A stretch of 64,000 nt of DNA from Rhynchonema sp. JSB1_4 (lineage: Eukaryota; Nematoda; Chromadorea; Monhysterida; Xyalidae): assembly GCA_030248065.1 (NCBI GenBank), contig JASAMV010003338.1, forward strand, positions 1 through 64,000, given 5' to 3'. The notes beneath the pieces were generated by a model. It was not told the origin of the DNA. It worked only from the letters and a program-made list of their open reading frames with translations, and made no database searches. The position numbers were made by a program, and so were the translations under genes. This document shows, one piece after another, positions 1 to 64,000 of this stretch; position 1 is the stretch's first letter, and each line of letters opens with the position of its first letter.

Positions 1-137
1 GAATATTTGTGGGCCAGGTCCGCTTTCGCGATCCAAACGCTCGAGTCGAATTGTTCAATGACTATTGCGCCTTGCCCTTGGAAAAGAATGGCTGTAGACT
101 CTGGAAGGAGAAGAAAAGGTTGTGTTGCAAATGTTAG
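1..137 (+). CDS. possible 3'-terminal exon of an unrecognised gene
   Basis: An open frame enters from the window edge and ends with TAG at 135-137. It is rich in charged residues and closes with a Cys/Lys-rich tail (…LCCKC). I do not recognise a family. It lies directly upstream of a retrotransposon on the other strand, so it could be the last exon of a gene outside the window or a chance frame. There is no splice-site or homology support inside the window. Confidence 0.25.
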   Translation, partial: IFVGQVRFRDPNARVELFNDYCALPLEKNGCRLWKEKKRLCCKC

Positions 138-174
138 CACCTAATGTTCCAGCTCATTTTGTTTGCGGAATGTC

Positions 175-1131
175 TTACTGTTCATCAAACCTAAGTAATC
201 TTTTCATGAACGCAGTTATATACTGCAGTTTGATATCCTGCACATCTTCGCAAGTCACCGTTGGACCGCCCAGCGTGTGGATACGCTGATATCGGTATGT
301 GGGGCAACTGCAGAGAAAATGCTCTGCTGACTCAACTTCCAGCCCGCATCCGTCACAGATGGGATTGTCGGTCAGACCGATTGTGTGCATGTGCTTTTTT
401 ACAGCACAGTGACCAGTGAACACACCTATTATAGCCCTTAGCTCCTGTCTTTTCAGGGACAGGAGCTTTTTTGTTTTAAACAGATCCACGGACGTGATGA
501 ATAGCTTGCTCTGTCTGCAGCCTTGTTCAGACAGCCATTTATTTTGTAGGCCTTCTAGAAGCCAAGATGTTACCCGTGATTTACCTAGTTTTGGAGCCAC
601 CCCCAGGGCCGGTTCCGGCCCGGTGAGGCGTTTGTACCGCCCTTTCCTGGCCATTTGGCCAGCCTTGATGTTTCCTTTGATACCTGCGTGACCGGGCACC
701 CATTTTAACATCAAATTATTCTTAGAACCAACCACATTTAGAGCGGCACGGCATTCATTCACCAGTTTTGATGATGTTTTGCACGATTCCAAAGATTGGA
801 GAGCGGATCTACAATCTGAGAAGATCGTAATTGTGTTTTCTTTCATATTATTGTTACATAGTAGATGAGCGGCTTTTAGGGTGGCGTGTACCTCGGCTTG
901 ATAAACCGTTGTGAGGTTGCCTAGTCCATAGCTGAGTTCTTTATCCTGGAGAATAACACCCGAGCCGGTGCATCCGTTTTTTATATGCTTGGCACCATCC
1001 GTAAAGATCTTGATTCCTGTGTGATTATTCACCCAATTTTCTCCATGTTCAACTAAGAATGCCTTTTCCCGGATGTCTATTTTGAATCTTTTTTCAAATG
1101 ACACTGTTTTCACCATTCTGTCACTGGGCAT
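175..1131 (-). pseudogene. RNase H domain of the retrotransposon, catalytic Asp lost
   Basis: A 318-codon open stretch holds an RNase H1-like fold. Visible motifs are TDGAK (first Asp), YQAEVHA (Glu), FSDCRSA (second Asp) and VPGHAGIKGN (the usual His-containing loop). The residue that is normally the last catalytic Asp (GN-x-x-AD-x-LA in most relatives) reads KAGQMA, so Asp is Gly. The remaining ~150 residues include a Cys/His cluster (ICDGCG…HFLCSCP) like the zinc-knuckle tail of many such ORF2 proteins. Identity is clear; activity is unlikely. Confidence 0.85.
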
Positions 1132-1439
1132 GCCCAGGATAGGTACAATGTTCAGCTATTTCTTCCAGTATGCGTTTGTGACTGGAGCGGTTGGTTGGTT
1201 TATTGCTCTCAGTGACGCATAAAACCATGCACGTAAATTAGTGATAGAAGCAAAGTTACAAGACCGGGTGGGACAAAACGAAAAAAAAAAAAACACTGGT
1301 TATAACAAAACCCAGCAAATAAAAGCAAAAAAGCGCCAAGGAGAGAGAAAGATGGACATCAGGACAGATCACAGGACATGTTAACAGAACTGAAAATTAT
1401 GCATTAATCCTCGTCCTCGTCAAACGACAAATGTCGGGC

Positions 1440-2631
1440 TCAGAGGGCGCCAAACCGCCCACCCCCCCCACACCCGCCCACCACGACTAGGTCCAGGGGT
1501 GCCAGGCCAAGTGATGTTTCAAGCGCCACCGTCGGTGTAGATTTGAAAGCTCCTGTAATGAAAAGACAGCCAAGGCGTTGGATCAGTTCAGCCCTGTGCC
1601 ACCATATGACAGAGCCATACAGTAGCATAGGTTTGATGACACAGTTATAAAGCCAGAGACAAACTCTAGGTTGAAGTCCCCATTTTTTGTTAGCTATTCT
1701 ACGGCACTGGATTATGCTTAGAACGGCTTTTTCGCATTGTTTTTCCACATGTTGCTTCCAGGTCAGCTTAGTGTCCAGTAGGACACCTAAAAACTTCACT
1801 GTATTCGACATTTTTATAGCTGTATTGCCTATTTTTATTGGTCTTAGACCGTCCCTGAGTCTTTTCCTGGTGAAAACGACTATTTCTGTTTTTGCTGGAT
1901 TGACCCTGAAGCCATTTTTCAGGCACCATGCACTGGCCAGATCCAGCCCTTTTTGTACTCTGGTGCATAGCTGAGCTAGGTCTTGGCCGCTAGCCAGCAG
2001 TACCGCATCGTCAGCATATGCTTGGATGTATAGGTCGCAGTTTTCTTGTATCTCAAGGATTAGCCTGCCCATGATCAGGCACCAGAATAGAGGTGATAAG
2101 ACCCCTCCCTGGGCACATCCTCCAGTTGTCAGAGCACCTGATGTCACCATTGAGTTCCACCCGTACCTGTCTCGTCTCCAGCATTTGGGCAATCCATGCC
2201 CTTAGTGCTTTTGGGACAAGTCTGCGTTTCAGTTCCTGGTCTGTTAGCAGAAAAGGAGCATTATCGAATGCTCCTTCGACATCTATAAAAGCCCCAATCG
2301 TGTACTCTTTTTTAACGATAACCGAATGTTCTAGTCTGGAAACTAAGCAGTGTAACGCAGTTTCCGTCGACTTGCCTGGTTGATAGGCATGTTGACACGG
2401 ATTTATAGGAATGTTGATAGCTATTGTGGTTCGTATATGCCAGTCTATAAGTCGTTCCAGAGTTTTAAGCAGGAACGATGTCAAACTTATTGGTCTAAAC
2501 GATTTCGCTAGCGCGTAGTCTTTCTTTCCCGGTTTGGGAATAAAGATAACTTTTGTGTTTCTCCATATTTTTGGTACGTATGCTAGTGCTAAACACGATT
2601 GATAAACCCCAGTAGGAGGGGCCCCGCCCAA
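1440..2631 (-). pseudogene. reverse transcriptase domain, frameshifted
   Basis: Two overlapping frames make one RT. The upstream frame (2053-2631) has FIPKPGKKDY, FRPISLTSF and FIDVEGAFDN. The downstream frame (1440-2192) has CAQGGVLSPL, the YADD catalytic box with flanking AYADDAVLL, and the thumb-like FLGVLLDTKLTW. The switch lies near 2.11-2.14 kb, where the first frame drifts into PGRG and the second picks up GGVLSP. The 3' end of the frame runs into a C-rich tract near 1.45 kb that looks like a further frameshift. This is a pseudogenised RT. Confidence 0.85.
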
Positions 2632-2896
2632 GAAGGCGGCGATGAGGAGTTTTGGAGAGCACTATAATTTTGTGACCAGAGTAGAAGTTGCTGATGACTG
2701 ATGAGGTTCAGGTGCACGATGCAGGAGCATTGAATAACTTTTACCCCAGTCTGCATAACGTAACTTTGTGACATCACAAAATACAGTCAAACGAAGTTAA
2801 TCAACCCGCCCCGTCAGCCAAATGTTGATGCGGCCCAAATAATGTTTGCTGATGTCATACAGTCCAACGGAGCACCCTAACGAGCACAAACCGATC

Positions 2897-5800
2897 ATGC
2901 CGCAACGCAGTGCCGCTGGTGGGTTCGTGGCGCACAATCTCGGTCTGACCGCCGCCAGTCTGATGGACACGGACGACATGAGTCAGGCGTCGGCTGCGTT
3001 GTTGGGCGATGATGATGAGGTGGCTAGCTGGTTGTTTCTGTGTATGCTGTGCAGTCTTAGCACTGGATGATTGAGCTCTGGGTGTGGCGCTTGCTTACAC
3101 GCACCCGTAAAAGATGTCCACAACACGACAAATTTGTGATCTGTGAACCAAAAGTGGTCAGCACAAACTGATACTGATGTATCATGACAGCAATCAAATT
3201 TGCTGTCATTTTGGATGAATCGCTTAGTTGGGCTCATCCCCATCAAGTTTGTCGCTGATAACTTTATGCCCTCCAAAGTGTAACTCATAATCATGTCCGC
3301 TGCTTGGCAGGTGATCACATTCGAGGCCGACGATCACACAAGCAAGTCGTGGCCGTCGTTCGAACAAATTCGTCGATGCGGCAAAATGTGTGACGTCACA
3401 CTCATCGTCGGCCAACATCGGTTCACGGCCCACCGAGTGGTGTTGGCCGCCACCATTCCCTACTTCTACACAATGTTCACGTCGGAAATGGTCGAATCGA
3501 ACATGAATGAAATTCCAATGCACGGTTGGTCTGGTGGTTGGTGTGATTATACTGATCAGAGCATGACGTTGTCGTTTATTTTACAATAATGTAAACACAT
3601 GTCACGCCGTTGGTCCAGCCAGTGTTGGAGGTACTCTGGAGGGGGGGATACCTACTGTACCGCGCTCAGAGAGGGGGGGATACCTACTGTACCGGAGCCG
3701 ATGGCCTGGGGGGTTTGGGGGGTTAGGTTTTGGGGTGAAAATTTTTAATGTGTTTATTATGTGTGGAATCGTGTGAAAACGTAGTATTTGCGCGCGAATT
3801 TTGGGTAATTTGAGGCAAAAACCACTGATTTTACACTAATTTTGGCCATTTTGGTCAAAAATTGGCACTTTTTGGGCAAAATCGGGGGGATACCTACTGT
3901 ACCGGGGTGAAAATCGGGGGGATACCTACTGTACCAGGCCAACCCTCGGGGGGGATACCTACTGTACCAGGCGAGGGGGGACACCTACTGCACTGGGGGG
4001 GGGGCTACCCCCCCCCCCCCCAAACCCCCCCACCTCCAACACTGGGTCCAGCTGAAGAGAAGACTTTCGGCTACAAAGTTCTGAATATCACTCGGCATTC
4101 GGCAGGTCATGCTGATTGGCTCATGTGACCGGTGTTCAAGTGGATCAAACAAAACAAAACACTGTTGCAGTCGCAGATGTGGTCGTTTTTTTGCAAATTG
4201 CAATCATGAAATCAGCACCTGAAAACCGAGGAGTCAAATCTCATCGGTAGCACCTAGATCTTTTACATCTTGCTTTTGCGTGCAAACTGCTGCCTGAATT
4301 CTAACAGCCAGTTTCTAGTTGTACCTGGTTAAAAACACATTTGAAGACATCGACGCGGACACTGTGGAAAGTCTGATCAATTTCGCGTATAGCGGTCGAC
4401 TGCGTATCAGCGTCACCAACGTTCAGTCGTTGATGGTCGGCGCCAACTTCTTTCAACTGGCCGCCATTGTCGATGCTTGTTCGCGATATCTGCAGTCGCG
4501 ATTGCAAGGTGAGCAATACAATCCGTCTTGCTGATGCTTCTTTGTTGCTGTTGTAGCGCCCATCTTCATTGTGAAGTTTTCGCTCAACGTTACAATGAAG
4601 TTTAACAGGGTGACACGACAAAAATGGAAGCCTTTTTTGCAGAGGCTGTATCTCAGCAGTGGTTGGAGTTGGAGATTTTTTTAGTTTTAGTTTATAGCGT
4701 CGACACCCACTCAATAATACATAAATAAGAAGATTAAGTGAAAGAAGCATAATTACAAGACCGTGTGTGGAGTTTACGGAGTTGGAGTTGGAGATCGAAA
4801 GACGTGTTGTACCTCATTTTAAACCTGCGTTTATCTAGCTTTTCGTGTGTGAAGTTCGTTTACTGATTTACTTTCGATGAGCAAGATCAAACCCACGCAA
4901 CATGCGTCCACTTGTTTTTGCAAAAAAGCGCTCGCGCACTTGCTGTATGTACGGCTGTACGCACGGCTCATTAAGCAGCTCATTCGTCAAAGCACGTCAG
5001 ATAACCAAAATGTAACGCACTGAACCAGACAAACACCAGTTTCGAATGAGGTGCAACACGTTTCAAAGTACAATAATGGCAGGGATCCAGCCACATCAGA
5101 AAAAGGATTCAATTTGTGTTGTATCACCCGTTAGGTCCCAATCCAGCCACATCAGAAAAAGGATTCAATTTGTGTTGTATCACCCGTTAGGTCCCAATCT
5201 ATCTGGCACCACAGTTACAGCTCCGTAGTGAATATTCTATTGTAGAAAAATGCCAAATCTGCCCGATCATACAACAGCCACACAGCAGGATAGGTTGAAA
5301 TGAAAAGACCGCTTTTCACGTAAACAAGAAAAAAAGAAATTCAAATTTTTGACTGTGCTGGTTGATTGGTGATGCTGGTCGGCCGGTAAGTAAAAGAACG
5401 ATGATCTCAGGACAGCAAACAGCGATAAGTCTAAAATTCAAGTTACAAACGCAGGTGCGAATGTGCTGACGGTGCGTCATTTTGCCGCGGCCCTCAATTG
5501 TGTGAATCTTGTGCGCGCCGCCGATCGATTCATCCAGAAGCATTTCGTCGCCGTCAGTCGCACCGATGATTTTATGTCGTTGCAGATTGACGACCTGTTG
5601 CAGATATTGGCCAGGGATCAGTTGCACGTCAGAAATGAGGAACAGGTGCGTGCCCTTTCAAGAAAGTCCAATGTCTTCGTGGTAAGAAAATGGCTTTGTC
5701 AATGTTTCTTCCCTTGTTTCTTCCATGCTGGTGGTGGTTTGCCCGTGATTGGCAAAAATAAATGACACAGCAATGGGTCGTTTCGGAGGAAAAGGGGAGT

Positions 5801-8800
5801 TACTCCCCTGCTACAAGCCGGTATCCGGTGTCTTGATTTTTTCACGCAATGGTATCCGGTATCCTGAGTTTTGTGCAGAGGTATGAGACCCTAAAATGTT
5901 TCCGTTAACCGTGAAAATCGAGCACTCTAAAGACACAGCTTTTTTAACCCCGGGTATCCAAAACTTTTTATCTTTGGAGGGCATCTTTGGAGGCAACTCC
6001 ACTGGTATCCGAGATTTGTCATTTTGAGTATCCGGTATCCGGACTTTTTGATTTCCCAAGGACACCACTGTGACACACGACTCAGCTAACGAACAGGCTT
6101 GATGGGCATAATAGCCGATGACGCGTTCTTGTCCTTCTTCCACCGAATGAAAAGTGTTCTGCCGGTGTCCGATCCGAGTGCGTCAACCCACATGCTGCAC
6201 ATTTAGCTTTGCTTCATTTCAATAATCGACACAGGTGTTCGAAGCAGCCCTGAACTGGGTGCGTCACGATCCGATCCCCCGTCGTCAATATCTGGCCGAC
6301 GTGCTAGCGCGCGTGCGTCTACCGCTGCTCAAACCGTCGTTTCTGTCCGACAACGTAGCTGGTGACGAACTAATTCGATCATGTCTGCGTTGTCGCGATC
6401 TGTTGGATGAGGCCAAGGACTACCATCTGTTGCCCGAACGGCGCCCGATGCTCGTCACATTTCGGTACGTTCATGGCGTCTTATCGAGCTGCTGCTTTTG
6501 TTTGTGGCACATATTGTTGTGGTCGAATGTCATTAGAGGACAATTTTCGCATGACTGTTGACTTACAAACGAATTTGCTGCTGACTCGTGCTGGCGTGCG
6601 GAATGTGCGTGATGTGTGTGAATCGTGTCTGTCTTGATCGTACAGCAAGCTTTGAATATCTTTTGTGTGTCGTGGTAATTAGGGATGCTGCATTTATTTT
6701 GTCACGGTTTTTGCAGTTTTTTCCCACATGTGTCGCATACATGTAGAGCGCAACAGCTCGTTCTGTTCTCTGCCATAAGATGCGGGCACTTTCGTATCAC
6801 ACTCCTTGTTGTCTGGTCTAACCGATGTAATTAGCGCCTCTCATTTTACTCAGTGTTGCAGAGGGCACGCGTCGAGTTCTGGCTTGCGAAGGAGCTCTTG
6901 ATGTTACCATCTCTGCTTTGTCTTGTCTCACAGCTGCAATAAGCAGCTTGTCAGCTCAGTTGGGCAAGCCGCACAGCGCAAGCGTTTGGAGTTGTTATGG
7001 CGGCTGGTTAACTGGCTGGCTTGGGTGGGGCACGTCTTAGTTCCGCCTGGATTCTGCTGTTGAAGAGGCCTCTAGGCGCCTGGCACATTTTTTGCACGTT
7101 CGCATTTTATGCAGGGACGGTGTTGCGTATGTGGGTTGAGTAATGACGTTGCTGGCTGTAATATTCGCCTGGGTCGCGCTTACAGCTCGTTGTGGTCGGA
7201 TTTGCGCTGTTGTGTGGTGCAGTGTTGTTCGTTTTGTGTGCTTTGAAGTTGGGGTGGGGTTTGATGCGCAAATACAACACAAGTGCCATCTTATCTGATG
7301 TTCACATTTGATACCAACATTATGACGACTAATGACGTCGCCTCGGTAGCGCAGTCGGCAGCGCGTCAGTCTCATAATCTGAAGGTCGTGAGTTCGAGCC
7401 TCACTCGGGGCAAACATTTTTGCACGAAATTTACTTTAACGTTTTGCGTTTCAGCACTCGTCCACGATGTTGTAACGACATTCCGGGCATTGTGTATGCC
7501 GTTGGTGGACTGACGACTGCTGGTGACTCGCTGTCAACCGTCGAAATGTATGATCCAATGGTGAGGAAAGCGAGAGAAACGAAAAATTGCTTCGATTTTC
7601 CCAGCATTTTCTCCGTCGAACCACTTTGTTCGTCACGATACTTTTTGCCTTTCGGGGCACACACGCAATATACCGTTACTCGTTTAATGAATGATGATGT
7701 TGTTGGTTCATATGGCAATTGAAGGTATTGCTCCAAATCAGGTGTGTAGTGAAAGTAAGGCCAATGTGCTGGGATTGGAAAGTCTGGATTTTGCGTTTTC
7801 TGGATTTCTGATAGATATAGGTGACCTCAGTTTTGGGGACTGGCACCAAATAACTGGATCAGTTATTTTACCATTTATTCAGTTTCGGTTTCGTTGCAGG
7901 TTGCGCGCTGGACGACGATTGAGCCGATGAGCACACTTCGTTCGCGCGTGGGTGTGGCCGTGATGAATGGCTGGTTGTATGCCATCGGCGGATTCAATGG
8001 ACACGAACGATTGAAGACGGTTGAGGTGTTCAATCCACAGACACGTGTTTGGAAGGAGGTGGGCAGTTTTATTATTGGGATGAGATGTAATGCTTGTGAA
8101 TTGACCACAAACACTGCCAAAAGTGACACGCGTGCGCGCTCTGATATCCGATTGTAGCCAGGTTGATAGGTTGCGCGGTTGGCACAGCGTTTGCACCATC
8201 GCTGGTTTGATTGCGACATCTTGCAGTTCTGGCTTGGCTTGTGTGGATTTTTATGCGATGATATTCGGATGTTTCGTGACAACTATAGGTCCGACCAGAT
8301 AGCCCAGCCACGCCGGGTTGTGCTACCAAAGTGCGCATTTCACCCAAACTCGTAACAGCTCTATGATGTATCAAGCATCACATTCACACACAGGTGACAT
8401 CATTGAACAACAAACGTTCAGCACTTGGTGCGGCGGTGGTGAGTGATCGTCTGTACGTGTGTGGCGGTTACGACGGCATCACATCACTGGCAACGGTCGA
8501 ATGTTACGACGTGACCACCAACAAGTGGACGTTGCTCACCGCCATGAACAAACAACGATCCGCCGCTGGCATCGCGGTGCTCGATGGAAAAATATACGGT
8601 TCGGTGGAACGTTGGGCGTGATACTAGGCAATCAAATTTGGTCATCAATTTTGTCTTGTCCAAATTCACTGTTGACACAAATTTGCTTCAGTGATGGGTG
8701 GTCACGACGGCATGTCCATATTCAACACGGTGGAGTGCTTCGATCCGGAGACGGCCAAGTGGGAGTCAGTGAAGCCAATGTTGAGTCGACGATGTCGTTT

Positions 8801-10580
8801 GGGTGCTTGTGCCATCAATGGAAAGATCTACGTCTGTGGAGGGTGTGTAGCGGGTGGGATGTGCTTGCTCATATTCGATGAATTTATTTAATCTGGTCTG
8901 GTACTTGCTGATGGTAACTCACTGAGTTGTCCACCGAATTCTTTGTCACTCAAGTTCTTTGTCAAAGCAGTGTAGTGTAGGGTTAGAGAGATGTCGGGTG
9001 TCGGCTGTCGGGTGTCGGGTGTCGGGTGCCAAAAAAGTGTAGGTGTCGGGTGTCGGGTGTCGGGTACCCCCAGATGTCGGGTGTCGGGTTTTTTCGCCCC
9101 CCACACCCGACAGCCGACACCCGACACTTACGGTTCAAAACATCAGTATTGCTTGAGAGAAGAATTTTGAGAGAAAATTTTCTTCGAACCAAATGTTTCC
9201 GAAGACGCAGAATGTGACATTTTGGTGTTTATTTCGTGTGAAAATACTTGAATTCAGTAATTTGAGCCAAAAAATTGCACTCATGATGCAAATGAGCAAA
9301 AATTTGCCTGTTTTTGGTCCAAAAACAGGTGTCGGGTGTCGGGTTTTTTTCAAAAACTAGATGTCGGGTGTCGGGTTTTTTTGCAACTGTCGGGTGTCGG
9401 GTGTCGGCTTTTTTTCTGAGATGTCGGGTGTCGGGTGTCGGGTACTTCCAGATGTCGGGTGTCGGCTGTCGGGTGTCGGGTACCCCCCCGACCTCTAACC
9501 CTAGTGTAGTGGCTGGGGGGGGGTGGGGGGGGGATTCCCCCCCTAAGGAGTAGGTACCTTGCAACCACCCCTTGGGGGGGATGGGGGGAAGGGTAGGTAC
9601 CTTGCAACCACCCCGGAGGGTACCTTGCAACCATCAATTTATGGTTTTTATAGGCAAAAATGAGTGTTTTTCGACCTCAAAACCCCAAAAATCGCGCGCT
9701 CCGCGCGCAAACCTCCATATAATAGGTATTTTAGGCAAATTTTCGGCCAAAATGCAAAAAAGTACCATTTTTTCGGCCAAATTTGAAGTATAATGCATGC
9801 AAAAAACACCCTTTTTTCGGACCTCAGGGGTACCTTGCAACCTCCCGGAGGCTGGGTAGGGGGGTACCTTGCAACCATCTGGATCCATCCCCCCAAGGGT
9901 ACCTTGCAACCATTTGCCTGCCACTACAGTGTGTCAAAGTATTGTTTTTTACGCACGATGTCTGATTGTAACCATCTATGTAGCGCTTACGAACTGCTAG
10001 CTAGGTATTTACACTTTCGGATCGCGCCACGTGTGTGAAAAAATGATCTCATGTTCCTTGTCGCTGTTATATATGAGCCGGTGCGTGATGTTTGACTGGC
10101 ATTGTTCCATTGCAGCTATGACGGCGGGCAGTTCCTGCGCACAGCCGAGGTGTACGACCCAGCGGCGGACGAGTGGACGTTGTTGGCATCGATGAACGTC
10201 AAACGATCGCGCGTGTCGTTGATCGCCAATTGTGGTCGACTGTTCGCCATCGGTGGATACGACGGAATATCGAATCTCAGCTCGATGGAGGTCTGTTCTA
10301 TATTCGATTAGCACAGCTCGCTTCGCAGTGGCAGGCGTTGATGGGATGTCAACCGCATTGGTTTTTTTAAATCAAATTTGGTAGCTGTTAACAGGAGGGG
10401 CTACTTCTAACAAATCTGTACACATGTCGTATCTGTTGTGACATTGACAATGTGAGTGTGTTGCATTTGCAGATCTACACCATCGAGGACAACGTCTGGC
10501 GTTTCGGTGCGAGCATGGTGGCACACGAGGGTGGCGTGGGCATCGGAGTCGTGCCACTCGCTCCGCTCACTGATGTTTGA
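2897..10580 (+). CDS. KLHL18: Kelch-like protein 18, BTB-BACK-Kelch adaptor
   Basis: KLHL18 proteins are substrate adaptors for Cullin-3 ubiquitin ligases. I read 11 exons: 2897-3019, 3311-3524, 4347-4508, 5455-5645, 6235-6464, 7455-7560, 7900-8058, 8394-8598, 8692-8842, 10116-10290 and 10473-10580. All junctions are GT-AG and together give 607 codons (human about 574). The BTB domain is near residues 65-165 ([21 protein letters not shown]). BACK is near 170-300 ([24 protein letters not shown]). Six Kelch blades run from about 315 to 600 with repeated GG and Y..D/W pairs. The C-terminus [13 protein letters not shown] is KLHL18-like. Exon 1 (start ATG 2897) is the least certain: it rests on phase and acidic content only. 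Introns 2, 4 and 9 carry DNA transposons and intron 5 holds a tRNA gene. Confidence 0.93.
3620..4044. mobile_element. hAT-like MITE, word GATACCTACTGTACC
   Basis: The element starts CAGTGTTGGAGGT, ends ACCTCCAACACTG, and is flanked by GGTCCAGC on both sides (3612-3619 and 4045-4052). The word GGGGATACCTACTGTACC recurs about five times near the two ends, always in the same orientation, beside G or C homopolymers. The centre is A/T-rich. There is no coding capacity. It sits in KLHL18 intron 2. Confidence 0.9.
5087..5198. repeat. 56-bp tandem duplication
   Basis: A 56-bp unit beginning CCAGCCACATCAG is present twice head to tail (5087-5142 and 5143-5198) with no differences that I can see. It lies in KLHL18 intron 3. 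The lack of divergence suggests a recent slippage or repair duplication. Confidence 0.9.
5771..6070. mobile_element. hAT-like MITE, word TATCCGGTATCC
   Basis: This 300-bp element belongs to the family also found at 50565 and 52981. The left end is diverged (CAATGGGTCGTTT) and the right end is AAGGACACCACTG. Flanks are TGACACAG and TGACACAC, an 8-bp duplication with one mismatch. Inside are several GGTATCCGGTATCC words. The mismatch and shortened interior suggest an older copy. It lies in KLHL18 intron 4. Confidence 0.85.
7340..7412 (+). tRNA. tRNA-Met (anticodon CAT)
   Basis: A 73-nt sequence folds as a tRNA. The acceptor GCCTCGG pairs with TCGGGGC plus discriminator A, with G-T pairs at two positions. 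The D-arm contains TAGCGCAGTCGGCAGC (box A-like), the anticodon loop is CTCATAA, and the T-arm is GTGAG-TTCGAGC-CTCAC (box B). There is no intron and no encoded CCA. It looks like the elongator type. It lies on the same strand inside intron 5 of KLHL18, 43 bp before the next exon. Confidence 0.95.
8968..9931. mobile_element. hAT-like MITE, word GGTACCTTGCAACCA, split by a second element
   Basis: The flanking duplication is TGTCAAAG (8960-8967 and 9932-9939). The left end CAGTGTAGTG is cut after 10 bp by the element at 8978-9503; the rest resumes at 9512 and ends GCCTGCCACTACAGTG. The word GGTACCTTGCAACCA is repeated near both ends. The centre has the GC palindrome CGCGCGCTCCGCGCGC near 9693-9708. 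The copy at 51115-51545 is the uninterrupted version. It lies in KLHL18 intron 9. Confidence 0.9.
8978..9503. mobile_element. nested MITE, word GTCGGGTGTCGGG
   Basis: The ends are TAGGGTTAGAG and CTCTAACCCTA. It is inserted inside the previous element and duplicates GTGTAGTG (8970-8977 and 9504-9511). The interior consists largely of GGTGTCGGGTGTCGGG iterations, mostly in one orientation, with one inverted block near 9103-9127. The ends differ from the CAGTG group but the duplication is also 8 bp. Confidence 0.88.
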
Positions 10581-11661
10581 ATGATCTAGACCGTGCGAAC
10601 GAAATAGCCGTGCAGAACGACCTTGTGTATTTTTAGCAGCGTCGTATCCGTTTTTGGTGCATCCGCTGGCTTTTTGTCTTGTTGCTGCGGCTTGGAACCT
10701 TCTCTGCTTCGGAACCCCAGCACCATTTGACTTGGCTTGAAAGTACTAATTCCATACCCATATATTGTATTTAAAAGATAGGTTTGACGTGTAAAGTGTG
10801 TGTGTTTAGCGCAGGATTGCATGATGATTGAAAATTGGATTTAATTGATCGGGTACTGTAAATATGTATTACACACACTGAATTGTTAGCCACTAGGTTT
10901 CTTCTCAAAATTTCTGCAGACTGGTACCGATGTTGTGCTTTGTGATTCGTCTGGTGTAATATGCCCTTCACCTGTAGGTAGGATTGGACATGACATGAAA
11001 AGCCTACCGTTTGCTTTATGCCAAGTCGGTGATTTTCGGCTGCTGTGATTTGATTGTAATCAGACGATCTATTACTAACTCGTGGAAAACCCTAACTTTT
11101 CTTTCACACAATGTAGAAATTCGTCTTGATTTCTCTGAACAACAACGATTTTATTTTGATTCCGGTGTGAAAATAAAAAATAAATAGCCAACAATATATT
11201 CTTCCGCTGTCTCCAACAAAAATATACTCGACAATACCGCTTAGATCTGCAGGTGGAGATCTTTCGCCAAAGCACGCCACACGCTCACAAACAAAACGGT
11301 ATAACAAAACAGAAAAAGGACCAAAACAAAACTGGTATTCATTATGATAAAGCACAGAGCACTTGGAATACAAGAAGAAAAGAACATCAACGATATTCTA
11401 AAACCCACATGGAGCACTCGCAACAACACAATTATTTTCGCCACATTCTCGACGCGAGCAGCGACTAGCGAACAGCAAACAACCGTGGAAAACCGATATG
11501 AAAGAGAAACCCCGAAATAAAAACAATTGGAAAAGGCGCCTAAACACAATTCCATCCAGTGGATAAAACAGCGTTATTGAAAACATCGTTGCAACGAATG
11601 CAGCCCGCATTGAATGCCGTCTTATCCACCGTAGTTCTTAGATCACTCGTGTGGGTTGATT
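10581..11661. other. convergent intergenic region, nothing recognised
   Basis: This lies between the stop codons of KLHL18 (+) and SPCS3 (-), so it should hold both 3' UTRs. It is A/T-rich single-copy-looking sequence. Open frames here are short and have no recognisable domains. AATAAA at 11172-11177 is too far from KLHL18 to be convincing as its poly(A) signal. Confidence 0.5.
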
Positions 11662-13001
11662 TTAAAATTTCGCCGTCGTGTACGCATCGGGGAATTTGAG
11701 TGTTTGCTCACCGCTGTTTGCGGACACCAACCACATGTAGCCCGCATTCGGGATCACGTTCCAGTACAATTTGAGCGTCACGTTCTCGTGACCCCTGCAA
11801 CAGGATGATATTGTAGAAAGGTCGATTGTCGAATTAGACAGATTATCGAACGTGAACATCGTACGATTGAGTGATCGAAAATGACGTTACATACCAGCCA
11901 GGTGAATTGACAACAAGTGTATCCATACAAAGCAATAGGACAATTCACAACGTCGTGAAATTTGCTGTCGACACTTTACGCGCACAGTACGACCACTATC
12001 ACCCATATACTAGTTATAACAAAACAATTGCAATCCAATGCACTCACAATAGGAATGATCCATCGTCCCAGAAGTAGTACTTTGGTGGCACCGACTGTAT
12101 GTCGACCACGGGATGTTCACCACGTCTGATAATCTTGTCCCAGAGCACCACTTGGTTGAAAGACTGTAATGCAATGTTAGTGCAACGTTGTCCACGTGAA
12201 ATCATTTGATAAAAACAATCACGTACTGGCACCAACATTTTTTGGCGTGTCATATTCGGCGGCGAGATACAGAAACAGCTGCTTAACATTCCAGTTGAAT
12301 AATGGTGAAACATCAACAGACACGTCGAAGACAAAATGCGCCAGATCGTGCTTGATGCCACCCGCAACATAATCGGGCAAGTTCTTGCTGAAAACAATAC
12401 GTATCAAAGATGGATACAGACTGCGAACGAAACAATGTCGAGAAAACCATAAAAGCAGTTTCCGGCATAAAACGACAGCAATTATTTGACGAACAAACAA
12501 GTGGTTACAATTTTTCCGAAAAAATTGCTATATTTACTGAAAAGGCCGTTTTTTCAATGTTTTCCAGGCCAAGAGTTGGCCGCCTGCTCAAGCGGGATAC
12601 ATTTGGGCAAAATTGGTTCATGAGGAAAAGTCATGCTGCACAAGTCGTCCAAAACCACGTGAAAAATGGTGTTTTTGCACGATTTGAGAAACTGATCTCG
12701 CGACTTTGCAAGCTTTTCTTAAAAAATATGGAAATTTTTTCCGACATTTTTCCAGTGCCCGGAAAAATATCGGTTCGTTACTATGGTCTCTGGAAAAAAA
12801 CGTTTTTTTCAGAAACAGAACATTTTTTCCAACTGCAACCATCGCGTGATGCACTCACACTCTGATGTTCTGCGCGGCCAACTGCGCCGGCAATGTGTAG
12901 TCGTTGTAGACGGTGGTGAGGAAGGCGCCGAACGTCACCGCTGCCAACACCGACAGCATGTACGCCACCAGCGCATTCAGACGCGTTAACAGAGAGTGCA
13001 T
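11662..13001 (-). CDS. SPCS3: signal peptidase complex subunit 3
   Basis: SPCS3 is a non-catalytic, single-pass membrane subunit of the ER signal peptidase, with most of its mass in the lumen. Exons in order on the minus strand: 12859-13001, 12237-12387, 12048-12163 and 11662-11794. Together they give exactly 180 codons plus stop, the same length as the human protein. Residues ~12-35 form the N-terminal membrane anchor (VAYMLSVLAAVTFGAFLTTV). The lumenal part has the family strings FNWNVKQLFLYLAAEYD, NQVVLWDKII and WNVIPNAGY. Phases are 2, 0 and 2 at the three introns, all GT-AG. The first intron contains A/T-rich sequence with runs around AACGTTTTTTT (about 12.5-12.85 kb), probably transposon debris. 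Confidence 0.95.
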
Positions 13002-13485
13002 GACGAACTGTGAAGGACGCGTCTGGTGCTTGAAGGAAGTGTGACAATCAAATTTGGTCTAACTCCATAATTTTGTCACCAGCGGCAGAGCTTCAATCCT
13101 TGGCTGAAGCCCCACTGCCCAAATGAAAGCAGAGAGAAACGAAGGCCACGCGTACCATACTCGGCACCAAAGCGACAAGAAATAACCATACCAATTTGGG
13201 CATTGAATACCCAGCTTTTGAAGCTCTTATCAAACACGATCAATAAAATAATTGACGCCATTAACGGGCGTAACGAGCACATGTGGTCAACTCCAAGCTT
13301 CAAATGAACCAATAACAGTGCGGAACGCTCCTCTAAGTTTTATCATCAACAAACGAACAAACAGCTGTCAACAATCAAAATGTTTTCTCTGTGGAACAAT
13401 TAACTCAGTTCCTTTATGGAGTTGTGCATAACGACAACAGTAACGTGATATAGTGATATAGCCGGACATATTCAGCTGTTCAACC

Positions 13486-14584
13486 CTAGGCGACAAGCAC
13501 GCACGCGCCACCGGCCTTCTTGATCTTCTGCTCGGCCGAATGACTGAAGAACTTGGCTTTCACAATCACTGGCTGTTCGGGCAGCTTGCCTTTGCCCAGC
13601 ACTTTGAAGTAGCCCTGCAAAGCAATAATGTCAGTGTAAGATGTTGCAAGGGCCAGAGCGCTACGCAGACAGCAACATCAACGAACCGCTTTGACACAAT
13701 CGATGACAGGTGTCTTGTCCTTTCTGGCCTTGTACGCCACCCTCGTCTGTTCGGAGACGAGCGACCAGATTTTGTCGCAGTTGATCGTCGGACACCAACG
13801 ACCGTTCTTGCGCAGATGGTAGTTACGCATGCCGACCTGCAGCCCAACAACACATGGTCAGCCCGGTTCCCGTCAATCAAAAACAAATCTGATACATGGC
13901 CAAAAGCCGTTTTTCGACTGGCGGCGGTCACTTTATCTGTTGCCATCTCATTTCGCAAATGGGGAAGACTATACTTGCGTATTTTTCTGCAACATATATA
14001 TATTTTAAAAAAAAACGTTTTTTTCGAAAAATCGTTTTTTCCAAATATTTTTCCACTGCTTAAGGATACCCACGATCCAAAAACGCCTATTTTGGAGAAA
14101 ATTTTATCGGGAAATAGCCTGAAACAGCTAAAAATGCACTTGGAAATTAAAAAGTGCTCATTTTGAACTGTTTAGCATTGATTTACATTGGTTTTGACAA
14201 CAGCCTATCTCGGAAATCTTTGGAAAAAAACCGTTTTTTGCCAAAGGTTGCCACTTGGAAAGATGTTCGGAAAAATAAAAACGTATTTTTCTGGGCCCTG
14301 GAAAAAAACGGTTTTTTTTCGAAAAAAACGGTTTTTTCCGGCCCGCAAGTATAGGGAAGACCATACTGGCTAGCAACATTGCCTCCTGCACGGCTTGAAA
14401 AAACCACTGAGAAACAAACCTTTCCAAAATAACCAGGATGGTATTTGTCAAAATTGATGCGATGATGGTGCTGACCGCCAGCGTTGCCACGACCTCCCGG
14501 ATGCTTGCGATGTTTGCCAATCCGACCGTGACCGTGCGAGACGTGGCCGCGCAACTTTCTCGTCTTCTTTTTTGTGGTCGCCAT
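13486..14584 (-). CDS. RPL27A: 60S ribosomal protein L27a (uL15)
   Basis: This is a component of the large ribosomal subunit. Three exons (14420-14584, 13687-13836, 13486-13614) are all joined in phase 0 and encode 147 residues (human 148). Diagnostic strings are [46 protein letters not shown] and the C-terminus GGACVLVA. The N-terminus is [13 protein letters not shown], so the start is secure. Intron 1 holds an intact MITE (13970-14353) with its duplication. This very conserved gene is a good anchor for judging strand and frame here. Confidence 0.97.
13970..14353. mobile_element. MITE with TATACTTGCG ends and AACGG/CCGTT runs
   Basis: The element begins TATACTTGCGTATTTT and ends CCGCAAGTATA; GGGAAGAC flanks both sides (13962-13969 and 14354-14361), an 8-bp duplication. 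The interior has AAAAAACGGTTTTTT-type runs and a shared central text (GGATACCCACGATCC, CAAAAACGCCTATTTT). Related but incomplete copies occur near 15.18-15.45 kb (inverted) and 47697-48027. It lies in RPL27A intron 1. Confidence 0.88.
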
Positions 14585-15501
14585 ATTTTTGTGATCTGCC
14601 AAGCCACTCAACAATTAGCTCTTCCTTGGCTTTTTAACCTGAATAGTGTAGTGAAGGCGTGGAAAGTAATATGTTGGTACTTTTGAGTGGGAAATAACGT
14701 ACGCGGGGGCCAAAAATCACGGGAGATACCGGGTCCCGTGCGGTACCCACGACTGGGCTGCCCCGCGGGGGATAGGGGCACCCGTATCTTTTTCAAACCC
14801 TTTTTCGTTTTTTTCAAACACTTTTCCAGTACTTGAGGTGTTCCGGTCAACAAAGTAAAGTGTTCGGGCACGAAATATGAGCACATGACACAAAAACAGG
14901 GTTTCATAGAAAATTTTGATTCGAACATCCGACCAAAACTTGATCTGAACCAAGAAAACTCATCGGTTTTGTGTTACAATTTCTTGCGAAAAGTAAAATA
15001 AAAAAAATGATTAAAAACCACAAAAATAAATGAAAAAGTGTTCGGGTCTCGAAAAAAAACGTTTTTTTGTGAAAACAGAATTGTTTTTCCGTCCGCCAGT
15101 GGAACTTTCAGAACTCATAAAACTTCAATCGCCATGAAATTAGGATGGTGATGGTACAGTTGCAATACACCTGGTATTAGGGATCGGTATCATCGGGGTA
15201 TGCCGATACCCGATAGTCCGATGTTGTCAAAACCAATGTAAATCGGTGCTAAACAGTTCAAAATGAGCACTTATTAATCTCCAAGTGCATCTTTAGCCTG
15301 TTTCAGGCCATTTCCCGACAAAATTTTCTTAAAAATAGGCGTTTTTGGGCCATCGGTATCCTTAAGTACTGGAAAAATATTTGAAAAAAAACGGTTTATT
15401 TTTCCAAAAATATATTTTGCGGAAAATACGCAAGTATATCCCCAGGTACAGTAGGTTAGGTAGATTGACGCTCCATCTTGGTACATATGTACAGTAGGTA
15501 G
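14585..15501. other. upstream of RPL27A; transposon remnants
   Basis: No gene is seen. The first ~150 bp should hold the RPL27A promoter, but I find no clear TATA box or TOP motif. From about 14.7 kb the sequence is transposon-like: AACGTTTTTTT runs near 15.05 kb, and from 15.18 to 15.45 kb an inverted remnant of the TATACTTGCG family whose right end reads ACGCAAGTATA. No matching duplication was found for the remnant. Confidence 0.6.
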
Positions 15502-15785
15502 CAGAGGTCGCAATCGGGCCGGGCCGGGCCGCGATTTTGGGCTTTTGGCTCGGGCCGGGCCGGAGATTTGGAGGGTCGGGCCGGGCCGGGCACTCCGGCC
15601 CGAAGCTTCTGAAGTGACTTATTATACTGAAAAAGTAGGAATTTTTTTGTCAAAAATACTAAAATTTCTGCCGGATTCGGCAAGCAAGTGATCAGTATTG
15701 TCCAGCAGTGTAGTTCCTGGTCCGGAGGGGGAACAGGCGGTACCCCCTTTTTTTCGGAGGGGGAACAGACGTACCCACCTGGGGA

Positions 15786-16160
15786 CAGTGTAGTTCCTGG
15801 GGGGGGAGGGGGTCCGCGGTCCGCCCCTCTAAGGTACACTAACCGCCGCGACCAAGGTACACTAATACACTAACCGCCTCAATTTTTGCCCAAAATCGGC
15901 ATTTTTAGGCCTAAAATGGGCATTTTTACGCCTAAAATGGGTGATTTTTAGGTCGATGTTGTCAAAAGTCGCCAAAATACCCTTTTTATGGAGAATTTTT
16001 TCCAAAAAGGGCCAAAAATCGGCCAAATTTTCTCCCTCAAAAAGTGACTTTTTCCTGATTTCGGGACTTCCCCCCTTCCCCCCCAGGGAGATACACTAAC
16101 CGCCGCACGGAAAAAAGGGGTAGGTACACTAACCGCCGCGCCGGACCAGGAACTACATTG
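15786..16160. mobile_element. nested MITE, word GTACACTAACCGCC
   Basis: It starts CAGTGTAGTTCCTGG and ends CCAGGAACTACATTG. Flanks are CCTGGGGA and CCTGGGGG, an 8-bp duplication with one mismatch. The word GTACACTAACCGCC occurs several times beside both ends. The core (AAAGTGACTTTTTCC, GATGTTGTCAAAAGTCGCC) is shared, in the opposite orientation, with the AACAGACGTACC elements around it. Confidence 0.87.
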
Positions 16161-16380
16161 CCTGGGGGGGAAGGACCCGGAAGGGGGAGGAGGACCCAAA
16201 TTTGGAGAAAAGTCATTTTTTGAGGTCGAAAATTTGGCTCATTTTTGCCCCTTTTAGGAAAAAATCTCAATAAAAAGGGTATTTTGGCGATTTTTGACGA
16301 CATTGACCTAAAAATCACTCATTTTAGGCCAAAATTTGCCTATTTTGGGTAAAAATCGAGGGAGCAGACGTACCCGGAGG

Positions 16381-16768
16381 CAGTGTAGTTCCTGGTCCGG
16401 AGGGGGAACAGGCGGTACCACCTTTTTTCGGAGGGGGAACAGACGTACCCACCTGGGGGGGAAGGGGGGAGGACCCAAATTTGGAGAAAAGTCATTTTTT
16501 GAGGTCGAAAATTTGGCTCATTTTTGCCCCTTTTAGGAAAAAAATCTCAATAAAAAAGGTATTTTGGCGATTTTTGACGACATTGACCTAAAAATCACCC
16601 ATTTTATGCCTAAAAATGCCTATTTTAGGCCAAAATTTGCCTATCTTAGGTAAAAATTGGGGGAGCAGACGTACCCGTAGGGGGAACAGTGGGGCAGGCG
16701 AGGCGTACCATGGAGGGGGAACAGGCGTACCCGAGGGGGGACCCCCCTCCCCCCCAGGAACTACACTG
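16381..16768. mobile_element. nested MITE, word GGGGGAACAGACGTACC
   Basis: It starts CAGTGTAGTTCCTGGTCC and ends CCAGGAACTACACTG, with CCCGGAGG duplicated exactly (16373-16380 and 16769-16776). It is 388 bp and the best-preserved copy of this subfamily in the window. Confidence 0.9.
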
Positions 16769-16944
16769 CCCGGAGGGGGAACAGTGGGGCAGGCGTACCA
16801 TGGAGGCCTGGAGGGGGAACAGACGTACCCGAGGGGGGGACTCCCCCTCCCCCCCAGGAACAACACTGTTGTCCAGTGGTGTAGCTACCCAGGCGGGACA
16901 GCAACTTACTGTACCACCAAAAATGTGGGGCGGCAACCTGCCTG

Positions 16945-17078
16945 CTGTACCGGCGCGGCCGAGCTAGGGGGAACAAAAATTTTCAAGTCTAAATATTGAT
17001 GAAAATGTATTCATGTAATCAATATTTAGACTTAAAAATTTTTGTTCCCCCCCCCCTAGCTCGGCCGCGCCGGTACAG
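16945..17078. repeat. 134-bp near-perfect palindrome
   Basis: The left arm CTGTACCGGCGCGGCCGAGC… is mirrored by …GCTCGGCCGCGCCGGTACAG. The arms continue through GGAACAAAAATTTT and CTAAATATTGAT to a short loop near 17.01 kb. The C-run in the right arm is longer than the G-run in the left. Confidence 0.9.
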
Positions 17079-17095
17079 TAGGTAGTAGGCCTGGG

Positions 17096-17506
17096 CAGTG
17101 TAGTGGCAGGCCCATGTGTGGGAGGTAAGTATGATGCGGGGTTGGGACCGGAAGCGTGAGAGGTATGATTTTGGTCACCCAAAAAGGCGAAAAAACACCG
17201 TTTTTGTGATACAATTTTGGCCAAAAATTGAGGTAAAAATAGTACTTTTTCAAAATTTTCGCCGAAAATCGCCTAAAAATAGGTATTATGGGCGGGTTTG
17301 CGCGCGGAGCGCGCGATTTTTGGGAAAATAAGGTCGAAAAACACCGATTTTTGCCTTAAAAAGGTATAAAATTGCTTGTGAGAGGTATGATTTGGAGTTG
17401 TGAGAGGTAAGTACTCAACCCCCCCCCCCAACCCCCCCCTCGGGTTTTGTGGTAGGTAAGTACTGAGAGGGGGGGTACCCCCCCCCCCCCCCCAGCCACT
17501 ACTATG
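17096..17506. mobile_element. hAT-like MITE, word GAGGTAAGTACT
   Basis: It starts CAGTGTAGTGGC and ends GCCACTACTATG; GGCCTGGG is duplicated on both sides (17088-17095 and 17507-17514). Its words are GAGGTAAGTACT and GAGAGGTATGATTT. Its centre, including the CGCGCGGAGCGCGCG palindrome, corresponds in inverse orientation to the centre of the GGTACCTTGCAACCA elements at 8968 and 51115, although the words are different. Confidence 0.88.
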
Positions 17507-17514
17507 GGCCTGGG

Positions 17515-18200
17515 CACAATACCACTTTTGACACCCAATACCAATACCCAATACCAGATCAATACCACTGAAGTGCCTGGTATTGGGTTTGGTATTGGGT
17601 TGGTATTGGTATTGACTTGAGTATTGGGTATTGGGTTGGTATTGGTATTGGGTATTGGGTATTGGTCTTAGTATTGGTTTGGTATTGGGTTTTTGGTCTG
17701 GTATTGGGTTGGTATTGGGTTTGGTATTGGTTTGGTATTGGGCTTTGAGTCAGGTATTGGGTTTGGTATTGGTTTGGTATTGGGTTTTCCTGGATTAGTA
17801 TTGGGTATTGGTTTTGACCCAATACCTGGGCAAACCCAATACCAATACCCAATACCAATACCAGGCCAGCTTCAATACCAATACCCAATACCAACACCAA
17901 TACCAAACACTGGTATTGGTATTGGTATTGGGTGGTTTGGGTATTGGTTTGCCCACCCATAGTAGCAGTGTAGTTCCTGTCCGGCGCGCGTTAGTTACCT
18001 CCCCTTTTTTTCGGAGCGTTAGTTACCTCCGGGGGGGGAGGGGAGCCCAAATTCAGGAAAGTCACTTTTTGAATTTACCGATTTTTGCCCCTTTTTAATT
18101 CTCCATAGGGTATTTTGCGACTTTAGACCCAATACCAATACCAAACACTGGTATTGGTATTGGTATTGGGTGGTATTGGGTATTGGGTATTGTGCCCACC
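17515..18200. repeat. GGTATTGGGTATTGG repeat element
   Basis: Long runs of GGTATTGG / GGTATTGGGTATTGG and their complements, with inverted blocks. The ends look like CCTGGGCACAATACC and GGTATTGTGCCCACCC, flanked by GTAGTAGG and ATAGTAGG (one mismatch), so it is probably another MITE. Long open frames across it (YQYQYQ, VLVLVLGIG) are only translations of the repeat. Confidence 0.7.
17966..18127. mobile_element. truncated MITE, word GTTAGTTACCTCC
   Basis: It begins CAGTGTAGTTCCTGTCCGG and shares the AAAGTCACTTTTTG core of the CAGTGTAGTTCCTGG family. It uses a third word, GCGTTAGTTACCTCC, and loses the right end inside the GGTATTGG repeat. Confidence 0.65.
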
Positions 18201-18479
18201 CATAGTAGGTAGGTTGCCGCCCCACATTTTTGGTGGTACAATAAGTTGCTGTCGCGCCTGGGTAGCTACACCACTGGACAATACTGATCACTTACTTGCC
18301 AAATCCGTCAGAAAACTTAGTATAAGGATTTTTGACAAAAAAATCCCCACTTTTTCAGTAAAATAAGTCACTTCAGAGTTCAGAAGCTTCGGGCCGGGCT
18401 GCCCGGCCCGGCCTGGCCCGACCCTCCAAATCTCCGGCCCGGCCCGATTGCGACATCTGCTGTGCACCACTATCAAGCC

Positions 18480-19462
18480 TTAATACACTACTGTATAGGG
18501 GATTTTACTTATTGTTGCTCTACCGTATTGTCGGAAATAGAACCCGGGGGGTCTATTTTTTCACTGGGGTCATTTTGGGGGGGTTCAATTTATGGGGGGG
18601 GTCAATTATTGGGGGGGTTATATTTTTCATTTGGCCCCCCCGACGAAAAAAATCGTTGTCACTGATGCCCATAAAAATGGCTTGTTTTCGGTATTTTCTA
18701 ACTTTAACAGCAGCAATTATGCTTAGAAAGCTGTATTCTGTTGTGTACGCAAGCTTAAACAACGTTTGACCCAACAACACAGCCTTACCGCACCACTAGT
18801 CTGTGGTACGGTGAAGGTTGGGGGTGGGGTTCTATTAATGGGGGGGGTCAATTAATGGGGGGGTTCTATTTTTGATTTCGAGCCATTTAGGGGGGTTCAA
18901 TTAATGGGGGGGTCAATTAATGGGGGGGTTCTATTTCCGACAATACGTATTCCCTAAAATAGAGCCCCCCAAAAATAGAGCCCCCCCAAAAATACAGCCC
19001 CCCTAAAAGGGGTCAGTGAAAAAATAGAGCCCCCCAAAAATACAGCCCCCCCCCCCAACTTGGAATTCCCCGCTTGGGGGTCGTAAAGTCAAGTTCTTGT
19101 ATAAGACACCTTGTGTACAACGTTTGTGGTTGAGTATATGATGACTTAAAGCCTTTTATGGAAGATCTGCACCTGAAAACACTCAATAATGACCAGTAAC
19201 ACCCCGACAGAACTCCATTTTAGGGGTATTTTTTGGAACATTTTTTGAGATTTTGGGCAGCGAAAAAATACAGCCCCCCCCCAAAAATAGAGCCCCCCAA
19301 AAATACAGCCCCCCCTAAAAGGGGTTAGTGAAAAAATACAGCCCCCCCCTTGTATTTTAGGTTTTACGGTAATTCACTGACCCCTTTTTGGGGGCTGTAT
19401 TACGGGGGAGCTCTATTCCGGGGGGGGGGGCTGTATTTAGGTTTTTACGGCATTTTGGTTTT
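18480..19462. repeat. poly-C/G element family (AAATAGAGCCCCCC / ACGGTA ends)
   Basis: Repeated phrases AAATAGAGCCCCCC, AAATACAGCCCCCC and their complements are bounded by CCGTATTCCCTAAAATAG and TAGGTTTTACGG. Several incomplete or nested copies lie here; others are near 22.85-23.24, 58.79-58.89, 59.56-59.64 and 60.98-61.39 kb. The ends resemble TA-targeting MITEs, but I cannot confirm the duplication. Confidence 0.6.
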
Positions 19463-19544
19463 TTAATGGTAAAAAATTCCAAAGAAAGAAAACAAGATCG
19501 TGACGTCACCCTCACCTAACAGAGGAGATAGAGAGGGCATGTGG

Positions 19545-21238
19545 ACACTTGTTGACAAAGACAAAAATAATAAATGTCTTTTTTGTCTTTAATGTCTTTT
19601 TTGTCTTTAATGTCTTTCGTGTCAACAACTATGCATTACCACGCTGCGTATAGGACAGTTGTTGACATAAAGACAAAAAAGACAAAAATAATTGGATGTC
19701 AACAACTATGCATTACCACGCTGCGTATAGGACAGTTGTTGACATAAAGACAAAAAAGACAAAAATAATTGGATGTCAACAACTATGCATTACCACGCTG
19801 CGTATAGGACAGTTGTTGACATAAAGACAAAAATAGTTGGGTGTCAACAACTGTGCATTGATTGGAGTTATAAGTGTCCCAAGCCCCTGCCCGATCCGAT
19901 CGACGAGCCAGCCGAGCTCACTTATCTGCTGCAAGCCAAGGGTGTGAACAACGACGACACGCTGATCGAGGCGATGGAAGTCGATGTGCACCACAACGGG
20001 CCGGATGTGTTCGACGATACGTTGTCGTGCATATTGTGCAAACACAAGAAGTTCACGCGCGGTCGTTTCCTGCTAAACTCGCCACAGTGAGTGCTAGGTC
20101 AACGCTACATATACGACATATGTACATATACATACACACCTTGCCTTGTGACTCGTACACTGAACTTTATTACTATACATAATGCTTACGCTAAAAAGAA
20201 CTGCGCTTTACATACACGATAGATACTTCCTGGTGGTGATCAATCGATCGGCTTGGGATGGTGCTCGGTGCAACACGCCCATCGATATCGATGCACATCT
20301 GTCGTTGAAGCGCGTGTCGGTGTCCGAGTGTCGCTACTACCGTCTGTGTGCTGTGTTGGTGCACATTCCAACCGCAGGCGTACTAAATCGAGGTACTGTA
20401 GTGCATTATCTTGCAGGCCACAAAGTGAACGACAATAATATATGAAATACAGCATAGCATTAATTTTATCTCAATGCTCTACTTGTGTTCTCCGGTTTCG
20501 ACCTCGTCATTCTGTTCTGTTCTGTTCATTGTTCTTCGGTCATTTAGTGCATGGTAGACTCAATTCATGCTCTTGTTGGCCTAGTTATTGTCAGTGCATT
20601 GTTGTTGTTGGTAAATTCGTGTTTCATGTTTCTTTTTTTATTATAATCTTCAAACTCTAGCCGCATAGTTTGTTCGTTCTGCCCTAATATCGGTATTATT
20701 TGGTGGTGCACTAAATTTAGTATGTAACAATGGTAAGCATGTTTCTATGTAATATTGACTTGCACCTTATTAACTTCCAAGCCTGTGCAATGCCGTTGTG
20801 ATTTTCAAGTGCATTCCCATCATAACCCACATGTGTGTCTTTTGTCGTTCAGATTATCAATATGAGTTAGATCATAAACACCGATCATGAAATAAAATTT
20901 TGTGTGAAAGATGCCTCCCACGCTTACCCAATACAGTTTCGGGAACAACCCTGCCGGGGTTAGTTACAAACATGCTCAGGTAAAGAAAAAGAACATTATT
21001 AAAGTTTAAACTTTATTTTTGTCTTTATGTCAACAACTGTCCTATACGCAGCGTGGTAGAGCATAGTTGTTGACACCCAACTATTTTTGTCTTTTTTGTC
21101 TTTATGTCAACAACTGTCCTATACGCAGCGTGGTAGAGCATAGTTGTTGACACGTGTGTTATTTATGTCTTTGCGTGTGTCAACAACTATGCATTTCACC
21201 GCTGCGTATAGGACAGTTGTTGACATGTCAACAAGTGT
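19545..21238. mobile_element. 1.7-kb element with 12-bp inverted ends and hairpin arrays around gene-like exons
   Basis: The ends are ACACTTGTTGAC (19545-19556) and GTCAACAAGTGT (21227-21238), exact inverted repeats. Inside each end is an array of hairpin units: GTCAACAACT…AGTTGTTGAC enclosing CACGCTGCGTATAGGAC. There are about three and a half units at 19621-19858 (spacing about 77 bp) and three at 21024-21226. Between the arrays lie two exons resembling USP30. No 8-bp flanking duplication is visible. It may be a Pack-type transposon carrying host sequence, or two arrays in the introns of one gene. Confidence 0.6.
19875..20392 (+). pseudogene. USP30-like deubiquitinase fragment (two exons)
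   Basis: Two exons, 19875-20086 and 20223-20392, join in frame by a GT-AG intron. The first has a Cys pair (CILCKHKKF) then FLLNSPQ; the second continues YFLVVINRSAW … YYRLCAVLVHIP. Order and spacing resemble the zinc-ribbon/β-strand part of the ubiquitin-specific protease fold, closest in memory to mitochondrial USP30 (LPQ-x4-HLQRLSW, FRLMAVVVHHG). The catalytic Cys box and the His box (GHF) are missing from the window. It is probably a captured or orphan fragment; a functional gene with distant exons is not excluded. Confidence 0.45.
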
Positions 21239-21573
21239 CTAGCTATCAATACCATAGAAAGCTATGACTAAGCATCGGTGCCTGATTCGCAAAGGAAACA
21301 TTGATTTGTGGCTTTGTGTCAACCAGAGATTAGGATCGGGCCGGGTAAGAGCGGGGCGGGTAGGGGGGTAGGCAGTGTAGTTCCTGGTCCGGAGGGGGAA
21401 CAGACGTACCCTCCACTATTTTCGGAGGGGGAACAGACGTACCTACCTGGGGGGGAAGGGGGGGGGGAAGTCCCAATTTGGGGGGGGACGGAAAAAAGTC
21501 ATTTTTTGAGGTCGAAAAATTGGACTATTTTTGCCTTCTTTTGCGAAAAATCCCCTATAAAAAGGGTTATTTG

Positions 21574-22472
21574 CAGGGTAGTACTTGGGGGGGGGGTGGG
21601 GGGGGGGTCCCCCCAAATTCATCTATCTATCGTCAACACTTTTTGATTTCATCTATCTATCGTCAACACATATGGGCAAATCTATCTATCGTCAACAAAT
21701 TTTGGGAACAATCTATCTATCGTCAACACATTTCGAACCCAAAATTGACATTTTTGCCTCAAAATGGCTCAAAATCGGTATTTTTCACCACAAATAGGCA
21801 AAAATCGCGCGCTACGCGCGGATTTAGTACATCTATACACATTTTCATTAATATTTACACCAGTGGTGTAGCTACCCAGGCGGGGCGGCAACCTACTGTA
21901 CCACCCAAAATGCGGGGCGGCAACCTACCTACTGTACCAGCCGAGCTAGGGGGGGGGGGGTCGTACCACTTGGGGGGGGTCATCTGGCAACCGAAATTTT
22001 TTATGTCTAAATACTGAAGAAAATGTGGCCTAAAACACTAATTTCGCGCGCAGCGCGCGATTTTTCGCCTATTTGCAGACAAATATGCTAATTTTATGCA
22101 ATTTTAAGCCAAAAATGAATGTTTTGGGTGAAAAGTTAGGTGGGGCGGCAACCTACCTACTGTACCAGGGGAGGGGCGGCAACCTACCTACTGTCCCCGG
22201 CGCGGGGCGGCAACCTACCTACTGTACCTTGGGGGGGGACCCCCCCCCACCCCCCCCCCAGCCACACCATTGATTTACACATTATTACCTACTTAATGCA
22301 CTAATCTATACCTTGATTTTTGGCGACCCCCCCCCCCCACCATCTATCTATCGTCAACAATTTTGGGTCGTCCCCCCCCCCCCAGATTTCGGACTTGGGT
22401 CATCTATCTATCGTCAACACATTTCGGGTCCCAATCTATCTATCGTCAACACCCTGACCAAGTACTACACTG
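21574..22472. mobile_element. level-2 MITE, word ATCTATCTATCGTCAACAC
   Basis: It starts CAGGGTAGTACTTGG and ends CCAAGTACTACACTG; GTTATTTG is duplicated exactly (21566-21573 and 22473-22480). The word ATCTATCTATCGTCAACAC is repeated four times on the left and three times on the right. The core has CGCGCGCTACGCGCG. It is interrupted by 21861-22272. Confidence 0.9.
21861..22272. mobile_element. level-3 MITE, word GGCGGCAACCTACCTACTGTACC
   Basis: It starts CAGTGGTGTAGCTACC and ends CAGCCACACCATTG, with ATTTACAC duplicated exactly (21853-21860 and 22273-22280). The word CGGCAACCTACCTACTGTACC occurs about five times. The core has CGCGCGCAGCGCGCG. It is the youngest layer of a three-level nest. 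Confidence 0.9.
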
Positions 22473-22677
22473 GTTATTTGGCGTTTTTTTTGGAGGTTTC
22501 ACTTAAAGTTTACCTATTTTTGGCCTAAAAATGCCCATTTTAGGCCTAAATTTGCCCATTTTAGGAAAAAATTGGGGGAGCAGACGTATCCGGAGGGGGA
22601 ACAGTGGGGCAGGCGTACCTCGGAGGGGGAACAGACGTACCCGAGGGGGGACCCCCCTCCCCCCAGGAACTACACTG

Positions 22678-23240
22678 CCCCCAAATCTCCGGCCCAGCCC
22701 GGCCCGGTGGACCAAGTCCAAAATCGCGGCCCGGCCCAGCCCGTGTACCGGGCCGGGCCGGCCCGTTTCCGATCTCTTGGGGGTAGTGTACCAGGCCGGG
22801 GCGGGTAGGGTACCATTGGGGTGACCCCCCTCCCCCCAGCCACAGCACTGCCCCCCCGTAATCCAGCCCCCAAAAATGGGTCAGTTGATTAATAGGGCCC
22901 CCCCAAAGTAACATCCCCTATACAGTAGTAGTGTATTAACGCTTGATAGTGGTGCACAAGTACATTTACCTACGCACGTTTGTTGTTCGTTCAGAGCACA
23001 TAATACGCCTCTTATTGACGAATAGACACGATTAAAAGCGATTACAGGCGAAAAACATCCTTTCAAACCCCTTTTTAGAGGTTTTTGGGGGTATTTCTGG
23101 GAACAATTTTTTCAGGTTCGGGTCAGTGAATTAATAGAGCTCCCGGAATAGAGCCCCCCCGTAATAGAGCCCCCCAAAATGGGGTCAGTGAGTTGATAGA
23201 GCCCCCTTCTATTTAGGTTTTCACGGTACACTGGGGAGCA
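22678..23240. repeat. GGCCGGGCC remnant and poly-C element
   Basis: From 22678 to 22850 is GGCCCGGCCC-rich sequence ending in AGCCACAGCACTG, the right end of the family seen complete at 58911-59324. From 22850 to 23240 is a poly-C/ACGG-type element. A block around 22.91-22.96 kb is an inverted copy of 18.46-18.50 kb, and 22.97-23.11 kb resembles 58.06-58.21 kb. Confidence 0.6.
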
Positions 23241-23465
23241 GAAAAATCAGACGACATTTCTCCAGTTGCATTGCATGTCAAGAACAAGGCAAGCCCCACT
23301 GAGCGCGAGCACACATGTCGAGATTGTTCAGGCACAGTATGGCCACAAAGATGTCTCCATTGCCGGACCAGTTCAGGTTTGTCACTTTATTTCTATCGAC
23401 TTTGTCTCAGAGCTCCGAGGTGGAAATAAGAGGTCCAGCTAGAACCGACCGGCCCACCGACCGAC

Positions 23466-24168
23466 ATGATGTCTGCGTTGGAAACGAACGAAAAGTTCTA
23501 CGCGTTGCATATCTGGCCGTGTGGTCCACATTTGGCTCAATATGTCTGGCAGAATCGACATGATTTCGAAGACAAATCGGTGCTCGAACTGGGCGTTGGA
23601 GGGACCGGACTGCCCGGACTTGCGGCCGCAAAGGCAGGCGCTGCACATGGCAAGTGCTGACCGTTGTAATTTTAGGTTTTTTATTGTTTAAAAATAGAAT
23701 ATTTTTTATCTCTTTCTTTTTCCAGTCACTTTCACCGACATGTCCGATCATGTGGCTGCACAAGAGCTGTTACAGCGAAATATCGATTGTAATAACTTGG
23801 ATGCGGCCAAATACACGATTTGTGATCTCGACTGGCGCACATTCACAGACGAATTGGCGTGCACGCGGTTTGCGCCGTTGGACATCATTTTGGCTTCGGA
23901 TTGTTTCTACGATCCAAGCGTGTTTGAGCCGTGTCTATCCACAATCAACACGCTTTTAATCGCGAATCCGACCGCTGTTTGCGTGTTCGCCTACCAGCTC
24001 AGAGACGCCGATTGGACTATTGAAACATTATTGAATAAGTTGGCATTGGAATGCAAATTGATTGATCCAAACAGCTATCATGGTGAATGTTTGCTGACGT
24101 CGGCAACATTTGATGCTGAAATGCGTCGACATACAATTGTTTTGGCTGAACTGCGCCGAAAATTGTGA
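23466..24168 (+). CDS. METTL23: METTL23-like protein methyltransferase
   Basis: This is a seven-β-strand, SAM-dependent methyltransferase of the METTL23 group (in mammals, histone arginine methylation). Two exons, 23466-23649 and 23726-24168, give 208 residues (human 190). Visible features are HIWPCGPHLAQYVW, the SAM-binding motif I (VLELGVGGTGLPG), post-I (VTFTDMSD), DIILASDCFYDP, and the C-terminal YQLRDADWTIETLL. The intron begins GC (G|GCAAGT) and ends TTTTTCCAG: splicing there restores AAH-VTFTDM in frame, whereas reading through stops at once. The ATG at 23466 follows an in-frame stop (23421); an upstream exon in 23.2-23.45 kb is possible. AATAAA lies 64 bp after the stop. Confidence 0.87.
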
Positions 24169-24231
24169 TATTTTCTACGAAGCACTGTTATCCATCCTTT
24201 TTATTCTTGTCGTTTCACGCATGATCAAAAA

Positions 24232-24237
24232 AATAAA
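24232..24237 (+). promoter_or_regulatory. poly(A) signal for METTL23
   Basis: AATAAA, 64 bp downstream of the METTL23 stop and upstream of the first PPME1 exon that I can identify. Confidence 0.6.
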
Positions 24238-24334
24238 CTGAGGGCCAGACGTGACATTTTTGATTTCGTTTTATGTCAAGACAGGTAACCAAATCAGATG
24301 AAAAACAGTAGCTTGCATCTTGTCCGGTTTTCAG

Positions 24335-26576
24335 GTTGCCTAAAGCGCCGCGACGTGCCGCAGCATCGAAACTCGATTTCACGCCGTTGTGTTGGACGGA
24401 ATTCTTTGATCGAAAACTGAATGTGACGAATGATGACCTCTCGGCTACGTTCAACGTCTACATCAAGGGTGATCCGTCTACATGTGATGTTGTGTTCTTT
24501 CTCTTGCACGGTGGCGGATACTCCAGTCTGACATGGGCTTGCTTTGCGGTTGGTACATTGCTCCCTGTCCCTTCATGCATTTTTTGTGTTTGTTGTCAAT
24601 TGAGTGGCAATTGAAGTTTTCACGTCATGCAGGAAGAAATCACCCGTCTGATCAATTGTGCCATTATCGCTCCCGATCTACGTGGTCACGGTTGGTTGCG
24701 ACCGACCTCTTATTGTTTCTGCTATAAATATAAATGTACCCTGTTTTAGGTTTGACTACTTCACACGATGAACTCTGTCTTGGCACCGATCAACAAGTCA
24801 GGTCAGCAAACGCGCTCGTGTTTTTTTGCCCGTTAAAGGCAGTGTGCAAAGAATAGTTATAGGCGTTTTTTCGGCCATTTTTGTCAGGAAATTGAGACCA
24901 GGCATTAAACAAAGATTCAACAAGTGTGCAAGGATATTTTGAATCAATAAACCCCGATTCTATGCGTACTCACTTCACTTACTGAACTTTTTCATTTGCA
25001 GTGATATCGTCGCGATATACAACGGTCTGAAAGTTGAGCTGGGTAACAAGCCAGTATTTCTAATGGGACACAGGTATTGGTAGCTGTTATGATCGCTTGT
25101 TTTGTCAGCAAATCGTGAAAATGTGACACAGTGCTCCAATCCTTCTGCACGCAGTCCAACCATTTTTCATCCCTGACATTGCAGCATGGGCGGTGCATTA
25201 GCGGTGCACGTCGCCCCGTCATTCCAACCGTCGTTGTGTGCATTGTGTGTGGTCGATGTTGTCGAGGGTTCGGCACTTGACGCATTGCGTGGCATGCAGA
25301 CATTCCTCAGAGGACGACCCACGCATTTCGACACCGTAGAACAGGCGATTGAGTGGTGGTGCGTTCTATTCTGCTTGACTCTGGTACAGTGCAGCTGGTT
25401 TTTAAAATCTCGAAGCTGATCCGATCTTTGTTCTGGATTGAGGGTGTTCAGAGATCTATTGATGACCCATATTGCAATCAGCGTAAAACTGCCTTGCTGT
25501 CTGAATGGAATAAATATCCTGAAAAAACTCGAATCACTCTCAATGCGAAAAAGCAACGTGACCAGGGCCCTGTCCACAGCAACCGAATTACGCTAATCTG
25601 AAGCTCAGCATTAGCATAACGCAAACGTAAATGAGAAAATGAAATTACAGCCTCATAAATGTGCGAAGGATTTTCTCTTTTATGTTTGGGTAGGTCAGGT
25701 AATTCAGCTTCTATGGAGCGAGCCCAGGACATGCTCATTCGTGATGTGTTTGATAGCGTTCTGGGGGGTTTTCGCCTAAGGCATAATGATTGATTTTCCT
25801 GATCAAGCAAGCGGTATACGGCAGTTTCCCTGACCGTCTTAGGATGTAACAATTGTTGTAAAGTTAGTGGCCAAGCATGATGCACCCAATTGCAGCACAC
25901 GCACGGGCACGGTGCGCAACCATCGATCGGCACGCGTGTCAATGCCGACGCAGATTGTGACAGTGGATGAAACATCGAGCACACAGCAACACGAACAGCA
26001 GCCAATAACAACGGACTCAAGTGATGTGTTGGGCGAAATTCAGGAAGAAGAATGCAATAGGGATGAGACTAGCTCAGTGCCTGAAACATCATGTGCAGCA
26101 TCGTCGACCACACGATACACGTGGCGCATCGACCTGACCAAGACCGAGCCGAACTGGCGTGGCTGGTTCGAGGGACTGTCTGCCAAGTTCCTGGCCGTGC
26201 CCGTGCCGAAACTGTTGCTGTTGGCTGGCGTCGATCGACTCGACAAGTCAGTGCTCACTTGCTGCGGCAACTTATGCTTTCAAATAATTATCACTGCTTG
26301 TAATGTGAACTGTGGCAGCATAAATGTTGCTTTCTTTTTTTCACAGCGGCGCGGTGCATCAATGCATTATCAGTGCTCATAATGTCATGCGATTGCAGGG
26401 ACCTGACCGTCGGCCAGATGCAGGGTAAGTTCCAGATGATTGTGCTGCCCCGAGTGGGACACGCTGTACACGAGGACTCGCCCGGTCGCGTTGCTGATGC
26501 GCTCGCTACGTTTTGTGTCAGAAATCGGTTCTGCACAGCAAAGACTGAATTCGCACCAGTCTATCCGGGCTGTTGA
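24335..26576 (+). CDS. PPME1: protein phosphatase methylesterase 1
   Basis: PPME1 is an α/β-hydrolase that removes the C-terminal methyl ester from the PP2A catalytic subunit. Exons: 24335-24548, 24633-24690, 24750-24801, 25002-25073, 25185-25358, 25896-26246 and 26399-26576, all GT-AG and in frame. Motifs are the oxyanion LLHGGGYSSLTW, APDLRGHG, the nucleophile elbow MGH-S-MGG (Ser codon split by an intron), LRGRPTHF, the acid-containing LLLAGVDRLDK and GHAVHED with the catalytic His. The C-terminus VYPGC matches the family. A linker of ~55 residues rich in Ser/Thr/Glu replaces the acidic loop of vertebrates. The first exon (initiator ATG) is not identified; 24335 is an acceptor needing one upstream. 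Confidence 0.93.
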
Positions 26577-27816
26577 GCTTCGAAGTGTATCCGTGAATAT
26601 GAATGCAGTGTGAACATGAATGAATGTATACAGTATGATAATGAACGGACTGCTGTGGCGTTTGATAAGTTATTATGACAATCAGCCATTCCCTCGATTT
26701 TGCTTAATAATAATGCCTGAAAGTGATCGTTCAGTCGTTGCCCTTCACAAACATCCGTCGTACTCGTAGCAAATTTGGACGTTCGGTACAAGACATCACA
26801 GAGTGCAGATTTCGACTGGTGCATGAGCGTCTCCTATTCCACAGCGCCTGAATAGTGGCAGAAATGTGACTCAATATAGTAACACCCGCCGGGTTTCAGA
26901 CCTTTCATATTCACTGAAACTAGATTGAGAAATAACCTATGGGCGTAAATGTGATGAAAATAACGACCACGTCCATCAATCTAACACAAGAACAACATAT
27001 CAGGAACACGGTACATGGTTTCACAAACCAACAAATTATATACAATAATACACATGCAGAGTGACCCAGAATGAACAAGAACATTTGCGAGCCGATCTCG
27101 ACTGTGGCTTTACATGGAAATGCGTTTTCTAAAATACTGTTCCAAGGCATTGGCGGTCTCGTTTTTTTTGTGTTAAAATTTGGTGTGGTGAAGTGCTTTG
27201 ACGAATGAACCAACCAAGTTTGGCGAAGGACGTTTGTTCGCATTTTTGCAAGCGGGCTATGGTTTGGTGTTCATCTGCTTCAAGCAGCTCATTCGTGGAA
27301 AGCTAATATGAGCAAACTAAACTGTAACACCAAGACTGACGATGCATTCGAATCCAATCCTTGGTCACCCTAGGCCATCCTGGTATACACAGGGTGACCC
27401 AACAAACATGGAACTTTTTTGATTGAGCTTGGATTTCTGCCGCAAAGCCTGATGTGCGTGTTACACCTCGATTGAAAGCCAAAGTAAATTACTGCTTTGT
27501 AGTAGAATACGATCCAGTACAATTGTTTTAATCGATGAGCTACTGATTGTACCGTGAAGGACGCACGGTACTCTCGCTTGCTGTTGCCCGCAACCGAATG
27601 TGCATCTAGTACGTTTGTCATTCTATCGTATCACGTTGAACACAATAAAGTAAAACTTGGGCTGCCGATCGAGGTGCAGTGCAACACGTCTCTCAGGGTT
27701 CCTCTGTGGCCGAAATCCAAACTCATCAGAAAGATTTCTACTTTTTGCTAGGTCACACTGCATATTATACAAATACAACACGAAATATAAATAAGAAATC
27801 CGTTTTGTACAGCTTG
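26577..27816. other. convergent intergenic region, nothing recognised
   Basis: This lies between PPME1 (+) and the end of zinc-module gene 1 (-). Open frames up to ~107 codons have no recognisable domain and no splice support. No repeats stand out. Confidence 0.5.
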
Positions 27817-30800
27817 TCATCCGGAAGAGCCCAGGAAATCTTCGTCCTCGAATTCAGGCACATACGACGGGTCATCGTCTTCCTGCATTTCAACAGATCA
27901 TATGTTTGTACAGCCTTGGCCATACCAGTATATGCTTTGCTGGAATCCGGACCACGCCTTTTACGTGGCAACATTTGGTGATATTTAGAATCGAAAACTT
28001 GTTAAAAAGGTGTTTGCCGAAGAACTTTTACCTTGATCCCAATTAGCAGTTTTCAAAATATCGCTCAAAATTCTCACATCAGAAGTTAATGTGGCCGATC
28101 CGGACTCCACCACTACATGCCGGCAAGTTTTAGCGTTGACTTACGAGCAGCGCAATCTGTTCGAGACTCTTGCCAGCCTTTCGTTGTATCGCCGTCGTAT
28201 AGTGAATGTATTCCGGCAACGTCTGCAACAGATAATGCCAATGGTACGATGCGTGTTTGAACTCGCGTCAAACTATCAGCACTCACAGTGACGTCGATGC
28301 CCAAACGCTCAGCCTTCTTCTTCATTTGAAACTTGTACTTCAAACGCAGCGCCTCGACGTGATTTTTTCTGAGAATGAACACCGGATCGGTCAGCCATTC
28401 CTTTTTGAAGTCATCACGGGCACGAAGCACCCGTTCGTGATGTGCCACCATCTCCTTTTTCGTCATGCCCTGACGCACATAGTCGTAGAACGCACGCCAC
28501 GTCTGCAAACAGACATCTTTTGATTGACAAACCAACAACTCCTTCATTTTCATTGGAAGAATTAACGCGGAATCAAGATTCTCCTATGTCCCGCCCCCGC
28601 GTGTTTTCGAGCTTAATTTCACAATCTAGCTCATTCAGTTCCTTTTTTGGATCCCATCAGAAATAACAGTCGTGTTGGATACGCAGTACATAACACTAGC
28701 CTTTTGCAGCTCCATGTACCGTTCATCGCCAGGTTTGAGGCCGGCCACCACTGGATTTTTATACGGCTGGTAGTTCACATTCTCGCGCTTCATTGTCTAC
28801 AGAAAAAAAGAATGAATAAAAGTTAGTGAAAGGTTAGACTTCACCATCTGGTCTATCCTCATGATAGTGGTCTTGATCCGGACCTGTCATTTTCGGTCAC
28901 CAGCATGGAAATGTTGGAGGTTGACGTGAGATTGGGAATTAGGGTCAAAGATATACACTACACAGTATATTTTGAACTGTTGGAAGGTCGCCATGAAGAG
29001 AATGTACTGTTTGACTCAATCATCCATCACACACCGTCCAATCAGCGTGATTGTGTGCGCCTTTGGCCAAAATTCCTGCAACGCGCGACTTGGTTGAATA
29101 CAGATATCTGAATACCATCGGACAATTCTTCGGTGGCGTCAGCGTAATTCGGCCGCACGTCTTGCCCTTTTTGCCCCAACGTCTGTAACATGGAAATTCA
29201 ACAATTGTTATAGTAAATTTCTAATTTCGTTGCCTCATGCACTCTTACAGACGCAGGGAAACTCCCGTTCGAAGTCGAAGCAGGCAACGAGCTCAGCACA
29301 CAGTGAACAAGCCACGCAGCTGACACACACAGCTTGTGTGACTGAAACATTCGAAACGCGCACGAGCCAGCTGCGTGGCTTGTTGACTGTGTGTTGAGCT
29401 TGTTGCCTGCTTCGACTTCGAACGGGAGTTTTCCAGCGTCTGTAATAATGCATGAGGCAATGAAATTTGCTTACTTAGAAACTTACTATACCAGACCTGA
29501 CATGATCAAAAGCCACACATTCTCACTTCGCTATGAGACCGCTATATAACCCGCTATGCCGGTTACAAATAATAGTCACAATAATTAAATGGATAGGAAA
29601 TCAGAGAGGTTTGGGAACATTTGGAATCATAAAATATCATTCCAAAACGCTCACAGTAAGAGGCTTTCACTATTGTATACATATGCATGGATATACAATC
29701 CCACCACTCACTGACCTGGTCGCACAGCCCCACCATCCGCTGACGAGCGTCGGATCGCGTGTGAATGGTCGGCGAAAACCACGGAGCATTTTTGTGTCCG
29801 ACAACGCTGAATACTCGCCCATCCACGCCTTCCACTCTTCACTGCTGCCGATTCGAGCCAACAACTCAACAACATTCGTGCCATCCTCCTCCACTCGCTG
29901 TCCTGCAATCGGTGAACATGCGTAGAGCCCGCCGTTCATACATTCCGAGATTATCACCATCATTATGCACTCTATTACCAGAGAACTGTGCCCACGAGGA
30001 GACCCGCCTGGGGGGGCTGGTATAGGGGACTTTTAAGGGGGAGATACTGTGCCATACTAATTACACTAATTCCGTGTGGGTTGAATTTTTACTGGTAAAA
30101 ATGTGCACAAATCACGCACAGCACGTTTAGTCGACTTTCAGACATTCTTACCAAAAAAGGTACTTTTGGGTTAAATGTCGGGGGGAGACAGTTTTAGAGG
30201 AGAGGTACCATCCACAGCGCGTGGGCACGTATCGTACCCGTGAGCGGGTCCAAAAAGACACGAGATCTAAACCTATCGCTCGCGTAAAACACTACCAAAT
30301 GCACCCATGCACAGAGTAATCAAACAGATACTCACTGATCACTCGCGTGTCGAATATCTTTGGAATGTGCGGCATCTCTGTCGAGTCCGGTCTTGGCAGG
30401 TCACCCATCGAGGCGGCGGCAACCACGTGGTCAAACTGGCCATGTGTCATATCAAAGAATGGATTGCCAAGCAAGTCACTCGAAGACACCGTCGTTGAGT
30501 CACCGTCTTTGATCGGCGTTGTTAATGTTGATGACAGACTGCTCGCATTCGCACACTCTAGCTTGAGGCTCTGTAGTTATCAGACGTTTCCTGACAACTA
30601 TCAAACTCGGTGATCGGATCGGACAGATCACGTCAATACGAACGGACCACCCAAACCGATCCGAACACCAAGTATGATATCGACCCTGATGATCAGTGAA
30701 ACGTTGGCTTGGCGGGATAGGATATAGGTAAATATGATCCACAAACTAAAAACGTTTGCCACAGCCACAATTACAGGAACAGATGTCAACATTAGTACAT

Positions 30801-33800
30801 GATAGTCTTTCTGTTTTATATCAGTCTGGAAGCGGTACACAGAAAGTGTTTCATCATCGTGCATGGTCGACCACGCGGCTCAAAACATGCATGTTATTTG
30901 ATGGTTGCTGTTGCGATGAAACATTTGCTGTATTATGCTTGGACCGAGAATAAAATGAAGAACTATGTATATACATATCTACCACCAACCGTCCAACCGC
31001 CGTGATTGTGATCGCCCTTGACCTCAACAGCTGCGATACGGTATTCACTTGAGAGCAGCCATCTGAACTCAATCGGACACGGTGTTGTCGGCTGGCGAAA
31101 TTTGGGCCAAAACCTCAAAACATAAGGCGAGATGTCCACTTGTGTGAGGTTGTAAGAGCGGTTACAAAAACTCGGCTATATCGGATCGTACCTTGATAAC
31201 GTGTGACTTTCACGTGTGAAACAATTTTTTGAAATTTATTGATACAAGTAATTTTGACCGGCGCAAAACTCCATTGGAGACTGTACTGGCAGATGAAAAA
31301 AAAGCATTTTTTGAAAAAAAAACGTTTTTTGTTTTTTCCGAGACCCGAATATGTTCCCATATATTTCTGTGGATCGGTTTGGTTTTTTATCGGAAAAATA
31401 CCGGTTCTTTATTTTGACTTTGCCAAAATTTTTCTAACGCAAAACTGAACGCTTAGCGTTCTTCAAGAAACAACTTGCCTACACGACCATACTTTGATCC
31501 AAAATCTTCACATTTTTGGATTTTTTCCTCCCTGAGAATACTGGAAAAAATATTGTAAAAAACGTCTTTCCACGGAAAAAAAGAACGGTTCCTTATGACA
31601 GCAGATTCCAAAACCGCAGCAAATTACTTCTGGGCTTCTTAAATCAATAGCAACACAGTAAAAAACCTTACTATCCTCAGCTCAAACATGTAACCAAGGG
31701 AGATTCAATCTGATCACCGGTCAACGTTTCGAAACACACCTCGATCCACACTGATGGGTCATGCTGATGGCGTTGGGATCGGACCGTAATACACGACTGC
31801 GCACCTCCTTCATTTTGCTGTCGGACAGTTTGTAGTATTCCTGCATCCATTGTCGCACCTCCTCCTTGCTGCCCAATCGAACCAACAACTCAATAACGCG
31901 TTGACCGTGGTTGTCATTCAGCAACCCTATTAGTTTACGTGGACTATGACTCGGCTTATATACGAATCGCAACATGCTACTGGTCGGATACGAATCAGCA
32001 GTTTGCAGATGAGAAGCGTGAAATATCACAAAGTGACACGGTGGTCGGTCCGCGGTCTGACCTAAGTCACGTGACCTTTTCATTGATGGTATGGTATCCA
32101 GGAATTTCCTGCTGGCAACGAATTTCATCAATGAGTGTCGATCATCAATTATAGTTGTTGCAAAAGCCATGCAAAAATACCAAGGCAGCAATCTCCAAGT
32201 AGTGGTTATGCTTGTAAGGCGCATAAGCAACATAAATGGACTCACTGACAACTCTGGCTTCAACCGTGGTGGGAATGTGCGGACATTGTTTGGCATCAGG
32301 TTCAGGCAGGTCATCCATAGTGTCACGTGCAAGTGCAAAGTTGGTCGATCCCTTTCGCATATGGAAAAATGGATTGCCCTTTAGTTCAGTGCCCAGTCGT
32401 TCTGCAGTATCGTCGCCCGCCGCCCTCTGTACGTCAGCCCAGCCCAGCTTCAGACTCTGCAACAACAATCTGATGCTATTCGGAGATAGCATGAAACACA
32501 CCATCAGTATCAACCATTTCTGACTTATTCAAACGTGAAATAAGCACCAAACATCACGTTAGCAGCAACAACAATGCATTGGGTCTGCGTAAAATCATCT
32601 GAGTGTGGTGTTACCCCTCGGCATGGTGGCCGGGCCCACCCAGGCCGAGCTCAGATCTGCACAATTGGAGCCCACAAAGCCCAAACCCCCTGTGCAACAA
32701 CAACAATGCCCCAATATTGACCGACCGTCCAATCGCCGTGGTTGTGCTGGGCGACAACGACCACAGCAGCGATGTGATGTTCAGTTGAATAAAGCCATCT
32801 GATCTGGATCGGACACGGCATTGTCGGCCGATTGCTCGTCCATATTCTGAATAAGCTGCCTTTATTCGTCGGAACCAACAGAACACGATAGCCCAGTTGG
32901 CTGACTTCAAATCCTACAGCGTATCAAGACAGAAAGCTGGCAAGCCAACGTACTTCGATGCGCAACAGTAGACGGCGGTGGACAGATGGGGAGTGGATCG
33001 GAAAGCGCGATGTCTCAGTTCGTGCATCTTGCTGTCCGACAACCGATTGTATTCTTGAATCCATTCTCGCATTTCGTCTTTGCCGCCGACTCGCGCCAAC
33101 AATTCAATTACTTTACAACAGTCCGCTTTGTCGTGCACTCCTGTAAAATCCCTTGTTTGCGAGTTTCCGAGAAAACGGGTTGAAAGACGAACTGCACCTT
33201 TTGGCCTGGAAAATATCGGAAAAAACTGTTTCTTCCAAAAAAAAAACTGAACGACGAATTACTCGATGTGAACTCCGGTCAATGTCTGTTGTTTCGTTCC
33301 GAAGAAACCTGACAAGAAAGGTAGACAAACTCACTGACAACTCTGGTATCCAAAATATCGGGAACATGCGGCAATTGCGCGCGGTCTGGTTTCGGCAGGT
33401 CATCCCAGGAGGCCAGAGCCAATGCGTGGTTGATCCGGCCACATCGCATGTTGAAGTAACCATTATCACCCAAACGGTGCATCAGTGATGAGCCGGTTCG
33501 ATGTTTCGAATGCTTCTGAGTGGACTGGGCTGCGCGACGTGGCCGTTTGCGACCGACCGAAATGTCGGAGCTGTCCGATGCGCGCTCAAAATCTCCGTCC
33601 GAATCCTCGACCAACGCCAGTTTTAGGTCATCATCATCATCATCCTCCACTTCCATCTTCACAATGCCGCCAATCGAGATCACGGTGGATTCGTTGTGCG
33701 CATTCGCATACCTGTACAGTGCTCCGCAAACTGAACATAACTTGACACAGTCTATCCAAATTAGGGTGGCACAATCGGGCGGCAGTCATTTTCGGGTGGA

Positions 33801-34209
33801 TAAATGCACATGGAATAGTGGCTGTACAAAGAGTTCATTACAAGAGTAACGGCAAAGTTATTTTTTGAAACGTGTTTGCAAAAGCTCTCGTAACGAGTTG
33901 ATCTTCAAATGCCTTTGTGTAATTATGCCATGATCAACACCAACCAGGTATCGGTGACATCGGTGCACGCGAACACACGACGACGCGATGGTGGATTGGG
34001 TCTGAATGAAGGATGGTCGATTCACAATCACAGGTACACCATCATCAGCCAAGTCAGCACAGCACCCACCTTGTAACATCGTGTTCGTGGCCAACTTTGA
34101 CGTGCGATTCAATCAATGCCATCGGCAATAACGCAGCGCAGAATTCACATTCGCAATAGAACGCTGTGCCCTCCTCGGTCAGGCCACAATCGCTCAAACG
34201 AATGTCCAT
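27817..34209 (-). CDS. zinc-module protein, tandem paralogue 1 (three cassettes)
   Basis: Not a family I recognise. Fifteen exons on the minus strand: 34070-34209, 33945-34001, 33335-33711, 32954-33140, 32726-32846, 32246-32456, 31740-31926, 30990-31113, 30336-30570, 29716-29902, 29035-29182, 28701-28796, 28287-28502, 28145-28222 and 27817-27882. They join without a frame error into 809 codons. Residues 1-47: Cys/His cluster (FYCECEFC…H-x5-H-x-H). 66-150: acidic with a basic patch (RKRPRR). 150-658: three cassettes of A (F-x-M-x4-NHA…DLP-x-PD…TRVVS), B (VIELLARVG…W-x2-EY-x2-LSDSKM) and C (RW…CPI-x3-W…H-N-H). 659-809: tail with WRAFYDYVRQGMTKKEMV, basic helix KAERLGID and acidic end DEDFLGSSG. 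C fits C-x22-H-x-H, like WRKY/FLYWCH fingers, so DNA binding is my inference. The exon ending at 28701 has a GC (GCTAGT) donor. Confidence 0.85.
29230..29461. repeat. 232-bp palindromic insertion
   Basis: The arms TTGCCTCATGCA…GACGC and GCGTCTG…TGCATGAGGCAA are inverted copies. They continue inward through CCCGTTCGAAGTCGAAGCAGG and its complement to a short loop near 29.34 kb. It lies between the 29716-29902 and 29035-29182 exons of zinc-module gene 1. It is probably a fold-back MITE; no clear flanking duplication. Confidence 0.85.
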
Positions 34210-34640
34210 TGATGCTACCTTCACAAGGATGAGAGAATGTTGCTTTCCTCGGATTGATTCGGAACGAAAGGTAGAACACTTTACTGTCCTCGGCACATTC
34301 AGTGACCAGTGGCGTCATTAGCTTAGAACACAGAACAGATTAAAAGGTGAATAACAATTTTATCCACGATCCGAGTTGTTAAAAGCAAAAACAAATTAGC
34401 ACATAACGTATGTACATACATGCACAAGCACAGCCAAGTGATTGACTTTTACCGACCACAAACACGACCATGACCATTCGACAGCTCGTTAAAAAGAGCG
34501 ATACATCGCACTAACAAAAAAAATAAAAGAAACAAAAATTGAATTGACACATGAAAAACATGAAAAGTTTGGAAACATTTGGTTTGGAATATACGAATAC
34601 AGATCGCCATAAAAATGATAAATGCATTTTATGCGTTCAA
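34210..34640. other. spacer between zinc-module genes 1 and 2
   Basis: About 430 bp separate the start codon of gene 1 from the stop of gene 2 on the same strand. It should hold the gene 1 promoter and gene 2 3' UTR. It is A/T-rich with no clear motif. The part next to gene 1 resembles the sequence upstream of gene 2 (near 39.40-39.57 kb), as expected of tandem duplication. Confidence 0.5.
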
Positions 34641-37600
34641 TTACAATTGCAATCCAGAGTATCCTAAGAAATCTTCATCCTCGAATTCGGGCACATACGA
34701 CGCGTCATCGTCCTCCTGCAAATATGGGCGCCGTCGTACAATAATCGACATGGAAGTTTCAGCGTTGACTCACCAACAGTGCAAGTTGTTCGAGACTCTT
34801 GCCTGCTTTTCGTTGTATCGATGTCACGTAATGAATGTACTCAGGCAGCGTCTGAAAAGATTCCCAAACAAACGATGGAAGTATTGAAAGCTTCAAGCTT
34901 CAGTCCGCCAGCTGTAAAATAATGTAAAAGGAAGGCAAAGAACGCTGCATTTTGTCTGATATAAAAATGTTGAGTTACTCACATCAAGATCGATGCCCAA
35001 ACGCTCAGCCTTCTTCTTCATTTGATATTTGTACTTCAATCGCAGCGCCTCGACGTGATGTTTCTTGAGAATGAACACCGGATCAGTCAGCCATTCCTTT
35101 TTGAAGTCATCGCGTGCACGAAGCACCCGTTCGTGACGTGCTACCATCTCCTTCTTGGTCATGCCCTGACGCACATAGTCGTAGAATGCACGCCACGTCT
35201 GCAACAATAGCTTCATACATTGAGTCGGAATGCAATTCCTTCACAAAAATATGCCAAAGACTTTTTATTCCTGTATGGCCAACTTTTTGCATTTCCATAT
35301 ATCGTTCATCGCCCGGTTTCATGCCTGCCAACAATGGGTCTTTAAATGGCTGGTAGTTCACATTATCGCGCTTCATCATCTGCAAAGTAAAAGAATACAT
35401 TCAAGCCATGGCGGAAATTCTGGAGGCTAACGTCAGATTGTGATTAGCGTCAAAATGACCACTACACACATTTGCTGAAAAAAATCACGTACCCACATCC
35501 ACACACTGTTGCCGGAAAACCCACACCTACATATTTTGAACAAAAAAGCCTGATTTCGTATCTTTTGACGTTAGGCCCAGATAAAAATTGTTTGGTATGT
35601 ACAAGTCCAGGAACTTCAGTTGAGTCTCTGAGCGAAACGTTTCTGTGAGTTTTATATTTGAACAAAATTAGCAATTTCATCAGAAAATTTTTCTCTTATG
35701 GTGTGGGTGTGGATCTCCCACACAGTGCCAGTGGTAGTGTCACACCCACACAGCCACCTCGCTGGAGGTATGGGCAATCCATCGGCTCATGGCACTTTTT
35801 ATACACACGGCGCATGCAGCAGCGCACGCCATTTTCTGAACAAAATGTACACTTTGGGTGAGTGTCATACTTTGATGGCAGCTTTTTAATTCATCCGGTT
35901 TTCATTTGCTGCTTGCCATAACACTTTTTTGCACTGTTGCAAAGTTTGGGAATGTTTCAACGGATAACTGCAGAGAATAGATGCATTCATTGACGGCAGT
36001 AATGCAGCATGCAGCGTGTGCGTGCGAGTGCCATGAGCTGGCGGATAGCCTATACCATACACCCATATCCATGCATCCACACCCACGTCCGACACCTACA
36101 CCCAACCATCCATCAGTAATGAATCATCACGCACCGTCCAACCAGCGTGATTGTGTGCGCCTTTGACCGCAATGCCGGCGACTTGTGACTTGGTTGAATA
36201 TAGATATCTGAACAACATCGGACAATTCTTCGGTGGCGTCAGCGTAATTCGACCGAACGTCTTGCCCTTTTTGCCCCAACGTCTGCAACAATTCCACAAC
36301 TGCTATTGGTCGCACAATGACTATATGAGAATCCATCCCCATATTTTTCCTACATCGGCAAGGAGGGTTTCTGGCGATTTTTTTCAAATTGAATCAGGTT
36401 TTGACAAGGAGTTATTTTCTCTTTCTTTTCCCGCTTTATTTCGGGAGTCATCAACGTGTGTGTGCTGTCACGCATAAAGCGTGTAATACGTGGCTACAGT
36501 AACCCGATCCCGAACCATTTCGGTTGCGCAGAATTCAGGGTGAAACTTCTGCACACGTGTGTTTCTCATTCTTCTCACTGATAAGCATGCAAAGTTCTTG
36601 TCAAAACCTGGTCCAATTTGAAAAAAATGCCAAACATCCGCCTTTTCAATGCAGGAAAATTAGGGGGATGGATTCTCATATAGTCATTGTGCGACCAATA
36701 TAATATAATATTTGTTATGCGGCAGGCATACAACGCAAGTGCACCCTTCCCGTCTGGTGGACACAGCGTTTGGCCTGTTCGTTCTTGGGTACAACACCGA
36801 TCGACGAGCAACATCTCAGCCGCAGGCCAACAGCACCCATTATCCACTGACCTGGTCGCACAGCCCCACCATCCGCTGACGAGCGTCGGATCGCGTGTGA
36901 ATGGTCGGCGAGAACCACGGAACATTTTTGTGTCCGACAACGCTGAATACTCGCCCATCCACGTCTTCCACTCTTCGCTGCTGCCTATTCGAGCCAACAA
37001 CTCAACAACGTTCGTGCCGTCCTCCTCCACTCGCTGTCCTGCAATCGGTCAAAATGCGAACCGCCGAACCCACCAACCGACGTTAGGATGGAGAGCAACC
37101 TCAGCTTGTAGCAGACATCATGCTTCGTCAAACTGAACTGGTCAAAAAACCAACCTGTCAAATTGCAAGGATATGCTTGCAGATGTTGGGTGATATTTTC
37201 GAAACGGTGTAAAGGTCAGTTGGGTGTAAATGTCGGTGGAAAGCTCGGTCGACAGCACAGTGTGATAGACCTCGGTGTAAACTTGAAACATTCTACGTTA
37301 ATAACAGGCAATGTTTCACGTTTACACCGAGCTACGCCGACCGAGCTTTCGACCGAACTTTACGCCAACCTTTACACCCAACTGATCTTTACACCGTTTC
37401 GAAAATTCCACCCATTGTATAGCTACCGTATAACACGACCGACCTTGACCAATATTGCTATCCCAAAGCGCAGCATCTGCACATTGACAGGCTGCAGCAC
37501 TCTTGGATGAATACGCGCAGGAAATTCAGTCCAATTATTGCCAAACAGATACTCACTGATCACTCGCGTGTCGAATATCTTTGGAATATGCGGCATCTCG

Positions 37601-39373
37601 GTCGAGTCCGGTCTTGACAAGTCGCCCATCGAGGCGGCGGCAAGCACGTGGTCAAACTGGCCATTCGTCATGTCAAAGAATGGATTGCCAACCAGGTCAC
37701 TCGATGACACCGTCGTTGAGTCACTGTCTTTGATCGGCGTTGTTAATCTTGATGACAGACTGCTCGCATTCGCACACTCTAGCTTGAGACTCTATAATTA
37801 TGAGTCGTTTCTAGGCGACAAGCAAAAATGGATTAGCCCCGAAATGAACGTCTACTGAAATTCATACAAATCTTGGGTGCGTATCGAAATGTCAAACACC
37901 CCGATTTTTTTCAGTACCAAACGTATGCACCAACCGTCCAATCGCCGTGGTTGTGTTCGCCCTTGAATTCGACAGCAGCGATACGGTATTCACTTGACAC
38001 AATCCATCTCACCTCGATCGGACACGGCGTCGACGGTTTATTTTTCGTCCAATGTCTGAATAATGTGATGCGTTGCGTTTGTGCACTGAAAGGACTGAAA
38101 AAAGACGACTAACAAACTGCTCAAACTTAAGCATATCAACGAGACACGTCTACATTTAAGCCTAAAGCGCGATGCAGGCGACCACAGGTATGGTCAAAAA
38201 CGACCCGCTCATGAATCATCGCAACTGAAAAACCCACCTTGATGAACACAAATGTATCCAACTCAATGAATCATGATCACAATGAAAATTTCGAATTTTT
38301 TTCGTCATTTTGCTGTCGGACAACCGGCAGTATTCACGCATCCATTGATTCATCTCATCTCGGCTGCCGACTCGCACCAACAATTGAACAACTTTGGTTC
38401 CATCCTCATCGTCAGACACGCCTGAAAATCATTGGACTGACAAGACAAGTAAAACCGTAAAAGTGCACAACTCAGTACACTAGACAACAATCGAATTAAA
38501 AATGCTATAACAAGACAAGATGACTCACTGACAACTCTGGTGTCCATAATACCGGGAACATGCGACAAATGGGACGGGTCTGGTTTCGGCAGGTCATCCC
38601 ACGAGGCCAGTGCCAGTGCGTGATTGATCCGACCACGTCGCATATTGAAGTATCCGTTATCATCCGGATGTTGCATTAATGCTGCCGAGCCAGTTCGGTC
38701 TTTCGAGTGGCGTGACCTCCGAGTGCTGCTGCCAGGCTTCGCAGTGCGACGTGGCCGTTTGCGACCGACCGAAATGTCGGAGCTGTCCGATGCGCGCTCA
38801 AAATCTCCGTCCGAATCCTCGACCAACGCCAGTTTCATGTCATCATCATCATCATCCTCCTCCACTTCCATCTTCACAATGCCACCTAACGAGACGATTT
38901 CGTTGCGCGCATTCGCATACCTGTAGTGGTGCGGACGGATATTATAATTTGATCGCCAAACAGTTCTAGAGGCACGATCGGCCACACCGTCATTTCTTGT
39001 CTCCAGTACATTATGGTATACGGCAATAATGCCAAATTATGATTTTTTCGAAAGATTTTCCGGATCTCAGGTGCAAATGTATTTTTGTGCCGTGACACAC
39101 CTAGTACGATATAGTCACCCACTTACCAGGTATCGGTGACATCGGTGCACGCGAACACACGACGACGCGACGGTGGATTGGGTCTGAATGAAGGATGGTC
39201 GATTCACAGGTACACCATCATCAGCCAAGCACCCACCTTGCAACATCGTGTTCGTGACCAACTTTGACGTGCGATTCAATCAACGCCATCGGCAATAACG
39301 CAGCGCAAAATTCACATTCGCAATAGAACGCTGTGCCCGCATCGCCCAGGCCACAATCTCTCGAACGATCCAT
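34641..39373 (-). CDS. zinc-module protein, tandem paralogue 2 (two cassettes)
   Basis: Twelve exons: 39237-39373, 39127-39183, 38529-38920, 38238-38421, 37935-38055, 37557-37791, 36852-37038, 36135-36282, 35284-35379, 34983-35198, 34774-34851 and 34641-34715, giving 641 codons with no frame error. The plan is that of gene 1 but with two A-B-C cassettes: exon 37557-37791 resembles the third A of gene 1, so the middle cassette is absent. Both C exons keep C-x22-H-x-H. The N-terminus lacks one codon (MDRSRDCGL versus MDIRLSDCGL). The tail ends DEDFLGYSGLQL. Exon sequences are very close to gene 1, notably WRAFYDYVRQGMTKKEMV; introns are unalike. Function unknown; nucleic-acid binding is inferred only from the zinc spacing. 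Confidence 0.85.
37195..37406. mobile_element. 212-bp MITE with 36-bp inverted ends
   Basis: The left end ATTTTCGAAACGGTGTAAAG and the following 16 bp recur in inverse at the right end, with one mismatch in 36. Inner segments (AAGCTCGGTCG / CGACCGAGCTTT) are also mirrored. It sits in the intron between exons 37557-37791 and 36852-37038 of gene 2. Confidence 0.85.
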
Positions 39374-40150
39374 TGAAAAGCCGACTACCCAGAGAATGTT
39401 GGATGTCTATGTGGCATGCCTGACAGAGGCTGATTCGGTTGGAACGAAATATGGAACATTTTACGACGTTCCGTGGCACATTCAGTGACCATTTGTGGCA
39501 TTCGCTTCGGAAGCAGAACAATTAAAAATGAATAAAAATTTTATTCACGAACCGAGTTGACAAATTTGCACTTTACGTATGTTTATGCAGTAGCACAGCC
39601 AACAGTCAAAATCTGCGAATTACACTATATGCTGTATACAATAATCCTTGCCTTAAACCGGGCAACCGGATATCGCATGCTCTCAGAATCCGGCCGTTTG
39701 CAATAAAATGTCACTGTGCATAATCCGTGATCACAAAAACAACGTTCAAACAAAATAAAGCTAAAATTGTCACAATTAATTTTTAAAATTTTGTTTTCAG
39801 GAACAAACGCGCGCTTGTGCCGACTTTACGCTCACCCTTTTGATCCGGCAACAGCAGAACATTTAGTCGGGAATGCAACCAGCTCAACTGCCAACACCCA
39901 CGTGCGAAATGTTTCACAACGTGTGATTTTTCAGCGCACTGTTTCTTGTCACGTTGTCTGCTGTGTTTGGTAGAAACGGCGAGCGTAAGACGGCACAAGT
40001 TCCTGTTCGTTCCTGAAAGCAATTTTTTAAACATTAATTTTGACAGTTTTACCGTGTTTTATTTCGTTTGATCGATGTTTTTGTGATCATTGAACAGATA
40101 TGGTCAAATTTCATAGTAAAAAAGCAAGCATGAGATATTCGGTTTCCCGC

Positions 40151-40805
40151 TTTAAAGGGGAACTTGCACATTCCTAATCGCCTTTCAAGTTTTACAAGTG
40201 TTTAGACAGCAATGTGGGCATCACAAAAGTCAAATCCCTTTGTACAAAGTCTCAAACATGTGCCCAGGAGAAGCATATTAAAAGGAACCGTCGGGAAGAA
40301 AAATCGGCGCGGACCGGCCGAATTTCTACCTGCGCATTCAGGCACATTGCCTGATCAAAAAGCTCTCAGGGCGACGGAATGTTTCGCACGATTTTTGAAA
40401 CTCACTAACTATAGAATTTCGCTTTTCTTTATATTTCGAATTTCAACGAATTGTTCCAGCGTGTCTGCTAAATGTTTCATGCTCTGCTTGTCACGCTGGA
40501 ACAATTCGTCGAAATTCGAAACATAAAGAAAAGCGAAATTCTATAGTTAGTGAGTTTCAAGAATCGTGCGAAACATTCTGTCGCCTTGACAGCTTTTTGA
40601 TCAGGCAATTTGCCTGAATGCGCAGGTAGAAATTCGGCCGGTCCGCGCCGATTTTTCTTCCCTTCGGTTCCTTTTAATATGCTTCTCCTGGGCACATGTT
40701 TGAGACTTTGTACAAAGGGATTTGACTTTTATGATGCCCACATTGCTGTCTAACCACTTGTAGAGTTTGAAAGGCGATTAGGAATGTGCAATTTTCCCTT
40801 TAAAG
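40151..40805. repeat. 655-bp inverted repeat, arms ~300 bp
   Basis: The left arm from TTTAAAGGGGAACTTGCACA to GAATTTCAACGAATTGTTCC is mirrored by GGAACAATTCGTCGAAATTC … TGTGCAATTTTCCCTTTAAA with few differences. The loop is about 40 bp (near 40.46-40.49 kb). It has no coding capacity. A transcript would form a long hairpin. Confidence 0.92.
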
Positions 40806-40964
40806 GCATGGATTTGTTTTCGACGATTTTTGTCAGGAAATGGAGACTAGGCATCAGAAACAAAGGTTCAGCACCCGCAACCGGATTTCCAGTTCGGTGC
40901 TCCGTGATGTTTCACGGATGCACAAGTTTTACATTTTGTCACGAGAAATAAAACGACAAAAGGT

Positions 40965-41435
40965 TTCAACCCTTCTTTGCAAAGTATAAGCTGAGTCAAT
41001 TTCCCATATACCCGAGGTTTTATACTCAGAAATTTCTTCGTTGAATGTGATGCAAAGCATTGTGAGAAAACCCACGTGTGATGAATGGTAAACGAAGCAA
41101 TCCAAAATATCAAGCCATATTTAGCCACCCTTTTCTTTTTCGCTGTAATTTTAAGCGTTCACGAGACAAGTGAAGCTGCATTTGATATGTCAACCAAATC
41201 TGCCAACAAATATGTGCACACGCGACCGGAACTTTGTGTTAGCTGTGTGGCGTTTCAGAAATAGAAGAGCACAGTTGTAATTCATATTTGCTGCGAGATT
41301 TTGTTGACGTTGTTGTTTCTCACAATGCTTTGCACCACATTCAACGGAGAAATGTCTGAACACAAAACCGTGGAATATCGTAGATTGACTCAGTTTATGC
41401 TTTGCACAGGAGGGTTTCAAACTTTTTTCCGTTTT
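40965..41435. repeat. diverged inverted repeat
   Basis: The stretch TTTCAACCCTTC…GCAAAG…CTGAGTCAAT…TGAATGTGATGCAAAGCATTGTGAGAAA is mirrored, imperfectly, by TTTCTCACAATGCTTTGCACCACATTCA … GACTCAGTTTATGCTTTGC … GGGTTTCAAA. The arms are ~120 bp with about 200 bp between them. It looks like an old fold-back element. Confidence 0.7.
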
Positions 41436-42081
41436 TCTTTTCATGACCGATGCATAGACTCCATGACACAGAACCGATCACCCAACTGAAAATCAAATTT
41501 CTGAATCTATGTTTCTGATGCCTTTTCTCCATTTCCTGAAAACATAGCCGAAAAAAATTCCGCCAAACATTCTTTGTATACTCACTGTAAAGTTCGTGTC
41601 GAATGCCAGACAGCTCATTTTCTTGGGTGAAAACGGAGAAGACAGCAAAGATTAATCACAGCAAAGAGCCGCATGAAAATTTGGAAAAAACTGCATGCTC
41701 AAATTGGCAACTCACAAAATCGAGAGGGTCAGTTTTGGAGTAAAATCAAATAGTGGCACCAAGTTTGATACCATCCTCAATCAATTCGGACCGCTGCATG
41801 AAGCTGGTCGGAATTTGATGCCGATATTTTACTTTAATTCAAAAGTTAACTTCTAGATCGCGCTATTTGGCTAGTCTTTGAAGACGCACTTTTTTGCAGG
41901 TAATATCAAATAGGTGCTGCTGCTTTTATTTCCATCCAAGAAAATGGGACTGCTACGTGACGTTCGACACACACTCTAACCACAATTTACTCCGTTCCTT
42001 GTGACGCTTTATGACTGCTCAAAGCGAAACGAGTCAGCAAGGCCAACATGACCAAGCAGAAAAGCTAGACCGTGACCAGTT

Positions 42082-45000
42082 TCATGCGTTCAATTCCAGT
42101 TGCAATCCCGAAGATTCCAAGAAATCTTCATCTTCGAATTCAGGGACATACGACGCGTCATCGTCTTCCTGCAAACATGGTTGTTCAACAGATGCTCACA
42201 AATAGCGTCATTGTACAATAATCGATATGGAGGTTTCGGTGTTGACTCACCAACAGTGCAAGCTGTTCGAGACTCTTGCCTGCTTTTCGTTGTATCGATG
42301 CCATGTAATGAATGTATTCAGGCAGCGTCTGAAACAGACTGGTGATGACAGACTGGCAACGTAAACAAGGCATTGCAAATTGCTGGTCTTTATATAAAAT
42401 TATATTACAGATTGGTTACTTACGGCGATATCGACGCCCAGACGTTTAGCTTTTCGTTTCATATGAAACTTGTACTTCATCCGCAAAGCCTGGACGTGAT
42501 GTCCTTTGAGAATGAACACCGGATCGGTCAGCCATTCTTTTTTGAAGTCATCCCGTGCACGAAGCACCCGTTCGTGACGTGCTACCATCTCCTTCTTGGT
42601 CATGCCCTGACGCACATAGTCGTAGAACGCACGCCACGTCTGCAACCATTGCTTCACGCACTGAGTTGGGCACATTTTTTGTTTGTTCAAAAACAGGTCA
42701 TAGTTTTTATTTTGCAATGGAGTCTGTTTCTTCCAAATATTTGTAAATCGTCCAAAACCACAGAATGTCAGGTCTAAACTAAACTTCAATGTTTTAAAAC
42801 TGTTTTTATGTACACGTGGGCAAGTAATAATTGTTTTTTTCTTCCGACCACATGAATATCGTCCCGGCACTTCCAAAAATGTAAGATTCCTCTTCATTTT
42901 TTTAAAAAGGGTCCTTTTCTACCAACCTTTTGCATTTCCATGTATCGTTCATCGCCCGGTTTCATGCCAGCCAACAATTGGTCTTTGTACGGTTGGTAGC
43001 TCATATTATCGCGCTTCATCGTCTGCAAAGACGAAAACAAAAACAAAGCTATGGCTGACATAATACATCGACAAGTTAAACTTTGCTCTCGTTTGACCTC
43101 GAGTAGCAGGCGACCACTAAATAATTGGCGCGCTACCGTCCAATAAAAAGTGCCCTACATTTCATTCAAAAGTCCATTAGTTTTGCTTGACGGGCATTGC
43201 AACTGCCAAACACATGATTCTTCAATTACTGCGCATCTATTACCGTCCAATCTGGGTGATTGTGTTCCCCTTTGATCATAACAGCAGCGACGTGCGACTT
43301 GGTTGACAGGAGGAATTGGAAATGAATCGGGCACTTCTTCGGCGGCGACATCATAATTCGGCCATGTGTCTTGCCTTCATTACCCCAACGTCTGAAAGAT
43401 CAAGCAATGATTAAAATAGCTCTGCCACCTTTTCAGGTGTGTATGCACTTGCAATTATGAAAGAGCCGTTTTTTCAGCAACATCTATTCCTATGGCTGGC
43501 TAACTTCGTCGCACAGCTGAACGTCACTCGAATCATCGTGGGATCGACTTTGAACGGCAAGCATGCTCCTTGGAAGATTTTCATGTCCGACAACAACGTG
43601 TACGCTGCGATCCACTGCTTGCTCTCGGCAAAGCTGCCGACTCGTGCCAACAATTCGACGATTTTAGTCCCATCCTCCTCCACTCGTTGTCCTGCAACAA
43701 ACATGCAGTGCACAGTCTTTGTAGTGACACACAAAGCCGATCATATCACCAGGAAGAGTGTAAATTGACGATTCATAGTGAAAGGGCACAACTATCAAAA
43801 TAACAACATCAAATAGGCAGCAGATTTATTAACATGTCAGTCATCTAGTCAATCGATGTCGGTAACATTCAACATAACCGACTCGGATCTCAAAAACCAC
43901 AAGACTCACTGAGGAATCTCGTGTCGAAGACAGCGGGAATGTGCGGAAACAGCGCCGGGTCCGGCTTCGGCAAGTCGCCGATTTCGGCCAATGCCCTTGC
44001 GTGGTTAAACTGTCCGTAACGCATGTTGAAGAACGTGTTGCTGTCATTTAAGTCAGCCTGCGATGACGTATGGCCGTCGGTCGCTGTCGATGCTGCCAGA
44101 CATCCCAGTTTGAAGCCCTGCAATCGCAATCTACATGTACTCAATCTGGTTGCTGTTTCTCTCGAGTATTGCAAACCATTCACCAATTTTTATTCTCGGT
44201 TCTGAATTGTGTGACGAAGCACCATTGCATGCACATCGGTAATGAGCACCAAACAGTCAACGCATGCACCAACCGTCCAATCGCCGTGGTTGTGTTCGCC
44301 CTTGAATTCGACAGCAGCGATACGGTATTTACTTGACACAATCCATCGCACCTCGATCGGACACGGCGTCGGCGGTTTACTTTTCGTCTTCCAACGACTG
44401 AAAAGGACAAATTTGACAAGAATGACGCATGTGAGAGGCCGAGGAAATGACGGGGTGATCAAAAGGTAAAGCAACAATTTAGAACCGATTTGCAATCACC
44501 TTAACAACGTTATTTCGTGATTTTGGGAAATCTTTCAGAATAATTTGGAAAAAAGTTTTTTAAGTCGGAAAAGTAAAACCGTATTTTCCGGCCTCAAAAT
44601 TTTTTGAGCCGACGAGTGCAAAGCACATTACGAAATTTCATGGCGCATTGAATACTGAGAAAACAACCGCACTTTGATCCACACACATGCATTAAACTGA
44701 ATGTGTTGCGATCCGTGCGAAAATATCGAAATTTCGACTGCGTCATTTTGCAATCGGACAACCGGCAGTATTCACGCATCCATTGATTCATCTCATCTCT
44801 GCTGCCGAGTCGCGCCAACAAATCAACAACTTTGTTGCCCTGCGCGTCGTCAAGCACTCCTGCAACCGCCGAGAGATGGGCTTTTTTCAAAGATTTATTG
44901 CTGCAATTTGCACCGATGGTCAGCCCAGCCTTTGACGTGCAAATGATTTTGGATTTTGCAGATGATTTTGGACATTCTACACGCAACGTTGCAAATTGCA

Positions 45001-48000
45001 TCCATCCATTTTGTTTCCAATCAATGTCGTGCAAATAAGACTTTAACGCACTGACAACTCTGGTGTCCATCGTTGTGGGAATATGCGGCAAATGTTCGGC
45101 ATCGGGCTGCGGCAATTCATCGATTTTGTCACGGACAAGTGCAAAGTTGATCAATCCTTTTCGCATATCAAAGAACCAATTAGCCGCGCTGGATGTGGAC
45201 GGCACCGACAGTTGCGTGTCCAGCTTGAAAGCCTGTATGTGAACAAGGCACTGTGGAAATTTTAGGGACACGTCTGACTTGCCATGAGTCTGTGACTTTA
45301 TTGCACTGTCACAAACAACTGGCACCTTTTTTATCCGGTAGTTCCGACCCGTTCTCGAAATTATAACAACCAGTGGCTTGTCCGACAGATGTAAATTAGC
45401 AAAAAAAAGAGAAAATGAGATTACGAGAAACGAGAGGTAAGAGGCCTCATTTATATCACAAGTTAAAAACGCATACACCCACCGTCCAACCGGCGTGGTT
45501 GTGTTCGCCCTTGAATTCGACAGCACCGATACGGTATTCAGTTGACACAATCCATCGCACCTCGATCGGACACGGCGTCAGGGGCTGATTTTTTGTCCAA
45601 CGTCTGAACCATGAGATATGCTACATACACTACGTTAGGCAAGAAAAAGACTGAAAAAATAAATTGAAGTCGAACTTTGTTACGAGCCCATCAACAAACA
45701 GCGCCTGTCCCATTTGTGCATAAGGCCAAAGGGTATCGTCATACCTGGGGTTCAAACGAGGATCCCGAGCCCGAAAATTTCAAAGTAAATCCCGATGCCG
45801 GACGCTGATCCCGATCTTGAAACTTTTTCGGATTAGCAGCCTTTTACCATCCGTAAATTCTTTTCGTTACTTTGCACTCATAATTGTTCATTTTTTCATC
45901 TGATGGCATATTTTGACTCAAAAGCATTTATTTTTACATCTGTTTCATTAAGGGCGGACTTAGGTTGAGTACGGAATCCGGAAATATTTCCGGATGAATT
46001 TTGCGGAACACGGAATTAACCTTCAACCAGATTTCACTTCACTGTGTTTTCAAAGGAATGCAAAGCATTTCCGAGTTCTGCGTTTTTCGTATTTCATCCG
46101 GAAACCGTAATCTGGAAATATTTCCGGAAAATGCAGATGCTGTTCCGCATCCGGAAATAGATCAAAGTTTTTGCATGTAAATATTTCCGGATTCCGCGCT
46201 CAACCTAAGTCCGCCCTAACAGAGGACTTACAACTGATGTCGAGTGATAAAATTTGAAAAACAACCACAAAATGTACCAGTGCCAGTGCGAGGGTTTTAC
46301 TCGTCATAATTGCGTGTTTTCAGGAATAAATGTTCAAAATAAGGCTTCACAGTGTTGTATATTCAACCATAAACGTCGTACACAGATGCCCGATACAACA
46401 ACTGGCTTTACCACCCCCCCCCCAATGTAAGGACTTCAAGTTGGGGGCTCTTTTTTGGGTGTTCTTTTTCACTGGGGCCGTTTAGGGGGCTAGGCTTTTG
46501 GTGGGCTCTATTTTATGGACCACGGTTCGGATTAATGAACAATCATCGCGACTAAACAACTCACTTTGATGCACACTGATATAAAAAACTGAATGTGTTG
46601 CGCTCCGAGCGAAAATGTCGAACTTTTGATCGCGTTATTTTGCAATCGGACAATCGGCAGTATTCACCAATCCATCGTTTAATCTCTTCCTTGCTGCCGA
46701 CTCGCACCAACAAATCAACAACTTTGGTACCATCTGCACCGTCAAGTGCTCCTGAAAATCACTGACGACAAGACGGTCAATTCTTTTTCAGGACACAAAA
46801 CAACAATTTAAATGAAATGTTTGACAGAAGATGACTCACTGACAACTCTGGTGTTCATAATACCGGGAACATGCGCCAAATGGGACGGGTCCGGTTTCGG
46901 CAGGTCATCCCACGCGGCCAGTGCCAGTGCGTGATTGATCCGACCACGTCGCATGTTGAAGTATCCGTTATCATCCGGACGTTGCTCATGTGTGGACGAG
47001 CTAGCGCCATTCTCAGTGCCTGATATTCGAGATGACTTTCCTGTTCGTGACACTTTTTTCCGTTTCAACGCGGCATCGGCATCCTCAGTGCTGTCTCGTT
47101 CCAGACAAGTTCGTTTGAAGGACGGACGGTAGTCAGAAGTGTTCGAGTCGCCAGAAGAATCATCATGATCGGCCGCAAGGGCATCGTCCGATAGAAAATC
47201 GCGTAACGCCTGTTCCACACCATCATCATCATCATCACCTTCAATCTTCACCACAATATTGTCCATATCAATGTTGCATTGGTCCACATTTTTGTACCTG
47301 CAACAATGTTCTTGTACTTTAAAAATGATACAATCAGGCGTGAAAGAATTTTTGGGATGATCAACCAAGTAGGACGTGGTCATCCGTCTGCCACCTATGG
47401 CGGGCTGGACGTCACCTCTACGCTGTGCTCGCTATCAACGCCGATGCCGCCGTGTGCTCCATATCGCCGGCCAACGACGTCAACTAACATTTCCCAAACA
47501 ATGGAATCACGTGCAAGCCGCAGCCACGAGTGGCTCCACATTGGACTATTCGCCTACAAGGACAACGTGGGAAGGGGCGATGGTCCTCTTGCGCGGCTGG
47601 CCACCGCAAAAAATATGCACAGTGGACTCACAGATGGACTAACAAACAGTCTGCTTATAGAACTGCCTTTATGTTGCAGACCACAGGGTCTGGTACTATA
47701 CTTGCGTATTTTTCCGCAAGATATATTTTTGAAAAAAAACCGTTTTTTTTCAAATATTTTTCCAGTACTTATGGATACCCATGGTCCAAAAACGCCTATT
47801 TTGGAGAAAATTTCGTCGGGAAATGACCTGAAACAGGCTAAAAATGCACTTGGAGATCACAAAGTGCTAATTTTGAACTGTCAAGTACCGATTTACACTG
47901 GTTTTGACAAAATCCTCTCGCAACCTTGGAAAATATCACGGAAATTTTTGGAAAAAAACCGTTTTTTTTCAAAAATTGCCACTTGGAAAATAAAAACGTA

Positions 48001-48549
48001 TTTTTCCGGGCCTCGGAAAAAAACGGTAGGTACTGCACCGTCCAACGATGACGTGGTTTTATGTCATTTAGTTTCTGTCTGCACATCTGTGTCTGTCTTC
48101 CGTGATCTCGTCCACCTTCTCACGCTCATTCCTGTTTTGGTTTTGCATATATTTTTCAGTTCCGTAAATTCCACTCCGTTTTGTATTAATTTTTGTTTTC
48201 GTAAATTTCACACTCAAGTCTTGTAATTATGCTTCTTCCACATAATTGTCTGCTGTTATTTTTGAGTGGGCGTCGACGCAATAAACCAACCAACCAGGTA
48301 TCGGTGACATCGGTGCACGCGAACACACGGCGACGCGATGGTGGATTGGGTCTGAATGATGTTTGAGTCAAATGCACATCATGGTCAACCGTGTCATAAC
48401 AGCACCCACCTTGCAACATCGTGTTCGTGTCCAACTTTGACGTGCGATTCAATCAACGCCAACGGCAATAACGCAGCGCAGAATTCACACTCGCAATAGA
48501 ACGCTGTGCCGACCTCGGCCAGGCCACAATCACGCAGACGAATGTCCAT
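42082..48549 (-). CDS. zinc-module protein, tandem paralogue 3 (three cassettes)
   Basis: Fifteen exons: 48410-48549, 48295-48351, 46840-47297, 46565-46751, 45483-45603, 45052-45232, 44673-44859, 44274-44397, 43910-44117, 43505-43691, 43244-43391, 42927-43022, 42424-42639, 42251-42328 and 42082-42168, giving 824 codons with no frame error. The N-terminal Cys/His cluster (FYCECEFC) and second exon (ACTDVTDT) match genes 1 and 2. The acidic exon is longer and different (GDDDDDGVEQAL, then RKKVSRTGKSSR). There are three A-B-C cassettes; all C exons keep C-x22-H-x-H. The tail has ERYMEMQK, WRAFYDYVRQGMTKKEMV, LPEYIHYMASIQRKAGK and an acidic end DEDFLESSG. It is the most diverged of the three in cassettes A. 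RIOK3 ends only 352 bp upstream on the same strand. Function unknown. Confidence 0.85.
45951..46217. mobile_element. 267-bp MITE, ends AGGGCGGACTTAGGTTGAG
   Basis: The left end AGGGCGGACTTAGGTTGAG is mirrored exactly by CTCAACCTAAGTCCGCCCT. Inside are several TCCGGAAATATTTCCGG palindromes. It lies in the intron between exons 46565-46751 and 45483-45603 of gene 3. No clear duplication flanks it. Confidence 0.85.
47697..48027. mobile_element. right-damaged copy of the TATACTTGCG MITE
   Basis: The left end TATACTTGCGTATTTTTCCGC and the interior (GGATACCCATGGTCC, AAAACGCCTATTTTGG) match 13970-14353. The right end stops at AAAAAACGGTA without CGCAAGTATA. It lies in intron 2 of zinc-module gene 3. 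Confidence 0.75.
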
Positions 48550-48712
48550 TTATTTCTCAAAACCTGGAAACGCGACAAAGACCATGGGAAGTAAAAGATC
48601 AATGGGCAACCGAAAGAACGCGAAATAGGACAACGATGGATGTTGTCGGGGCAAATTGGGTGACCGCACACGGTGCTCAGCACACAAGCCAACCGGACAT
48701 TGAGCAAACTTT

Positions 48713-48718
48713 TTTATT
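48713..48718 (-). promoter_or_regulatory. candidate poly(A) signal for RIOK3
   Basis: AATAAA on the minus strand, about 185 bp past the RIOK3 stop and upstream of zinc-module gene 3. Confidence 0.4.
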
Positions 48719-48901
48719 CAACACGCTGCCTGCCCAACAGCACATGACACCAAAAGGCACAATAGCAGTCCGCTGGGGAATGATGCAAAGATTGCAGGAA
48801 ACGAGCATAATCAATAACATTGACAATGACATTGGTGGTGGTGCTATAAATATCCGGTCCAAGAAGAGCAACTATCAAAGTGATTTTTCGTCTTCAACTG
48901 A

Positions 48902-51900
48902 TTACGATTGTTTGTCCGCAGTACTGCCAGGCTGCAATATGTCATCACCCGCCGTCACGAATCGACGCGCGAACAACTCGCGTTCTTCCTGTAAAAAAAT
49001 CTGAGTGGCTCAAAGTTGTCATTTTTAATCGACATACATAAGATCAAAGTGGACAGGCACAAAACCAGCTACATAATGTAACCATCTATGGAGGTATGAT
49101 CTGGATCAAGGAATAATCTGCACAGGCAGAGTGCCAGACAAACGACATATTGTCCAGCTGCCAATCAAAATGTTAGCGACAGAGTCACCATAACGAGGCC
49201 AGCCTGTATCTGCGACCTGCAACAACATTTCGGCCAACTCCTCGTCCTGCTCATAGCGCTCCGATTCGATGTGCTTTTTCAGATCGGCGTCCGCCGGATT
49301 CTTCTTGTCATCGCGCAACTCGCGACGTCGATTTTCGGTCAGGAAATCGTCCAGCTGCAATCGACTTGATGACTGGGATTTTAATGATACGAAAAGAACA
49401 AAAAGAAAAGGGTCACATACGTCGGCGACAAAAGTCTCGTCGGAAGGCAGCGTCAGCCCGGTGATTTTATTGAACAATTCCCGCACGCTCGGCAAATCAA
49501 TTAGTCCCTGAATAAGGCATAGTTTAACAAAAAGAGAGTTCATGATGGTTCAACAACAAGAATAGCCAGTAACATAAAACTGCACCTGTTTGCAGAAGAA
49601 CTGTCGAATGTTCATGCAATCCTTTGCGAGAAATATGAGGGCGCGAGGATGGGACAGATCAACCGACTGTGAAACATCGATGAAATGGCATTTGTCTTTG
49701 TGATACAGAATGTTGTATTCGGACAAGTCAGCGTGCACGAGACGACATTGCACGTACATTCGAGTCATGATCTGTAGAAATCGATAAATCGTGTCAAACG
49801 ACATCTGAAGGAATGTCGTATCAAGCTTGATGATCGGTACGGTCCGGTCTTGGTTGTTGCCCTTTGTATCATGAGCATTTAGATACTTTCCGATGGCACT
49901 AATTTCGAGCAGCACAATAGTTGCTGAAAGGCGTACCTTTCAGGCTGGTCAAAAGCACTTTCATGCTTTACTTGGCGTCAGTAAATCTCGAAACATCTTC
50001 AGTGGAACGTCAAACTGGACGTACGATGCCCAAATGTACCAGTCCCACCTTGACACACTGCTCGTACGCATCACTCAGCTGCTCCTCATCCAACCCGGCA
50101 TTCTTCAGTTTCGGCGCCGGTTTTCCGTCCTGTCCGATGAATGACAGCACCAAAACGTGATTCTTCATTTTCACCACCGACGGACACGGGATGCCCGCGC
50201 GGCACATGCTGCACACAAATGAATGGCATAACCACGACAATTATTGTTATGCTATGGGGTGGAACCCAACCGATTCAAATTCAATCGTTCCTTGTCGGCC
50301 CAGAACTTGAGCAATTTTCGCGGATTCCTAAACCGATAGTCATCCTTGACGTAATCGATTCGATTCTTGAACTCACTCAGTGTCGTCTTGAAGATCTTGA
50401 TGGCGCACTCATTCGGCACCTCGACTTCGTTGTCCGGATCCCTGTATTGACAAGGCCGATTTCAGACGCGTGTGACGACCACTGACAGACTTGTGTGCGC
50501 AGCGCAGTGATCTTTGTGAGAATAATATGGCTCGCATCAAACGTGACGAACGCATAAGGTTATGCAGTGGTGTCGTTGGGGGGGGGGGGGGAAGGGGGGG
50601 GGTTACCCCCCCCCTAGTATCCGGTATCCGGTATCTTGATTTTTTCACCCAGGGGTATCCGGTATCCTGACTTTTTGTCCAGGGGTATCCTACCCTAAAA
50701 TTTTCCCGAAAACCGTAAAAATCGCCCATTTTTACCTCTAAAATGCGCAAAATCGCTTGCTGGCGCAAGCATAACCCCAAAATGACCATTTTTTGCGCTT
50801 CCAGCACCAATTTTGCTCAATTTTCCTCTAAAAAATTGACCTTTTTTGAACAACCCCCCCCCTGGGTATCCGAGATTTTTTATTTTGGGGAGCAACCCCC
50901 CCCTGGTATCCGAGATTTTTCATTTTGAGTATCCGGTATCCGAAAATTTTGGATTTTGGGTATCCGGTATCCTGACTTTTTGATTTCCCAACGACACCAC
51001 TGAGGTTATGTGAATTTTATTAATGAAGCATCATTCGATATTTACTGAACTATACCACTAATTTTGACCACTGTACGTTATTCCCCGTAGTGGGCGAACC
51101 ACGTTTACGTCGGTCAGTGTAGTGGCTGGGGGGGGGATGGGGGGGATTCCCCCCCTAAGGAGTAGGTACCTTGCAACCACCCCTTGGGGGGGATGGGGGG
51201 GAAGGGTAGGTACCTTGCAACCACCCCGGAGGGTACCTTGCAACCATCAATTTATGGTTTTTATAGGCAAAAATGGGTGTTTTTCGACCTCAAAACCCCA
51301 AAAATCGCGCGCTCCGCGCGCAAACCTCCATATAATAGGTATTTTAGGCAAATTTTCGGCCAAAATGCAAAAAAGTACCAATTTTTCGGCCAAATTTGCA
51401 GTATAATGCATGCAAAAAACACCCTTTTTTCGGACCTCAGGGGTACCTTGCAACCTTCCGGAGGCTGGGTAGGGGGGTACCTTGCAACCATCTGGATCCA
51501 TCCCCCCCAAGGGTACCTTGCAACCATTTGCCTGCCACTACACTGACGTCGGTCAAAATGTAGTGGCAGCAATGAATATGATACCCCTAATTCAATAAAA
51601 GTCACATACGCCAAGGCAGATCCGATCCGAAAACATTGCCAAGCTTGATTAAGATAATGTTCTAACCGTCTCTGTTTCCAGTGAGCGCCTTGGACGTGCC
51701 CGGTGCATTCTCACTATGTTCTGATGCACCATCTCCTGTCCGTGAAAACAGGACGAAATGGGGCAAACATTTTGCTGCTAGGTAAGCCACAAATACACAG
51801 CAAACTACCTGCATCCAAAGGCGTGCAGCACGGTGGACTCCTTTCCGGTGGCTATCTGTCCGCCAATTGAGTCCAGCAGTCCGCTGTCAACCATTTTGAA

Positions 51901-54714
51901 GAGTATCAATCGTGTCTTGGCGTCCATCGCCAACTCCGATGTCGCTTGGTCCGTTTTGTCACGCACACGCGCCAAACGCTTTTGTTCGGCCGTTGAATGC
52001 GTGCGAAGTGAGTTGAATACCTGTACAAATATCACAGGATTAATCTGAACAAATTTGAGTGGACATTTTGCCTTTGATGTTGACACTGCCGACGCCTGGC
52101 CAATTTCTTCTCGAAACACAATTGAAAGTTACAAATTTTATCAATTTTTCGAAATCACACCGCAAAGACAACCGACATTGTCCCCTTCCCTTCTAATACC
52201 TTACCCTATTCGACAGCTGCACATCCATGCCAGCTGCATCACCGGTCATAAACTCGGGTGGAAACTGCAGCACGCGTCCGGTGTTGCGACGTGCCGATAT
52301 CTCCTGGTCGTGCTTCGACACCACGCGGCCGTCCTGTCTCGTCAGACCGCTCTGACCGAACTTAGGGTCTTTGCGATCTGAAACAAATAGTCGGGTCGCA
52401 TAGATCATCTGTTGGCGTCAACCAAAACATAGTACACAGCACACATAGTTCACAGCGTGCATAAAAACGCGTCCATTCATCAAATGGCTGATTATCAATG
52501 ACAAAAACCAGACCTCAACAAGTATATGCAAATATATAGAACCAGATCTATACATTATTTTCCTTGTTGCACACAACCTGGGGAATATGTGCAGCGCATA
52601 TGCAACGTAAATATTTCGAAAATTACTGGCCCCCTTTATTGTTGAGAAACTTTTGTCAGAAAAAACATAGCTTTCCACCCAAAACAAACTTTTCAAAAAA
52701 TTTGGCACAGACGACTGAGATTTTGCGCTGCGCGCGCGAATTACACAACATTTACCCATGTTTGGAAGAAAATAACAATTTTTGAAAGCCTTTGCTCAGG
52801 TTTTTTTGTATTATCTGGCATATAAAACCTCATTTTAGGTTTTCACTGAAAAATTACTAAGCCCGCTCTTTTTCTCCAAAAAAAATTACTGAGCCCCCTC
52901 TTTTTTCGTCGCACAAAGCCACTGATCCATTGCATATATTATATATTATTATGGGCTTTCGTACATGCAAATATATAGAACAGTGGTGTCGTTGGGGGGG
53001 AAGGGGGGTTACCCCCCTAGTATCCGGTATCTTGATTTTTTCACCCAGGGGTACCCGGTATCCTGACTTTTTGTCCAGGGGTATCCTACCCTAAATTTTT
53101 TTCGAAAACCGTGAAAATCGCCCATTTTTACCTCCAAAACGCTCAAAATCGCTTGCTAGTGCAAGCATAACCCCCAAAATGACCATTTTTTGCACTTTCA
53201 ACACCGATTTTGCTCGATTTTCCTCTTAAAAAATTGACCTTTTTTGAACAACCCCCCTGGGTATCCGAGATTTTTTATTTTAGGGAGCAACCCCCCCTGG
53301 TATCCGAGATTTTTCATTTTGGGTATCCGGTATCCGAAAATTTTGGATTTTGGGTATCCGGTATCCTGACTTTTTGATTTCCCAACGACACCACTGATAT
53401 AGAACCAGATCTATACATTATTTTCCTTGTTGCACACATCCTGAGGAATTATGGGCTCCCGTTGAGGACTGACAAAGACTGTTTCCAGCACGCACTGTAT
53501 TTTTTCGATGTTTCCAATTCGCGCAGATCCTCGTCGTCCGATTCGCTGTCGCTCTCTTCCTCCGGGTGATTCAGGCGATATTTCTCGAATGACACACTTA
53601 CTGAAAAAGTTTGACGGTAAACTTGGTCGTTTTTGCGGTCTGAAAACCATGGGTTTGTTTGCCACTTTAGTACACGTTTGCACCCAAAATTTGAAAATTA
53701 TATTGGGTCGAAACTTATACTTATGTGACATCACAGAATATGTAAAATGTCAAAACAAGTCCGTAAGAATGCTTCCAGAGGCGCCATCACCCAAGCTCGA
53801 TGCAAGTTAGACGACAACAATCTGGTCGAACAAACAAACCGTTGTCTGTGTCTGTCTGTCCGTGAGTTCGTCCACCTTCTCACCCTTTCCTGTCCTGGTT
53901 TTGTGTTTATTTTTCATTCCCGTAACTTGCACACCCTGTTTTGTATTTATTTTCATGTCCGTAGACTCCACACCCGGTCTTGTAATTATGCTTCTTTCAC
54001 AATCTTCTTATTTATGTATTATTGAGTGGGTGTCGACGCTATAAACTAACTAACAAACAAACCGACCCGATTCATTGGCATTCATTTTGCGTTCCCTCAA
54101 GCGCAACATTTCGTCGTATTCCCTATCGAAGTCGCGCTGCAACAACATGGCCAACATCAGGTCGTCGTCACACTCTGAGCCAGCAGCAGCAGACTGGGCC
54201 AGGTCACTGCCATTGCTCGACCATGCAGCCGTTGGTGTGGCGTGTGATGAACTGGCCAGCTGCAAGAACCACACATGGTGATAAATTTGCCTTTGGTGTG
54301 AATTACTTGCCACGATCACGGCCATATAGCAAGTGCAAAAAAAACGACATTTTCAGGATCAATACCTTTGATTAAAATGCCAGAAACGCACAGCAAGACA
54401 CAACAAAGTGGTCATCAGCCAGCAGCCGACGAATTGCAAAATAAACCCCCAACAAGAGTAAGCAAAACGTCGTTCACAATTACTGATTCAAAGGTGACCT
54501 CTACGTCAAACTACGCAACAATAATCACCTGTGCCTGATGTTCGACGGTCACATGTTTGGGCTCATCGACTTTATTCAGTTCCGACACCAATTGTTCGGA
54601 CATTATTTCGGTCAAGCTCGTTGGTGCCATTTGCGTATCGGCCACATTTTTCCAGGGACTCGTTGGCTTGATGACCGATGGCGGTGATTCGACCATGCCC
54701 GCAGCCTTGGACAT
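48902..54714 (-). CDS. RIOK3: RIO-family atypical protein kinase 3
   Basis: RIOK3 is an atypical Ser/Thr kinase linked to pre-40S ribosome maturation and innate signalling in mammals. Eleven exons: 54529-54714, 54067-54259, 53496-53600, 52205-52377, 51809-52020, 50271-50441, 50049-50208, 49586-49771, 49421-49507, 49217-49354 and 48902-48988. They give 565 codons in frame (human 519). N-terminal RIOK3 signatures are LTEIMSEQL, MLAMLLQRDFDREYDEMLR and VSFEKYR with an acidic run. Kinase motifs are the P-loop IATGKEST, CAIKIFKTTLSEFKNR with the ATP-binding Lys, the catalytic HADLSEYN and the metal-binding IDVSQSV. Compared with human, about 10 residues are missing around YRFRNPRK. The last two exons (GLIDLPSVRELF precedes them) are family-poor and less certain. 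Introns 3 and 5 hold three intact MITEs. Confidence 0.93.
50565..51002. mobile_element. hAT-like MITE, word GGTATCCGGTATCC
   Basis: It starts CAGTGGTGTCGTTGGG and ends CCCAACGACACCACTG; AGGTTATG is duplicated exactly (50557-50564 and 51003-51010). GGTATCCGGTATCC and GGTATCCGAGATTTTT words occur at both ends in one orientation. It lies in RIOK3 intron 5 with the next element. Confidence 0.93.
51115..51545. mobile_element. hAT-like MITE, word GGTACCTTGCAACCA, uninterrupted
   Basis: It starts CAGTGTAGTGGCTGGG and ends CTGCCACTACACTG; ACGTCGGT is duplicated exactly (51107-51114 and 51546-51553). It is nearly identical to the split copy at 8968-9931, including the CGCGCGCTCCGCGCGC core, so both are recent. 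RIOK3 intron 5. Confidence 0.94.
52981..53396. mobile_element. hAT-like MITE, word GGTATCCGGTATCC, with adjacent empty site
   Basis: It starts CAGTGGTGTCGTTGGG and ends CCCAACGACACCACTG; ATATAGAA is duplicated exactly (52973-52980 and 53397-53404). The flanking host sequence exists a second time, uninterrupted, at about 52522-52580 with a single ATATAGAA. RIOK3 intron 3. Confidence 0.95.
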
Positions 54715-55831
54715 CTTTGGATGGAATATTGAATGTACGATAATGAAATCGATATCACCTCACCTGCAACAATGAACATATGTAATTCTATCACCTTAGT
54801 ACGTGGTCGTGGAACAAATTCCAAGATTTAAAAAAGACGCAGAAGTAAAATTGTTTTTGGTGCCACCGCCCCTCGTTTCAACACAGTATGACATGCTGCG
54901 ATGTTTCTGCACCCAGATGGTGCAATCGAGAGAAAAATAGAAGACTGCCGGTGCTGGTTTGAGACAGCGCCTGCATGGACAAGCACACACAAAAGCACTG
55001 ACCTTTTTGTGGGCTTGCTGGGCTTCGGCCGTTGCACACCGTTTGTCGGAACCAGCACACAAACAATTCAAGCGGTGAAAGAGAGCGGCTGTGACAAAAT
55101 GCAGAAGCTGGGCACAAAAGACGAAACACAATGCCACAAACATGACATAATCAAATAATAGCAAGCTTTATCAAGCAAGCAGCGCATGACAAAGCGCACT
55201 GCACGGACAGCAACTGTTCCGCGTTTTCCAACACTTGATCTTTTTATTCAACAATCTAAAAAAACCCACCAAATTCTACCAATTCAATGTGTTTCTCATT
55301 CACTCACTCAATCAGTCAGACAATAAGAAAAAACACAGGATTACACAGATCATCCCACAAATATACGTATAGCAATCAAAGATACGAAACGAAAGCAATA
55401 CAATCACACGATTACAGAAGAAATACGAGAACACACATTTGATGCCGCAGCGAGCACAATTCACTCCATACATACGAGAGTTGAAAAACACCGTCAAAAC
55501 CTACAAACAATTTGAAAGCAGGAACAAAAACAAGACAAGATGTAAATGAGCTCGACGTTACACGTATGATCAGTGAAATATTACTAAAACTTTGTCACAT
55601 ATCCGCATGGTTGACGTGACATTCTTTCAGCCACCAAAACCGTTTTCGTTTCAACTGTGTAAATGTTTGTAACAAACGACTGATGCAACAAGTCTTACCG
55701 GTTTGATTACACAACAAGAGAGTGGGGAGCGAAACTTAAAAAGTAATAACAACAAAAACACGACAAGATAAACTTCAAAACATAGAAACCACAATAATTG
55801 AGGAAAGTTAGCGCATTGAAACATCGCTGAT
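54715..55831. other. spacer between Ran and RIOK3, nothing recognised
   Basis: This lies between the Ran stop and the RIOK3 start on the same strand. It should hold the RIOK3 promoter and the Ran 3' UTR. Open frames of 60-120 codons on both strands show no domain, no conserved motif and no splice pattern. No transposon ends were seen. Confidence 0.5.
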
Positions 55832-57532
<1,701 letters not shown>

Positions 57533-57719
57533 ATTGACGCTTTCAATTAATACTTGATTCGCTCGGCGACAGTATTTATACCATCAATCAAAGAATTTTC
57601 AACCAATTGACTGCTGCAACGCAATATTGTTACTTTGTAGCTGTAGGGGTGATTGTGTGCCTCTCTTTCTGATTTGTAATGTTCAATTTGGATCTGAAAA
57701 ATAAAAAGAAAGGGTTGGG

Positions 57720-58046
57720 GTTGGGGGGGGTCACTAACCGCCGCGCCAGGTACACTAACCGCCTCAATTTTTGCTCAAAGGAGGCATTTTTAGGCCCAAA
57801 AATGGGCATTTTTAAGCCTAGAATGGGTGATTTTTAGGTCGATGTTGTCAAAAGTCGCCAAAATGGCATTTTTATGGAGAATTTTTTCCAAGAAGGGCCA
57901 AAAATCGGTCAAATTTCCTACCTCAAAAAGTGACTTTTTCCTGAATTTCGGTCTTCCCCCCTTCTCCCCCAGGGAGGTACACTAACCGCCGTACGGAAAA
58001 AAGGGGTAGGTACACTAATCGCCGCGCCGGACCAGAAACTACACTG
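57720..58046. mobile_element. left-truncated MITE, word GTACACTAACCGCC
   Basis: It has the interior and right end (GGACCAGAAACTACACTG) of the family complete at 59896-60293, but the left CAGTGTAGTTCC end is missing. The GTACACTAACCGCC words are intact on both sides. Confidence 0.75.
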
Positions 58047-58910
58047 GTGCTCAGGTGCATTTATGCATGTTTGTTGTTCGTTCACAGCACATAATACGCC
58101 TCTTATTGACGAATAGACACGAATAAATGCGATTGCAAGGGAAAAAACATCCTTCCAAACCCCGTTTTAGAGGTTTTTGGGGGTATTTCTGGGAACAATT
58201 TTTTCAGGTTCGGGTCAGTGATATACTGTCATAAAAATCGCAAAAATTATGACAAAAATTGGGTTAAAATCTGAGCCAAAAATTCGGGCCGGGCGGGGCC
58301 GGAGATTTGGGGGTTCGGGCCGGGCCGGGCACCTATACTGTCATAAAGAACCGTTTTTTATTTTTCGTGAAAAAAAACGGTTTTTTTCGAAAAAACCCGT
58401 TTTTTTTCAAATATTTTTCCAGTACTTAAGAACGTAATTTCGAAAAAATATAACAATTTCAGTGCAAAATTTGTTCGAAGTGACGAGAGTGTTCTTGAAG
58501 AGTGTTGAAGTCAGTCGAAAACACCTGGTTTACACGCTTTTTGGTCCATTTTGGGACGGTTAACTTTCGTGCTCGAGCCAATTTTTCACTAAAATCGAAA
58601 AACAGCTTTGCATTACAATTTTTTGGCAAAATTGGAATAAAGTACCGATATTTTTTCGATCAAAAACCGAAAAGGCACCCACGGAAAAATAAATGGAAAA
58701 GTATTCGGGTCTCGGAAAAAACGGTTTTTTTCGGAAAAAACGGTTTTTTTTCGGAAAAAACGGTTTTTTTCGCCTGCCAGAGTAGTCAGTGAATTAAAAG
58801 AGCTCCCGGAATAGAGCCCCCCGTAATAGAGCCCCAAAATGGGGTCAGTGAATTAATAGGGCTCCTTCCCTTCTATTTAGGTTTTTACGGTATCCCCCTC
58901 CACCTCCAAC
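58047..58910. repeat. transposon debris: AACGG runs and GGGCCGGGCC
   Basis: No gene seen. 58.06-58.21 kb resembles 22.97-23.11 kb. A short GGGCCGGGCC piece is at ~58.28 kb. From 58.33 to 58.78 kb are AAAAAACGGTTTTTT blocks like the TATACTTGCG family. A poly-C/ACGG piece ends at ~58.89 kb. Confidence 0.6.
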
Positions 58911-59324
58911 CAGTGCTGTGACTACTTTTGCGAGGGTACATAGGTGGAAAAAATCGGGGCGGGTAGGGGGGTAGTGTGCCTGGGATTTTGGGGGGGAATC
59001 CGGTTTGGGGGGGAGGGGGGAAGATTTTTCGGGGCGGGTAGGGTACAACACAAGTTTTTTCGGGTGCCTGTTTTTATGTACTAAAAAGGGCATATATTTA
59101 TATATTTTTATATATTTTTTATATATTTTTATATATCAGATTTTTTGCACTTTTTAGGGTTTTCGGTCGAAATTTGGGCATTTTTGACCGAAAAATGGGC
59201 ATTTTGGGGGTAAAAATCGGGGCGGGTAGGGTACAAGAGCGGGGCGGGTAGGGGGGTAGCGTACCAGGCCGGGGCGGGTAGGGTACCATTGGGGGACCCC
59301 CACTCCCCCCCAGCCACAGCACTG
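58911..59324. mobile_element. hAT-like MITE, word GGGGCGGGTAGGGTAC
   Basis: It starts CAGTGCTGTGACTAC and ends AGCCACAGCACTG; CCTCCAAC is duplicated exactly (58903-58910 and 59325-59332). GGGGCGGGTAGGGTAC words flank an A/T-rich centre with TATATATTTTTATATA repeats. It has landed in the terminal repeat of an older element (CCACCTCCAACACTG). Confidence 0.88.
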
Positions 59325-59895
59325 CCTCCAACACTGCAGGGAGGTACACTAATTTCCCCTCCGAAAAAGTAGGGAGGTACACCAATTTCCCCGCCGGACC
59401 AGGAACTACCACTGGACCGGGCCGGAGATGTGGGGGTTCGGGCCGGGCCGGGCCGGAGATTTGGGGGCTCGGGCCGGGCCGGGCCCGCCAAAACCGGCCC
59501 GATTGCGACCTCTGCTCCCCCCCAATAAATTGAACCCACCAAAAGGACCCCAGTGAAAAAATATACCGTAAAATCTAAAATACAAGGGGGGCTGATTTTT
59601 TCACTGACCCCTTTTAGGGGGCTGTATTTAGGGGGCTCCAGTGTAATTCCTGGGGGGAGGGGGTCCCCCTCGGGTACGCTATCTCCCCCTCGGGTGGTAC
59701 ACTATCCCCCTATCTCCCCCTCTGGGTACACTATCTCCCCCAATTTTTGCCTAAAATGGCCATTTTTAAGCCTGAAATGGGCATTTTTAGGCCTAAAATG
59801 TGTGATTTCAAATTCAAATTTTATTTGCAAGCTCACGCAAAGACCTACAACGAGATCCGGAAAACACCTGAAAAATAAACGAGTGTACGTAACAC
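59325..59895. repeat. partial MITEs and GGGCCGGGCC fragment
   Basis: 59333-59416 is the right end of a CAGTGTAGTTCCTGG-type element (word GGAGGTACACTAATTTCCCC). 59.41-59.52 kb is GGGCCGGGCC sequence ending in GATTGCGACCTCTG. 59.56-59.64 kb is a poly-C/ACGG piece. From 59648, AGTGTAATTCCTGG begins a right-truncated copy with the word GGGTACACTATCTCCCCC. Confidence 0.65.
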
Positions 59896-60293
59896 CAGTG
59901 TAGTTCCTGGGGGGGGAGGGGGGGTCCCCCCCCCCCTAAGGTACACTAACCGCCGCGACCAAGGTACACTAGTACACTAACCGCCGCGCCAGGTACACTA
60001 ACCGCCTCAATTTTTGCCTAAAATCGGCATTTTTAGGCCTAAAATGGGCATTTTTAGGCCTAAAATGGGTGATTTTCAGGTCAATGATGTCAAAAGTCGC
60101 CAAAATACCCTTTTTATGGAGATTTTTTTCCAAAAAAGGGGCAAAAATCGGTCAAATTTTCTACCTCAAAAAGTGACTTTTTCCTGGATTTGGGTCTTCC
60201 CCCCCCCCTTCCCCCCCAGGGAGGTACACTAACCGCCGCACGGAAAAAAGGGGTAGGTACACTAACCGCCGCGCCGGACCAGGAACTACACTG
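59896..60293. mobile_element. hAT-like MITE, word GTACACTAACCGCC, complete
   Basis: It starts CAGTGTAGTTCCTGGG and ends CCAGGAACTACACTG; CGTAACAC is duplicated exactly (59888-59895 and 60294-60301). It is the reference copy for this word type; the one at 15786-16160 is a close relative. Confidence 0.93.
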
Positions 60294-60470
60294 CGTAACA
60301 CAATGATAATCACGAATGAACAAACGACAAAACGGACCAGAGAAATTTTAAACCAACCAAAAACAGCAACGACAGGCGAAAATCAGTGATCAATGGCGCA
60401 CACGAGATGACAACAGGCGATAACAAAAACCAACGATTACCTGAAAGCAGCAACTCAGTGACTGAGGAGA

Positions 60471-60941
60471 TCAGTCAACGACGGCTGAGAATTTTGTTGA
60501 AATATGGCGAGAAACTACGTCTCGACCACGTGAGTTTAGTTTAGATTTAAAGGCCGCAATTGAGGCAGCGGAGACGACGTCCTCTGGGAGCCTGTTCCAG
60601 AGGTCCACAACGCGATAAGCCCAATACCCGGACAAGTCCGGACCCGCGCCATGAACTCGACACAAACTGTGGGAGTGCCCTCGGGTTGGGCGGTCGGTGT
60701 CACGCGGTGGAAAGAATGATTCCTTGGTTACCCCAGGTATGAGACCACGAACGACTTTGTACACGAGCACAAGATCGTTCACGGCCCGGCGATAAATTAG
60801 GGGGTCCAAATTTAGTGCATGCAAACGCTGTTGGTAAGACAGTGTCTGCATGCCTGGTAAATAATAAGTGAACCTACGTTGAATTTTTTCAACGTTTTTA
60901 GCCAAAGTGATTTTCAGGTCAATGTTCTCAAACGTCGCCAA
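60471..60941 (-). pseudogene. C-terminal fragment of a non-LTR retrotransposon ORF2
   Basis: A 156-codon open frame carries the typical post-RT tail of CR1/RTE-like ORF2 proteins: VEKIQRRFTYYLPG, QRLHALNLDPLIYRR, DLVLVYKVVRGL, TRGHSHSL, YWAYRVVDLWNRLPEDVV and FKSKLN. The RT itself is absent. The N-terminal side runs straight into MITE-type sequence (GATTTTCAGGTCAATG), so the fragment is either truncated there or was cut by it. Confidence 0.8.
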
Positions 60942-60985
60942 AATACCTTTTTATAAAGAATTTTTTCCAAAAAGGGGCAAAAATA

Positions 60986-61389
60986 CCGTATTCCCTGAAA
61001 TAGAGCCCACCAAAAATAGAGCCCACCAAAAATACAGCCCCCCTAAAAGCGGTCAGTGAAAAAATACAGCCCCCAAAAATACAGCCCCCCCCAACTTGGA
61101 ATTCCCCGCTTGGGGGTCGTAAAGTCAAGTTCTTGTATAAGACACCTTGTGTACAAAGTTTTATGATGACGTAGCCTTTTATGGAAGATCTGCCTGCACC
61201 TAAAAGCACTCAATAATGACCAGTAACACCCTGACAGAACTCCATTTTAGGGGTATTTTTTGGAACATTTTTTGAGATTTTGGGCAGCGAAAAAATACAG
61301 CCCCCTAGAGCCCCCCCCCCCAAAAATACAGCCCCCTAAAAGGGGTCAGTGAAAAAATACAGCCACCCTTGTATTTTAGGTTTTACGGT
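60986..61389. repeat. poly-C element with CCGTA…TACGG ends
   Basis: It runs from ACCGTATTCCCTGAAATAG to TAGGTTTTACGGTA with AAATACAGCCCCC phrases between. The flanking sequence on both sides is the core of a GTACACTAACCGCC-type MITE, so it inserted into one. Possible TA target duplication only. Confidence 0.6.
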
Positions 61390-61639
61390 ATGTCAAATTT
61401 TCTACCTCAAAAAGTGACTTTTTCCCGAATTTGGGTCTTCCCCCCTTCCCCCCTCGGGGGCATAGTAGTGGCAGGGGGGTTGGGGGTTACCGGTTACCCC
61501 CTCTCACTACTTACCTACCACAAAACCCGAGGGGGTTGGGGGGGGGTTGAGTACTTACCTCTGACAACTCCAAATCATACCTCTCACAATCAATTTTAAA
61601 CCTTTTTAAGGCAAAAATCGGTGTTTTTCGACCTTATTT
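61390..61639. repeat. partial MITE, word GTACTTACCTCTCA
   Basis: After the tail of a GTACACTAACCGCC-type core, a piece with TAGTAGTGGCAGGG and GTACTTACCTCTGA / CATACCTCTCACA words follows. These are the complements of the words in 17096-17506. It is truncated at both ends. Confidence 0.55.
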
Positions 61640-62305
61640 TTAACGAATTTTTTTATTCTTTAACGAAATTTTGCAACGGGAATAGTAGGTGTTGGTATTT
61701 GGTTCCCGATGCATGCGCGAGCGCAGACGAAACTCGGTTCTACGCAGGCGGGAAAGCTGAGGTGACCAGTCGGGCATACCCGGGCCGGTTGTCGAGGAGC
61801 CGCCGCGTGAGATGGGCACAAATTCTTTAATGGCCATTTGGCATGCCAATTTGATGGCATCCCAGGTGGAAAGTGGGTCAGAAAATGGGCCATAAAGAAT
61901 TTCATCCCATGGAATATTGAGAGAAAGAAAAGCTTCCATCACGTCCCATTTCGCTCGGCCCCAGTTCCGAAAACGGGTGATTTTACGACATTTTGCGAAA
62001 AATTTAAAAACAGTAACGCGAAATTTGCGTATGACGGACGAAAACGTTTGGTGAACCGGTGAACGTGCGCAGCGCACTCCAGAAGAGAATAGCGTTCTAT
62101 CCGTGTGCATTATTATGTCCGTGTGTTGTGACTCATGCTCCACTTCTTGTCCGGTGCTCCACGTCCATGTCTTGCAATCAAACACCCCGTCATGTCCCTT
62201 GAAATTATACACTGCCATATACAACCAAGAGTTGGTGTTCTTTTTTGGATGTAAATCGTTTCTCTCACATTTGCAAGCTTTCGGTGTTTTGTCACATGTT
62301 GCCAA
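61640..62305 (-). pseudogene. non-LTR retrotransposon fragment (region between endonuclease and RT)
   Basis: A 221-codon frame. The C-terminal two thirds resemble the linker between endonuclease and RT in CR1/RTE-type ORF2 (RFRNWGRAKWDVMEAFL, WDAIKLACQMAIKEFVP, then LRRTEFRLRSRM). Upstream, 62.3-62.6 kb keeps scraps of an endonuclease-like end in several frames (FSSDHAI). It is frame-broken and short, and its relation to the fragment at 60471-60941 is unclear. Confidence 0.65.
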
Positions 62306-62731
62306 CAGTCTTTGTTGACATCTGTTGCTAAGTTGAATGCGGTGTGTCCTAGTTCTTCAGTGTGTTGTTTCGTAGAGTGCAAAAATGGACGAATGACAAA
62401 ATGGCATGATCAGAAGAAAAAATAAGATCCTTGAACCCAATCGCCTCCAACCTACGGCCCAGCTCCAAATGTGCGGTAGGAAACCTGTCATCCGACTTCT
62501 GTTTTGCATCCAATGCTGCGCATTCATCGTCCTACCCAATTTGGTCATTTGCTTCTTGATCAATCTGATTGTGAACGATCGCCAACATTTCGTAAGAACA
62601 ACCGCACGAAGCTTTGTTTGTATTGACATAAATTTTGAGGCTCACGATGTTTTCAGGCTGTAATAAACAGCTGGTTCAGTTGCATGGAACATTAGCGTAA
62701 ATGTAATTGTGCTAAAATTCATCAAATACAG

Positions 62732-63221
62732 CTGAACTGGAACGCGACGGTGCACGCGGCGGACTATGGTTGCGACATACAAATCACAGATCGGTGCTGT
62801 TTCTGTAACAACCTGATTTATGGACATTGTTGCATGGATAAAAGTTAGTGGCAATCATTTTTTTCCATTTTCTGGCGTATTGGTGACACAAGCTAATCGA
62901 AGCTGTACATTTGCAGAGCGTCCAGGCACGGGTGCGGGCACGCGCTTCAAGCAACAATACGATATGTGCATGCGCGCTGACTGTCCGACAGAGATCCGAT
63001 CGAAAGCGTTCGTTGTCATCTGCATTGGCTTCATAATTGTCTTCCAACTGTTGTCGTTGATCTGCATTCGTCCGTCGTGCCAAAACGCATGCGACTGCTG
63101 TGCCCGGTCGACACCCCCACACACTAATGAACTTGATGCTCAATGTCACCAGAATTCACACATCGACACCAATGTCATGGTGCATTTGGACAGTTCGCTC
63201 AGTGACACCGCACATTTATGA
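62732..63221 (+). CDS. small Cys-rich membrane protein, paralogue 1 (5' exon missing)
   Basis: Two exons, 62732-62843 and 62917-63221, join in phase 1. The first begins at acceptor ATACAG and reads LNWNATVHAADYGCD…DRCCFCNNL…GHCC. The second has a hydrophobic span (AFVVICIGFIIVFQLLSLICI, ~21 residues) then a Cys-rich cytoplasmic-type tail (RPSCQNACDCC) and stop. The next gene has an N-terminal membrane helix and the same WN-x-TVHA-x-DY-x-C string, so the whole protein probably spans the membrane twice with a Cys-rich loop. I see no first exon for this copy; retrotransposon fragments occupy the upstream DNA. Family not recognised; it is not a tetraspanin by motif (no CCG). Confidence 0.6.
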
Positions 63222-63310
63222 TTTGCTGATTTCTCAGTATCGTTTGGATGGGAATCTATGTATATGTATTGATATTGCAAATCGCCCTGGCCTCGCTATG
63301 CATCAGCGTG

Positions 63311-63316
63311 AATAAA
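63311..63316 (+). promoter_or_regulatory. poly(A) signal of the Cys-rich membrane protein
   Basis: AATAAA, 90 bp after the stop at 63221 and before the next paralogue begins. Confidence 0.6.
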
Positions 63317-63731
63317 GATGAATTGTATTGTTGTGCACATCACTCTCGTGTTGCCTGCTACACGCACTGACGGTCCTGGTAGAATCAGCTACCATAATGA
63401 TATGATATAGCTACATAGCAATAGTGTTGTAAACCGCTGGGTCTGACTAAATAATTCAGTTTCAGTGTACATACTGTATGTGCAATTCTCAACAGCAAAA
63501 AACCTGCCAGAAGTGCTATACCACGAGTCACATCAGATGTTGCAGCTTTTGTATGTCGCACTCGTGTCGGACACATGCAGACAACACTCTTTCAAGCCTG
63601 AATCGATCTGTTGACAGCTGTTACCAAGCAAGTGCTAGTGGTGTTCTGCTCGCAGTTTTTTTTGGCTTTGTGGTATTCCCTGGTTTATACGCTGGTTCTC
63701 AATGGTGGTCTAAATTGTTTCGAATCCCTCA

Positions 63732-64000
63732 ATGTCGACGGGTAATCTGTGCATCACGCTGTTCCTGTGTTTGTTCTGTGCCGCGTTTCTCACGATTCCG
63801 ATGTTCATCATTTATCGATGTTTCGACTCGATAGCTAACGATCGTAAGCATTGGGTGAGACATGAAACTGACTTTTTTGTTAACCACGAAGAATCGCACC
63901 AGTCAATATCTTCACCTTTAATTTTCAGGCAAGCTGGAACAGCACCGTTCACGCGCCGGACTACGATTGTGAGCTGGATTTGGTCAATGTTTGTTGCGAT
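63732..64000 (+). CDS. small Cys-rich membrane protein, paralogue 2 (cut by window end)
   Basis: Exon 1 (63732-63854) starts MSTGNLCITL and is mostly one membrane helix (LFLCLFCAAFLTIPMFIIY). A phase-0 GT-AG intron leads to exon 2 at 63930, which reads ASWNSTVHAPDYDCELDLVNVCCD and runs off the window. The string WNSTVHAPDY matches the first exon seen for paralogue 1 at the same phase. The pair is a tandem duplication about 0.5 kb apart. Function unknown. Confidence 0.65.
   Translation, partial: MSTGNLCITLFLCLFCAAFLTIPMFIIYRCFDSIANDRKHWVRHETDFFVNHEESHQSISSPLIFRQAGTAPFTRRTTIVSWIWSMFVA

Follow-up and report, generated by a model that had tools for sequence, protein, structure and literature searches.

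The window, a DNA stretch of 64,000 nucleotides, carries three adjacent genes on the minus strand, which we rebuilt from its sequence: G3 (48549-42082, 15 exons, 824 amino acids), G2 (39373-34641, 12 exons, 641 amino acids) and G1 (34209-27817, 15 exons, 809 amino acids). These numbers are identical to those of the original prediction, which had described an adjacent, in-frame trio of 15, 12 and 15 exons and 809, 641 and 824 codons (G1, G2, G3). The spliced frames hold zero internal stops and zero frame errors, and 38 of the 39 introns are GT-AG, the remaining one (GC-AG, after 28701 in G1) having a GC donor. Each chain runs from a C2H2-like finger and an RRxFA motif, both overlooked in the earlier description of an otherwise correct exon order, through a linker and A/B/C finger units (three in G3, two in G2 and three in G1; eight in the window) to a tail, T1 to T4, that ends acidic. 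The exons are as follows.

48410..48549, minus: G3 exon 1, start codon and C2H2-like N-terminal zinc finger (C-x2-C-x11-H-x4-H)
48295..48351, minus: G3 exon 2, RRRVFACTDVTDTW motif (L)
46840..47297, minus: G3 exon 3, acidic/basic linker and A segment, finger 1
46565..46751, minus: G3 exon 4, B half, finger 1 (first Cys)
45483..45603, minus: G3 exon 5, C half, finger 1 (C-x22-H-x-H)
45052..45232, minus: G3 exon 6, A segment, finger 2
44673..44859, minus: G3 exon 7, B half, finger 2
44274..44397, minus: G3 exon 8, C half, finger 2
43910..44117, minus: G3 exon 9, A segment, finger 3
43505..43691, minus: G3 exon 10, B half, finger 3
43244..43391, minus: G3 exon 11, C half, finger 3
42927..43022, minus: G3 exon 12, tail T1
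42424..42639, minus: G3 exon 13, tail T2, helical
42251..42328, minus: G3 exon 14, tail T3
42082..42168, minus: G3 exon 15, tail T4, acidic end and stop
39237..39373, minus: G2 exon 1, start codon and C2H2-like N-terminal finger
39127..39183, minus: G2 exon 2, RRRVFACTDVTDTW motif
38529..38920, minus: G2 exon 3, linker and A segment, finger 1
38238..38421, minus: G2 exon 4, B half, finger 1
37935..38055, minus: G2 exon 5, C half, finger 1 (model: beta hairpin between zinc ligands)
37557..37791, minus: G2 exon 6, A segment, finger 2
36852..37038, minus: G2 exon 7, B half, finger 2
36135..36282, minus: G2 exon 8, C half, finger 2
35284..35379, minus: G2 exon 9, tail T1
34983..35198, minus: G2 exon 10, tail T2 (model: three helices)
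34774..34851, minus: G2 exon 11, tail T3
34641..34715, minus: G2 exon 12, tail T4 and stop
34070..34209, minus: G1 exon 1, start codon and C2H2-like N-terminal finger
33945..34001, minus: G1 exon 2, RRRVFACTDVTDTW motif
33335..33711, minus: G1 exon 3, linker and A segment, finger 1
32954..33140, minus: G1 exon 4, B half, finger 1
32726..32846, minus: G1 exon 5, C half, finger 1
32246..32456, minus: G1 exon 6, A segment, finger 2
31740..31926, minus: G1 exon 7, B half, finger 2
30990..31113, minus: G1 exon 8, C half, finger 2
30336..30570, minus: G1 exon 9, A segment, finger 3
29716..29902, minus: G1 exon 10, B half, finger 3
29035..29182, minus: G1 exon 11, C half, finger 3
28701..28796, minus: G1 exon 12, tail T1 (GC donor)
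28287..28502, minus: G1 exon 13, tail T2
28145..28222, minus: G1 exon 14, tail T3
27817..27882, minus: G1 exon 15, tail T4 and stop

Pooled over whole codons of homologous exons (Nei-Gojobori), dN/dS is 0.288 for G1-G2 (625 codons), 0.338 for G1-G3 (780 codons) and 0.329 for G2-G3 (620 codons); the trio is under purifying selection, and its spliced frames are thus constrained at the protein level. Together with the same exon order recurring in ten further gene models on another contig, C3398, these ratios mark the trio as real genes beyond chance and rule out chance or mis-joined exons. The lowest values within the trio lie in the tail exons (0.03-0.17, save T3 of G2-G3 at 0.30) and the widest range in the B and C exons (0.21-0.73).

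Searches of the genome with the G2 tail (T2-T4) returned 32 matches on 7 contigs, and a divergent T2 query gave 51 matches on 9 contigs. The conserved C-terminal tail proposed at the outset is borne out. The model of the G2 T2 exon has three helices. An FCH/GMIP-like tail match (5 of 14 members, best E value 2.3e-5; in one full-length member 15.1 bits against a cut-off of 27) was set aside as common helical composition. Helical and acidic-ended, the tail probably serves dimerisation or acts as an effector.

The trio belongs to a large multi-zinc-finger family arranged in tandem clusters. A single-locus oddity is ruled out by the N-terminal finger, which has 85 matches at E ≤ 0.01 on 29 contigs, a count that may stand for fewer genes, as several pairs with identical scores on two contigs are perhaps alleles, and that divergent copies may escape. 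The ten C3398 models (423-615 amino acids) all lie on one strand and follow the exon order of the window. One has a single finger unit and the other nine have two; in eight of those nine, C runs on into the next A with no intron between them. The openness and phases of these models are partly by construction, since the exon finder imposed the window exon phases and forbade junction stops (a pass without the latter rule gave stops in 5 of 10 models); the exon profile scores are independent of the imposed phases. Module dN/dS on this contig is 0.09-0.64, computed for four close genes and for nine of the ten genes (the one-unit gene omitted), with most module dS means above 1 and no difference between fingers and tail. 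Intergenic gaps measure 225-336 bp in eight of nine cases, and acceptor-like sites precede 4 of 13 start codons against a 31% background, an absence of excess that lends nothing to an operon. More divergent genes carrying the N-terminal finger lie on C2699, C1861 and C1125, and several of those on C2699 and C1125 have a pair of T2-like domains. The lineage-specific expansion originally inferred from the trio is amended accordingly, the trio being one branch of a much larger family.

From their sequence, we read B and C as one predicted zinc finger split by an intron, with A preceding it as a leader; the A-B-C cassette first proposed keeps its segments and is amended accordingly, B and C being two halves of one finger. 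We collected 30 fingers (8 from the window, 19 from C3398 and 3 from C1125), leaving out a B exon of C3398 that had no C partner and the C2699 fingers, since their C exons scored below the pairing limit. All 30 carry C-x22-H-x-H. The upstream Cys is aligned in 23 of the 30 and invariant across 12 hand-picked fingers, mostly 12-22 residues before the second Cys, and the HNH motif mostly has a G directly before it. The conserved leader resembles LPxPDPxxxPxIPxxFDTR, and the region N-terminal to the upstream Cys varies in length between fingers while the zinc ligands stay constant. A model of a single window C exon forms a hairpin with both strands between Cys and HNH.

AFT, FAR1 and WRKY are members of one superfamily, WRKY-GCM1, whose fold is a four-stranded zinc-bound beta sheet. 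Searched blind against Pfam at E ≤ 10, the 30 fingers matched 15 families: AFT in six fingers, FAR1 in four, WRKY in one and 12 others once each. The AFT, FAR1 and WRKY matches are all sub-threshold (best E values 0.011, 0.0021 and 0.1, respectively; the bit score, known for one, is under its cut-off), and 30 shuffled fingers gave none of the three, only nine other families once each. Against the PDB, one finger profile placed WRKY33 on top (E = 0.079) with viral L polymerases close behind, and a second did the same (E = 0.066) with a reductoisomerase and a designed protein ranking above AFT2. A full-length profile run against the PDB returned AFT2 (E = 0.23) and WRKY33 (E = 0.35) as the only matches at E ≤ 1. 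Because three member families of one superfamily match blind, the fingers likely belong to WRKY-GCM1, no individual match being significant. The WRKY/GCM1/FLYWCH link first drawn from C-x22-H-x-H is therefore upheld in the spacing and, at sub-threshold level, in the blind matches to AFT, FAR1 and WRKY, all three missing from the shuffled control, but not for FLYWCH (PF04500), which is absent from the 15 Pfam families.

Nor do the fingers fall into WRKY proper or FAR1/FHY3. WRKY proper has a WRKYGQK-type motif and short Cys-Cys spacing; the aligned fingers show no such motif, and their spacing is the longer one given above. FAR1/FHY3 proteins carry MULE and SWIM domains, neither of which was matched in G2, G3 or six family members, and FAR1 itself appears in the four fingers only. 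Whole G2 and G3, the two trio chains searched, matched zero Pfam families at E ≤ 5, and the six family members received no known-family assignment and no transposase domain at E ≤ 1.

These searches weigh against a reading of the trio as parts or recent relics of Mutator-like (MULE/Phantom) transposons with an N-terminal FLYWCH-type finger. WRKY-GCM1-type fingers are known in such transposases, and FAR1, which is transposase-derived, is among the weak finger matches. Excerpts of one paper describe a nematode protein of this kind, Tm1 of Meloidogyne, with FLYWCH and MULE domains (PMC3169594); the trio shares with it a WRKY-GCM1-type finger, but lacks any MULE or other transposase domain in the proteins searched. 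Its many introns, the presence of more than one finger in each chain, the tandem clusters on a single strand and the dN/dS ratios far under 1 do not suit a mobile element. We reject an active transposon on the 12-15 exons and on the domain missing from G2, G3 and the six family members, and judge transposon parts or recent relics very improbable; an ancient origin by domestication is possible.

The N-terminal exons form a second recognisable unit. The ligands of exon 1, C-x2-C-x11-H-x4-H, are invariant in 13 of 13 aligned genes, with no Pfam C2H2 match at E ≤ 10; the matches that did appear, C1_4 and XAF1_C, are weak, occur in one of 13 members each and are not believed. On C862 (1 of 1 fingers), C5202 (1 of 2) and C921 (3 of 5), 176-1397 bp separate the N-terminal finger from an RRxFA motif further downstream, and in the 28.7 kb read there we found no A, B, C or T2 exon at E ≤ 0.5; the opposite strands of the scanned loci matched neither RRxFA nor the finger. 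As the pair heads genes with other bodies, it seems to behave as a common module and is probably one for protein contact or recruitment. Two of ten open frames scanned in loci with the N-terminal finger, both on C921, matched RYYR-CCHC (PF23674) sub-threshold (E values 0.0012 and 0.021). The window proteins G2 and G3 did not match that family, and a genome search with its model gave zero matches, as did its controls.

Beyond this genome, neither G2 nor an alignment of six proteins (G2 with five of the C3398 models) found anything at E ≤ 1 among 5.8 billion proteins, with 8000 candidates scored in each case; the search relies on shared five-residue words and annotated proteins, so diverged or unannotated relatives would escape it. 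As a control, a Ran-like exon of the same window had 4513 protein matches at E ≤ 1e-10, drawn from sources that include nr, UniRef and eukaryote sets; eukaryotes are therefore represented in the collection, Ran being a far easier target. The earlier impression that the whole protein fits no known family accordingly holds across Pfam (G2, G3 and six members) and this collection, and the family is apparently lineage-restricted and undescribed.

Within the family, finger content turns over. In a midpoint-rooted FastTree of the 30 fingers, first and second C3398 fingers mostly fall apart (both fingers of gene 9 lie in the second group), and all eight window fingers nest together inside the second-finger group. 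Their confinement to one of the two groups suggests that the window genes probably lost the first finger class and re-duplicated the second. Between G1 and G2, the last cassette has low dS (A 0.19, B 0.10, C 0.25) against 0.82, 1.11 and 1.38 for T1, T3 and T4, which hints at a cassette exchange; it is only suggested, since exon 1 (0.16), exon 2 (0.07), A1 (0.32) and T2 (0.34) are likewise low and the T exons are short.

We propose, with a probability of about 0.62, that the trio belongs to a large, apparently lineage-restricted family of multi-zinc-finger proteins that carry WRKY-GCM1-type fingers and work in the nucleus as DNA-reading regulators. The N-terminal C2H2-like finger and RRxFA motif would make a protein contact or recruit a partner, the one to three WRKY-GCM1-type fingers per chain would read DNA, and the tail would take its dimerisation or effector role. 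Tandem duplication and finger-cassette turnover could then yield new DNA specificities on a constant frame, the likely task being to regulate transcription or chromatin, perhaps at repeats or at further targets that change quickly. We infer zinc binding, DNA binding, nuclear location, recruitment and a regulatory role on these grounds; repeat silencing is one possibility on which we draw no conclusion.

The WRKY, AFT and FAR1 families bind DNA, and several diverging fingers per chain fit a longer DNA site. Both points stand against fingers that contact protein or RNA instead, with the family in a small-RNA or signalling pathway, which we think rather unlikely. WRKY proteins touch DNA through the region before the upstream Cys, the very part whose length varies here, which speaks for that alternative, as do some FLYWCH isoforms of Mod(mdg4), described as lacking direct DNA binding (PMC3169594, in excerpt).

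By eye, GRKRPRR-like basic stretches adjoin acidic runs in the trio proteins, and no signal peptide is apparent at the N termini of window and C3398 proteins. Large lineage-restricted tandem families often serve reproduction, toxin-antidote systems or host interaction, and the fingers could be structural in such a fast-evolving task; the basic and acidic stretches with zinc fingers favour a nuclear protein, and with N termini of this kind we regard the alternative as decidedly improbable.

In their fold, the fingers most likely follow a known type. The superfamily (WRKY, AFT, FAR1/FHY3, FLYWCH and GCM) has in common with the worm family the C...C-x22-H-x-H ligands, an HNH usually after G and the modelled hairpin between the second Cys and HxH, whereas one to three fingers per chain, each intron-split in the window, the 12-22 Cys-Cys spacing, the leader, the N-terminal finger and the tail set the family apart. 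What appears new is the plan, N-terminal module, tail and scale, none of which we found in Pfam, the protein collection or the open-licence literature.

KRAB-ZNF, ZAD-ZNF and fish FZNF proteins follow a plan of a shared N-terminal module and then finger arrays. The worm family resembles them in its clustered duplicates and common module ahead of differing fingers, but has WRKY-GCM1-like fingers rather than C2H2 arrays and an extra helical tail; the likeness would be functional only, as exon 1, G2, G3 and six family members gave no Pfam match to KRAB or ZAD. Tentatively, and with the odds against it, the shared module might recruit one silencing or activating machinery while interchangeable DNA-reading bodies direct it to dozens of targets; this would be a system of KRAB-ZNF type that arose independently from another finger fold. 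In that reading, some clusters have bodies made of one to three WRKY-GCM1-type fingers, and in others the bodies are cysteine-rich or unrecognised. Large clustered zinc-finger families are a main animal route to new DNA-binding specificities, often against mobile elements. According to excerpts of a survey, ORFs with at least five C2H2 fingers number below 10 in most nematodes, nematodes show no correlation between zinc fingers and retroelements, and ZAD proteins reportedly do not target transposons specifically (PMC10547256). If true, a nematode with dozens of clustered genes on a different finger fold would have reached such a solution independently, in a phylum reported to have few tandem C2H2 genes (PMC10547256). 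The family would also be one that neither Pfam nor a very large protein collection recognised here, and the shared module would offer a direct handle on partners. Ctenophores also expanded such fingers in one animal lineage (16 FLYWCH genes in each of two species; PMC10027918), but that is another phylum, the worm family has no FLYWCH match, and the A-finger-tail plan goes unmentioned in the passages available from that paper.

The exact canonical SL1 22-mer has zero matches in the 204 Mb genome, and the host probably does not use it. The cuticle-collagen N-terminal family, which is nematode-specific, has 57 genome matches, all above the cut-off, and thus identifies the host as a nematode.

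Another contig of the same genome, C3398, carries ten same-strand gene models of the family, with finger units and tail, whose spacing is operon-like: within C3398:1-60000 (L009-L014), eight of the nine intergenic gaps between these tandem models measure 225-336 bp. The motif AATAAA occurs in two of the nine, and acceptor sites upstream of the start codons, checked for an operon reading of this cluster, showed no excess. An eleventh gene copy on this contig, at about 2.5-5.9 kb, is headless.

Match scores are identical on two further contigs, C2699 (L018-L020) and C4817 (L021-L022), which suggests unmerged alleles or assembly overlap, so that gene counts are inflated. The N-terminal C2H2-like finger is also common to L025 (C5202) and L024 (C862), where it heads bodies in which repeated WLPx...Y motifs were seen by eye; a Pfam scan of five frames from these two contigs gave weak matches only, none of them close to a cut-off.

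Within the window, a minus-strand frame beside G3, one gene of the multi-zinc-finger trio, matches a RIO1-type kinase (49550-49939; Pfam RIO1, E = 1.9e-27; RIO1 in a PDB search, 8.1e-20). The frame at 49106-49549 (-), next to G3, had zero matches in a Pfam scan and may contain later exons of this kinase gene. At 56816-57310 (-) lies a Ran-like GTPase exon (Pfam Ras, E = 2.3e-10), whose top protein match is named GTP-binding nuclear protein Ran.

Between G3 and its neighbour G2, an inverted repeat at 40150-40805 has 314-nt arms, 95% complementary, around a 28-nt spacer. This and the smaller inverted repeats listed here are possibly foldback elements.

Smaller inverted repeats and tRNA gene in the window
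29223-29467, inverted repeat, in an intron
36304-36700, inverted repeat, in an intron
37187-37414, inverted repeat, in an intron
7340-7412, plus strand, tRNA-Met, anticodon CAT

Open frames at 175-2661 (-) resemble LINE reverse transcriptase and RNase H, with a YADD motif spotted by eye, and another fragment of putative LINE-like sequence lies at 60471-60950.
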